From Watersipora subatra (taxonomy: Eukaryota; Bryozoa; Gymnolaemata; Cheilostomatida; Watersiporidae): a stretch of DNA of 64,000 nucleotides. Both the position numbers and the translations under genes were made by a program. How positions within the stretch are numbered: position 1 is the first letter of the stretch; each line of letters begins with the position of its first letter. The notes under the pieces are model-generated. The model did no database searches. It saw only the letters and a list, made by a program, of their open reading frames with translations, and was not told where the DNA came from. Shown here in pieces: positions 1-64,000 of the stretch. The stretch covers positions 66,194,672-66,258,671 of the forward strand of contig NC_088708.1 of NCBI RefSeq assembly GCF_963576615.1, read 5' to 3'.

Positions 1-360
1 TATGACAGCAGCAGTCTACCAAAAGAGAACTGTGCCAACCAATAACAGATAGACCAGCAGCAGTCAACAGTAGAGAACAAAACTGCATAAATCTCTAAAA
101 CAAAGATGGTCGAAGTCTACAGCAGGCAAGATAACCTCAACAGTAATAGGAATATACAAATTCAAACCAAATCAAACGGTTTTGTCCAAATATACACGCA
201 GTGGTTTTTAACCCTCCACCATATACTCATCTAATACATGCTTCATTTCATGATTGACAGAAAAACTGGTAGGATAACTCCAAATTTAATAAATTTGATG
301 GTATCCATCACCAGTATTGCACTAGTCTTGAGGAATTGAGCTTACACGTTTTTCATACTC

Positions 361-716
361 ATGTAGACTGTTTGTACCATGTACTATCATTTATAGACTG
401 TTTGTATCATGTACTATCATGTAGACTGTTTGTATCATGTACTATCATGTATAGACTGTTTGTATCATGTACTATCATGTATAGACGGTTTGTACCGTGT
501 ACTATCATTTATAGACTGTTTGTATCATGTACTATCATGTAGACTGTTTGTATCATGTACTATCATGTATAGACTGTTTGTATCATGTACTATCATGTAT
601 AGACGGTTTGTATCATGTACTATCATGTAGACTGTTTGTATCATGTACTATCATGTATAGACTGTTTGTATCATGTACTATCATGTATAGACGGTTTGTA
701 TCATGTACTATCATGC
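361..716. repeat. 28/30-bp minisatellite, 12 copies
   Basis: The unit is TAGACTGTTTGTATCATGTA plus ACTATCATG. Units alternate 28 and 30 bp and fall into a rough three-unit order (TGTAGACTG, TATAGACTG, TATAGACGG). Short open frames here are repeat artefacts. Confidence 0.95.
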
Positions 717-790
717 ATGCCAGTGAATAACATTCATAACTGTACATTATTGATATGAAAACACAAGAATAAAGAGTTATCACTACCTAC

Positions 791-3700
791 CACAAGAGGT
801 ATCAGATCATCACTGGAGAGGGGTTCTGCAAACATAAAAAGATCGTAAACTTTTTTGCTCATGATGAAACCACAAATAGCTTGGACTTGGCGATCGCAGT
901 GTAGGCCCATTCTCAAGAGAGCGGCATCTGGACAACAAACTAAGGGGTGGGTAGGAACTCACCTTGTTGGCTGGCGAGTCTGGAGGCCCAGCTACACATC
1001 TCATCCTACAGTAGGATAATAATTCTCTACAATACTTATCTAATATATGATATCTCATATGCAATACCTTATTTGTGATATTCAACGTGTTGTACGCAAG
1101 GGGTATTTCTTGTTCTGGGATACTCGATTGATCATACCCGATAACCTTGGTGAATTATTGAATAGATATTGTAGACTACTGCATGTTACATGAGTATTCA
1201 AGTACAAGCAACCTTAGCTTCAAAACAAACCAATCAGCTTAAGTGCAGCTGAGGACACTCGGACACATAAAAAAATTGTACTCCTTCACATGAAAAAGAA
1301 ACTGCATATAATCCTTTGAAACAAAACTGCGGATACTTTTTTACAATGAAACTGGACTCATGGTCATTTAAAATGTAATTGGACACAATCATTTAAAGAA
1401 AAACTGTACATACAATACAAAAAGGAGAAACTATCCTCATAATTATTTGAAATTTAAACTGTTAGCTTTGATAAAAACAAGTTATTTAGCAACTTTCTGT
1501 CACGATTAGGAGATTTATTGCAGGTGTTTAGAAATATTACGCCCTGCAAAGGTATGTCAAATATAGAACAAGTTCCTACCAGTAGCACAAGACACAGAAC
1601 CAAGCAGACACAGAAATTACTCAGTCTGATCATTTCAGCAACATGCCAGTTCGTAACAAGACAACTCCAAATTAGTTGTTTGGACTAAAGACAGGTATGG
1701 CAAAGTGTAATACCAATGCACTGCTAACCAATCCTACATACAATGTGTTAGCTCTAAGAAAGAACTTTTCAAGTACAGCTAAGATAGGTTGAACAAGGAC
1801 CAATCAAATCACTCTCACACTCAAGTTGCTGCCAATGAGGAGCTGTTGAGATGAGAGTAATAAAAAGAATAATAAACTAAAAGATAAACACTCACCAAAC
1901 TAAGTTTAAGCATGGATATGAATTGGAGTGGGCAAGTCGCCAGTTTTATTTCACCGAGCCAGCCATTTTTTCTTTGTACCGTGTCAGTCCCTCTAGATTT
2001 CTATGTACATATGAATAGTGAATTCAGGTAACAACAACAAGGATTTATAACTCGGAAATTAGTGTAGAGCAGAAAACTCAGCACCAAGTGAAGATAAGTC
2101 CCACCTGCATTGCTGCACGCTGCTTATTATATCTGTCATCTTTATCTTTGCAGCATTCTCTCACATGAGGATATATGTAAGTGTGTGTTCTATGGTGAAT
2201 GTAACTAAAAGACCATATAGATTGACTTTGATGGATAACTCTATGGATATAAACGGTGTGTCACAACTTTACCTTTGCTGAAAGGTGACTGTCAACTAAA
2301 CTTAAACCTTCAGTTATGACACCAGTCTAGCTATTGAGCTAACACAAAGTGTCAAATCATAACCCGTTTTCAGACTACATGTGACGAGCTATATGTTGAT
2401 ATATATTGCCTCGTCACACCATACCGACAGCAGAAAGAAAAGGATATTCCCCTAACGGAAAACTAAACTAAGACTTGTGTACTACTGATCACATATTCCA
2501 GCTCACCACACTTCCACCCAAGGTTAGAAAAAACCATGATTTTTATGAAAAAACCAGGTTTTTTTGGTTTAAACTGGTTTTTATGGTTTAAACCGGTTTT
2601 TATAATTTCACCAAGGTTTTTGCAATTTTATGTCTAATTAACATCACTTACTATAGCTGCATGATTGAGTATTGAACATACATATATGAAATCATTTGTT
2701 AAAGATGGTACTGTGGCAGTTGTCATGGGAAAAAGAGAGAAAACATGAAAATTTCGCAATGAGTCTTTAATCAAACATGATTGATGAAATACAGAGCAAA
2801 AATCTTATGCCATAAAGTGAATATTTTACATACAGCTCTATGTACATGTATAAGCAGGAATTTTAATCCAAGTGATTAGTCGTGTGATAGTGTAGAGCAG
2901 AGCATAATGCAGATGCATTGCTAGTGTTTGGAGCAGTAGCAGATGACTCAACTTCTATCACCTGAATACTAACAACACTGTCTAAGTTGGTGTTTTCATC
3001 TTGACATTTTGCTACGAGGGCTTTAAGCCTATCTGCGTGATCTCACGTTACGACAGCACACATATTGCATTTTGCCTCAAAACGTTTGCCTTTTGTAGTT
3101 CGAGTGAAAAACTGCCAAACGGGATCCTGTTTGCGAGTCGTGTTGGAAATTTGAGACACAACTTTAACTTTCAGAACACGAAAAACTTGATAAACTGAAT
3201 TCTAACAATCCAACTACTTTGCCTTGTGCCCAATAAATGAAATATTAGTTTGCAAACTTAAAGCTTTTGCCCAAATGGATTTTATTGTTTTAATTTCTAA
3301 TTATAAGTAATCCTTTCTCACTGGCCAGACTTGAGAAAGTATTCATCTATTATTAGAGACGATGATTGGATTAGTATATTTCGCATGGTTTTTATATTTC
3401 ATCATTAAAGAGATCATCATATCACTTGATAAAACCAATTGAAAATGAAATTCACTTATTCATTGTTGTGCTAGGATTTCATGTAGTTTCAACTTGAGCT
3501 TTGCCATCAATTTACTAATATGTCCTAAATAAACTTCAACAGCTGATAATTACATATAATTGGATTTCTACCGCACATGAAATACTAGGAGCTTAAAATA
3601 TTATGTTTTTCACAAAAAATCATGAAAAAAAATCGAAAAAACTGGTTTTTTCGGCTGGTTTAAACCAGATTTAAACTGCTCGGTTTAAACCATTGATTTA

Positions 3701-6700
3701 AACCGAGCCAACCCTGCTTCCACCGATCACATCACAAAACCTTTAAACATATTACCTTATCCCAAACTTGCTCGTTTCTGGATTTGTGTTACAGGTTTTA
3801 AATCCTGCGTAAACTGTACCCAGAATATTTGTATTTATTCTTACCCACATATGACAAACATCATTGTCTATTTCGTGTCACCAACTTACTACATCCACCA
3901 TCATATGTTTCAGTTTATGAACTTTCTGTTACTACAACCTACAATTCACTATCCCGACTCCTGCACAATACTATTAGATTTTAAAACAATCTGTTCAACT
4001 CACTCAATAATTACTGATTATTGCCATTCATATTGATTTTGGCGTGTAATGACACCATCGTGTTGATGACTACCAATGTCAATAGAAAAGTTATAATTAC
4101 ATACAACTATCGATCGTTTTTATTTTACGTCATCAAGTCGTTTGCACATTCGCTCGTTCACGAAAAAACCGCCATATTTGTAGAAAACGATCATTTTTCT
4201 TTTATTTATTAGTACTTTCAGGTGTTGTTTTGATACTATAATCAACAAATTGCAAACAAAAACATCGTTTTCAAAATATCATTGCAAAAGCTTCGTGTTT
4301 TTAACGATAAAATTGTTTATAAAGATGGCTGACAACGATAAAATGACGTCACGAAAAAATGAAGGATAGGACAGTGTGTTGTATATACAACTATAGGACA
4401 GTGTGTTGTATTAAACTAGAACTTCACAAGTCCTCACATAGACACAAATTATTTCATTCTGTTCAAATTTCATTGCTAGCCAGTCTACCCACTAAATTGC
4501 ACATGTACGATACTCTTTATAACACGACTAACACACAATTTCCAACTCTGAAAGTACAAAACTTTTTTAGGCTCTCGTATTTATTCCTTTTTAAATACAC
4601 AAAAGATTCCTATAAAATATTAGTGGTTTCTATTATATGAAATATTTTTGTATGGAAAGCAACTAAAAACCAGATGTAGGTTTTGAGACCAACTAGTTCT
4701 CATCACAATTAGCCTGCTCTAAATGCAGGGTAGTAATCTACTAAAATACTACATGTGTATTATCCCCTGAATATCCATGACTGCAATTGCTATGATCAGA
4801 CAAACAATATTAATGATTTCCACCAGTGAGTACAAGCTATCAAGTTTTGATAAAGTCTATGAGAATAAAAAACCTGGGGGTAAGTAATACCAACATTTCC
4901 CACAGCACAAGAAAAAGTTGGCCTAGCATTCCGTGACAAACCGTCAGCTAATCTCTATTCATTGAACATGACTTCTCCATATTGGATCCAATGCAAATAT
5001 TAGCTTTTTGTGCTAAAGTAGTATACCCTCGTGTAGCATCAAACACCAACCTTATAAAATGATGCCAAATACTAGTCGACAGCACAGATAACATTGACAA
5101 TAGTCTTATTATTTTCCTATGCAAAGGTATTTTGTGTGAGTGGTAATTGTTGAACCTAGACTAGCTACCTCTACTCCAACAATATATAGTTGAACTCCTA
5201 TACAAAGTTTATGTAAGTTGTCAATGCAAAGGTAGATCTACTTCACATACAAGCAATGCTTGGACATATGCCAATATTTGTATCTCGCCTTTCCAATTCT
5301 ATGTAATAAAGGCTCTGTGAATGGTTTCCTGTTAGATAATGTAGATTGGATCACTATTGGGTCCTTATATTGCAAGTGTAATGCATATTCACTATAAAGA
5401 AATGTAACCTCATGCTTTGCATTAACTCTGCCATTAACCCTTTGAACCCTATGGGGCCAGTTTTTCGGCATTGCGTAGGGTGTGTCAGAATCCCTAATGG
5501 CTGGATTCCGGCATTCACATGGCTTTGTTTACAAAAGCTGTTTCTACGTAACAGCAAAAACCAATCAAACTAATTCTTGCACAGGATGTTAGAACAGAAA
5601 TTTCACTTCCATCTGTAACAGTTTTAAAATATCTTTACCTACTTCCTTCAAGGGTTCAAAGGGTTAATGCTCCGAATATTCTGTGAATGCTAAAGCTTGA
5701 TGCTAGGTCTTCCCACTAAAGTGTTAACATTTATCATCTATATCGGACAGAACTGCAAATATCCAGACAAAACTTAGTTTTTGTTCGGATAAAACTATAT
5801 CCGAAGAGACAAGAAACTTACCTAAGCAAAGCGGCATGTGTGTACTTATTAAACCCAACCGGCAGCATTCCATCATGGGAGCACTTGTTAGCTATTGCCT
5901 CCAACTTGAGGGCAGCGTCATGAAGAAATGTGTGGAGGACTATGTATTTGGACTTGAAATGTTTCACTTCCCTCTCTACATTTTCTAAGTACTAAAATAG
6001 AGTGAGAGGATTTCATCTCCAACATGTCATACCATAAACCAGTGACTAAATAAAATATTCTAAATAACAACCTACCAGCAGGCTTTCTCGTATTTCTACC
6101 TACTCAAAAAAATAGACAGAGAAACTCACCTGTACACCGGAGAGTTCAAGGAATCTCTTGAGATCAGGTAGAGTTGCATGCTCTATGTCAAGTTTTCCTA
6201 CAGCTGTCAAGCGCTTCGGCATCTCAACAACACCATTCTATAAAACAACATTGCGCAGGTACATCACTAAAGTAATAAAACTATACACTTAAAGTGTGCA
6301 GGGGCAAAGGTCACAAACAAAACCAACTAGGTATGAGTAGTGCAAATTATTCTCATAGTTGCCTTTGATCTCCATCATTCTTACCGGCGAGCCATGCTTG
6401 TCCAGAGGTCTTTGAATGAGCCAAACAGAGTACTTGGCGCCCTGAAACATGGAATAAACTTTCATTAGGCATAAGTATTCTAGTGACATTTTATCATGTT
6501 ATAAGGACTTAAAGATCAACCTACACAAATTTTTTGTGAATTTTATCGGAAAGTATCGATCTTTTTTTGTAGGAGGTGATCTGATTGCCAGGACGTTTCT
6601 AGATTAAAATTGATAAAATTTGATCCCGATTACAACACTTAGAAAAAGAATACGTGTAAAATGACTTCATCAGTTGTTATTGTTGATATATTGCCTATCG

Positions 6701-9700
6701 CGTTCAAGTTAGAGGATTATGCATCCCTATTCTGTTAGTATCTTAGCAATCATAGATATCCTGATCATAGATATCCTGATCATAGATATCCTGATCATAG
6801 ATATTCTGATCATAGATATCCTGATCATAGATATCCTGATCATAGATATCCTGATCATAGATATCCTGATCATAGATATCCTGATCATAGATATCCTGAT
6901 CATAGATATCCTGATCATAGATATCCTGATCATAGATATCCTGATCATAGATATCCTGATCAAAGATATCCTGATCATAGATATCCTGATCATAGATATC
7001 CTGATCGCACTTTCGAGTGATCTCAGCGTTTTAATCGCGATCAAGTTTTATTGGTTTTAACCTTGACACAACCTGGCAGTCAGATCACCTCAAACATCAA
7101 AAACAATCGCAAATGATACAAAAAATTCAGCTATTTTCTGATGAAATCTACGAAAATTTTGTGCAAGTTTATCTTTAATTCACCATGCATATCATGCATA
7201 TCACGCATATCATGCATATCATGCATATCATGCATACCACGCATATCATGCATATCACGCATATCATGCATATCACGATTTCTATTCTTAAAACATCCAT
7301 CCAGAGAAGTGATACTTGAAAGTCAGCAAAATCGATATGTAGTAGCTTTGCTTATGTCTTAGACTGTAATATTTTTCTCGCATATCTATCCAAACATTCA
7401 AACAAAACATGAGCTTTCAAATGAGGTCAACTTTTGATAAAGATATCTGACATCTTTGACCAAATGAAGATCCACTAAGAATAGGCTTTCCACATGTAGT
7501 TGTATATGAACTTACATTAATAGTTCAACAAGGAAGTAAACTAATTGAATCATTGCATTATTAGGGTGAGACCTTCTTCCCTGTTCTCTCTGTATGCAAG
7601 ACACAAAGTCAAATCGTACAATCATCATCTGATCGAGTAAAACTAATCCTCTAATCTTATTGGTTGGAATGCTATAGTCAGATATGAGGAACTTGCACTC
7701 TCACACGCATACTCCCCCCCTATGAGTCACCAATTCCATAGCTATTATAGTATTTCTGATTATCACTCTTATCTGTCAAGTCGATAGCCATAAGTCTGGT
7801 GTCTATGAGGTCCATGATACAGACTATAAAGGTGAAGATCAGTTTTTCTAGTGTAAAAGTTAGTTCATGCTTTTCACACTTGATTGAAAACTTTTCCCAA
7901 GTGTTTGGAACATGAAAAAATCAAACACAGAAAGGATAACAAGTGTAATGCCAAAATTTCCCATTTACGCTATAGAATATATCTATATATGTACAAGCAT
8001 ATTTACGCTATAGAATATATCTATATACGTACAAGCATATTTACGTTATAGAATATATCTATATACGTACAAGCATATGTACGTTATAGAATATATCTAT
8101 ATACGTACAAGCATATTTACGCTATAGAATATATCTATATATGTACAAGCATATTTACGTTATAGAATATATTTATATACGTACAAGCATATTTACGCTA
8201 TAGAATATATCTATATACGTACAAGCATATATACGCTATAGAATATATTTATATACGTACAAGCATATTTACGCTATAGAATATATCTATATATGTACAA
8301 GCATATTTACGCTATAGAATATATCTATATATGTACAAGCATATTTACGCTATAAAATATATCTATATATGTACAAGCATATTTACGCTATAGAATATAT
8401 CTATATATGTACAAGCATATTTACGCTATAAAATATATCTATATACGTACAAGCATATTTACGCTATAGAATATATTTATATATGTACAAGCATATTTAC
8501 GCTATAAAATATATCTATATACGTACAAGCATATTTACGCTATAGAATATATTTATATACGTACAAGCATATTTATGCTATAAAATATATCTATATACGT
8601 ACAAGCATATTTACGCTATAGAACATATCTACATTGTATATATGTACAAGCACATTTACGCTATAGAATATATCTATATATGTACAAGCGTATTTACGCT
8701 ATAGAATATATCTATATATGTACAAGCACATTTACGCTATAGAATATATCTATATACATACAAGCATATTTACGCTATAGAATATATTTATATATGTACA
8801 AGCATATTTACGCTATAAAATATATCTATATACGTACAAGCATATTTACGCTATAGAATATATTTATATACGTACAAGCATATTTATGCTATAAAATATA
8901 TCTATATACGTACAAGCATATTTACGCTATAGAACATATCTACATTGTATATATGTACAAGCACATTTACGCTATAGAATATATCTATATATGTACAAGC
9001 ATATTTACGCTATAGAATATATCTATATATGTACAAGCACATTTACGCTATAGAATATATCTATATACATACAAGCATATTTACGCTATAGAATATATCT
9101 ATATATGTACAAGCATATTTACGCTATAGAATATATCTATATACGTACAAGCATATTTACGCTATAGAATATATCTATATATGTACAAGCATATTTACGC
9201 TATAGAATATATCTATATACGTACAAGCATATATACGCTATAGAATATATTTATATACGTACAAGCATATTTACGCTATAGAATATATCTATATACGTAC
9301 AAGCACATATACGCTATAGAATATATTTATATACGTACAAGCATATTTACGCTATAGAATATATCTATATATGTACAAGCATATTTACGCTATAAAATAT
9401 ATCTATATACGTACAAGCATATATACGCTATAGAATATATTTATATACGTACAAGCATATTTACGCTATAGAATATATCTATATACGTACAAGCACATAT
9501 ACGCTATAGAATATATTTATATACGTACAAGCATATTTACGCTATAGAATATATCTATATATGTACAAGCATATTTACGCTATAAAATATATCTATATAC
9601 GTACAAGCATATTTACGCTATAGAATATATCTATATACATACAAGCATATATACGCTATAGAATATATTTATATACGTACAAGCATATTTACGCTATAGA

Positions 9701-12700
9701 ATATATCTATATACGTACAAGCATATATACGCTATAGAATATATTTATATACGTACAAGCATATTTACGCTATAGAATATATCTATATATGTACAAGCAT
9801 ATTTACGCTATAGAATATATCTATATATGTACAAGCATATTTACGCTATAAAATATATCTATATACGTACAAGCATATTTACGCTATAGAATATATTTAT
9901 ATATGTACAAGCATATTTACGCTATAAAATATATCTATATACGTACAAGCATATTTACGCTATAGAATATATTTATATACGTACAAGCATATTTACGCTA
10001 TAAAATATATCTATATACGTACAAGCATATTTACGCTATAGAACATATCTACATTGTATATATGTACAAGCACATTTACGCTATAGAATATATCTATATA
10101 TGTACAAGCGTATTTACGCTATAGAATATATCTATATATGTACAAGCACATTTACGCTATAGAATATATCTATATACATACAAGCATATTTACGCTATAG
10201 AATATATCTATATATGTACAAGCATATTTACGCTATAGAATATATCTATATACGTACAAGCATATTTACGCTATAGAATATATTTATATACGTACAAGCA
10301 TATCGTTACCTTGATATAAGCAGACTCAGTGTAGAGCAACTCGATAGTATAAGAGCGTTCTACAAACATACATTACATACAACAGACCGTATCTACATCA
10401 GAGGCTTACAACTAATTGCCATGATTTCACTAGATAAATATTAATAACGCAACGAAGCTTTTAAATGACGATGATCCATAAAAACTATTGAGAGGAAACT
10501 GATAAAACAGCGTTAAAACCTTTTTTCCCTACTTGAAACTCTACATGATTATTCGCTAGATTTTCAGGATACACAAAACTAGAAAAGCGATGTACTGAGT
10601 AGAGCCTAAGCTTCGGTGCATTGATATTTCATGAGCTACCAATCTTCAGAGCTAACTTATTTTAATTGAGATTCGGTAAACACACAAAAGTGCATCATCA
10701 GTGCTCATTGCATATCAATGCCCTCACAAGCTTCTCCTGTAGTACAAAGTAATGACAAACTTGCCGCCTGACACTGTTCAAGTGTATGAAAATTTATTCA
10801 AACTCTGTGTTTAACCTCCTTGTCATGAGCAAGCTAGGTGGAAAAAGGGTTGTATGAAGTATGAAGAGTAGAAACTAGGCTTATGTTTGTGAGTTGTGTC
10901 CTATATAAACAGCTCTATTTAATAAAGGCTCTGTATATGGTTTAGTTTTATGTTTGGTAATGTAAATTTGATTACTTTTGTGTCATTATATTGTCATTTG
11001 TGTTATTATATTTGTCGTTATTCACGACAAAAAATACAGCCTCAGACTTTAAATCAGTCTTGCTAATAATACTCTAGCATATTTCATATTCACAGCTTTC
11101 GACTTTTAGCAAATTTCTAGCTCCTCAAACATACAATATATAGAATGTCACAGAGTCAATAATTCGTAGAAAATATTTTAGATGATTTATTTGTTTTCGG
11201 AATTTATTCATAGTTATTGATGAAAATATCAAACTATTGATCTTTAAATGCACTTTAGTCTGATAAACTTCCTTGACTACCTTGCATGAGTATGGAATGT
11301 ACAGCAGAGTTCACTTGAATTTGGTTAAAGAGTTACAGCTTAAGAAGTCTTGATATGCCTGAATTCAGTAACTGCCTGAGTAGCACTACTTTTTGAGGGT
11401 TTAAATTAGTTTTGACAGTTTAACATAATCGCAGTTAGCATTTGCTGGCCTGCCTGTATGTACTTTCAGGAAATGAGCTTCAGCAGTCTCAACTAATATG
11501 TAAAAATACTGCTCATAGCCAAAGACAAAATTAATCATTTGTTTGAAATTATGATAAGAAAGAGTTGAGTGGTGGACACATACCAGCATAACTGACGAGG
11601 AGGAATTGTCCTTGGTCATCCATCTTCACCACCTTATGTTCCCCATTTGAGTTGGTCCAAATGCTCATATACTCTCTAAAAGGTCAATGAATAAAGTGAA
11701 GATCACTCAATAATTTAGATAACATCTCACAGATGTTCTAAATAAATAAATTGCTTGAGACAAAATAAATGACAGATTTTCTAAAAAATAAATTAGGAGT
11801 TGTCTTCTCCATTAATGAAATAGACTATTAGTTACAGTACTAGTGAGCTTTCTTTGTTCATCTATAAAACGGTATGAGCTACTGATGATCTTTACATATT
11901 CTTCAGTTTCCTATTAGTGCGAGACACTGTAACAATCACAACAAAATGCAAACACATGCTAAGAAACAAGGAAAAACAACTTACCCTTTATATAACGGAG
12001 AAGGTTTCAATATATGCAAATCTACAATATATAACAATCATAGCATAGTTGTTTACATCCTACAAAAAAGGCTATTGGTCTTGTTTATGGTGACACCCAC
12101 CCGCTAAAATGTTTCATTTACCCTAAACAACGCTGTTTATGTTGCCAACAAGGTGAGTCATGCACTTTTTCACTGAAAATGAAAAGACAATATGTTTCCT
12201 TGGCTAGAAGCAACTATACTCGCTGCCTTAAAGAGCTTGAGCTCTGCTGCCACCTGTATCCAAAAACACAGATTCCTAGATAGCTATGGATCAAATTGAT
12301 GTTAAAAAGACAGACTCATGGATAGCTATAGATCAAATTGATGTTAAAAACACAGACTCCTAAATAGCTATGGATCAAATTGATGTTAAAAACACAGACT
12401 CCTGGATAACTATAGATCAAATTGATGTTAAAAACACAGACTCATGGATAGCTATGGACCAAATTGATGTTAAACACACAGACTCCTGGATAACTATAGA
12501 TCAAATTGATGTTAAACACACAGACTCCTAGATAGCTATGGATCAAATTGATGTCAAACACACAGACTATTAGATAGCTATGGATCGAACTGATGTTAAA
12601 ATTACTCATGAAGACTCAAGCTAGGGACGTATATGCTGTGAAGGAGTAATTATATTAATTCTATCTGAATGTTAGCACAAATACATCAAAAGCAATAGCT

Positions 12701-14006
12701 GTAATCAAACCAGCCAAGCGCAACTAACAAAATTCTATGCAAATAGAAATAATCACCTAAGAATCTGTCGGTATTCGAAACCTGTGGAAGAGAGTCAGCC
12801 GCTGGAATGCACAAAACACTTCCATTCGTGAGAACTTGCTGCAGGTAAGATTGCTTGCTCTGCAACACGCATGTAATATACCCACATGTATCATAGAGCT
12901 TACAATCAATATTGTACTAGCAGTGCTTTCATTGATTTTAATGCTATAGCGGAGATATTTACGAACGACTCGAAAGATTACAACATTTAAACATTCATTC
13001 TACTACACAGGTAGTAGGATGGAACAAAATAATTAAATCTTCAATCGATAAAATTAATTCGCTGGCTGGTACAGCGGTGTCTTACGAAACAAAGGGAGTG
13101 TATTGGGAGGCACCACATAGAATGACACAATTGTTTACAAATTCATGAGAAGACTGATTAAAGATCATTTTAGCAAGAACGGATTATAAGAAAATAGATA
13201 CATTACAGCCAGTTTAACAATATTTTCCTTTGAGCATATCATATAGGCCTACATAGTATATTATGAATTTATGATATAAAATCATTGAGGTTTGACAAAT
13301 GGCTTCGACTCTGGCTACTTAGTAGCTAAAAGCTCCTGGATCAGCGAAAACAAAACTTATTTAATATTAATAAGAGAACAAAGGTTCACAGACTACACGA
13401 TGTGTAACAAGCTTAGACTTATCACAGAGTTAGACGAATATGTGCTAGCTCAATATGTTAGCATAACCACTAAAATGCAACCAGGCGCAGAAGGGCAGTT
13501 ATAGCTTATACCTTTGAAAGAGTGTCATAAGTTGAACTGCCTCAATCTCCTAGATAATAAAGACCAGCTATGCACCTTTTAGCCCATCTTATAAATTTAA
13601 TAGTTTTAATAGTTAATTTAAAATTTAAAATTAATTAATTTAATAGCTTTTTTAATAGTTTAGTACATTTACAGCTGTGATGATATATTATGCAAATCAA
13701 GGTACGTCACAATGCTTAAGAAAGACCTACGAAGTCCAGAGAGAAATACAACAACTTGTTGTAATTAGTCACTACCAGCTCACATAATACGTTAGCAAAA
13801 CAGATACAATTTTAATAACAACGATTTGAATACACATAAAATGGAAACTCAGCTGAAATCCATTGACCATATCCTAACACAGAAAACTATAAGGAGAATA
13901 TATAGTTCAGATTTAGATTTACGGAAGCAATTTAATCAAAAATAATGTTGCTCACCAATGCATCGTTGTAAAACGGATTGACTTCTAAGTCGTCAGCATA
14001 CGACAT
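791..14006 (-). CDS. Unrecognised multi-exon gene, 5' part (281 codons in window)
   Basis: I do not recognise the product. Ten exons join in phase on the minus strand: 13956-14006, 12757-12838, 11584-11673, 10310-10359, 6385-6441, 6130-6237, 5822-5991, 2105-2159, 963-1005, 791-927. The start ATG at 14006 gives MSYADDLEVNPFYNDAL and runs straight into a GTGAGC donor. The protein has no signal peptide or membrane segment. It is mixed hydrophilic/helical, with recognisable stretches such as GAKYSVWLIQRPLDKHGSP, LPDLKRFLELSGVQ, a Cys/Lys-rich ECCKDKDDRYNKQ and MGLHCDRQVQAICGF. The last exon exits in phase 0 at GTAGGT, so the gene continues left of the window. Two points are uncertain. Exon 2 could instead end at 12782 (donor GTTTCG) with a shifted acceptor in exon 3. 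The 55-bp exon at 2105-2159 rests mainly on phase fit. The exons read as a cytosolic or scaffold-like protein, but no function is claimed. Confidence 0.66.
2519..3716. mobile_element. Non-autonomous hAT-type DNA transposon
   Basis: The left end reads CAAGGTTAGAAAAAACC and the right end, on the opposite strand, CAGGGTTGGCTCGG: imperfect terminal inverted repeats of the CAGGGTTGG type known from hAT elements. Both ends are flanked by exact 8-bp copies CTTCCACC (2511-2518 and 3717-3724), the size hAT transposases make. Subterminal regions are rich in AAACCGGTTT-like palindromes. No transposase reading frame is present. It lies in an intron of the gene at 791-14006. Confidence 0.85.
5305..5385. 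repeat. Dispersed repeat shared with 10922-11000
   Basis: An 80-bp stretch starting AATAAAGGCTCTGT recurs in the same orientation at 10922-11000, roughly three-quarters identical by eye. Both copies lie in introns of the gene at 791-14006. No ends are defined. Confidence 0.5.
5438..5663. mobile_element. piggyBac-type MITE, 226 bp
   Basis: Perfect 13-bp terminal inverted repeats (CCCTTTGAACCCT) are flanked on both sides by TTAA (5434-5437 and 5664-5667). TTAA duplication plus a CCCTTT start is the piggyBac signature. No coding capacity. It lies 158 bp from exon 5822-5991. Confidence 0.8.
6750..7006. repeat. 15-bp tandem repeat, 17 copies
   Basis: The unit ATCCTGATCATAGAT is nearly invariant and holds the palindromes TGATCA and GATATC. 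Because 15 is divisible by 3, it is open on both strands (ILIID and IRISM repeats). No evidence it is translated. Confidence 0.97.
7183..7277. repeat. 9-bp tandem repeat (CATATCATG / CATATCACG)
   Basis: About ten copies of CATATCATG with C/T variants. Confidence 0.9.
7963..10303. repeat. 38-bp satellite, about 62 copies
   Basis: The unit is TTTACGCTATAGAATATATC plus TATATATGTACAAGCATA. It varies at a few sites (ATATGT/ATACGT, CTATAG/CTATAA, GCATA/GCACA). A distinctive longer variant with GAACATATCTACATTGTATA occurs at 8621, 8932 and 10041, showing multi-unit block duplication. The array ends seven bases from the 5' splice site of exon 10310-10359. Confidence 0.97.
12263..12603. repeat. About 42-bp tandem repeat, 8 copies
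   Basis: Units read GATAGCTATGGATCAAATTG, then ATGTTAAAAACACAGACTCC. Intronic, in the gene at 791-14006. Confidence 0.93.
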
Positions 14007-15863
14007 TCCAGCTTGAACGTTAAGCACTCCTTGGCTTCTCCGATGAAAGCTGTCTGTGCAGTGCGATGAACTCAAATCATGGGACCGGATACGCACTTTG
14101 TAATCCTCACGTCAAATAAACAAAGGATCGGTTGCTACACGCTCCTTGCGCAAGAGAAACTAAGGTTAGGTTAAGAAACGAAGGTTATTAATTGTAAAAT
14201 GTTACGACTCGATTCGTATGTTACGTTTAATTAGCGAAGAAGATAACTCTCAAATCAAAGGTTAACCCATTTAGAAATCGGGCGTTAAAAGAACCAAGAA
14301 GATACAACTCCATATCGATTAAAGGCATCGGGGTTTAATTAATATATAATAGTCAAAGGGCTAATTTATTGTACAAGAACATTATATTAGCTTTAATTTT
14401 TAATTATGAGGTCAACAGAACACTATTTTCTCATGAAAACCTCAATAAATAGTATTCACAAACAAACAAACATTTAGTGCTCTTTTGAATTTGGATTAAG
14501 TTCCTTTCTTTAAGATTAAGATTCAGTGGCTGTTCAGTACAAAATTTAAAAATTACTTCACATTTGTCTAACAAACTGTTCATTTGTGCAGTTGGCTGTT
14601 GTGGTTGCTCAGTGAAATTAAAATTATTAATGATGAAGGCATAGTAGAATCTATTGTTGTTACTGGCAGATATTATGCTGAACTGGTTTAATAATTTCAG
14701 GCTAATTTATTGTGCAAAAACGTTTAAGCAAACAAGAATTATATTTTTAATCTGAATTTCAAACTCCCAAATAAATTATTACTAACAAGTTTTGAGCAAT
14801 TTTATTAAATAACCAATTTTACATTTTCAAGGAGACCTCCTTGTGCCATAACTTCAGAAGCGCTTCATTAAACACAATAATTTTAAGTACATGCATGCAG
14901 AAACTCAGTCTGCAGAAAATCACTAGTAAATACTGCTAATAAATATAATTGCTCATCATAGAACTATTGGAACAGCCAATGCTGGTGCTGCTCAAACTGG
15001 GTGCAGATAAGTTGTGAAAGCGTGTTATTTAAATTAATACTTGACTGCAGTTCTTTGTATTATATATAAGTTACTAAGATGCTGTAGATTAAGTTTACAT
15101 AAACAATTTAAAAATGTCTGTATAATCACTTTGAGATGATGTTGCTCGAGCATAACAATGTTGGTTTGTTGGTTTTTGTGTGATTTGGGCATTTATATAT
15201 AGTATAAGTTATTATGGATTGATATTTAGCATTATAGTAATTCTGAAAATATGAAATAAATATATGTCTTAAATTGCAGGTTGGTTATTTGGTGGTATTT
15301 CTGAAATTGTTACGCTTAGTTTCAACTAGACTAAAAGCAAAAGCAATTTTGCAATCAAGAGCAGACAATCCTTTAAACTCCTGTTTTTTAAAACAAACCC
15401 AAGAGTTTTCATATAAGTAGGTTATATTTTTAGCTATGAACTTTAAAGCACATCAGCAGCAAACTTCCACACAAATAATATGTAGAACATAATATAAATG
15501 TATAAGATACTCTAATTTTTGCATATGACGCCAATGTTAGTACAGCAACTCATATAACTGGTGGAGCGCCCTTCTAATAAAACCATGATAACATCAATTC
15601 AAACTTTTACTTGCCTACCACATAAAATAATTTTGTACAGAAAGTTTCTTCTACGAAGACTTATATAACTCTTTAAGCAGCATATATACCTATGTCTATG
15701 CATATCTCTCTGTCAGTGTAAACATATCATATCATGTATCAATGAATAAGTCTATTCTGGAGTATTATACTTTGGTGGTTGTCAAAGAAACCTAACAACA
15801 ATAGTTATCTTTTTATCACTTACCATAATGTTTATTGCAGGTAAAGTGTGGTAAAGTTACGGA
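14007..15863. other. Intergenic, gene A 3' flank to upstream of the 14006 start
   Basis: AT-rich, no exon or repeat array recognised. It holds the 5' untranslated leader and promoter region of the gene starting at 14006 and the AATAAA of gene A (15831-15836 on the minus strand). No promoter element could be identified with confidence. Confidence 0.5.
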
Positions 15864-18800
15864 TTAGAGTTTAAGGTCCTTCTGCATTGGCTTGAAAACA
15901 AATGCATAGAATGTAAGAATGAGCATGGATATTCCGTATGACCAAAAAAATATTCTGTCCATTTTAGTTGCTATTTTGTACCATTTGGCCGTGTCATGCA
16001 AGTCCTTTCTTATTTTATCTTGTCTCACTTTTAGGTGTTGAAACATTCCTTGTAGACCCTCTTCGGCTAAGTTGTTCAAAGGAGTTGTTTTGGGTGCTGC
16101 AGAAGATGACGGAAGAGTTCTTCCTTCATGAAGGACTGAGAGTGAGTGACCTCTTCTGTTTCTATTTAAGGGTTTGATAGAACGAACGTCATTGAGAGGC
16201 TCTTGGACGTGGCTCGAATCATCGTCTGACCCACTGTTGTCGTTTGTTTCTGTTTCTATAACAATGCTTGGTACTTGCTCGCTGTCTTCTTGTTTTTGAC
16301 AGCATTGCATCAGCTTATATATTAGCTAAAACGATATTATTAATCATAAACATGAATCAAGGAATTTACTAGTAAATATCATACAGGTGCATATAATCAG
16401 ACTTCAGTTCCCAGTATTCTAGAAAACATTCTAAGCAATGCGCAGTCCATCATACGTACGCTTGATAAATTATGAGGATTTTCACCTCTTTACCTTAATA
16501 GTTTATAATTAGAATAGAGCAAATACTAAGATTTCTCAAAGAAAAATGCAACAAAAAGACATAAAAGATAACTGATTGGTTGGATTATGTTATTACGAAT
16601 CATGTGAGCATAACATTATCTCATAACATTATCTGACCAATCATGGCAATGTTTCATTGTTGTGACCTCACGATGTCTCTAAAATGTTATGTCAATCATA
16701 TATTTTTAAAAACTGTTTGACAAACGAAAAACTGTGTTAATACCATAATTTCCATAAACATAGTTTTTCATGACCTATCCCACAATGCTGTGTGTTTACA
16801 AATTCAATGTTTCTTATTTACAATGTTTGCATGCTTGAAATAAAAATTCGTGTTGATTCACTTTTTAAGGTAATATGTTTAAAAATATCAATAGTAGGCC
16901 TAGTTATGATGTTTTAATGGTATGCATCGCTGTTCTTGGTATCATCAGAGATGGAAAAGAAGAAATTACAAAGTAGCAAAATTTAATGAAAAAGCTGGAT
17001 CTCTATTAAAGCTACTCTGTCTACTCTGGTGTGAGCAGCTGCCAGAGTAAGCTGAGAGTTATGCACTTACAGAAGGAGACAACTCTTTACAAGTTGTTGC
17101 TGCTAGAATTATCTAGCACATACATGTAGGAAAATGTACTGAAATTCATCATGTAATCATTTTAATTCAATTTCACTCACTAAAGCCAAAATTTATGCAT
17201 AATGATAATAACAAATAATAATACGAATAATAGTGCTCATAATAATAGCACTGAATGTTATCGTTTTGCAAAAATAACAAGGTGTTGCTATCAATGCTAT
17301 ACTGTTTTCTGCTAGTATCATGTTTGATTTGGGCCTATACACTGTGGCAGTCCTATCTTTAGAGAGTCACTTCTAACTGACACCAGTTATACAGCGAAGC
17401 ATAAGTTGTCCTGTATCCAACCTTTCTTCCTTAAAGGTGATTGGATTTTACAATTTCAATTTTAAATTTTTTGGTTACTATTTTTCCTCATGTGCAGTCT
17501 GTCACAATTTTCTAAATTAAACTACTTTCTTAACAAGCATTAACATAAATTTTGCTATTCAAAACCAGCCTTCTCACAAAAATAAAATTTACAGCCAATA
17601 TCTTTAGGGATTTATGTTCACTACCACAAATTATTGTGCTTGTTTATTATTCGCTACTTAGACTTAGTGTCTTGTTGACTTGGTGTCGTGCTGACTTGGT
17701 GTCATGCTGACTTGGTGTAATGCTGACTTGGTATCATGCTGACTTGGTGTCATGCGGACTTGGTGTCATGCTGACTTGGTGTCATGCTGACTTGGTATTA
17801 TGCTGACTTGGTGTAACGCTAACTTGGTGTCATGCTGACTTGGTATTATGCTGACTTGGTGTCACGCTAACTTGGTGTCATGCGGACTTGGTGTCATGCT
17901 GACTTGGTATTATGCTGACTTGGTGTCACGCTAACTTGGTGTCATGCTGACTTGGTGTCATGCTGACTTGGTATTATGCTGACTTGGTGTCAGGCTAACT
18001 TGGTGTCATGCTGACTTGGTGTCATGTTGACTTGGTGTCATGCTGACTTGGTGTCATACTGACTTTGTGTCATGCTGACTTGGTGTCATGCTGACTTGGT
18101 GTCATGTTGACTTGGTGTCATGCTGACTTAGTGTCATACTGACTTTGTGTCATGCTGACTTGGTGTCATGCTGACTTGGTGTCATGCTGACTTGGTGTCA
18201 TGCTGACTTGGTGTCATGCTGATTTTGTGTCATGCTGACTTGGTGTCATGCTGACTTAGTGTCTTGCTAGCTTGATGTCACGCAAAAATGTCAAGTGACT
18301 GCGCAAAAATAGGAGAACTTTCAAGCATAGCTGATCACAGCTAACTACAGAATGTTGTGTCTTTAAAGCATAAGAACAGCCTTCAAATCCAAATTATTCT
18401 AACCTTGTCTAATTTTATTGAATGGAGCAGATTAATACATTACAACAATCAAGATTTTAGGGTTAGCTACATGTAAGTTTAAATTTTCAAAAGGATTGAT
18501 GGCAATATTTCGTTTTTGCAATAATTCATAGTTTAATACTGTTCTCTACATTGATTTTTCAAGTTTCTTTTAATAATTGATTCAAAAATTATTTTTGATT
18601 CAAAAACTGTGTTGTTGAATGTCTTACCTTGTTAGCAAGATAAGACACTTCTCCTCTCACTTTGGCAGAAGCAACGAGTTTATCGCAGACAACATGAGCT
18701 GTTGTAGACATGGCTGTTATGCATATGAGGGCTGTCAGGTATATGCCTGCACAAAAATGCGTCAACTAAAACCATTGTTCAATAGAGTTATCTAGGCTAT

Positions 18801-21800
18801 TCATAAAATTAACAAATAATAAAAATAAGATCGATATAAACAGTTTCAGATGTGATTCATAGACTTTACTAGCAGCAGTAAAGTAAGTTATGCTTACTGA
18901 TAAGAGGTACAGTTTCAGAGGTGCGAGGTGTACTGTCAGCGACTAGCAGCATGAAGAGTGACAGCGAAAAAAGAACTGTCAACTGAACTGATATCTTCTC
19001 ATCATTCTTATCAGGAGGAATTAGAAAGCCAACCATACAGATGATAGAAAGAGTTATACACGGGATGACAATGTTAAATATGTGCTGAATAGTCTGCCTC
19101 CTTATGTGGATGTAAACCTGCAATAAATTGGTTAGTTGTTTTCTCATAACCTGCACGAGTAAACAAATCCAAATTGAATTTTGTTCAGTTTCCAAATTCA
19201 CAGGCCGGCAAACATAGAATGATTGTATTGCAATGTACTTACCTTAACAGCTATACTTACTTTAATATCAGGGTAAGGCTCAATACAGCAATCATAGTAA
19301 GTTATAAATCTTTTTATCTTGGAATCTATCACTTCAAACTCACTGTTCTTAAGAGCATGAGTCATGTCCATCGTCGCCATTTTGTTCCATATATTCACCT
19401 GCAAGTAGACCGGCTGTTTAATTACTTAATTGGTATAGAGATCAACATTCTAAATAGTGTTGAAACTTCATTCAACCTCGAACGTTATTTTAGTTGTGCG
19501 GTTATACTCCTTGGAGTAAAATCAAATACTCAGTCAGCTAGATGACCTATTTACCATTGTTACAAGAATAACCATAGAACACGCTAACAACCAGATCATA
19601 GACAAGCCACGATGTTAAAAAAATGTCACATAGGATATAAGTAAATCCCAAGTAAATAATAAGAGCTATATAATAATAATATAATTGATAATAATATTAA
19701 TAAATAATACTATTATTTACAGAAAAAGTTGTAGGTTCACTTTAAACTGATTTCTGTGCATTAACAAAAGATCAGGTAGCATTGCTATTTTGATATTTTA
19801 TTGTACACTGTGTAAATATGAGATCTCTTACTTTGATGCAACATTTTGGCATTTTTTGCTGAGTTTAATATAATTTAAGTTGAGTATTGTTTGACTATTC
19901 CAAAATTGAATTTAATTTTTGTAAGTTACAAAAGTGTGTTTTCACTAAAGTATTGGACTAGTTATTCCAAACCTCAGTACTTTTCTGTGCGAACTCATAT
20001 GCTAATATGCTTGGGATAAAATAAAAGTTTTACCATTCCGTGTTATTCGGGGAGTAGAAATAATGTGTAGTTCAAGTATCCTAAAAGGAAATACAATTTT
20101 TTTAGTTAAACAACCAAACTTGCACAGAAATGTCTAATTTTATACTTCAACTATATTGGCAAAGGTATTGTAGGTGAGCTATCATCAAAGTGAGATGTCT
20201 AGCAGTGTCAATTGTTTGCAACATATTCTTCCTGTATTGGAATAAAGTGGTCGGATAAAAAGGGGAGACATTCACTTGTACATCGATAGCGAAGACTTTC
20301 TTGCAAACAGAGCTTGTCATTTTTTCAAGAAAAATGAACCAATGGTGGAGATGACGACTCCCTTGGGCAGGCCTCCAAAAGATATCTTGTCCATCATGAT
20401 ATGCATAATATGCAATTGAATGCTTTTGTATATTGACACAAATTAAAACCGTGTTTTCACAGACGAGGTTTTAGCACATCGAAGTTCAACAACGAGCATT
20501 GTGCCATTACTCACGTAGCTACGCAGACCAATGTGTTGATATTTGCTTCCAAGAATAATTTTCACAGTGAAAATATGTTGTCCAATGAGGTTTTGCAATA
20601 GAAGCTATTTCTAGGTAATATTTTTTATTTACAGTTTTGAAAATAGTTGTAATAGAGAATGGTATCATTTCTGATAAATTTGAATGTCAAAAATTGCGAT
20701 CAAAGATAGCTGAATGATAGCCAATGAGAAATGATCTATGCAAAGGCATTCTCAGCCCGCTTACACCCTACCTGGAAGCCATCATAAGACCATGAGCCTA
20801 GCTTCAGATAGCAGATTTGATCATCAAATGGAAAGTAAGTGATGTCGATGTTGCAGCTGCTTTTGTATCTTTTGACAGGAGGCCAGTAGATATCCCCTGT
20901 ATGCGCCACATAAGCACGGCTTCCTGTATCTCGCGTCTTTCGTATTCGTTCCTCCGCTCTATAATAATGGCAGCCACACAATTTTATATCTCAGTCAACA
21001 ATTGTTACAACTAGTATGCTGTAAGTTTAGCGCACCCTGAGAGATCATCATGAGTAATAAAAACATGTTTAATTCTTCTATGATGCAGCAAGGTGATTGA
21101 GCAGTGTGGTTTGTTTTGTTTTGATTTATTTTCATCAACAATAGTAATTAAACAAAAGAAAAAAGCTGGAAGAGTGATGAAGCTCATAATACGCATTAGC
21201 ATAGCTAGTCGTGGCATCGGGCTTGTCGTCATTGTGCAGTCAAGATTGATTTTTATGAGTAATTAGGTTTTATGCATTTGTTAAAAGATGTAATTTAACC
21301 TTTTCCTTGAAACTGGCCACCTTTTCAATTTTTTTTTATAGTATTAAGGAGCTGGTTCCAAAAAATGGCCTGTTGGTAATCCACCCTGTGATGGCCTGTA
21401 CGGGAAGAAGATTCTGAGAGATTTAAACATAACTTTGACAATCGGGTTTGATATATTGTGCGAGGGATGAAATTACAATAAAATTCATGATGGGCTAAAA
21501 TTATAATGCGGTATGAAAATAGTGAACTGATAGGTAGTATGGATGATGATTTGAAAAGAGGTTTGGTATGAGCGAGGCGGGGTTTTTTGTGAATGGTTCT
21601 TATCGTGCGCTTTTGAGGTGTTACCAAATTTGTAAGATGGGTGGGAGGTGCGTTGCCGCATGCTTCAATGCAATATGAAAGTTTGAAACTAACCATAGAA
21701 TTGTATAACAAAAGCAGAGGTTTGTGGGGTAAATATTCAAATGTGCGGTAGAATTAGCCTGATAAGGGTTTTAGTTGTAGGTTGGTAGCATGCTTGCGTG

Positions 21801-24800
21801 GAAATCTACATATCCAGGTTTATTTTCTGTGGAGTACAACCTTTTTTCCTGATGCTCTTTGGGCGGTTTCAGGCAGACAAACAGACAGACACAGCCCTTA
21901 TAACTAGTAAAGACTAGTACCTTGGCAGTCTAGTCACTAGACTACCAAGATACTAGTCATAATCTCTCACAGCACACTAGACTCTAGTGTGCTGTGGGAG
22001 ATCGTTATGTGTACCAATAAAGCACAGAGAATAAGTATGTGCGCAACAAGTCTATAACACGGCAAATGGTTGGTGGAGGTGGAAGTGTGCTGGTTGGGAA
22101 TCATATTGTTGGGAGTTTAAATCCTGTACCATGCAATATTGTTTCCAACATTGTGTACAGACACAGCTCTTATTATAGCAGAGAATATTTGTAAACTTGC
22201 CCTTTTACTTTTGTCTAAAGTCAGCTACTCGGAGAAACAACTTGAGCGGGTAAAATACACCTCAGTATATAATTCACCTGTTTATACCAGCAATATTACA
22301 GGCTTAACTTGATTGCTTTTTCATTTAGTATAAACAGCCAATAGAAGCAACGAATTTTGAAATATTGTGATACTTCTGTTTAAAAATAGCTATGCATGAG
22401 GCAAAGAGCTGCCGGTGCAAATGGTAACGTGATGTCAATAGTACAGAACAAATCTTTAAGAGTGGAAAAATCCATACTATTTGCTATTGGCTGATCAGCT
22501 GTGACATCACAACCCTATATGTGATGTCACAGAATGACAGGTAATTATTTCAGAGACAGCCTCTGGAGCGTGGTGATATGATAGTGGCCAAAATTTTTTT
22601 GCGAAATCTCACAAAATTTGTTATAAAACTGCTTTAAGATCGGTGACATTGATATTTACATATCCTGCATACACTCTGTCATTATGCACTGATTTATAGA
22701 CCTACGTATTGTAAAGGACTATATCTGGCAGCCATATTGCAGAAGAAGGTATCTTAATCTCTGTGATTCCATCAAACTCATCAGGATCCCATATCAGTTT
22801 TTCATCAACCCAATAGTGGTCCATCCAAAGTATAACAGACATTGATTGCTCCTTTTCTTCCTAAAATTCAAACAGTTTCTATGTCTATGCTGCAAAGGCT
22901 ATTGCCAAAGTCAGTAATATTTGCTAGATACTTTTGCTGCATTTATTTCTTGATTCAACTAAGATTTATGTTTTATGTAGCTTTGCATTGCACCTACAAA
23001 TGTAATCATTGCTATAACATGAGAGAAGGGTGTTAGCAATAACTTGGAGTTGTCTTTCTTAGATTAGAACATTCAATTTATGATTATATAACTTCAGCAA
23101 ATCCTCATGAACGATATACAGCCATGTAGATTGTTGTGAACCAGGTACTAAAATACAGAAACATTCTTAATATTATTGTTTAACAATTATAGTGTTATGG
23201 TGCAAAATCTTATTTTTAAATACATTACTTTTGTTGTGTTTCCATGGGAATGAGGAGCTGATTGGCCAATTAGTAATTCTCCAAAGTCTATATCAATAAA
23301 TGCATTTCTATGAACTTTTTTTATTCAAATATTCCCACGACCAAACACGAACGGAGCGAGTGTTTGAGAGATTTATGATAAATGCATGTGCACACAACTC
23401 ATGAAAATTATTCATCAACACCGTCGCAAGCCCTTGTACCGAAATCTCATCAACAAATTTAACCAGTTTTCAATGAAGTCGTTTAAGTATAATAACAATA
23501 CAAAACACATATAAACCTATTTAAATATGTTACCAAGTCTTTGTAAATTGTCGACAATATCCTAAAACTTACCCATCTGATCGGATTATACACAAATAGA
23601 CAGATTAATTTGGCCGAAATTCGCAATAAAATAACTCTTGGCAAGCTTTTTTAATCAAAATGAAGACCGACTAACGATACGCCAATAAAGCCGTGCGACA
23701 GGTAGTAGAACTATTAAGAAGGGCGCATTTCACAAGAAAAATGTGCTTATTTCACCAGTCTATAGCATTGTCTGATTGCCGAAGGTTTCTAATACTTTTC
23801 CATTTTTAATATCTTGCAAAAATATTTAATTATAAGAATAATTATTTGATTTTATAAAATTATCATAAGAATAATTATTCGAATTCATTTGTCCGAAAGT
23901 TTCTGTAATAAACGCAGACCGTTTAAGGCGTAAACCGATTTACAGGTACGAAATTGTGGTACACAGTCTATCAGCCTATGTTTTTTCCCAATTACCGAAG
24001 GTTTCATTAAATTATTTAAAGCGTTAGCCAAAATTCTTTGCATCTTATGTACAAGCTAGGGCCGAACTACAACGCCTCATTATGACGAAAACATTTTTTT
24101 ATTTTGCTCCAGTTTGCAGAAAACCTCCAGACGTGTGAACGCTCATACTTGCTTTCTGCTAGATCGCTATCAAAACATTCTACATTCAACACAACCAACT
24201 TTCAAACTGTGTATATTACACAGCAGCTTGCCATTTTACTTCTAATATTGCATTTCAGAGGTATAATAAACATATTTCCTTATTGCTGTTGTTAAATTAC
24301 ATACATTACAGTAGGTTAGGCCTACAGCTTTAATTAATACTCATTTTATTGTTGTAAAACATAGGTTTGAGATAGTAGTAGATTAGGTGTGAATTTTTTA
24401 TAATCTTTTGTCTTGCATAATTGACTTTTTGAATTTAATTTCAAAACAACTTGACAACTACCATGGACATACAACTTCCCAGAACACCACTTTGTGGCCG
24501 ATGCAGTGGCGATCCACGTGTCTCTCAATTATTACAGCTCAATAGGAGAATAAATAGAAGGTCCTCACAGCAACCATCAACATCAAATGCTGATGTTCAA
24601 CAACACGCTACTCAAATTAATAACAACAACTCATCTGATTCAGAGAGTTCTTTAGTAGATGTTGTAGGCGATATAAATGACATGGACTTGGCAGCCCCTT
24701 TGTTTCTAGATGATGATTATGATTTTATGGACATCATTGACCATGAAAATATTGCACAAAACAATATTGCTCCTCCCAATGCTGCCCCCCTTCATCACAT

Positions 24801-27800
24801 TCCTCATTTTCGATCTTTAGATTTTCCTGATTTTCAAGAACTGCGTAACAACTTTCTAGGCAGACTTGACAACAACATATCACAGCTCACGTGTACTGGA
24901 TGTAATGAAAAACATTTCATTACATACAATGCTCAAATACAACTATGTAATACGTGCCAACAAGTTTCCCTGCCAAATTCCTAGATTACTAGAATTTCCT
25001 TTTTGAAGTCGTGCTCCCACAAATTTATTTTATATCATCTCGAACAACTCTCATTTACACTATACTCTGTCAATTCCTGCTGACAACTACTTTTTCAACA
25101 ACCAGCACTACCCTTTCTTTTTTCTATTATCACTTATTCCATTATCAGGTCATGGGCTGTATGACAAGGGAATTTCTAGTGATAAGTTATAGTGGTCAAC
25201 ATGCAGTGTATATGGTACAGATATTAGTAAGTTATAATGGTCAACATGCAGTGTATATGGTGCAGATATTAGTAAGTTATAGTGGTCAACATGCAGTGTA
25301 TATAGTACAGATATTAGTAAGTTATAGTGGTCAACATGCAGTGTATATGGTACAGATATTAGTAAGTTATAATAGTCAGCATGCAGTGTATATAGTACAG
25401 ATATTAGTAAGTTATAGTGGACAACATGCAGTGTATATGGTACAGATATTAGTAAGTTATAATGGTCAACATGCAGTGTATATGGTGCAGATATTAGTAA
25501 GTTATAATGGTCAGCATGCAGTGTATATAGTACAGATATTAGTAAGTTATAGTGGTCAACATGCAGTGTATATGGTACAGATATTAGTAAGTTATAATAG
25601 TCAGCATGCAGTGTATATAGTACAGATATTAGTAAGTTATAGTGGACAACATGCAGTGTATATGGTACAGATATTAGTAAGTTATAATGGTCAACATGCA
25701 GTGTATATGGTGCAGATATTAGTAAGTTATAGTGGTCAACATGCAGTGTATATAGTACAGATATTAGTAAGTTATAGTGGTCAACATGCAGTGTATATGG
25801 TACAGATATTAGTAAGTTATAATAGTCAGCATGCAGTGTATATAGTACAGATATTAGTAAGTTATAGTGGACAACATGCAGTGTATATGGTACAGATATT
25901 AGTAAGTTATAATGGTCAACATGCAGTGTATATGGTGCAGATATTAGTAAGTTATAATGGTCAACATGCAGTGTATATAGTACAGATATTAGTAAGTTAT
26001 AGTGGTCAACATGCAGTGTATATGGTACAGATATTAGTAAGTTATAATAGTCAGCATGCAGTGTATATAGTACAGATATTAGTAAGTTATAGTGGTCAAC
26101 ATGCAGTGTATATGGTACAGATATTAGTAAGTTATAATGGTCAACATGCAGTGTATATGGTGCAGATATTAGTAAGTTATAGTGGTCAACATGCAGTGTA
26201 TATGGTACAGATATTAGTAAGTTATAATAGTCAGCATGCAGTGTATATAGTACAGATATTAGTAAGTTATAGTGGTCAACATGCAGTGTATATGGTACAG
26301 ATATTAGTAAGTTATAATGGTCAACATGCAGTGTATATGGTACAGATATTAGTAAGTTATAGTGGTCAACATGCAGTGTATATGGTACAGATATTAGTAA
26401 GTTATAATAGTCAGCATGCAGTGTATATAGTACAGATATTAGTAAGTTATAGTGGTCAACATGCAGTGTATATGGTACAGATATTAGTAAGTTATAATAG
26501 TCAGCATGCAGTGTATATGGTACAGATATTAGTAAGTTATAGTGGTCAACATGCAGTGTATATGGTACAGATATTAGTAAGTTATAATGGTCAACATGCA
26601 GTGTATATGGTGCAGATATTAGTAAGTTATAGTGGTCAACATGCAGTGTATATGGTACAGATATTAGTAAGTTATAATAGTCAGCATGCAGTGTATATAG
26701 TACAGATATTAGTAAGTTATAGTGGTCAACATGCGGTGCATATGCAGCGAATATTATAGTAAGTTATAGTGGTCAACACGCAGTGTATATGGTTCAGATA
26801 TTAGTGAATCACAGAAGAAAATAAGAATTGGAACAATTTTTGGCTCCTTTAAACTCTTCTTTTATTTCATTTGACACGGGTGGCTAGTCCGCTCCTCCCA
26901 GTTCCTGCAGTTTCTACTGCTATGTATATTTGTAATGAACAAACATTTGTTTGAACGAGCAATGAGTTTTAAAAAATATAATAAGTTTTTAATCATAGAA
27001 CTACTTTATAAATGAAGTTATCTGCACCGCTGTAAAGTAATTAGTTACTAAATTTGCATCTATGACCGCTGAAGGCATCAATAGCATAGCATTGTACTTA
27101 TACCAGAGAGCCTATTAAATATCAATTAAAATGTGTGCCCTCGGTCTTTAGCTATTGATTGTATCATCACAAGTAATTCAGATACGTGTAATGCTTCTCC
27201 TATGCTACATGTAAACTTGCATATACTTGATGGTAAAAACTTTGTGGCAATATATTTTATGCAAATAAAATCCTTCCTTCTCATAGCTTTTGTATTTACA
27301 TAGATATGATTTTTAATATCCAGATAATACCGGCTTATGAGATTTGGCATAATAATAAACATTGTAGCCCTAAGCTTTAGGTAAGTAATAGTATACAACC
27401 TGCTGGCTACAGTCGCATTCTATTACTTTATCTGAACTACAGTGCTTCCTTTTTAATATACCGAATATTTCAACAGAAAAGTATAATGCTATAGCAAAGC
27501 TGGTCAAAAATATGTGCTTATATATAATATTATAATAGTATTTTATATTTGCTAATTAAACGAAGCACTTTAACTACCTAAGGCTGTAGTACTCTTTGAT
27601 AAATAAGTCAGCAATAGAAATGCCCGTTGTTTGGAACTAATAATTATCTCTCAATTAGGACTCACCACATTTAAAACTTGAGAAAAGGTGAATGTCAAGT
27701 TGATATCGACTGGATGGTTGGCAAGGAATACTGGTCTTGTGTTCTTCTCGTAGTTCATCATAATTTCTCGAAATAACAGTCCTTCAGAAGTTGTGGTCTC

Positions 27801-28891
27801 TCTACAGAGAAACGAGTATTTATCTGCTTGCGAAATACTTAGTTTTTATTAAAGCTGTCATCATGAAGACTTCTGTTGTAAAGGAACAAAAGTTGCTTTT
27901 GTATCATTGTTGAGACATTAAAATGGACAATCAATGCCTTACATTGTGAATGATATTGACTATGTCATATATAGTATTATACATAGCTGATTATTTATGG
28001 AATAATTACAGATTACTTTTACTTGCTTAATGTATAATTCTAGGATAATACTTTTGCTATAACAGCTCTCTATACATGTATATACTTGGGATGTCTTTTA
28101 CCAATTCATTGTAAACTCAGTACTGGAATAAAGAACATTACAGTGAGAACACAACAATTATCTATAATCATCATAAGAAACTAGCTAAAACAATGTCAAA
28201 AGCTATAGAACTACATCAATGTATATATAACGGTTTAATGGTGGCTGTCATTAGGGCACACGACTTGTGATACTCTCACACAAAAATCTACTTTGCTGTT
28301 AGCGGACAGCAGCATTCAAGTCGAAATTGTATTGATTACTGGAAATGGTCGAAATCTGATATGACAGAGTAATAAGGTAGCTTAAAGCCGTGGTCACACG
28401 GGCACCGAACCGAACTAAATAACGCAAAACGACGTCGTTTTCAGCTCTAAAAAGTTCGGCTGAGGACATTTCTGGCCGAAACGAACTATTTCGGTACTGC
28501 TCGAAATTTCGTGCCGAACCCTTGCTCTTATTGGCTGGTTAAAATTCTAGAATTCTAGCGAGCACGCGTCACATTTCTTCTTACGTGCGTGTGAGTAAAG
28601 TTAAAAAAGAAATGGGACGATACTTTTATTTCGTTAAATAAACAACATGAAGCAATTTACGACAAGGTTCACCCGGACTTGTGATTGGGTTGCATAAATG
28701 TAAGATGTTGCACTTAAGTTTTGCATAAATGTAAGGGAATGGTTGTGATTTTCTTTCGTGTAGAATATAAGTAATGTGTCATATTCATCCTGATGAACTA
28801 TCGTTGACTGATTTATTTATGTAAAACCACAGTACTATGATAAAGACTGTTTTTGTTTGTTATGTACTCAGCATAGAAAAACATTCATATG

Positions 28892-28978
<87 letters not shown>

Positions 28979-31900
28979 GAATCTGTCCAATACGCCCGAG
29001 GGCATTATATGAACATAAAATTTGAGATAAAATGATTGATAAGAACGCTAAAACCTAATTTGTTGCAACACTAAGATCGTATTAAAAACTGAGGGAGTCA
29101 TCAACGCCCTGACCCACAACATTCGGTGCCATTCTATTATAAAAAGAGTGCCTATATTGGTCTATCCTAAAATGTGGGTGGACTACTCCATGACGGGTTT
29201 GGTGGGATGGGTTAAAAGAGATATAGTTATTGAGGTCTAGTTCATATAGACCAAACTCAATTCTTTTTAAAAATTTCAAATCCAAATCTTCTCTTCTATC
29301 TTTTAGTTCTTGGATGTTATTTACATAAAAATAAAAAAATATATAATTATTTTGATGGGAAGGGTTAGCAAAATATTTGTATCGAGTGATTTATTTTGAG
29401 CAGCCGAACGATCTTCTGATAAATCTGCTGTGTAATTATAATTTATAATTGTTCCTCAAAGTTTTTTTTGTTTACAATAGTAATATTTAACTCAAATACA
29501 TAACAACTACTAATGAAACCGTGTCCTGTCTCTATACGTATGGTATCTAGGAAGCGAAGTTACTTCGGTGGCCGTGTGACATGTGCCACGAACCGAACCA
29601 GCCTCCGAACCGAACCGATCCTACGTCGGTTCGGTGCCCGTGTGACCACGGCTTAACTATGTGCTGCTTGTTTTGTGCTTGATAGGCAGCAATCTGCTTC
29701 ATGATAGGCAGCAATTTGCAATCAATTTATTTTCAGTTGTGCATGTGAACCAACTGTAAATATAGCTGGAATATGCAGCTATAAGGTAGACCAGAGATGT
29801 TTTTACATATCTGACAGATACTTAATGATCTTGTCATCCGTCTTTTTACTCTAAGAGCATATCAGCTATGGTAGCTATTGATGAGTTCACTTGTTTGTTG
29901 GTTTGTTTGTTTGTTTGTTTGTTTGTTTACTATGGTGTTAGCTTTGTGTACTCTTTATGAACAAAAGTTATTTGTATGCTACTAACATGAGTGAAGCTCT
30001 GTTTCTTTCTATGGCTGTATTATTAAAGCATTATATAAACTACAACCATCCAAAATGATCATTTGATTCACTATAGTTTCAAGTGTTGTACATATTTGTA
30101 AATATCTGCTCATGTAAATAATCAAACAGCATCAAGTAAATATGACAGGGAATTTTTTTAAATTGCTTCAATAGTAACAACGTCTTTAGACAAAATATTG
30201 GTTAGGTACACAATGCTTGCTATAATGACTTCGTTATAGGCAGCATTTTAATAGTTTATATAAATGATCAACGATTAACTTTTACAATAATATTATTGTA
30301 TAAATGTTAAATGATAAAAAAATTAACAAAAAATTATAAACTATATACATTCATTTCCCTATATTGATATAGCTTTAGCTCCTTGATTAGCTGATGGCAT
30401 ATTATAATTTTATCCACAGGATGCAGCCATTATTTTTTATGATTTCTTCTAAACTATGTTCTCATGCATAAGTTCATGAACTTGCACCAAAATAAAATTA
30501 AACTTGAAAAAGTTTCATGATGCTTACAACATATTTTTCATGTTTGTGCCATCAATTCACTTTTAAATAATATAAAACATTCTAATAGTTCCTACTCAGC
30601 AGCTTTTTATATTTAAAAATAAAAATATTCAGAAACGAACAAGATGCCTTAACGATGCTAACTTAATTTCATCTTTTTACAAAGTATTGCAAGAGTTTTT
30701 TCCTTGAGACATTTGTTTAAGTGGGTACACATCTGCCCATGTCACACGGGTTTAAGTGGAGACTGGTTGTTTGTGTCATCTAAGTTTAAGCGGACACTGG
30801 TTTGTCAGTGTCATCGGGATCAAAGCAGACACTGGTCAGTTTGTGACATATTCGCTATGCAAACCTTAATTTCGTAAGTCTATATTTTATAGTTTTACAA
30901 TTATATAAACAAAAAACCAATACTTTGTTTGTTATGTAGTATTTCTTTTATACCTGTATAAGATCGCTGGTATTGATGTGATAAAGGTATTTACTAGCTT
31001 GCTGAAAGATGACGGGATGAATGGTCATTTAGAGACAAATGACCCTAGAAGTATCTGCCAGAGGTCTATTGACACTCTCTATCCTGTGTAATACATATAA
31101 TTTCCTAGCAAATAAACTTATACTGTAACAAAGTTATTATTAATATGACTAGAAGGTATATTTAGCAACCAGAGTTGACTGACTTCTCATCGACATGACA
31201 GGGTTATTCGAGGCTGTCAATTGATTTGATGTAAAGATTAGCAGAGTTCCTAGTGTGCTGGTATAATCCTGTCTGACTGTATTGTCTTAAGCTGTAATTT
31301 TACAAAAGGGCCCTTGTGGCAGTGCTTAGTCATCCAACACCGATGAACAATCATAAAGCTAAATTGTGTGACAATCCTAAAAATCTGAGAGAAAAAAGAC
31401 ATCTTTTAGGACCGGCGAACAAGGTAATTTAAACATTAAAGTCAACAAGTTCGCTTAATTTTATGGCGCACAAACATTAAGTGTTGCCGTGGTATTGCTC
31501 AAGATTTCTATCATGTTCAATTAAACAATTCAAATAACTTCAGATGCGTTCTTTTTCCACATTGGCAACTGATTTCCAAATCGCATGTTCCAGAACAAAT
31601 TACTCAGAAGAGGCTTCATTGAATTTCAATAGGCCTTGGCCCTTTTAGGCCTGACTATTTATCAAATATCTACAGCCATGGGGTCATAGTGTCACTACAC
31701 ATTAGTTGGCAGCGAATGTCAAAAATGTGTATCTCCAGCTCGAAGTAACTCGGCGTTGCGCAAGATTTCTATCATGTTTGATCAGACAGCCTGCAGGGGG
31801 GTGTTTAAGAGGCTGGGTTCTCGGGAACCAGACAGAGTTTTGAAACCAACTATTTTAGCATATGCATATAAAGTTTGGAAGAGATCAGCAACCAATTGTA

Positions 31901-34666
31901 GACTCATAGCATTTATGCCAACTGACAGACACATACAATGACAAAGAAAGCTTTACTACCATAGATGATTTAGAAGGTAAATACGAGTCATAATATATTT
32001 TCTATAAGGAATTAGTACTCTGTAATACAAGGCTGTATAAGATTTCAATTGTGAATCAAATAGAGATTTTACCAAATTTTTTCCTCATATTACATAGACT
32101 GCCAAAGATAATTAAAGAGCTTGATGAAATATTATGATAGAACTGGTCCTGTCTTGTCAAACCAGCCTCTACCTATGCTCTATTTCAACATTTACTAGCA
32201 GAGCTTGATACATCATGTCATATCTATGTTTAAAGAACTTGCTACATCATGTCATATCTATGTTTAAAGAACCTGCTACATCATGTCATATCTATGTTTA
32301 AAGAACCTGTCACATCATGTCATATCTATCTTTACAGTTACCAAAGTTACTTAGTCTATAGGGCCACCGCAATCGTACACATATTAGGAGCATATGCTCT
32401 ATCTGCTGCATCTTTCTCTAATTAACTCCGTGTAATCTTAGAAAATCCAATAGCACTCTCAAGGTGCTTCTGGGATTCTCTACACATACTCAGAGGGTGA
32501 TGAGATATCTAAAAATACGTATTGTTAAAGGAGGGTAGTGGGGAGCACTAGATAAACAATTATTTAGAGACGTAAATCCATAAATTTGGAGTTACCGGTA
32601 TCTTTTACCCCCAATTTTTAAGGATTTCTGACCAGCATGATAATTACTCTATTGTTTAACGAATGGCCAATGCGTGAATTCAGTAAAAACATATTTAGCT
32701 CACACTGAGAGCGTATTTGCCATAAAGCAATAATTTGGTTATCGTAGTCTATACAAACACTAGCTATTTATAGAGACCTCGGGCTAAGGCTTTTAATGCT
32801 ACATTAGCAATGACTAAATTGATAACGACTACATCGACAATAAGTCGTACCCAGCTTCACTATTATAGTTCCCTTTAATTAACCCAGAACAACCACAACC
32901 TTTTTTGTAATGGAGATTGATTTTCAATTGGAATTTGAATGTCACTTTATTGCATACCTCATTGGCAGCCTGTCGTTTATGCCTTACGGGTAAGAATTGA
33001 AAAGAACTCAAAATAACTGTGTTTTAGTGTGTTAGATTTTTCTTCCATTCAGCTTGACCATCATGTTGCGGCATATGCCACTAATAACGAGCCTATCACA
33101 ATGCATGCTGCCAATAATAAGCTTCTTTGATGAACCCTGCCATGCTCGACGTGTCTCACCTAAGCTCAGAAATCTCTGCCTCAGATTTGTTCTCTCCGCT
33201 GATGCTTGAAAGCAACTCGTTGTTGTCTATCACCATGGCGATGCCTCCGGCAGCGTACTGCTTTGTGGCACTCGCTCGAGACTGCTCCGTTGTAGACTCC
33301 ATCTGTTCTAAAATATACGACTTCTGGCTAAAAGCTTTTAGTTTATATCTTGACTAAAATGTCATAGCATATGCATCTGAAAGGAACACGGTTAAAATTA
33401 CCAGGAAGACATCTAATTGACAACGTTGTAAGTCAAGGAGGCTTTGGGGTCAACAGCGGCTGGTCAGCACACCCTTCTTTTGGCTTGTCTAAGATCCACA
33501 ATGTCATTTTAGTTTTGGAGAAAGATTGTTGTACAAAACCCAACTCTTATGCTAGTAATTGTAGATATTATACAGTGATGTACAGGATATTCTTGTTGAC
33601 AAGACTGAAATGGTATAGCAGATGCTATTTAATGTTCCTCTACATGTATATGCCAGCTATTATCAGCTATGTATTGCTATTCACTAGCTGACCCTCTATG
33701 GATGATAACAATCTCTAGAGTCTATAAGGTTGCATATATCTGCAAAACTAATATTACTGGCAGTGATCTAAATCAGCGATAGATAATTTTTATAGAAGGC
33801 TTAAATCAAGGTCAGCTGGAGCTTTCTAATGCCTCTTCATTTGATGTGCAATCTATATACTAAACTAGTACTCGTCTGCTCCTTGTTACGCGCTGTTTTA
33901 TACATCTATTATGCAAGCATTTAGCAAACCAGCTGCCTATAATTAATATGGTTGAAGCAAAAGAATTTTTTAGAAAGTAAATACTTAATTCTATCAGCGA
34001 GTAAAATAGTGGTGACACTGAAATATTAGATCATAAGTCTCCAACTGAGTGAGCGGCGTGTTGATAGCTTTACTATAACTGGTAATTCCTTCCCTCCGAA
34101 AAAGTGTTTGAGTACTAGAAGTTGCTGACATTAAAGTTTTCTCATGTATTTTATCATGTTTTTTCTTTTAAAACTTTGTTGGAAGCTGAATAGCCTATTT
34201 ATTTTTAGCTATCTTCGTTATTAATAGGCAGCAACATTGCTAATAGACAGCAATGTTATTAATAGTTTTTTATTTCAACCAAACTTTTTTCCAGGTTAAT
34301 TAATCTATGAAGCAAAAAATTAAGACCAGAAGGGTTTTAGAATGTTAGCAAACATTTACCAGACAACAGAAATAATTAAAACTTCAGAAGATTCAGTTTT
34401 TCTGGAGCTGCAACTAACTAAAATATATATCTCTAGAAGCTGTTCATATTAATCGACTTTCTTTGTCAATGGATCACTACATTAGCACTAATGGGTAATA
34501 ATTTTGCTATTTTATTTGCAGTTGAACAGACCTGGTTTTATTCCTATAGTTTAATACTGTTTACAAAAGTAAAAGGAATAAGTTGCTTCTCACCTCTCGC
34601 TTGCACTTCAAATCTTGAACAAATGAGAACAGTTATGATAAGCCTCTGAATCTCTCCAATCGCCAT
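15864..34666 (-). CDS. nAChR alpha-type subunit, gene A (complete, 545 aa)
   Basis: Ligand-gated cation-channel subunit of the plasma membrane. Exons: 34594-34666, 33160-33307, 27666-27801, 22706-22860, 20772-20958, 19261-19398, 18898-19117, 18628-18746, 15864-16325; all phases match. ATG at 34666 (ccATGGcg) begins a signal peptide (IQRLIITVLICSR). An extra 49-residue exon follows, then the ligand-binding domain with WMDHYWVDEKLIWDP and WLPDIVLYNT. The Cys-loop is C206-x13-C220. YYDCCIEPYPDI puts the vicinal Cys pair at 270-271, marking an alpha-type subunit with agonist-box aromatics. M1 is about 286-311, M2 320-340, M3 353-375 and M4 513-535; the 120-residue M3-M4 loop is acidic and Ser-rich. 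Oddities: M2 reads DEKISVQLTVLFSLSLF, with Phe at 9' and Gln at 4', and two in-frame donors sit 18 bp apart after the CC exon. An AATAAA lies just past the stop (15831-15836, minus). The introns hold a TIR transposon, a Helitron-like element, SINE-like repeats and a 16-bp array. Confidence 0.9.
17661..18280. repeat. 16-bp tandem repeat, about 38 copies
   Basis: The unit is TGCTGACTTGGTGTCA with TATTA, ACGC and GCGG variants. It sits in the gene A intron between the M3 exon and the last exon. Confidence 0.97.
21325..21711 (-). mobile_element. 3' fragment of a non-LTR reverse transcriptase
   Basis: The minus-strand frame reads SYCIEACGNAPPTHLTNLV and continues in the thumb/C-terminal region typical of CR1/Jockey-like reverse transcriptases, ending NQLLNTIKKN. 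The palm is missing, so this is a 5'-truncated dead copy in a gene A intron. It resembles the fragment at 37509. Confidence 0.7.
21968..21996. repeat. Perfect 14-bp inverted repeat, 1-base loop
   Basis: CACAGCACACTAGA, one base, then its exact reverse complement. Just upstream (21911-21957) is a second, less perfect hairpin built on GACTAGT...ACTAGTC. It adjoins the SINE-like sequence starting at 21985. Confidence 0.85.
21985..22190 (+). mobile_element. Possible SINE
   Basis: It begins TAGTGTGCTGTGGGAGATC, shared with 36302-36322, and carries a B-box-like GGGAGTTTAAATCCTG. A-box-like sequence is weak. The tRNA-derived SINE reading is tentative. Confidence 0.4.
22500..22531. repeat. 12-bp perfect inverted repeat (TGTGACATCACA)
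   Basis: TGTGACATCACA, eight bases, TGTGATGTCACA. Each arm contains a TGACATCA motif, one base from a CRE-like site. It lies about 170 bp from gene A exon 22706-22860. Confidence 0.75.
23333..25179 (+). mobile_element. Helitron2/Helentron-like element 1 (1847 bp)
   Basis: The 5' end is TCCCACGACCAAACACG, followed by a CAAACAC...GTGTTTG hairpin. The 3' end is GGAATTTCTAG followed by T. Ten bases before the final CTAG is a hairpin, GTCAT-7-ATGAC (25149-25165). The 5' terminus TCCCACGACCAAA reappears inverted just inside the 3' end in sister copies, the asymmetric inverted repeat known for Helitron2/Helentron elements. It carries the zinc-ribbon ORF at 24463-24984 but no Rep/helicase. It abuts a 45-bp array at its 3' end. 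Confidence 0.75.
24463..24984 (+). CDS. Zinc-ribbon protein inside Helitron-like element 1 (173 aa)
   Basis: ATG at 24463 has a strong context (ACCATGG). The 173-aa product has Cys11 and Cys14 near the start (CGRC). An Asn/Gln/Ser-rich acidic middle (NADVQQHATQINNNNSSDSE, DDDYDFMDIID) follows, then a C-terminal C-x2-C-x14-C-x2-C motif (Cys 144, 147, 162, 165) preceded by FPDFQELRNNF. It ends 195 bp before the 3' terminus of the transposon. A Cys4 ribbon is common just N-terminal to the Rep domain in Helitron polyproteins, so this may be a truncated N-terminal piece of such a protein. That is inference; no Rep or helicase motif is present. It could also be a small accessory protein of the element. 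Confidence 0.5.
   Translation: MDIQLPRTPLCGRCSGDPRVSQLLQLNRRINRRSSQQPSTSNADVQQHATQINNNNSSDSESSLVDVVGDINDMDLAAPLFLDDDYDFMDIIDHENIAQNNIAPPNAAPLHHIPHFRSLDFPDFQELRNNFLGRLDNNISQLTCTGCNEKHFITYNAQIQLCNTCQQVSLPNS
25180..26815. repeat. 45-bp minisatellite, about 36 copies with higher-order structure
   Basis: The unit is AGTAAGTTATAGTGGTCAAC plus ATGCAGTGTATATGGTACAG and ATATT. It is open throughout on the plus strand as SYSGQHAVYMVQILV repeats, because 45 is a multiple of 3. Variant order shows a five-unit period over the first 20 units, alternating to ten, then a four-unit period. The upstream part of the frame has no good ATG and lies in the transposon tail, so I treat it as non-coding. Confidence 0.95.
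28895..28976. repeat. (AT)n microsatellite, about 82 bp
   Basis: Pure AT dinucleotides. The position below the 3' end of the nested reverse-transcriptase fragment suits a LINE tail. Confidence 0.97.
29082..29315 (-). mobile_element. 3' fragment of a non-LTR reverse transcriptase, nested
   Basis: It reads LKDRREDLDLKFLKRIEFG, then SHQTRHGVVHPHFRIDQYRH and SFYNRM: the C-terminal DRR...TRHG...SFxNR pattern of LINE reverse transcriptases. It lies inside the TIR transposon 28386-29653. Confidence 0.65.
29891..29928. repeat. (GTTT)n microsatellite
   Basis: About nine GTTT units. Confidence 0.95.
30737..30852. repeat. About 44-bp tandem repeat, 2-3 copies
   Basis: Degenerate units share TTTAAGCGGACACTGGT and GTGTCATC. 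Gene A intron. Confidence 0.65.
32203..32333. repeat. 35-bp tandem repeat, about 3.7 copies
   Basis: The unit is CTTGCTACATCATGTCATAT, then CTATGTTTAAAGAAC. Gene A intron. Confidence 0.92.
33160..33307 (-). other. Probable cassette exon of nAChR gene A
   Basis: This 148-bp exon has acceptor TTTTAG and donor GTGAGA. It reads ESTTEQSRASATKQYAAGG and continues through a hydrophilic segment ending ISELR. It enters in phase 1 and leaves in phase 2, fitting between the signal-peptide exon and the first ligand-binding exon. That next exon begins TGTAG-AGAG. Using the first AG fits when this exon is included; using the AG two bases downstream fits when it is skipped. Both transcripts therefore stay in frame and join a hydrophilic N-terminal segment to TTTSEGLLFREIMMNYEKN or omit it. 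nAChRs do not normally carry this segment. Confidence 0.65.
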
Positions 34667-36937
34667 GGTATACTAGTTGGCGTCTCCTCGAGTAGTGAGT
34701 GGTAAATGATGATGTTAGCCTAAATTCCTAGGTCTCAACTGCAATGTCTGATCAGTTCAATTGTAATGCCGATTCTATCTCTAAGTCTACAGGAAAAAGT
34801 CGGTAGATAGTAAGATATAGATTTACCAATACTCAAATAGCCAGTCAAAGTGATGCCAGCAGCACCTGTTTAACTTTACGTATACAAGTTTGAGAGCTCA
34901 CCAGGTATTAAACACGATTGACTGGTCGCTATAATATAAGGTCTGCTAGTGATCTTATATTTATAGAGAGCAAGAAACTGGTACATGATCCTTTCCTCTA
35001 GTTGTTAAGCGCTGCTTAGATAATTCAATAAGTTGTCACCTAATGGTATTAGTGCTGTTACAACCCATTTGGGAATTGAGTCAATGCAGTCTTTTCTATA
35101 TAATTCTCTCTCACTTAATTCCTGTCAGCTTTTGCTATGCCTCTCTAGACTGATAAGTTGTTGTTCTACCAGACCGATACTGAGCTGCTGACAGCTCTGG
35201 AAATAGTAATAAACTTTTAATAATATTTCAACCGTTAAAAAAACTTAAGACCAGTTTTTAAGCTCCGCTTTTACTCCAGTCAGATCTCTTCCCCCCTCCT
35301 TGTCCAATATTAATTTCCTGCTTCCTTCTCAAACCAACCCAAGGGTACTATGTGCGCTGTGAAATGCCGCCTTTCACAACCTCCTCCCTGACCAACCTCC
35401 TTTCTCTCTCCACCATCATGTGAGCCAAGCTTGCGGTCAGCACAAAAAACTAAGCGTGTAGAAAGAAGAAAACAAAGCGCTGACATCACTGCACTAAAAG
35501 TGGTTGTAAGATGCACACAGCTACCTCATGGCTTCTTCCTTGAACAAACTGAAATATTCCAGCATAGATTGCTAGCCTGATGATTAATGATCAGTATACT
35601 TATGAAACTTGCATAGACACATCTCTGCATCTCTGCATAGACACATCTCTTTAATACATTCATGACAAATTATGGATGAATGGAAGTATTATTTCCTAAA
35701 TCTTACAGGATCTTAACGTTGATGCAAAAATAGATATATTTTGATATATATACATATAAACATCAGCTATGATACACTGCACAATAGCCACAATGAGAGA
35801 CCATTTGCTGATAATATATGGTTGCCAGTTTAACTTTACCATGCTCAGTTTAACCCAAGTACAATAGAAACAAGAGAATAGCAGGCGGCCCAAGCTTCAG
35901 CCCTCTAGTGTTCTGATAACATGCTTCTGAGAATTTACAGCAGATAGACTTAAAACTATACTTGCCTGACGGAGTTGAGTTGAGAGAATAGTTGCTCTGA
36001 AGTGCTGACTTTATTGGCAGCAGCCTGATGTATAATTACCTCTCATAGTCAGAAACAATCAAAAGTAGACCTGCGTTTGATCACCATTCAGTAAATACGT
36101 GTATTTGGCTTCAATTAACTTACCTTTAATAATGTATGAGTCATTATCTTACATTGGAGTTACAACCTCTTTCCCACTCCTCACGGTCTCACTAGAACTG
36201 GTTGCTTTGTTCATAAATGCATGAAGAAGATTATAAAAAAAAACAGTATTGTGCTTTAGTAATGATACTAATATTATTTCTGGAAGTACTCTGGTAGTAC
36301 CAGTGCTGTGGGAGATCATCAGGTGTAATAACTAAGTGCACAATTATTCAAACACATGGAATATACTCGATTGGTGCAGATGGCTGAGTGTCAGTCTACA
36401 AAGACACAAGTGATGGGATTGCATCCTGTTGAACGCAAACCTTTTTCAACTTCTAAGCGTGGCATCAGATTGACGGATAGACTAGCACGGCTCTTACTAT
36501 AGTAAAAATTATTCACTAATCGTTGTGATTGTACAATATTTGAGCTAACTGATGGCCAAACACGATTCCATGAATTTAGTATCTAGTTAGTTCAATTTGG
36601 CGAGGCCAAATTGAATTAAGAAATTATTGAATGAAGAAAAGCTGTAGCTCGCAGGTTTTGAACTCCAATACCTTATGTTTCAAATGGAAGCAGAAGCCCT
36701 AAATAAATATATGCAGCCGCTGAGTAATTTGAAACGGAGCGAGTGCAAAACTTCTGACAGGAGTTTACATGCAAAGCATAAATAGAAAAAATAACACACT
36801 CACTGACTCACTGGCAAAATTGAAAACAATTTGTACATTTTAAAATATTTATTTTTTGAAGTAACCATTTGGCTTGTCAGTTAAATATTGTTTCTCATCT
36901 CTAATGATCAGCTATTGTAAATTGCTTTTATCCTTTA
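34667..36937. other. Intergenic, upstream of gene A start
   Basis: No exon recognised. It contains the gene A 5' region and a SINE-like stretch at 36302-36500. A minus-strand frame at 35310-35516 starts with a hydrophobic segment but has no homologous context. Confidence 0.4.
36302..36500 (+). mobile_element. Possible SINE
   Basis: GTGCTGTGGGAGATC at the start matches 21988-22002. GATGGCTGAGTGTCAGTC resembles an A box and GGGATTGCATCCTG a B box of a tRNA promoter, spaced about as in a tRNA head. Confidence 0.42.
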
Positions 36938-37182
36938 CATATGTACATACATACATATGTACATACGTACATATGTACGTATGTACATATGTACGTATGT
37001 ACATACATATGTACATACGTACATATGTACGTATGCACATATGTACATACATCCGCACATGTGCATATATGTATAAATGTACGTACATATGTACGTACGT
37101 ATGTACGTACATATGTACGTACGTATGTACGTACGTACATCCATACATACATGCATACGTACATATGTACATACCTACTCAC
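36938..37182. repeat. GTAC/CATA tetranucleotide tract, highly self-complementary
   Basis: Alternating GTACATAC, ATGTACGT and CGTACGTA units make about 245 bp that reads almost the same on both strands. Open frames on both strands (Tyr/Val/Thr/His/Cys-rich) are a by-product. Confidence 0.95.
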
Positions 37183-37317
37183 GTTACGCACTTGTTGCCC
37201 TCGAATCACGTGTAATTAAATGGGTAATTTTCTGTCTTAAAGTGATGCTGTTTTTAGCAAAGATACAGAGAGCTAAAACAGTGGAGCTTGAATCCTCCCT
37301 AAGTCTAAGAGACACAT

Positions 37318-37349
37318 TATTATTATTATTGTTTGTTTGTTTGTTTGTA
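37318..37349. repeat. (ATT)n(GTTT)n microsatellite
   Basis: About four ATT units, then GTTT units. It lies below the LINE fragment at 37509 and may be its tail. Confidence 0.85.
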
Positions 37350-37508
37350 TTTTCATCAAAGAATCAAAAAAACATAATAGAAAAATCAATCTACATGTAT
37401 ATTTAATGATGAGGGCCCACATGCACAATAGCGTAGCTAGTCGAGGTGCAGAGACCGGGTAGACAGTCAACAAAAACAAAAGTTCATTTACTGCAAACAA
37501 AAAAAAAG

Positions 37509-37930
37509 CTATGTCAGAGAGTCAAGGAGCCATTGTTTCAGAGTAGCTCGAAAAACAGTGTGATTTCCATTCCGCCTTAATCCTACCGGCAGTCCGTTCC
37601 AGGCAGCCGCCAGCTGGTAAGCACAACGCCTGTGGCCAACAGCGGAGGTCAAAGGTGGCAAGGGAAGAGAAAATTGAGAGTTTCTGGTATCATAAGGTGG
37701 ATCTGGCTTAGATTTAATATAGCTTTTAAATTCAGAATGAGCCATTGTGCAAATACGTAAAAGATATAATTCATGAATAGGTAGAATATTTGCTTTTTTG
37801 TAAAGATCAGAAGTATGATAGGTGGGGGGTTTATTAAAAATTATTCTCAATAGTCGATTTTGAATTACCAAAATTTTATTTAGGTGACTCCGTGGTGCAT
37901 TTCCCCAAGCCTCAATACAATAGATATGTT
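37509..37930 (-). mobile_element. 3' fragment of a non-LTR reverse transcriptase
   Basis: It reads IEAWGNAPRSHLNKILVIQN, RLLRIIFNKPPTYHTSDLY, then a C-terminal VGHRRCAYQLAAAWNGLP and TLKQWLLDSLT stop. This is the thumb and C-terminus of a CR1/Jockey-type reverse transcriptase. The frame shifts above 37930 and the catalytic palm is absent: a 5'-truncated copy between genes A and B. Confidence 0.8.
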
Positions 37931-40393
37931 ATTGGTTGAGATGTGATTATTTTTTAGGCTAGTATTGCAGATATGTGCAGCCCAAGCCTTCAACAAAGCT
38001 ATCACATTTCTAGAGAGTAGATTAGCTCTTGGGAAGAGTGCGTGTGTCCAATCTATGACTAATATCATTAGAAGAAATTGAAGCATGCCACGCCTAGATT
38101 GATTGTATTAATAAATGTATAGCCACAACTTATGACCGATAGCTATGCGAGGGTTCAGTTATATCTCAGCGCTTGAGTTGTCTTTACTTGAATTGTTCTG
38201 AGTACATTTCAAGCGAGGATCTTAATGTTCACATCTCTATAATAATCTGTCAGCATCTTTAGTTCCATGTGCTATATTGTTTTAATCAGACTATTACAAT
38301 CGGTATTGTATAAAGTGGTTGAAGATGCACTCTTTCTTGAAGTAAGACTTATCAAGTATTGCTCAGCTGTTTTGTGAAGTCTCAGCAATGCACATAGGTA
38401 ATAGTGCTGTAGGATTACAGGCTATTTCTACTCATGCGACCTTGAACATTTATGTTCAAGGTCATCTTAGGTTCAAGGTAGCTTTAAACCTGTTCAAATG
38501 GGTCTCATAATAGCCCTTATGCATGAACTTGCAAACACATTTTGGAAGGATGATGAGACATGCGTAGGGCTCAGCTAAGTGCTCTGTCTTTTCAGTTCAA
38601 TCCTATCTCAAAGCATCTCTTTCTTATGATATTCTCTAGAGATGCTAGTATTTTGCATAGCAAATGGTCATCTGTAAGAAAGACTATTAGAGCTCAGCAG
38701 CCAGTAAGCAAATGTAAGTACTTAATGACCACGTCTGATTGATGTACAGTCAGCAATTAGAATTTTATTGGCTCTGGACAGAGGCCCGATCCTGTGAAGA
38801 TGCATACTTTGGTGAAGAAGCGTGTCATTGGTCTCTCATTAAATTTCCATCTTCTAGGCATTTCATGACTAAGCTGTCATACCAACTACTTAAAGCAAAC
38901 GTTTAAAGACGCTCTAAAGCAGCAGCGATTTACCTAATAATTTACTTACAGTTCCATAAATTTATACTTAATATTGTTTATTAAGGGCAGCAGAAATTTT
39001 TAGTTAACCCTATACAAAAAATATCTTTTTAAATAAGTGACTAACTTTTTCTTAGGTAATGTGTGTATTTTTTTATCTAAGAAACAGTTATGTGTAGACC
39101 ATTCTATAAATTATGACATTATAATGCTCTACTGCTGACAGGGACAGTTGACAGTCAAAGCATAATCAGGTGACCCTTAGCAAGATGTTTTCCACTTGCT
39201 ATTATGTAACTTTTCTAAATAAAGCAAGTGTTGGAAGACCATTACATCTTTGTTCTTAGGTAGATATAAAATTATGTTTGGTGTAGATACTGGCAAATGT
39301 AATTGTGTGCATGTCTTTATATAAAATCTGTTACAGTGGCCATGGATTATCGTATTCATAACCATTGAAAAAATCTAAAATCATGGTACCAGAACATTCA
39401 TCTTTTGGTACTGCTCGCAAATCATTCCAGTTTTATAAATTCTATGTTTTCTACAAGCTTTGTATGTCTAAGTTTTCAGTAACATATGACAGCAGCTATC
39501 TTTGACACATATACAGTACTAAATTTAATAATCCTAATTGATATTTTAGACTACCTATTGGGAATGTATCTATCTATTGGAAAATCTTCAAATGAGAAAG
39601 GAAAACTTCAGAATTTGAATGCTCTATCACAATTTTTAATAAATTGAGATATGTGAGGTGATTCAGATTTGTTGAGAGACAATTTAATCAAAAACGCACA
39701 GAACCAGTATTTTAGAATTTACCTTTTAGATCAGAGATGTTAGTGGAGGGCAGATGCTTTTTAACATATAGTGCTGCATTTTTCTAAACACCTGCTGAAG
39801 CTCTGAAGAGAAAATACTTGCACTTCTTGATAATGTTCATGTAAGTAATAAGAAAAATTGTAGTCTGTTTGTGATTGGCTATTGAATAAGTTTAATACCC
39901 TTTAACTGTAATAATTATCATCAGGGAGCAGACAACTTCCTTTCAGTTTCAGAAGTTCAAGCTATGCATGTATGAAAAATATCTTTTTTAGAGACATGTT
40001 AAGCCTTTTACAGCTTTTTGTTAATGTCTCTACATTAATAAGGTTTTACCTTGTTCGAGAACACAGCCTTTGGTAAATGATGACAATTTCAGGAAACAAA
40101 GAGATTGGTGATAAAACCATCTTATTTTTAACATCTCTTCTTTTTTATTAATGTTTTCAAAACATTTCAAAATAACTTGGTATGTTATATTTTTGTTAAC
40201 ATTAAAACTTAAACACTTCAATAGATGTAAACAGCTTCAATAGATGTAAACAGCATATAGTATAAGCATGGTCAAAAATATGTAGTCTCAGTTTCTAGTA
40301 AAAAAATGTGATCTTCTACTCTCTATGAGCCGCCCTTGGTAGTAAAATCTATATATCTGAAGGCATTAACAAGCACAATAAATTTCGATGATG
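37931..40393. other. Intergenic, downstream of gene B
   Basis: AT-rich; I see no exon, array or transposon end here beyond the decayed 5' extension of the LINE fragment. Confidence 0.4.
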
Positions 40394-43300
40394 TTATAAG
40401 GGTATTTCCAAAGTGCCTTCTCCTTCAACGGGTACCTTTGTTGTAGGATAAATAAATATGCAGCCAACTGTTGTAGATACCATGGTAATCAGATATACCC
40501 AAAACAAGCACCTGCAACACAAAATTGTTTCCAATTTAAATAATGCTAACTTCAAGTTATGGGTAGATAACTCTAAATTATATAACAATACTTGTTAGCT
40601 AGGAATAGTTTGTTTACACAATTCAGTGGTCATACAATGGCTTTGTTAAAGAACTACACTAGGGAAAAGCAAGTAGAATGTCGGTACTAAGATGTTTACA
40701 CAGCATTTAGAGGAAGCTAATATGAAAAGTTTTTAATTTCCCTTATTTGATTCGTTTGAGACATTGATAATAATGTATCTGTAGCTGGATTTAAAATTTT
40801 ATTCTAGCCAACATGAGCAAATACAAAATTAAATATAATGCCAATAGAGCCATGTAGGACTAGACTTTTATCGCAATAGCCGATGTGAATACGAGAGATA
40901 GAGACAGGTTGTATCACACGTTACATCATTTTGGGCAAACCTGAGCATGTTTTTTGGCCTGAGCGTTCTTACTGGGATCAATTTTTTTAATTTTAATCTT
41001 CAAATATCTTGACAATGAAATTGCCTAACACAACAAACAACATATCAACTGATAGACAAAACAAATAATTTCTTTTCAAATCAACTCAAATTTGACGCAG
41101 CCACATCTTTAAGCTGATTGAAGAGACACCTTTGGCCACCTTAACCAACCTGTCAATTATCATGGCCACAGCATGCCAGTCATCACTGTTGTTCTGTTTC
41201 TTCAACAGCTCCTCTTGATGTTCTACTATAGTGTGCAGTCTTTTTAATAATGGGTCATCTTCTGAAGCCTCCTCTGTTTTACTATCGGCTTTTGCAGTTC
41301 CATTGGAGTTGCTTTTCCCTTTATTTCCATCGCCATTTGCTCGGGGGCCAAAAGTTACCTGTTAGAAGCCTCTATGTTAACTTAAAGCATTCTATGTAAT
41401 GTCTAATTATAGCTCTGTCTCATTCTGTTCCATCAAGAGCTATTTGTATAGTCTGCTTGTTCTCTGACTGGTAAAAAACTTTGAGTCAGCAGGAAAAGCA
41501 TTTGGTTAGCCAAAGTGAGTCATGTTCTAAATTGGGTTAGACACTACACAACCATACACTTGCACATTTATGTACCAACTTACGTACATGCACTTACACC
41601 TGTGTATCTACAAACTCTTGTTTCTTACACACACAAGCACTAACCTCCCCTCTACATCTCCAAACCACCCTCGTGCCCATTCACACTTACTTTTATACCG
41701 ACACATATCGATACTTATATACATTCTTGGTGCATTAGACACAGTCAAAGCACATATTTTGTCTTTAGCATATTTCAACTCTTACTTAGCTAGGAACATA
41801 TATACTTACACCTTTACAAACTGCCCATATAATGACCTACGTACCATGGCTAACTGTCGTATGTTACAATGTCGCTCCTCCCAGCTCACCATCTTCACAC
41901 ACATAATACGACCGAGTAGATAGGTTAGCTTGTGTATCCAGTATGGCACAACTGTGTCACCTTCAGCCTGATGGTTGATGTTGGCCACAAAAACAGCACT
42001 TACCACAGAAAAAGCAGTCAGACACATAGATGATGTGATGTAAATACCTGAAAGAAAATTTGTATATGATATTATGATATTATCTGAACAGTGGCTTAAA
42101 AATACCATTACATGTACTTGAATATTCTCTTGTTGATTTATTAAATGCTCAGTAGCATGGAAATAATAATAATAATAATAATAATAATAGTTTAATGCAT
42201 GATAATAGTATAGGATTTTCAGCAGCTATGGTATAGTAGTCAGCACTTTAGACTGGCAAGCAGTAGAGCAATAGTTCAGCCCTCAGAGATCTCAGGAAGA
42301 GACCTGGCTATAAATTACACCTGGGCTCCAAGATACACTCATCATGTTACCAGCGTGGGTCGGTGGCTAACTCTACTACCCCCAACACCCTGCTAGTCAG
42401 ATTTGTCATCTACGTAGGTGCTCTCAGGCCTTTATTTGCTACTAGAGGCACATGATTTTAATATAATAGGTACAAAATTACTTACCTATGATAAATATAC
42501 ATTTATTCTTAATTATAAAGAATATGTAAAAACTAAGATTTAGTGGGTGCATAGAGGAACTTACCTACGGCAGGTTGACGGGCATGTAAAGGAACTTACC
42601 TATAATAAGTAGATAAAGCAACTTACCCATGATGGGTGCATAGAGTAACATACCAGTGATGGGAACATAAGAGAACTTACCTATGATGGGTACATAAAAG
42701 TTTTCCTAAGATGGATACGTAGAGACTTGCCTATGATGGGCACATACAGACTTACTATGATGGGTGTGTACAAACTTACCTATGATGGGCACGCTAAGAC
42801 TGGTCGATGGCATACTCTCTGCTATGAGCAGCATGAAGACAGAAAAGGCAAGCAGGATGGTGAGACCGAGGTTGACCTTTTCACCTGAGTCTGGTTTCAT
42901 CCAGAAACTGAGCAGTGTGAGAATTGAAAGCATGACGCATGGTATGATTATGTTGTAGACATAATATAGGGTCCTGTAAGTAGATAGCATGAGTTCCTAA
43001 AGCAAGGAAGGCTGTCTCGACTCGCTCAGATTATTCAACATACAATAACTAGAAAAAGAAACACAGTTATTAAAAACATGAAAACTTGCATTTACTGTCT
43101 TAGAGAAGCTGCTCGTGTCAACAAAAATTGAAGACCTTGTAATATAAAAAATAGCAGGTAAATAATCGTGTCCTTTGTGCTCTATTTCTCATTACCTACG
43201 TACATAATATAATTTCCTCCGGGTTAACAAAGTTCATTGTAAAGACTTGTCTACTCTTTTTCCTACACATTGAGTACATTTGATCGTGAAAGATTTTCAA

Positions 43301-46300
43301 ATGTATATGTATTTGCATATATATATATATATATGAGTGTATATATAAATATATATTTTAGCCGCCCTATATATGGTAACTAGATGAATGCCCTGTGTTG
43401 TACAGAAGTACAGACGGACAGACGGACAAACATTGAGATTTATGTATATAGATTGGGTTTTTGGGTTTCATTTGGTAAGTTAGTCTACCATGTCAATACA
43501 GCACAATTTATAATAATGCTAGAATGCATTCACTCTACAAAAAGAGCTTAGAAGTCACCATAAAACTAATGTATGTGTGAGATGGATCTCAGTGTTTTAT
43601 ACAAGTGTACTACATGCTCATACAGCGAGATTAAACTGCTTTAACGCTGTACCTTCGACGCAAATAGATGTAGAAGGTGATATCGATATATGGCTCGGGG
43701 CAGCACGTGTAATAAGCAACGTTTCTTTTTGTTTCAGTGCGTAGGAGCTCCCACTCTCCGTTTGATTTATAGTTAGTGAGATCTATGCCGTCTTTCCTTT
43801 TTGTCAAGTTCACTTGGAAGCCATCGTAAGCCCATGATCCGAGCTTCAGTTTACATGTCTGAAACGGTTAAAAAATATTCACCCCTTTCACTGACTGCAA
43901 CATCGTATCTGATTACAAACAATCACTGATGGCATTTACTCATTATTGCAGGAAATCCCAAGCAGATTAGTTGGATGTCAGTCATAGTGAAAGATCGTCT
44001 ATCAACTCTGTAACATCTCTCATCTTAATGAGCTGTGCTTACAGCCAAACAGCGTGCCAAGTGTAGCTGCCAGCTTTAGTCATTATTTTGTTCATTATTA
44101 GAAGAACTCATTTTTTCCTGATACATTTCTCTAGCTGAACTGCATTTCTAGTAAAATGAAAGGAACTTTATAATCTATTGAGTGAATGAATACTTAAAAC
44201 ATATTTGCTCGCGCAGTCTGTTTGCTGAACACGTCAGTGAGATCAAAAGAGCATGAAATTGTTTCACAAACCTTTACATTCAAACCAACAACTTGTTATC
44301 AAAGCTACCAAAGGATAGCTACCTTAGGGTCATACACAAAACATGTCTTGTTATAAAATGTTTAGTCAGTTTATATTTCTATATGCAGCATGTTTAAACC
44401 AGTAAATGCAACTAGGCGGCTTTATTTGTGAAAGGCTTTTTATCCGTGCTGACCTTATTAGTAATTTGTGTTGACCTTGTTAGCAATTTGTGTTGACCTT
44501 GTTAGCAATTTGTGTTGACCTTGTTAGCAATCTGTGCTGACCTTGTTAGCAGTTGATAAGATAGCGAATGTAGAGAGCTAATATAATTTGTAAACAATGT
44601 AAAACTACAAGTTTTTAACTAAAGGGTGTCGGAAAATTAAGGCACTTTGAATCTTTTAAGAAAGGATAACTTTAAGATCGCACCTGATCATCATAAGGGA
44701 AATATGTGATGTTGATTTCACAGTTTCCTTTGTACTTGACTATTGGTGGCCAAAAAACATTACCATCTGATCCGACCATAGTTACAGCTTGCATGTACCC
44801 TTCTCTCATATCTGCCACACTAAAAACACCAAAGGCGTCGGGAAACAAATACAAAGAGCTAGAGCAGCGGTCATCCGTAGCACGCTTTTCTAATGTATTT
44901 AAGTTGGACTATAGAACAGGTTTTACTTATTTTTTTAGTTTACGGTGTCTAAAGAAAAATACGAAAAAATTGTTAGAGTCAGCAACTGAACTATAGATGG
45001 CGGCATAAACACAAAACATAACCACAACAGCACGCAACATCAGTCTACTACTGGAAAAAAATGTGAGGGTTTGAGAGTGTAGGAAAAAATCTGTTTGCAA
45101 AGAAGTGAAGTTGTTTGTATCAAAGGCTTTGATGAGAAGACGCTAAAGGAATTTTTTTCAGTGAAATAAATTGTTGTTAAAAAGTAATATAACGTCCTTG
45201 AAATACACAAACTTTCAATTATTTAAAAAACTCCTTAGCTTGACCTTGCAGGTAATTAGCTCTCATCTCCACCATAATCTAATTTACCTGCGGGTTTGTT
45301 AATAATGAAAGATTTAATGGCTGAACTAAATGTACTTTTCTCCTAATTGCGTATTAGACATTCTCGCTGTCGCAGGCAGCAACTCCATGCTCTAGTAAAA
45401 ATGACAGTTTTATTTTGGTATTAATCTTAAACAGATTATTATGATACGGTTATTAAGCTACTCTTGTGTTCTCAGCCTTTCCACAATAATTAATTGTATT
45501 TAATCGTAATTAATTGTAATTAATGTATTTAAAGAGAATGAATGAGCAATACTATACTTGAACACTTGCAGCTAGTACATATCATAGCATCTACTCTAAA
45601 AATAGGAACTTACTTAAATCAGAAATGTTTCACCAAGGCTACAAGCAAAGTCTCTTTGCGCAACAGGTGCTTGTTCTCTACATGATCTTACGGCACTTTG
45701 TTATAAACAATCACTACACTCCCTAGAGCAAGCTCAATCAGCGTAGAAAACAATCCGTACCTATTAGAGAAAGTTTGCCTGTAGCAAGAAACTTTACCTG
45801 TTATAAAGGACAATGTCTGGCAGCCATAGCAGGTGGCACGGGATCCTGAGCACTTCTAGTCCACTGTAGTTAGCTGGATCCCATATGAGCTTCTCATCCG
45901 TCCATTCCTATGTGGTTGGACAAACGATGTCAAAAGTCAACCAGCCAGAACAAGTAGTTTATGACAAAATATTTTATAAAACGCTTCCTGCTAGGAATAA
46001 CTACTGGTTTACCAGAAACAGCTGCTCCATGTAGTGCTTCAAATATTTTGGTGTTACAATTAAAAAAAGAGAGATGTTATTTATATGGGAATAGGTGGGT
46101 GTGAGAAGCTAGGGCGGTTTGGTTTAGCTTAGCCTGTCTTGACAAACTGCTGCTTTTGCAGAGTTGTCCCCCGGCGAGCGGGGCGAGCAAAACAACTGTT
46201 GTTTTGCTTGCCCCGCTATTTTTTTTTAAATAGATACACATGTATATCTATATATATAAATATATAATCTATAACTGATAATCTATATATTATATAGATT

Positions 46301-48502
46301 ATCAGTATTTTATTCTGTGTAACAATGGATTAATAAAATGTTTAATAGAGTGCACCGCTATTGCCAGTTGAGTTGTAAGTAAAAGTGAAAACCTTTCTTT
46401 AGATTACAGCGTTATTTCTTGGTTTATAAATAAAAATTTAATATAAATAAATATGAATATTTTTATTTATAAATAAAAATAGTCTCTCGTTTTTCTGCGT
46501 TCAAGTAAAAAGACACTGGAGTAATCATATATCAACTGATATATTTATATTGGTAAAGTATACCTGATCCAACCATACCAGCACCGTCAGAACTTGGTTC
46601 TTCTCCTCCTGCAACATACAGTCATCAGCAATCTTTCATTAACTTGGTGTACATGTATATTCTTTACCCCTCACTGCTTGTACAACAAGTGATAGCAAAC
46701 TGCAAAAGGAAAAGCAAGAAAACAGACAGAAATTGTCGACTTGGCGCAAAAGTGCTTCCTAATATGAAACAGATTCATTTAGCATAGACAGTGTTGGAGC
46801 GATAGGAAACAGACAAGAGATGTTGCACTATCTTCATTGCGCATGTAGTCAGGTGCGTTTAGTTCAGCCTACCTAACATAAATTGATATAAGATGATGTT
46901 CTCATTTTCCTGTATTTCATCTCGGAGTACGCAATAGACTTCAAAGAGAAACGGAATAGTTCACTAAGGTTGGTCAACAGGTTGTGTTTGCTACGTATTA
47001 CTGGAGAAGCTCCTATATTTGCTTCCTTAGTGATACGACTTTGATATGGCATGTTTCTGACACACTCTAGTATTCCTCACTTATTCACATCTGGTCACCA
47101 TGCTGTTACCATACCACCTGGCCAGCAGCCCACCTTCTTTATTAGCCTCATCGAAACAAGTCAAACGCCTCATAGTATTACATGAGGGTTATTAATTACT
47201 TGGACTATTGATGGGTTTAGAACGAATAGTTGCAAACACGTAGAGAACTGGGCATACGGGTACTCGTACCACCATTGGATCATTCTTACATCTTAGGAAC
47301 CAAGTCTAGGCATGGAAGTGGTGGTAATTGGAATATAACAATACTCTGTAGCTGTCTACAGCTAATAAATGAATTAATCTGATTTCACATGATTGCGTGT
47401 AGCTGCTTCTATCTAGAATGGCCACTCCTCACCCATCAAAGCTTGGCTATATAGTTTCGTAAATGGTAAAGCTGAAGCAGGCAGCAAATCATGAATAGTA
47501 ATTTAATGTTATAAATTTTAAAAACTCTGTCGATTAAATGGGTTCAGTATGTGTTGTTCAGACCAGACAACTTGACTATTATGGCTGAAAAGTTAGTCAA
47601 TTAACTGATAAAAACTTTAAAGCATATAATAAATGAAAGTTTGTTAAGAGCCAAAAAAATTGCAAACAATTTTTATTGATTTGGTTGAAAGCGAACACGG
47701 AATAAATGCTTTTCAATCAGTGAACATAGCTTAAGATCTGGAATTTATCATACACATACCACATCTAACTGTATGAGAGTGACTTTATTATACAATCGCC
47801 ATATCTAGCAAGATGAGAGTGAGTTTATCATATACCTACCACATCTATCTGGATGAGAGTGACTCCAATCTTCAACTCAACTGGCTCAGAAGCCTTCAAT
47901 ACCGGCCGAGAATTTTTTTCATAGTTTGTCATTAACTCGGCCAATAACCTCTGTTCATCACTATTCCTTAGCCTGTGATCTGTGAAGTTATAGTTTTCCA
48001 TGACACGATCAGTTAAATTAATGAAAAGCGAGATCGCTTCAAGTGTCTCAACTGTCACATTCGGAGACTCAGCTAACACTATCATCACATGGCACAGCTC
48101 TTCCAGAATATTCCCTGGCAAAAGTCCATTGTTTACTCTGACCACTTGTTCTTCCAACTCGGCGATCTTCTTTCTCCTCGAATCCAGTGAGGAACTTTCC
48201 GCAATCGTCTCTAGTTGAGAATTAATCGAGGCTATCAGTCTTTTATAGGGAGGGGTAGTTCGACGACCCTCTACCTCCAGGTACGAGTGCTGAGTAGAAC
48301 ATAGTTTGGTATAATTTGATTGTAAGGTGTGAATTGCAAATGGTTGGGAACTGTTGTAATCTATTATTGATCCCACGGTTAATTCAGTGCGGTTGTATAC
48401 CTCTGGGTCTCCATCGTTTTCATAGTTTCTTGTGGCAGTAAGTGGGGACCCGAGTACAACTAGAAGTATAAAGTGCATAACATTTGTTAAGAAACAAAGC
48501 AT
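40394..48502 (-). CDS. nAChR alpha-type subunit with N-terminal extension, gene B (complete, 627 aa)
   Basis: Pentameric acetylcholine-gated channel subunit. Exons: 47840-48502, 46564-46608, 45798-45907, 44684-44819, 43653-43858, 42780-42973, 41845-42047, 41150-41358, 40394-40511. The 45-bp and 110-bp exons have the classical nAChR sizes. ATG at 48502 starts a signal peptide (MHFILLVVLGSPLTATR). About 160 residues that are not nAChR follow: several N-glycosylation sequons and a charged helical stretch (DSRRKKIAELEEQVVRV). The ligand-binding domain begins only near residue 180 (LLAELMTNYEKNSRPV). Later motifs: VLVWLDQ, WLPDIVLYN, Cys-loop C306-x13-C320, YYTCCPEPYIDI with the vicinal pair at 370-371, M1 388-412, M2 GEKVNLGLTILLAFSVF with the normal 9' Leu, M3 about 452-475, M4 about 590-611. 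The exon at 41845-42047 has a second in-frame donor upstream of the chosen one (GTGAGC). A minisatellite built of the M2-exon donor follows the exon ending at 42780. Confidence 0.92.
42228..42440 (+). mobile_element. Possible SINE in gene B intron
   Basis: CTATGGTATAGTAGTCAGC resembles a tRNA A box and AGTTCAGCCCTC a weak B box. GTCGGTGGCTAACTCTAC follows. An ATA microsatellite lies just before it (42163-42189). Tentative. Confidence 0.33.
42545..42790 (-). repeat. 24-27-bp array of the gene B M2-exon 5' splice site
   Basis: On the minus strand each unit is CCCATCATAGGTAAGTT plus about 8-10 bases. The true exon end is the first copy (exon ends at 42780). Eight or nine copies follow; several keep a full ATAG-GTAAGT. 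One has lost a G, one has GCAAGT and one GGAAAA. Confidence 0.85.
44440..44552. repeat. 22-bp tandem repeat, 5 copies
   Basis: The unit is TTGTGTTGACCTTGTTAGCAA plus one base, in a gene B intron. Confidence 0.92.
45030..45490. repeat. Intronic segment duplicated at 51840-52290
   Basis: Shared landmarks in the same order include CTACTACTGGAAAA, AATAAATTGTTGTTAAAAAG, AGCTTGACC..GCAGGTAAT and TATTAATCTTAAACA. By eye about three-quarters to four-fifths identical, same orientation. See the nAChR relic entry. Confidence 0.8.
46274..46306. repeat. 15-bp perfect inverted repeat
   Basis: ACTGATAATCTATAT, three bases, then the exact reverse complement, in an AT-rich part of a gene B intron. Confidence 0.8.
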
Positions 48503-50488
48503 CTTGTGTCAATAATTGATGTTAATTGCTTCATCTTATCAATGCCTATAGTAATACACTGACTACCCTTTGGAAATCCTGTGTTAAAACATGTTCAACT
48601 CAAATATGTGAAGACGTATTTATACTGGACAATGGTGTGTGCGGTTTTAGCACTATTTAATTGAAACTTTTTAGTCTGGAAGCAAGCAGTAAATTCTGTA
48701 TGATACCAACTGCACTCAAAACTATGATTGAAGCAATCCGCTGCGGTCAATTGACCAATAGCGAGCTATTTTTAGCAACTACCGTATTATTTTTTTATTG
48801 GTTTATTTCAATCCCATGTTTCAGCTCTCCGTTGATTTTTTTAACAATTGTTCTGAATATATGATTATATTTATGAACAAAAGCAATGTACACATTACAG
48901 GTCTCTGATTTAAGTAATTCAATAGCATGCCAACTGTTGTGTACCCTTCACAGGATATTTTACTTTGACTCGTTTGGATAGTAACATATGTCAGATTTTA
49001 CAGTGCCAATATATGGTTTACCAAAATCATATCATAGTCTTGTTGACATTGACAGCCTAAACATTGGCAATGGGAAATTAAAATGACATAAAAATTAGGC
49101 TAAAAAAATGATAAGCCAACCTAAACAAGCTCCTTTTTGCTGGGTTTTCTTGACCTATTGTTATAGCAACTCCCGCTGCCTTGGCCTGGGATTGTTGAGC
49201 AATTAAATAATATACGATGAAAAGCGATTGGTTTCTACTAAAACCTTGACAACTAATAGAGGGCATTACAAAAGACCTCCTAACTCTACGCAGAATCAAA
49301 CTAGAGTGTAATGGTTATATATTTCTGAATAATATCGTTATGTAAAACGCATGAATAATCTTGGGAGTATCAACAGCATTGCTGTCACTTGTGAAATAGT
49401 AACTTTGGAAAATTATTTTCTCAGACCCGCTTTGAAAAGTGCACAGGGAATTGAAGTGTAGTGGGTTCAATTGTGAAAACAAGATTTTGCTCTGGGCAAC
49501 TTATAAATGGTTTCCTCAGCAGATCCCCGGAGAAAAGAAATGAATAAAGATTGCCAAACATGTTTGACCATGGGCGACATTTCACCTGTACCTCATAGCC
49601 CATGAGGGACCTGAAAATCTTTTACAGTTTTGGCTAAGAGAACAAGTACCTGTATCGTTTCTTCCATACTATGAGGCTGCAAAGTTTGGTCTCAACTGAA
49701 TTATATATCCATAAATAATTAAAGTTTTTACTTACCAAGTTCAGTGGGAAAATGCAAGGATAAAAGAAAACGTATACTTGAATAACCCTTGCTAGTCTCA
49801 AAGTGTTCCTGAGGATATTGCGGTTACTCATTCACCCCCAGCCCACTTCTGACACCAAATCTCACACCATATGATACCCCTGGCACAATATTCCAGCTCT
49901 GGTAGCTCTTTTATCAAACACCAATCACCATACTCTAGCCATTGCATGGCTTCCACCCTTAGCCTGAGATCCTAACCATATACTAGGGCTGACATCATAC
50001 CTGATGCGAACAGCAGCGTCTGCACTCCTCTGAATGCTTCAGTCTTGCTTCTCATTACTCACTTGAGTTGTCCGTCAGTGGTAAAAAGCTCATGAATAGT
50101 CTTTAGCGTAAACTTAGCAATTATTGTCAGCCCAACACCTATGTGGAAAGACAAGGTAATAGTTAATCGTGTTCCCATGAAATTCCCAAAGTTCGTAATG
50201 CAAGATTATAGTCGCGTTTTCAGAGTGACACTGCCTCTATTGAAAATTATTGCTATATACATGTATTTATGAAATGCTAGCGCATGTATTACTCATAATC
50301 TGAATAAACAGCTTTAGGAAGTTAGTTTTAGCTTTCATTCTTGTGATCACAATTTTATAGAGTTATTCATAGAGCAGTTCATAGAGCTATCCTTATGATA
50401 TTTGAAACATGGATGCATAGAGCAATTGGAATACTTGTTTATAGCGCTTGCCTTTTAATTTCCACAAGGAAGCCCTTACATCAAATCA
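48503..50488. other. Intergenic, upstream of gene B
   Basis: It holds the gene B promoter region and 5' leader; no promoter motif is clear. No nAChR-like or other exon recognised. Confidence 0.4.
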
Positions 50489-50750
50489 AAGAGCTTACCT
50501 TCATAACTCCTCATAGAGCTACCTTCATAACTTATCATAGAGCTACCTTCATAACGCCTTATAGAGCTACCTTCATAACTTCTCATTGAGCTACCTTCAT
50601 AACTTATCATAGAGCTACCTTCATAACGTCTCATAGAGCTACCTTCATAACGTCTCACAGAGCTACCTTCATATCGTCTCATAGAGCTACTTTCATAACT
50701 TCTCATTGAACTACCTTCATAAATCATCATAGAGCTGCCTTAAAAGGTTC
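50489..50750. repeat. 24-bp tandem repeat, about 11 copies
   Basis: The unit is ACCTTCATAACTTCTCATAG plus AGCT. Open on the minus strand as SYEGSSMR repeats. The minus-strand unit contains GAAG-GTAGCT, weakly donor-like. Confidence 0.93.
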
Positions 50751-51173
50751 TCATAGAGTGAGTCATTCGTATATGGTTACCATAAACCTGAGATCTTCAA
50801 TACCCAAATATACAGAAATAAAGTTTATATCTCTGCCAGAGGTACTCATTGTTCATGAAGATGTTAAAATATGCTTGCAAAACAAAATTATAAGAACTTT
50901 GTCCTAGTACCATGATAGTCTCTGGTTTATAGCAGAGCTGTGAAAGGTTGTTTCACCTAACTTGCAACTCTGTATCATAGCATTTGTTTAGTCGCGCTAA
51001 AAGTCTGCAGGGACTAGTACGGCTACTCCTAATAAGCTACTGCCTCTATAATTACCACAGTACTATAGCTGCAGTGTTGTGCTTACAGGCTATGTGAAAT
51101 ACACAAATACAGAGTGTTGTAAAGAACACATCTGTAGACACTAGAAATGTTTACAATTCAGCCTGCTGATACC

Positions 51174-51210
51174 ATAGACCTATTAACTATACTATAGTTA
51201 ATAGGTCTAT
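51174..51210. repeat. 18-bp perfect inverted repeat, 1-base loop
   Basis: ATAGACCTATTAACTATA, one base, then its exact reverse complement. A third partial copy follows to about 51252. Confidence 0.85.
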
Positions 51211-51839
51211 AGTTATTGTAGTTAACATAGTTAGTATAGTTAATAGGTATATGGCTGATACATAGAAATAATTTTTGTACCAACAATATACTCACAGAAT
51301 AATAACCACTGCTAAATATATCTATAAAAGAATTGTTCATTCTGTTCAGAATAGACTAAAGGCAACTATATTAGCTAAAGTTCTCTTGCTTGTTATCTAC
51401 TTAGTTTTATAAAAATTATGTTCTTAAAGCAGGGTACGGTGGCAGTGAAATTAATAAATCTCAGTCTAACCTACAATACTCTGCGCCAGCTATGAGTTGC
51501 AAATTTTAAGATGAATCATCCAGTACGTATTTTAACGAAAAACCACTGAAATGCTATGAATTTCAATTAAGCTAAATATCATGGTTTAAAATGTTACTAG
51601 AATGTCTCCCGATATTGACAACTATGTATACGTACGCGTGTGTTCACATATGTCAGCAGTAGGCAGCCTTGACAGAGTTTGGAGAGTCCTTCACTGTGTA
51701 TTCGGCAGGCTGGCTTGTTCAAGATTACTATAAATGCTTAAACTTACAGTACAGAGCAGGAGAATCATATAAAACATTAGCCACGCGCTACTGTAATTAT
51801 AGGCTAAGGCGTCATACACTATTGCCTTCATTGATGAGC

Positions 51840-53270
51840 TCGTATCAGCAGCCCTACTACTGGAAAAGATTTCAGAGTTTGTGAGTGTGGGGAAAAAATC
51901 TACTTACAAAAAAGTGAAGTCTTATGAAAGGCCTTAATGAGAAAACACTAGATGAATTTTTTGAATAAAATAAATTGTTGTTAAAAAGTTATAATACCAA
52001 AGGTTTTAACTATCTATAGGACTATTTTAGAAGCTCCATTAGCTTGACCACGCAGGTAATCAGCTCTCATCGCCACCATAACCTAATTTACCTGTTGGTC
52101 TATTCGACTAATAATGAAAGATCTGATAATTGCTGAACTAGATGTAATCTTATACTGGTTGCGTATTGGACATCATCGCTACTGTAGGTAGGACTTCAAA
52201 CCAACAGATTTATTTTAGTATTAATCTTAAACATATTGTTATGGTAGGCTATTAAGCTAGATTTGTATTCTCAGTTTTGTCTCAATAGGTTTAGTGCAAC
52301 ATTCATGCTGTAAATATTGTAAAAAGTGCTATCAGAATTTTAGACTTCTAGGTCTGCATGGGTTAGTAATGTCCAAAAAAATCAATGCCCTCTTAGCAAA
52401 AGTTCTTTCTGCTGCCTGTTTGCTGCCTGCTGCCTGCTGCCTTCTATTAACTTCTCTTACTTGATTCACATACAACCTTCTGGAAAACCTCTATCTGACA
52501 ATGTGCTACAAAATTCATAGACTGTGGACATGTTTATAAAAGTTTACTTGATCAGGCTTATAAAGATTTACCTGATCAGGTTTATAAAGGTTTACTTGAT
52601 CATGTTTATAAAGGTTTACCTGATCAGGTTTATAAAGGTTTACCTGATCGTCTTTATAAAGGTTTACTTGATCAGGTTTATAAAGATTTACTTGATCAGG
52701 TTTATAAAAGTTTACCTGATCAGGTTTATAAAGGTTTACTTGATCAGGTTTATAAAAGTTTACCTGATAATGTTGATGAAATTTACCTGATCATGTTTAT
52801 AAAGGTTTACCTGATCAGGCTTATAAAGGTTTACTTGATCATGTTTATAAAGGTTTACCTGATCAGGTTTATAAAGGTTTACCTGATCGTCTTTATAAAG
52901 GTTTACCTGATCATGTTTATAAAGATTTACCTGATCAGGTTTATAAAGGTTTACCTGATCAGGTTTATAAAGGTTTACTTGATCAGGTTTATAAAAGTTT
53001 ACCTGATAATGTTTATGAAATTTGCCTGATCATGTTTATAAAGATTTACCTGATCATGTTTATAAAGGTTTACCTGATCAGGCTTATAAAGATTTACTTG
53101 ATCATGTTTATAAAGGTTTACCTGATCAGGTTTATAAAAGGTTACCTGATGCTGGATAGCAATTTTGCTGTAGAGTTTAATCAGCTGGTGTACTGTGGAT
53201 CTTGTTACCTGTGAAGCTTTAAGATCCCATATAAGCTTGTCTTTTGTTGATAAGTTTAATATCAAAATAT
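51840..53270 (-). pseudogene. Relic of a duplicated nAChR gene (exon 4-like fragment plus intron)
   Basis: Around 53219-53260 the minus strand reads KDKLIWDLKAS. At DNA level AAGCTTATATGGGATC differs at one position from the start of gene B exon 4 (45798-45907). The fragment runs on for about the same length as that exon to a CAG-GTAACC donor-like site near 53151. Farther down the minus strand, 51840-52290 resembles 45030-45490, which lies in the same relative place inside gene B (the intron after exon 4). Matching order and spacing of exon and intron suggest a former tandem copy of gene B. No other exons are recognisable and key residues (WDP, WLPDIVLYN) are gone. The 24-bp array at 52529-53150 grew between the two parts. 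An alternative is that the shared 450 bp is just an interspersed repeat and the exon match is chance. Confidence 0.55.
52529..53150 (-). repeat. 24-bp array, about 26 copies, adjoining the nAChR relic donor
   Basis: The minus-strand unit is CCTGATCAGGTAAACCTTTA plus TAAA. The first unit merges with CATCAGGTAACCTTTTATAA at the end of the exon-4-like relic, so the array seems to have grown from that donor. Variants with GATCAT/GATCGT occur. Confidence 0.9.
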
Positions 53271-53732
53271 TTCTGAATAAAGAGTTGTTCACTCAACCAA
53301 AAGCTATACACGCGTATTTATCCTACTTATGTGTGTGGTCTAGTAGGCCACAAAAGTGACACGTTACATTGTCATCAAACTATATATTAAATGTTCAGTA
53401 AAAGATTGACTTTAGCTTATGGTTATATGTCTCAAGGTCTTTAGGGCAAACTTGTTTATAACAAAACACTGAATGATACCATTTTTATACAAAATGGATT
53501 TCAAACAATCTATTAGTTGGGATTAAATGACCTAGAACAAAATCATACTCTACCTAAATATGTTTTATGGCTAACCTTCTTGAGCAGATGTTCATGGAAC
53601 ATCAGCTCAAGGAGGTTAGCTGATCAACTTTTGAAGTCTTGATGTCACATTTTACATTTGAAGTGTAAAATAATGAAAAAAAAACTAGCAGATAAATTAT
53701 TGTTTCACAGCACAGAACTTTCATGTATCTCA

Positions 53733-54045
53733 CGTCAGTCCAACTCTATTTATAGTAACACAAACAGGCTGTGATCACACTAGTCTAATTCTCTCTAGAG
53801 TAGCTCAAGCAGACTTTGATCACATCAGTTTAACTTTGTTTATAGTCACACCATAAGGCTGTGATCACACCAGTCTAATTGTGTCTATTGTAACACAAAC
53901 AGGCCGATCACACCAGTTTAACTCTGTCTATAGAGACACAAGCGAGCTGTGATCACGCCAGACTAACTCTGCCTATAGTTATACAAACAGGCTGTGATTA
54001 TCAGTCTAACTCCGCTTATAGCCGCTGTGATCACACCAATGCAGG
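53733..54045. repeat. About 45-bp degenerate tandem repeat, 6-7 copies
   Basis: Units share AGGCTGTGATCACACCAGTC, TAACTCTGTCTATAG and ACACAAAC. Confidence 0.85.
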
Positions 54046-55747
54046 TAGTTTTTTATGTACGATTTCTTTTTACGCCTCATTTGAAATTGCTTATACTTGT
54101 ATAGAATAGATATGAAATCTTTAAAAAGTATTTAGCTTAAAATTTGATAGATTTGCCATTATTTATCCGAGAACTATTCAGTGTAGAAACTTTTTGCTAG
54201 AACTTGAATAAGCTATTTATGATACGATAGAGTTCATTTTAATGAGCTCTCAAAGTCAGCAAAATGTACAAGTTACCAAGTGTCTTTTTACACAGACTCA
54301 GCCATGTCTTTGGTAATAGTATTCAAACAGCTAGGGACTTACAAATAAGAGCATATTTTATACTTTGTGATGTTACTGACTGTCTGTAAGGCTGGATGAT
54401 GGTGTCTAGAGCACATACAGCTGTTATCATGAGAGTCTATAATCTGCCACTTCCAACGCAACTAATAGCTTGACAGTAATCTAATCCCTAACAGGATTAT
54501 GTAAGATCAACCTATGGCAGATGAGGTTATAACCCCTGCCTAACTGTATCAGCTGTCATCACCACGAACACCTGCTTCTCTTGACAGAATACCCTCTTCT
54601 TCCATTTGACACTCCCTTCTAATCTAATTAGGTCAGATGAGTTTCTGTAGGAAGGCATCTTTTGTTGCCACTTTAAAAACACCACACAGATGTCACGGAA
54701 TTGCAACCATGCAGTATTTCTATAATGAAAAAGTGTGTTTGAGTTGTCTCTTGGCAATACCTTTATGGAATATACCTTTATTTTTGCCAATGAATTACTA
54801 TATAAATATACCTCTATAGAAAAGCCAACAATTGGCAGGTAGTGGTGTAGTTGACAGAATTCATGAAGATTTTGAGATTTAGCAGTAAGTTTAACACCTA
54901 CCTTACGGTTTATCAGAGATAAATACTAATAAGTCAGTTATGGTTTGGGACTAGAGTGGCACCAGTGCTTACTTGAAGATAGCAAGATACACCCTCTCTC
55001 ATTCTTACAATTAAACAAGCAGAGTTATTGGTGTTCATCTGCTTGATCAGACAATCGCTTGATGCTTCTTCTAGTTAGTAGGCGATTATCTTTGCATAAT
55101 TTAGAGTTTTGTTCCCAAAAGGCTTTTCCAATTTAAGTTAATTAAAAGTGATTAATCTCCAGCGATATATAACTTTCTCTCTCTCCTTTGTTATCTTTGT
55201 CTTTTATCGTAGAGACTATTTTATTTAGCCTCACTCTATATGTTTCTATAGTGCTTTTCTAAACCTCCTATGGTCTGTCTAAATAATCTAGGGAAGGTGT
55301 TATATGTGTCAAAACTTTCTTGTCATATACTTTCTCATTGCCTCTTTTAATGAAGATCAGACAAATAGTCTCTCTGTCTCCATATATTAACTCCAATTCT
55401 CTGGTCCTGTTCCAATTAATGTATATGTAGTGAGCTTAACATTCGCTTGGTCATCGTACCAACTTGTTTACTTAGCGATCAATCTATCTCCCTGCTGTAT
55501 CTCTAACCCAGACTATCTGTCAATTTAATTCTTTAATCAAACCTTGTCTACCTTGTCTGGACAAAATGGACCAACGTAATATTTAGATAAAAGCCAACAA
55601 AAATCACTGACTGTGTCCTGTTTTCAGCACGATTGGACAAAAATTGTTTCTTCAAAAAGAGAATCTAGTAGACATGAGCGAATGTTTTTTCTTTCTGTTG
55701 TAAAGGTTTCCTTACTTTGTGGCAAACAAGTAGTCTACAGTTTTCAA
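54046..55747. other. Intergenic, nothing recognised
   Basis: AT-rich sequence without exon-like stretches, arrays or transposon ends that I can support. Confidence 0.4.
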
Positions 55748-56783
55748 TCCCACAACCAAACACTCGCTTTGCTCGTGTTTGGGAGCTTTTTGATAAATGC
55801 ATATGTGCACACAACTCCCGAAAAGTATCCACCAACAGCCATACCCAAACCCTTGTACCGAAATCCCATCAAAAAATTTAACCATTTTTCTGTCGAGTTG
55901 TTTAAGTATAATAATGATACAAAACAGCTTTACACTTATTTAAATATGTTACCAAGTCTTTGAAAAGTTTCGACAATATCCTAAAACTTACCCATCTGAT
56001 TGGATGATACATAAATAGAAAGATTAATTTGGGCTAAAATCGCCATTAAAATCTGACCAGCCTTTTTAATCAAAATTAAGACTGGCCAACAAAACGCCCA
56101 TAAAGCCATGCGACAGATAGTAGAACTGTAAAGCCGTGCGCATTTCACGAGAAAAACATGCACATTTCACCAGTCTATGGCATTGTCCGATTGCCAAAGG
56201 TTTCTGTAATAAACCTAGACCGTTTGAGGCGTAAACCGATTTACAGATACGAAAATGTGGTACACAGTTTATCAGCCTATGTTTTTTGTCCAATTACCGA
56301 AGGTTGCATTAAGTTATCGAAAACATTAGCCAAATTACTTTACATCTTATGTACAAGCTAGGGTCAAACTACAATGCCCCTTTGTGACAAGAACATTTAT
56401 TTATTTTGCTCCAGTTTGCAAAAAAAACTTCCAGACACAGGTGAATGCTAATGCTTGCTTTCTGTTACAGATCGCTATCAAAACCATTCTACATTCAACA
56501 CAACCAACTTTCAAACTGTGTATATTACACAGCAGCTTGCCATTTTACTTCTAATATTGCATTTCTCCTATTGCAGGGGAGAGATATAAACATATAATCT
56601 TTTCCTTTCATTATTGCTGTTTGTTGTACATAATAACACCCAGTACATTACAGCTATCATTGCAGTTCTCCTATTGCACTACAGTGCCATTTGACTGCTA
56701 ATATTGCATTTCTCAACCAGCAGTACCCTTTCTTTTTTCCATTATCACTTTGGTCGTGGGCTGTATGACAGGGGAATTTCTAG
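55748..56783 (+). mobile_element. Helitron2/Helentron-like element 2 (1036 bp)
   Basis: It starts TCCCACAACCAAACACTCGC and ends GGGGAATTTCTAG, then T. The 3' hairpin is GTCGT-7-ATGAC (56753-56769), 10 bases before CTAG. TTTGGTCGTGGG just before the hairpin is the inverse of the 5' terminus. It aligns with element 1 over both terminal thirds but lacks its ORF. Confidence 0.78.
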
Positions 56784-57657
56784 TGGCAGAAAATATTAAA
56801 GTTTACAATGTGTAAATTCGCAAACCTAAAGTGACGAGTTATTATAATGCCTCAGTACATTAAAAAAACTGTATGTGTTCAGTGCCAGACAGCGGCTACA
56901 TTTTATATCTCAGCAGTCATGGCCGCATTCAATTGTAGCTTGAGAACTGCCGGTTGCTGTCATAAATTCAAATCATAAACATAAAGGTCGTAAGAAGCAA
57001 TGAGGCCGATGCCTCTTCATCTGCTCAGGTCGATGCTAGCATGTAAACGTTCTTCTATTTCACAGAATTTTATTCACTTTACAAATGTATATTTTGAAAA
57101 TTATTAAAACAATTTAGATCTCCCTAAAAGTTAACACTGAACTTTAAAATTTGTGAGACAGTTTTATGTACTTGACAGTTGAGGTCAATGCAAATTGTGG
57201 GGTTGATGGTAGAGATCTCTAACAAGCAAACATGAGAAAGTTAAGCAGTCTATTTATCCAGGCCATGAGCAACAAACATGACCGAGAAATCAACATTAAA
57301 AGATGAGTTGTGAAAAGCCGCTGTTTTAAAAAAGTCATATTGTATCTATAGAAAAATGTAATGTAGCTGAAGGAGAGATAAGATTGTACAAATGATATTT
57401 ATGATTTGGTCAAGATAAGATGAGTAGCATTTGGAGTAAAAGCAAAAAATCTGCCGTTCATTTTGAAATGATTGTAGTGTACACAGAATAAAACCAAATG
57501 AAGCTACTCTCCTCATTTTTTGATTTTTGTCAGCAATGCGGTGAATTTTGAAAATGTTTTTTATAACTATGCATCTGCATATGGTTGAACTAGGTAAAAA
57601 AATTTCTAACGTGACAAGGTGGTTAAAATAACTGGCCATTTGACCATATAAAAAAAT
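56784..57657. other. Intergenic, downstream of gene C
   Basis: AT-rich, no exon recognised; gene C 3' untranslated region presumably lies at its right end. Confidence 0.4.
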
Positions 57658-60600
57658 TTACCAAATTTTTTTTGTCTTGAACCAAACATTTGATGCTGGC
57701 ATCCATAGCAGGAGACCAAGGGAAGCAGAAAGGGTAATCAAAGCGTGTATCCAGAAAAACAAACGATCTAAAACTATGGCCAAGAGTCTCCATTCATCTC
57801 TTATAGCCTTGTGAGCTTCCTTCTGTCTCCTGTGTTTACTGTTTGCTCTTATCTGCTCTATTATTAAGGTCTCTAGTTTGGTACGAGATGGCTTTGATTT
57901 GCTAGTAGCCGTCCCATTGCTATGAGTCGGAGACTTCTTTTTGTCAGCTAATTCCCACGTGTATGTGTACAATAAATCAGATGTACTCATGACTTTAGGT
58001 GGCCTAGGGAACTTTTCAATTTCATCTTCAATTGTCACGGACTTAACAAAGTCGTGTACCAAACCGCGGACGCACAACGCCTTGGCTAGGAAATCAGACA
58101 TAAATGTGCGAATCCAAACTGGAATTCGATGCTGTCTCGGTCCGACATGATGCATTTGTAGGATTATAATTGTCAAGATAATAGAGAAGGATGTCAAGGA
58201 CATGATGATGAAGAGGTAGATGCCTGCAATATAACAGCATAAAATCAAATACAAAAAATGACTACTTAATACGCATACTGTATAACAGAAAGGGTGAAGT
58301 AAGGGAGACAAAAAGCGCTCTGAAATATGGAATTTTTATCTTTTGAAAACAAGAATTCCTAATTATAAGGAATTCTTTAAAACACCACTTAAATTATGTA
58401 GCTTATGTAATTTATGTAATTCTATATTGCATTAAAGTAAAACAACTGTTACACTCTGGATGCCTAAACTAGGCGTTATTTCTTATGTGAGGCATTCAAA
58501 TTTCAACTGCATAGCCTTACCAATTTATACAAAAAACAGCTGTCTTTGCCTTAATAGAGGTACAAAGGCTACATGATAGCCGAGTCTGGTAGGGTCTGTT
58601 GGTAGTTTAGCAATGTATTGGCAACAGCTGTGGCCATAGATCTTTCTGAATATTTAATGTGTACCGACCATAATAATTGCTTACTTTATAATAAATGCAT
58701 TTGGTATATGCTAAAAATATTTTATTGGTTTCATTTCACAAGTTTTCAAATAGAGCAATTACTTTTCAAGATGCATATCACTGAAAGCAGCAAGTGGCAA
58801 ATAGTTCCAAGTCTATGGGTATGCATAGAACTAAATTATGCTTATTACGTACTTTGTTCTATCATATATATTATTATCCTATTTCATCCCATTTGCATCA
58901 AGAGCCCTTATGTTTGTGGCAAACTTAAGGTTGTCTCTTGTATGTTCGACTATCATGCTATGACAAGTTTTATATAATACTCACCTATGGGTGGAACTGA
59001 TGCTATGGCAACTTGTATATAATACTCACCTACGAGTGGAGCTGTTGCTATGACAACTTGTATTTAATAATCACCTACGAGTGGAGCTACTGCTATGGCA
59101 ACTTGTATATAATACTCACCTACGAGTGGAGCTGTTGCTATGACAACTTGTATTTAATAATCACCTACGAGTGGAGCTACTGCTATGGCAACTTGTATAT
59201 AATACTCACCTACGAGTGGAGCTGTTGCTATGACAACTTGTATATAATACTCACTTATAGGTGGAACTGTTGCTATGACAACTTGTATATAATACTCATC
59301 TACGAGTGTAGCTGTTGCTATGACAACTTGTATATAATACTCACCAATGAGTGGAACTGATTCTGAGGTTTTTGGCATACTCTCAGCTACAAGCAGCATA
59401 AAAACGGAGAAGGCGAGAAGCACAGTTATGCCGAGAGTTATCTTCTCTCCGCTGTCCGGTGGTAGATAGAAAGTCATGACATTGAGTATGGCGAGCCATA
59501 GACATGGGAAGACAATGTTGAATAAGTAGTAGAGTACTCTTCTTTTGATAATAAACTTGTATGTTACAAATGGATAGGGTTCAGGGCAGCACTCATAGAT
59601 TACAGAGCTCCTAAAACACAGTGTACATGGATCGTGGATAGAGGTTCAACTAGAAATTCCCCTGTCTTACAGCCCACAACTAAAGTGAAAATGGAAAAAA
59701 GAAAGGGTACTGCTGGCTGTTGAAAAAGTAGTTGTCAGCAGGAATTGACAGAGTATAGTGTAAATGAGAGTTGTTTGAGATGATATAAAATAAATTTGAG
59801 GAAGCACGACTCCAAAAAGGTGCAACTAACAGTTTATTTTGGAGATAAATTTGGGTTACAACCAGGTATATGAGTAATTAGTTAATTGTTGATATTACAG
59901 TTGTATTTGGTAGTGTAATATAAATAGATATATAAAGGTGAAAAAGTTCTATTTTAGAAGTGTAAGTATAGAAAAATGTTAGGAATGTTGTGAATGAAAA
60001 GTATATGGGGAATGTAAAGTTGTATATAAAGTAATAGAAATGGAATAATGGTATATGATATAGAATAATGTTGTAAATAAATTTATATGTAGGCCCTATA
60101 TAAGTATATATAAGGTATTTTGTATACGAACTAATAACAAAGGAAATGTATAATACTAGAAATATAGAAAAGGAGACATGTATTAGGTGTTTAGAAAAAG
60201 TTCATATAGAAAATAATAGAAATAGTATTGTTAGATAAGTGCAGTGTTTTGTTAAAGGTAGCGCAGTCTAGTCTCCTCTCTTTTACTTTGTAGGATTTGG
60301 TCATTGATAGCTAATCGAGTGATGCGCTCCCTAGCGAAGTTGTTAACAAGTAAGCCATTAATGTTTCGAACTCGAGACAGGGAAGAGTATAGTTCATATT
60401 GGAAAAAGTTCATTTCCTGTTACAACGGTAAAATATTGAGAGTTGGTTTGTGTGAGCCGATGAATAGTAACTTTAAGATCTTGAAATTGGATTTTACTGA
60501 AGGTGCGCAAATTTTTCAGTTTCCCTAATAATAGGGAAAGTATAGTTCAGTAAAATCTAATCTCAAGATCTTAAAGTTACTATTCTCAATATTTTACTGT

Positions 60601-62992
60601 TGTAACAGGAATTAACTTTTTCCAATATGAACTATACTCTTCCGAGAGAGAGAGAGAGAGAGCAACAAACGATATTCCAGCGGTAATTTCGGCCATAGAC
60701 TGGTGAAATGTGCACGTTTTTCTCGTGAAATGCGCACGGCTTTACAGTTCTACTATCTGTCGCATGGCTTTATGGGCGTTTTGTTGGCCGGTCTTAATTT
60801 TGATTAAAAAGGTTTGTCAGGTTTTAATGGCAATTTTAGGCCAAATTAATCTTTCTAGTTATGTATAATCCAATCAGATGGGTAAGTTCTAGGATATTGT
60901 CGACACTTTTCAAAGACTTGGTAACATGTTTAAATAGGTTTATATGTGTTTTTTATCATTATTATACTTAAACGACTCCCCAGAAAAATGGTTAAATTTT
61001 TTTATGGGACTCTGGTACAAGGGTTTGGGTATGGCCATTGATGGATACTTCTCGGGAGTTGTGTGCACATATGCATTTATCATATACCTCCCAAACACTC
61101 GCTTCACTCGTGTTTGGTCGTGGGTTAACAGGCAGATATGTTTTAGCTATATTTTTGAGTAAAATGATGTACTGCTTCTCTAAGTTTAAAGTATGCGGTC
61201 AGACACGGCTGTTATACTATTTTCACTCAGTTAGTTCTATGAGTACAGAGTTATTCAATAAGACATGCAATATGGATTTTATAAAAGCATGTCGGTGCTT
61301 AACAAGACTTGCGCTAGCTAAACTGAGGCGTTCATCAGTACACAGCAGAGTTGTGTTGCAACCATAAACATTAGTATTGCTGAATTATATGCAGTTAATA
61401 TTTATTGGCTGAAAAATTACAAATGTAATAGGATAAAAATGTCTATATACTAGTGAGTGGTGATATGATATGTTATGATGCGAAATAATACGATGCGAGA
61501 TAATTCGATGCAATATGATATGACCTAACACAATATAATATGATAACATGCGATAGAACATGATACAATAAAATACCATACTTGTACAATATCATATGAT
61601 GTGCTATGATATGATCATATGCAACACAATTTAGTATGATATTACCTGATACAATATACTAGAAATTCCGCTGTCATACAGCCCACGACCAAAGAGATAT
61701 TGGAAAAAAAGAAAGGGTACTGATGGTTGAGAAATGCAATATTAGCAGTCAAATGGCCCTGCAGTGCAATAGGATAACTGCAATGGTAGCTGTAATGTAC
61801 TGGGTGTGGGTGTTATTATATACAACAAATAGCAATAATGAAAGGAAAAGATTATATGTTTATGTCTCTCTCCCTGCAATAGGAGAAATGCAATATTGGC
61901 CAATATTAGAAGTAAAATGCACTGATATTATTATAATAACAATTAATAATGATTATTATTAATATAGTAGTAATATAAAACCAATACACAATTTTGTTTA
62001 CATTTAAAAACGTCATAGTTTTTATAATCTCATAAGTATAATCTCATAATCTTAAAATCTCATAAGAATCATTAGAAAACAATATCATCTTCATTTCCTT
62101 TACTTACACTGCGTTGTACATCAGTTAGAATACCGAAGTACTCAAGAGTCTAAAATGTCAATTACTTTGAAATCGGCAAAAATGAAACAATTTCAGTACT
62201 CCTACGTTAATTACAGAAACCTTCGACAATGCTATAGACTGGTGAAATGTGCACGTTATTTTTTCGTGAAATGTGCACGACTTAATCGTTCTATTCTCTG
62301 TCGCTCGGCGTTTCAATTTTCGGTCTTAACTTTTATTAAACCAAGCTTTTCAAGCGTTTTGTGGCAATTTTCGTCCAAATTAATCTGTCTATTTGTGTAT
62401 AATCCGATCAAATGGGTTAGTTTTAGGAATTTGCAGTAACCTTTCAAAGGCTTGGTAACATATTTAAATAGGTTTATATGCGTTTTGTATCATTATTATA
62501 CTTAAACAACTTTACTGAAAAATAATTAAATTTGTTAATAGGATTTTGTTACAAGGTTTTGGTGACGGTCGTTAACGGATAATTTTTCGGGAGTTGTGTG
62601 CATATGTGCATTTATCATAAATCTCCCAATCAATCGCTTCGCTCTTGTTTAGTCGTGGGAATACGATACAGTGTGATACGATATGAAATGACATGAAATT
62701 ACAGAATTACCTCTCTGCAGTGATATGAATGAGTTCCCATTCTCCATTGGGCAGATAATTTTCAAGATCGACCTCCAAAGAAATAAGCGTGAGATTGAGC
62801 TGCGTGCTGTCATACATCCAAGAACTGAATTTCATAGTACACTCCTGTACGTCAAATGGGAAATATTTGACATTTATCTGACAGGAAGCCCGATAGCGGA
62901 TGGGTGGGCCCCAAAATACTTCTCCTCTGTAGTCGATCGTCACTTTTGTTTTCATGACTTCTGTGTAGTCCTCAGCGCTGTAACCATCAACA
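57658..62992 (-). CDS. nAChR alpha-type subunit, gene C (3' part, 370 aa in window)
   Basis: Three exons in phase: 62711-62992, 59345-59610, 57658-58223. The first begins at [15 protein letters not shown], just after the expected LYN of loop A, so the signal peptide and N-terminal ligand-binding exons lie right of the window. It carries the Cys-loop (C-x13-[16 protein letters not shown]) and the loop B Trp (SSWMYDS). The second gives [11 protein letters not shown] (vicinal cysteines, alpha type), M1 ([17 protein letters not shown]) and M2 ([17 protein letters not shown], 9' Leu). The third holds M3, the whole intracellular loop with a basic amphipathic helix ([16 protein letters not shown]) and M4, ending FKTKKIW before TAA. 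Gene C fuses exons that are separate in gene B, both around the Cys-loop and in M3-M4. The 3.1-kb intron between the first two exons is mostly two Helitron-like elements. The next intron begins with a nine-copy tandem repeat of its own 5' splice site. Confidence 0.92.
58981..59344 (-). repeat. 45-bp array of the gene C M2-exon 5' splice site, 8 copies
   Basis: The minus-strand unit is CTCGTAGGTGAGTATTATAT, then ACAAGTTGTCATAGCAACAG and CTCCA. It is phase-locked to the true junction (exon ends at 59345, CTCATTG-GTGAGTATT). Seven of eight units keep GTGAGT; the one at about 59296 has GATGAG instead. The exon frame stays open through four units before TAA. Confidence 0.93.
59650..61124 (-). mobile_element. 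Helitron2/Helentron-like element 3 (about 1475 bp)
   Basis: On the minus strand it runs from CCCACGACCAAACACGAGTG to GGAATTTCTAG, then T. The first two bases are changed (AA for TT/TC), so the 5' limit is approximate. The 3' hairpin is weakened (GTTGT...AAGAC). Its 3' 200 bp match the 3' end of element 1 (GTCGTGCTTCCTCAAATTTA region). It contains a large inverted repeat and a (GA)n tract. Its 3' end is 40 bp from the gene C M1-M2 exon. Confidence 0.7.
60381..60643. repeat. About 100-120-bp imperfect inverted repeat
   Basis: The arms are 60381-60501 and 60546-60643, starting GGAAGAGTATAGTTCATATT. The left arm has about 22 extra bases. The loop holds a smaller TTTCCCTA...TAGGGAAA hairpin. A (GA)n run follows at 60644-60661. 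Confidence 0.88.
61440..61658. repeat. Degenerate GATATG/GATACA-rich tract
   Basis: Loose repeats of ATGATATGATATG and ATACAATA fill the gap between Helitron-like elements 3 and 4; related GATACGATATG sequence resumes at 62662-62700. Confidence 0.7.
61659..62660 (-). mobile_element. Helitron2/Helentron-like element 4 (1002 bp)
   Basis: On the minus strand it starts TCCCACGACTAAACAAGAGC and ends AGCGGAATTTCTAG, then T. TTTGGTCGTGGGCTGTATGAC gives both the inverted 5' end and the 3' hairpin. No coding capacity. Its 5' end is 50 bp from the gene C Cys-loop exon, and it lies head-to-tail with element 3. Confidence 0.78.
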
Positions 62993-64000
62993 CTGCATTG
63001 AAACTACTGAAAAACAGGCCTCAACATTTCTTTTGTATATATTCAGTGCTAGCTATGCACATATATAAGGCCTAATAAAATTTCTATGTAAATGTGATAT
63101 TACAAGGGCAAAAAATAAATAGGCTTATGTACATCTAAAAACGTTTTGACAGCTATAAGACAGAATTGAAATCTGTCTCGACAATACAAATACCATACTG
63201 AGATTGTGCAGCTGATACTACTGTTAATATATAAAAGGTTTAAGTTGAGCCGCAATAATGCAGGCTGGTTAGGCGATAGGAGTTGTCCTACCCAAATCAG
63301 ATTTGACTGACTCTATGTTGCCCGGGTGCTGGAAACTTGCACAGTCCTCACATATGATACTATGTCTATTCAAGGTATAGCACTCTTACTGGTAAATATG
63401 ATGCAAGATTTCTGCTGACTTCATAAACCAGTAAGGAAATAAACTTTACAGGCTGGGCAGAAGTAATTAAAATTCAAAGTTAAAGGGCAGCAATTGACCT
63501 GACCTCTTTATAGAGCGTCTTACCAAGAGTTCACACAAGCTGCAGTTTTAGAGTAAACAAGGAGTTGATGAGGACACTTGAAGGTTCTTTGAATGCTTTC
63601 ATTTTGGTAAGAAAAGGGAGCGCATTTCCTGAGACGGCTGGCCGGCTGAGCCACCCCAACATTTTAGTGATTTTCGGCGGCTAGGTACTAAGAGTTGCAG
63701 TCTAAGCTCATTCACTTGGAATTTCCAACAGCTAATTTACTAGCAACTGGCATTCTATATTGTCTCCGCGGTGATCTCGCCAAATGTGTGATCTTGTGAG
63801 ACTCTGTTAAGACTCGGAAACTGAACTTTATTGCGTATAGCGGGGTGGGAAGAAGACCCCTCAAACTTGTATTTTCCTTATCATAACATAACCAAATCAA
63901 AAATTCGACAAGGAGCATTATGAAGCAGGCTTGTCTAAATAATCTTCTAATATTACACATATATAAAGATGTTGAAATAGATACAGATTCAGTTGTGAAA
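62993..64000. other. Gene C intron (upstream exons outside the window)
   Basis: No W-x-D/LIWDP-type nAChR exon is visible up to the window edge. A stretch at 63255-63340 (GGCTGGTTAGGCGATAGGAG) is loosely tRNA/SINE-like. Confidence 0.4.

Follow-up and report, generated by a model that had tools for sequence, protein, structure and literature searches.

Competition between 5' splice sites has reportedly been studied by Eperon and co-workers (cited in PMC8724738 and PMC5933811) with pre-mRNAs that carry competing or duplicated sites; these were laboratory constructs, reportedly mostly with two sites. The locus described here likewise places several donors which would compete for U1 in one pre-mRNA, in this case as a natural row of nine. 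Intronic minisatellites are a second point of comparison. Our arrays have in common with them the tandem units, a higher-order dimer and the location in an array-rich stretch of the genome. Unlike ordinary intronic minisatellites, however, they start within an exon, and most of their units contain a splice signal.

One described way in which new introns arise is the tandem duplication of AGGT segments (PMC4974935). In the extract of that paper considered here, the potato RdRp case and two fission-yeast genes with AGGT repeats of 24 bp likewise show a short head-to-tail segment with AG/GT whose units include possible 5' and 3' splice sites, and the yeast introns span several repeat copies. Unlike these intron-making repeats, as far as the extract describes them, the nAChR arrays multiply an existing donor of an intron which appears to be older. 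In PAH intron 11 (an extract of PMC5933811), extra U1-complementary sites likewise lie shortly downstream of the used donor, and U1 bound downstream of a natural donor can support it or enhance exon definition. The function of the PAH sites was shown in minigenes; here there are up to eight copies, for which such a function would be putative. Among the literature matches listed, whose titles and abstract beginnings cover part of the literature, we found no natural array of an existing donor.

The window is the whole stretch of 64,000 nt of Watersipora subatra DNA that was analyzed. It contains exons of the nAChR genes A, B and C. For gene C the following features are relevant.

59345..59610, minus strand: gene C exon with M1 and M2, matched by Pfam Neur_chan_memb; when it is joined to the next exon, the receptor reading frame stays open.
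57658..58223, minus strand: gene C exon with M3 and M4, beginning G/IYLFIIM and including the stop codon, matched by Pfam and by the alpha-7 nAChR in PDB.
58956..59359, minus strand: array C, nine 45-nt units (TRF and unit table).
59045..59224, minus strand: units k = 3 to k = 6 of array C, a 90-nt higher-order repeat (pairwise unit table).

In the protein, exon 59610-59345 supplies M1 and M2 of a nicotinic-type receptor, preceded by the last part of the ligand-binding domain. The gene C exons within the window match the Pfam profiles Neur_chan_LBD (3.8e-32) and Neur_chan_memb (3.2e-44), and the top PDB match is the alpha-7 nAChR (8.4e-47). With both the ligand-binding and the transmembrane domains matched, gene C is a nicotinic/Cys-loop receptor gene; profiles and structure match agree with what the first-pass annotation had proposed. 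Alpha-type nAChRs are defined by a vicinal cysteine pair preceding M1, and such a pair stands ahead of M1 in gene C (YECCPEP) and in gene B (YTCCPEP). The true donor of the exon, TTG/GTGAGTATT (TTG/GTGAGT) at 59344, follows ...SVPLIG in phase 1. Use of a downstream donor had been predicted to lengthen the M2-M3 linker. The alignment to alpha-7, whose membrane topology we take to apply here, indeed places the insertion inside the linker, but at its far end, at the start of M3.

TRF reports for array C a 45-bp period with 9.0 copies, 87% matches and 0% indels. Each unit is made up of 15 nt of exon end followed by 30 nt of donor and intron start. The donors lie at 59344-45k, with k = 0 for the true donor and k = 1 to k = 8 for the eight extra copies, and the gene C junction matches itself at offsets of 45 to 360 in steps of 45, as a tandem array that spans the junction does. 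The nine in-phase copies on the minus strand are thus confirmed. Agreement of the single units (k = 0 to k = 8) with their consensus ranges from 39 to 43 of 45 sites. A 28-nt junction core with up to three mismatches occurs at seven places in the window, all of them array C units (k = 2 and k = 8 exceed three mismatches and are not counted), and nowhere in 100 shuffles. The repeat unit quoted by the first-pass annotation does span the exon-intron junction, but it is the copy type and not the exact exon junction; the exon reads ATTG/GTGAGT and most copies GTAG/GTGAGT. GTGAGT is found at k = 0, 2, 3, 5, 7 and 8, ATGAGT at k = 1 and GTGATT at k = 4 and k = 6. Thus five of the eight extra copies (k = 2, 3, 5, 7, 8) keep GTGAGT and not seven as first counted, seven being the number that keeps GT itself, and the copy which had been offered as a usable second donor is k = 1, without GT.

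Array C repeats the exon letters for SVPLIG, from which we infer that it grew out of the exon and not into it. SVPLIG, like its equivalent SVPIIG in array B6 (see below), is a receptor motif with the alpha-7 counterpart SVPLIA. Units 3 and 5 are letter-identical, as are units 4 and 6 (45/45 each). This exact duplication of a 90-nt dimer suggests that the array has grown recently, by a 90-nt step. Identical dimers of this length are prone to misassembly, and the array might be an assembly artefact or have a wrong repeat length. We consider this hardly credible, as units 1, 2, 7 and 8 are each distinct and two further junctions in the window bear diverged arrays which are not assembly copies.

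These two junctions belong to gene B, also on the minus strand (gene body 48501-41086), whose seven exons splice in silico to one open reading frame. The match to Neur_chan_LBD is full-length (7.4e-61) and the match to Neur_chan_memb covers profile positions 1-100 of 233 (1.9e-30).

42780..42973, minus strand: gene B exon with M1 and M2, ending ...SVPIIG in phase 1, with the donor TAG/GTAAGT at 42779 (spliced gene B, Pfam).
42548..42801, minus strand: array B6, degenerate tandem copies of CCCATCATAG/GTAAGT from the homologous donor of gene B (TRF at 42592-42801, self-match, hand-made unit list).
42480..42495, minus strand: isolated extra copy, TTTATCATAG/GTAAGT, whose donor lies 294 nt beyond the gene B donor.
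47840..48501, minus strand: gene B exon 1, ending GVTLIQIDV in phase 0, with the donor GTG/GTAGGT at 47839.
47744..47864, minus strand: array B1, three copies, 40 nt each, of a segment with the end of exon 1, the donor and the start of the intron (TRF, self-match, donor energies).

The end of the M2 exon at 42780 is homologous in place and phase to the gene C junction. It matches itself with at least 18 of 30 letters at seven offsets, and with units delimited by hand the donors of array B6 are spaced by 24, 25, 25, 25, 27, 27, 27 and 35 nt. The decayed tandem donors read GCAAGT and GTATGT, and one has no GT. Exon 1 reads IDVEEKNQVL... when joined to exon 46564-46608; we take its end, TLIQIDV, to be a conserved receptor motif. 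The same exon contains a stretch of about 180 amino acids ahead of the match to the ligand-binding domain. At +40 and +80 the junction of array B1 matches itself in 20 and 26 of 30 letters, respectively. Both extra donors of array B1 are decayed (GCGATT and GTATGT), and the exon 1 donor is itself GTAGGT. Extra donors that are no longer GTRAGT thus number 3/8 in array C, 3/8 of the tandem copies in B6 and 2/2 in B1.

Gene A provides the third homologous junction.

18898..19117, minus strand: gene A exon with M1 and M2, with the homologous phase-1 donor TCA/GTAAGC and no array.

Its M1-M3 part is matched by Pfam at 7.5e-14. In the self-match of 14 donors this one showed no array and a single lone upstream match at the 18-of-30 threshold. 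The intron after the M2 exon has the same place and the same phase 1 in genes A, B and C. Because the three genes share it and gene A has no array, the intron appears to be older than the arrays. For the same reason we discarded intron gain by tandem duplication. Common ancestry of arrays C and B6 was also dropped, as the local alignment score of the two introns was reached by 124 of 300 shuffles. The array periods differ: 45 nt in C, 24-27 nt (about 27) in B6 and 40 nt in B1.

Arrays of their own junction are found at 3 of the 14 mapped nAChR donors against about 0.2 expected (P about 0.002; this and the following P values are rough, because the 40-nt criterion and the list of donors were chosen after the first arrays were known). 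Tandem self-match and a distance of at most 40 nt from the 5' end of a TRF array single out the same three donors. At least three donors at arrays were obtained in 123 of 63,999 circular shifts and in 276 of 200,000 random-point draws. Random placement of the 10 genic arrays within gene bodies, for which some exon starts are approximate, gave 0.0023, and the tests together range from 0.0014 to 0.0024. With the donor of gene C left out, 2 of 13 remain (P 0.018 to 0.026, about 0.02). Donor B_e7 (41812) is less sure than the other 13. The mapping leaves out the first exons of gene A, the acceptors of exons 4 and 5 in that gene and of exon 4 in gene C, and the gene C exons beyond the window. None of the 13 mapped acceptors has an array; two of them show a single, not tandem, match at the 18-of-30 threshold. 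Three of 14 donors versus none of 13 acceptors is not a firm contrast, the numbers being too small. The arrays that overlap the 17 listed coding intervals are again three, all on the donor side, by 15, 22 and 25 nt. Altogether TRF reports 26 arrays in the window with a period of at least 9, which cover 8301 bases. Among the 10 inside gene bodies, only the two at M2-exon donors have GTRAGT on the gene strand.

Donor strength was expressed as computed U1 duplex energy. In array C the true donor has -11.1, copies 3, 5, 7 and 8 have -12.5, copy 2 has -7.6, copies 4 and 6 have -6.6 and copy 1, which lacks GT, has -5.8. Scoring of the donors unit by unit had been recommended as a check, and it shows that four of the eight extra copies beat the true donor and that k = 1, 2, 4 and 6 are weaker. 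In array B6 the true donor has -10.5 and the eight extra sites have -10.5 (three times), -10.3, -12.1, -5.3, -5.6 and -5.8, the last being a GC site; the unit at offset 74 has neither a GT nor a GC donor. The B1 copies have -1.5 and -7.2 versus -10.7 for the true donor. Extra sites which equal or exceed the true donor are therefore 4/8 in C and 4/8 of those tested in B6. Since the array-bearing donors rank 2nd, 3rd and 4th by U1 energy among the 14 (C and B6 being 2nd and 4th), they are not a random draw. According to work cited in the extract of PMC5933811, simultaneous binding of U1 to two donors more than 40 nt apart leads to preference for the downstream donor. Neighboring C copies (45 nt) are inside this range; neighboring B6 copies (24-27 nt) are outside and every second one is inside. 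Silence of the array C copies is thus not a given, as half of them outpair the true donor at a spacing of 45 nt.

We computed the reading frames that would result from use of the extra donors. First-donor use gives open receptor frames in genes B and C. Donors 1 to 4 of array C would keep M3 in frame and donors 5 to 8 would hit a stop before M3; the four 15-residue blocks are open, as the first-pass annotation had stated, and a TAA follows in unit k = 4, the fifth unit. The tested donors of array B6 lie 24, 49, 99, 126, 153, 180, 215 and 294 nt downstream, and seven of the eight lose M3, only the 24-nt one keeping it. In array B1 both extra donors run into stops at once. A splice-choice device, in which donors k = 1 to k = 4 insert 15-residue blocks at the border of the M2-M3 linker and M3 and so tune gating, would make use of the period of exactly 45 nt and the frame open over four blocks. 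Moreover, GTGAGT is intact in copies 2 and 3 ahead of the stop, and the first intron codons, GEYYI, resemble the start of M3, which extends the Pfam match by 10 profile positions, however for only 1.8 bits. Yet only k = 2 and k = 3 combine GTGAGT with a position ahead of the stop; k = 1 has no GT and k = 4 is GTGATT (-6.6), which leaves as plausible donors only k = 2 (-7.6) and k = 3 (-12.5), and copies 5-8 lie beyond the stop. Of the 15 variable columns of the unit, 6 are first, 5 second and 4 third codon positions, and as there is no third-position bias we see no sign of coding constraint on the inserted frame. Together with the loss of M3 in B6 this makes a splice-choice device very unlikely. 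The first-pass annotation had offered two ideas, a splice-choice device and simply tolerated decoys. The decoys fit best; the device is poorly supported given the lack of codon bias, the TAA and the broken frame in B6.

It could also be argued that the extensions are poisonous, that is, that downstream donors give rise to truncated, NMD-prone mRNAs and the array lowers or regulates the receptor dose. The next domain is lost with k = 5 to k = 8 of array C, with the seven B6 donors mentioned above and with both B1 donors, and half of the extra sites in C, as of those tested in B6, are at least as good as the true donor in U1 energy. We note, however, that loss of the next domain is weak evidence, as most intron extensions reach stops anyway, and that the B1 copies are decayed. 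We regard such a role as quite unlikely.

Conservation within the arrays bears on whether the donor copies are under selection. Ungapped columns of array B6 show stronger conservation in the 16-nt junction core than in the spacer (permutation P 0.0006); the donor hexamer, too, is more conserved than an average column (0.035). With gaps allowed, the raw identity is 0.78 for the core and 0.74 for the spacer, and the excess over shuffled sequences is 0.50 versus 0.29. GTAAGT is kept in five of the eight tandem extra copies of B6, for which the probability is 0.43 and 0.14, and so unremarkable, at 10-15% divergence, borderline (0.045) at 19%, the mean column mismatch of the array, and low (0.006) only at 25%. 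Retention of the B6 core hints at constraint or at a bias of repeat turnover, and the case for selection on the donor copies is only suggestive. In array C, computed from seven of the nine units after two identical ones were dropped, the exon-derived part is most variable (0.80), and the donor (0.91) and the intron part (0.92) hardly differ. These seven non-identical units show no particular retention of the donor. RNA structure as a reason for the array was discarded with a fold z-score of -0.31.

A further proposal is a multivalent U1 platform. The extra donors would recruit U1 without being cut themselves, and in this way reinforce the exon-proximal donor or protect the AT-rich intron from premature polyadenylation. 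This proposal is consistent with the better-kept B6 core, with the restriction of GTRAGT on the gene strand to the two M2-donor arrays among the 10 genic ones, with AATAAA downstream in both introns and with the downstream U1 binding that enhances exon definition in the extract of PMC5933811. On the other hand C and B6 have true donors that already rank 2nd and 4th in computed strength among the 14, so that a need for support is not obvious; AATAAA is also present in array-free introns, the donor is not specially kept in array C, and three of eight C copies as well as both B1 copies are damaged. On balance we think that a U1 platform is rather unlikely. A bolder version would see in the arrays a recurrent and selected architecture, rows of U1 docking sites which buffer or tune the definition of the M2 exon and which arise repeatedly via donor-seeded tandem duplication, two of the events having affected one and the same donor position in two paralogues. 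This too we judge to be unlikely.

We favor as the probable, though by no means certain, explanation that the arrays are recurrent donor-seeded minisatellites which are tolerated. Three junctions of the window carry arrays in the registers given above, with exon-derived letters and with an open frame when the first donor is used. We suggest the following steps. Short tandem duplications would arise across an exon-intron border, taking in 15-25 nt of exon end and the first intron nucleotides, and would then grow. Such seeding would have taken place at three donors of two neighboring nAChR genes, probably independently. The duplications could persist since exon and donor are restored by the first copy and all later ones come to lie in the intron. 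Of the donors, the exon-proximal one would be in use, and the downstream copies would be surplus U1 binding sites which are mostly silent. We infer the independent origin of the arrays, the use of the first donor and the silence of the others. In favor of donor-seeded minisatellites are the arrays at three of 14 mapped donors and at no mapped acceptor, the donor-side position of all three overlaps with coding intervals, the minisatellite-rich window, the differing periods, the lack of similarity above shuffles between the introns of C and B, the decaying extra donors, the lack of codon bias and the open frames with the first donor. Several points speak against this account. The survival filter only removes arrays, so that the excess at donors over random intron positions needs a mutational or selective bias, which is still missing from the explanation. 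Further, the better-kept junction core of B6 could mean that the donor copies are selected. The high U1-energy ranks of the three array-bearing donors, the strong pairing of half of the extra C copies and the small numbers behind the contrast with the acceptors also count against it.

A natural row of nearly equal 5' splice sites is a ready test of how the spliceosome chooses a donor, all the more as four of the eight C copies outpair, by computed U1 energy, the donor required for making the receptor. Should donors really be hot spots of tandem duplication, minisatellites would have a route into genes there, and exons could lengthen in fixed steps.

Several other repeats of the window carry donor-like letters. 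The array at 52532-53150 has 26 copies of a 24-bp unit with the donor-like minus-strand consensus ATCAG/GTAAAC and no mapped exon close by. Together with 50486-50758 it has AGGT in many units, and both were set aside since no mapped exon adjoins either. At 25183-26805 there are 36 copies of a 45-bp unit, mostly with A/GTAAGT, within a 588-codon open frame, and GTRAGT occurs 35 times on the plus strand. This array was dropped as a fourth junction array because it directly follows the end of a repeated element which by eye also ends at about 59650 and about 61660. Just upstream of this element end, at 24439-24984, a 181-aa open frame with a CxxC...CxxC-like end possibly codes for a mobile-element protein; it has no Pfam match at E 0.1. 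Two minus-strand open frames, 21325-21753 and 37509-37928, resemble, by eye, the C-terminal parts of LINE reverse transcriptases, the latter without a Pfam match at E 0.1. The longest of the 26 minisatellites, with 61 copies of a 38-bp unit, lies at 7963-10303.
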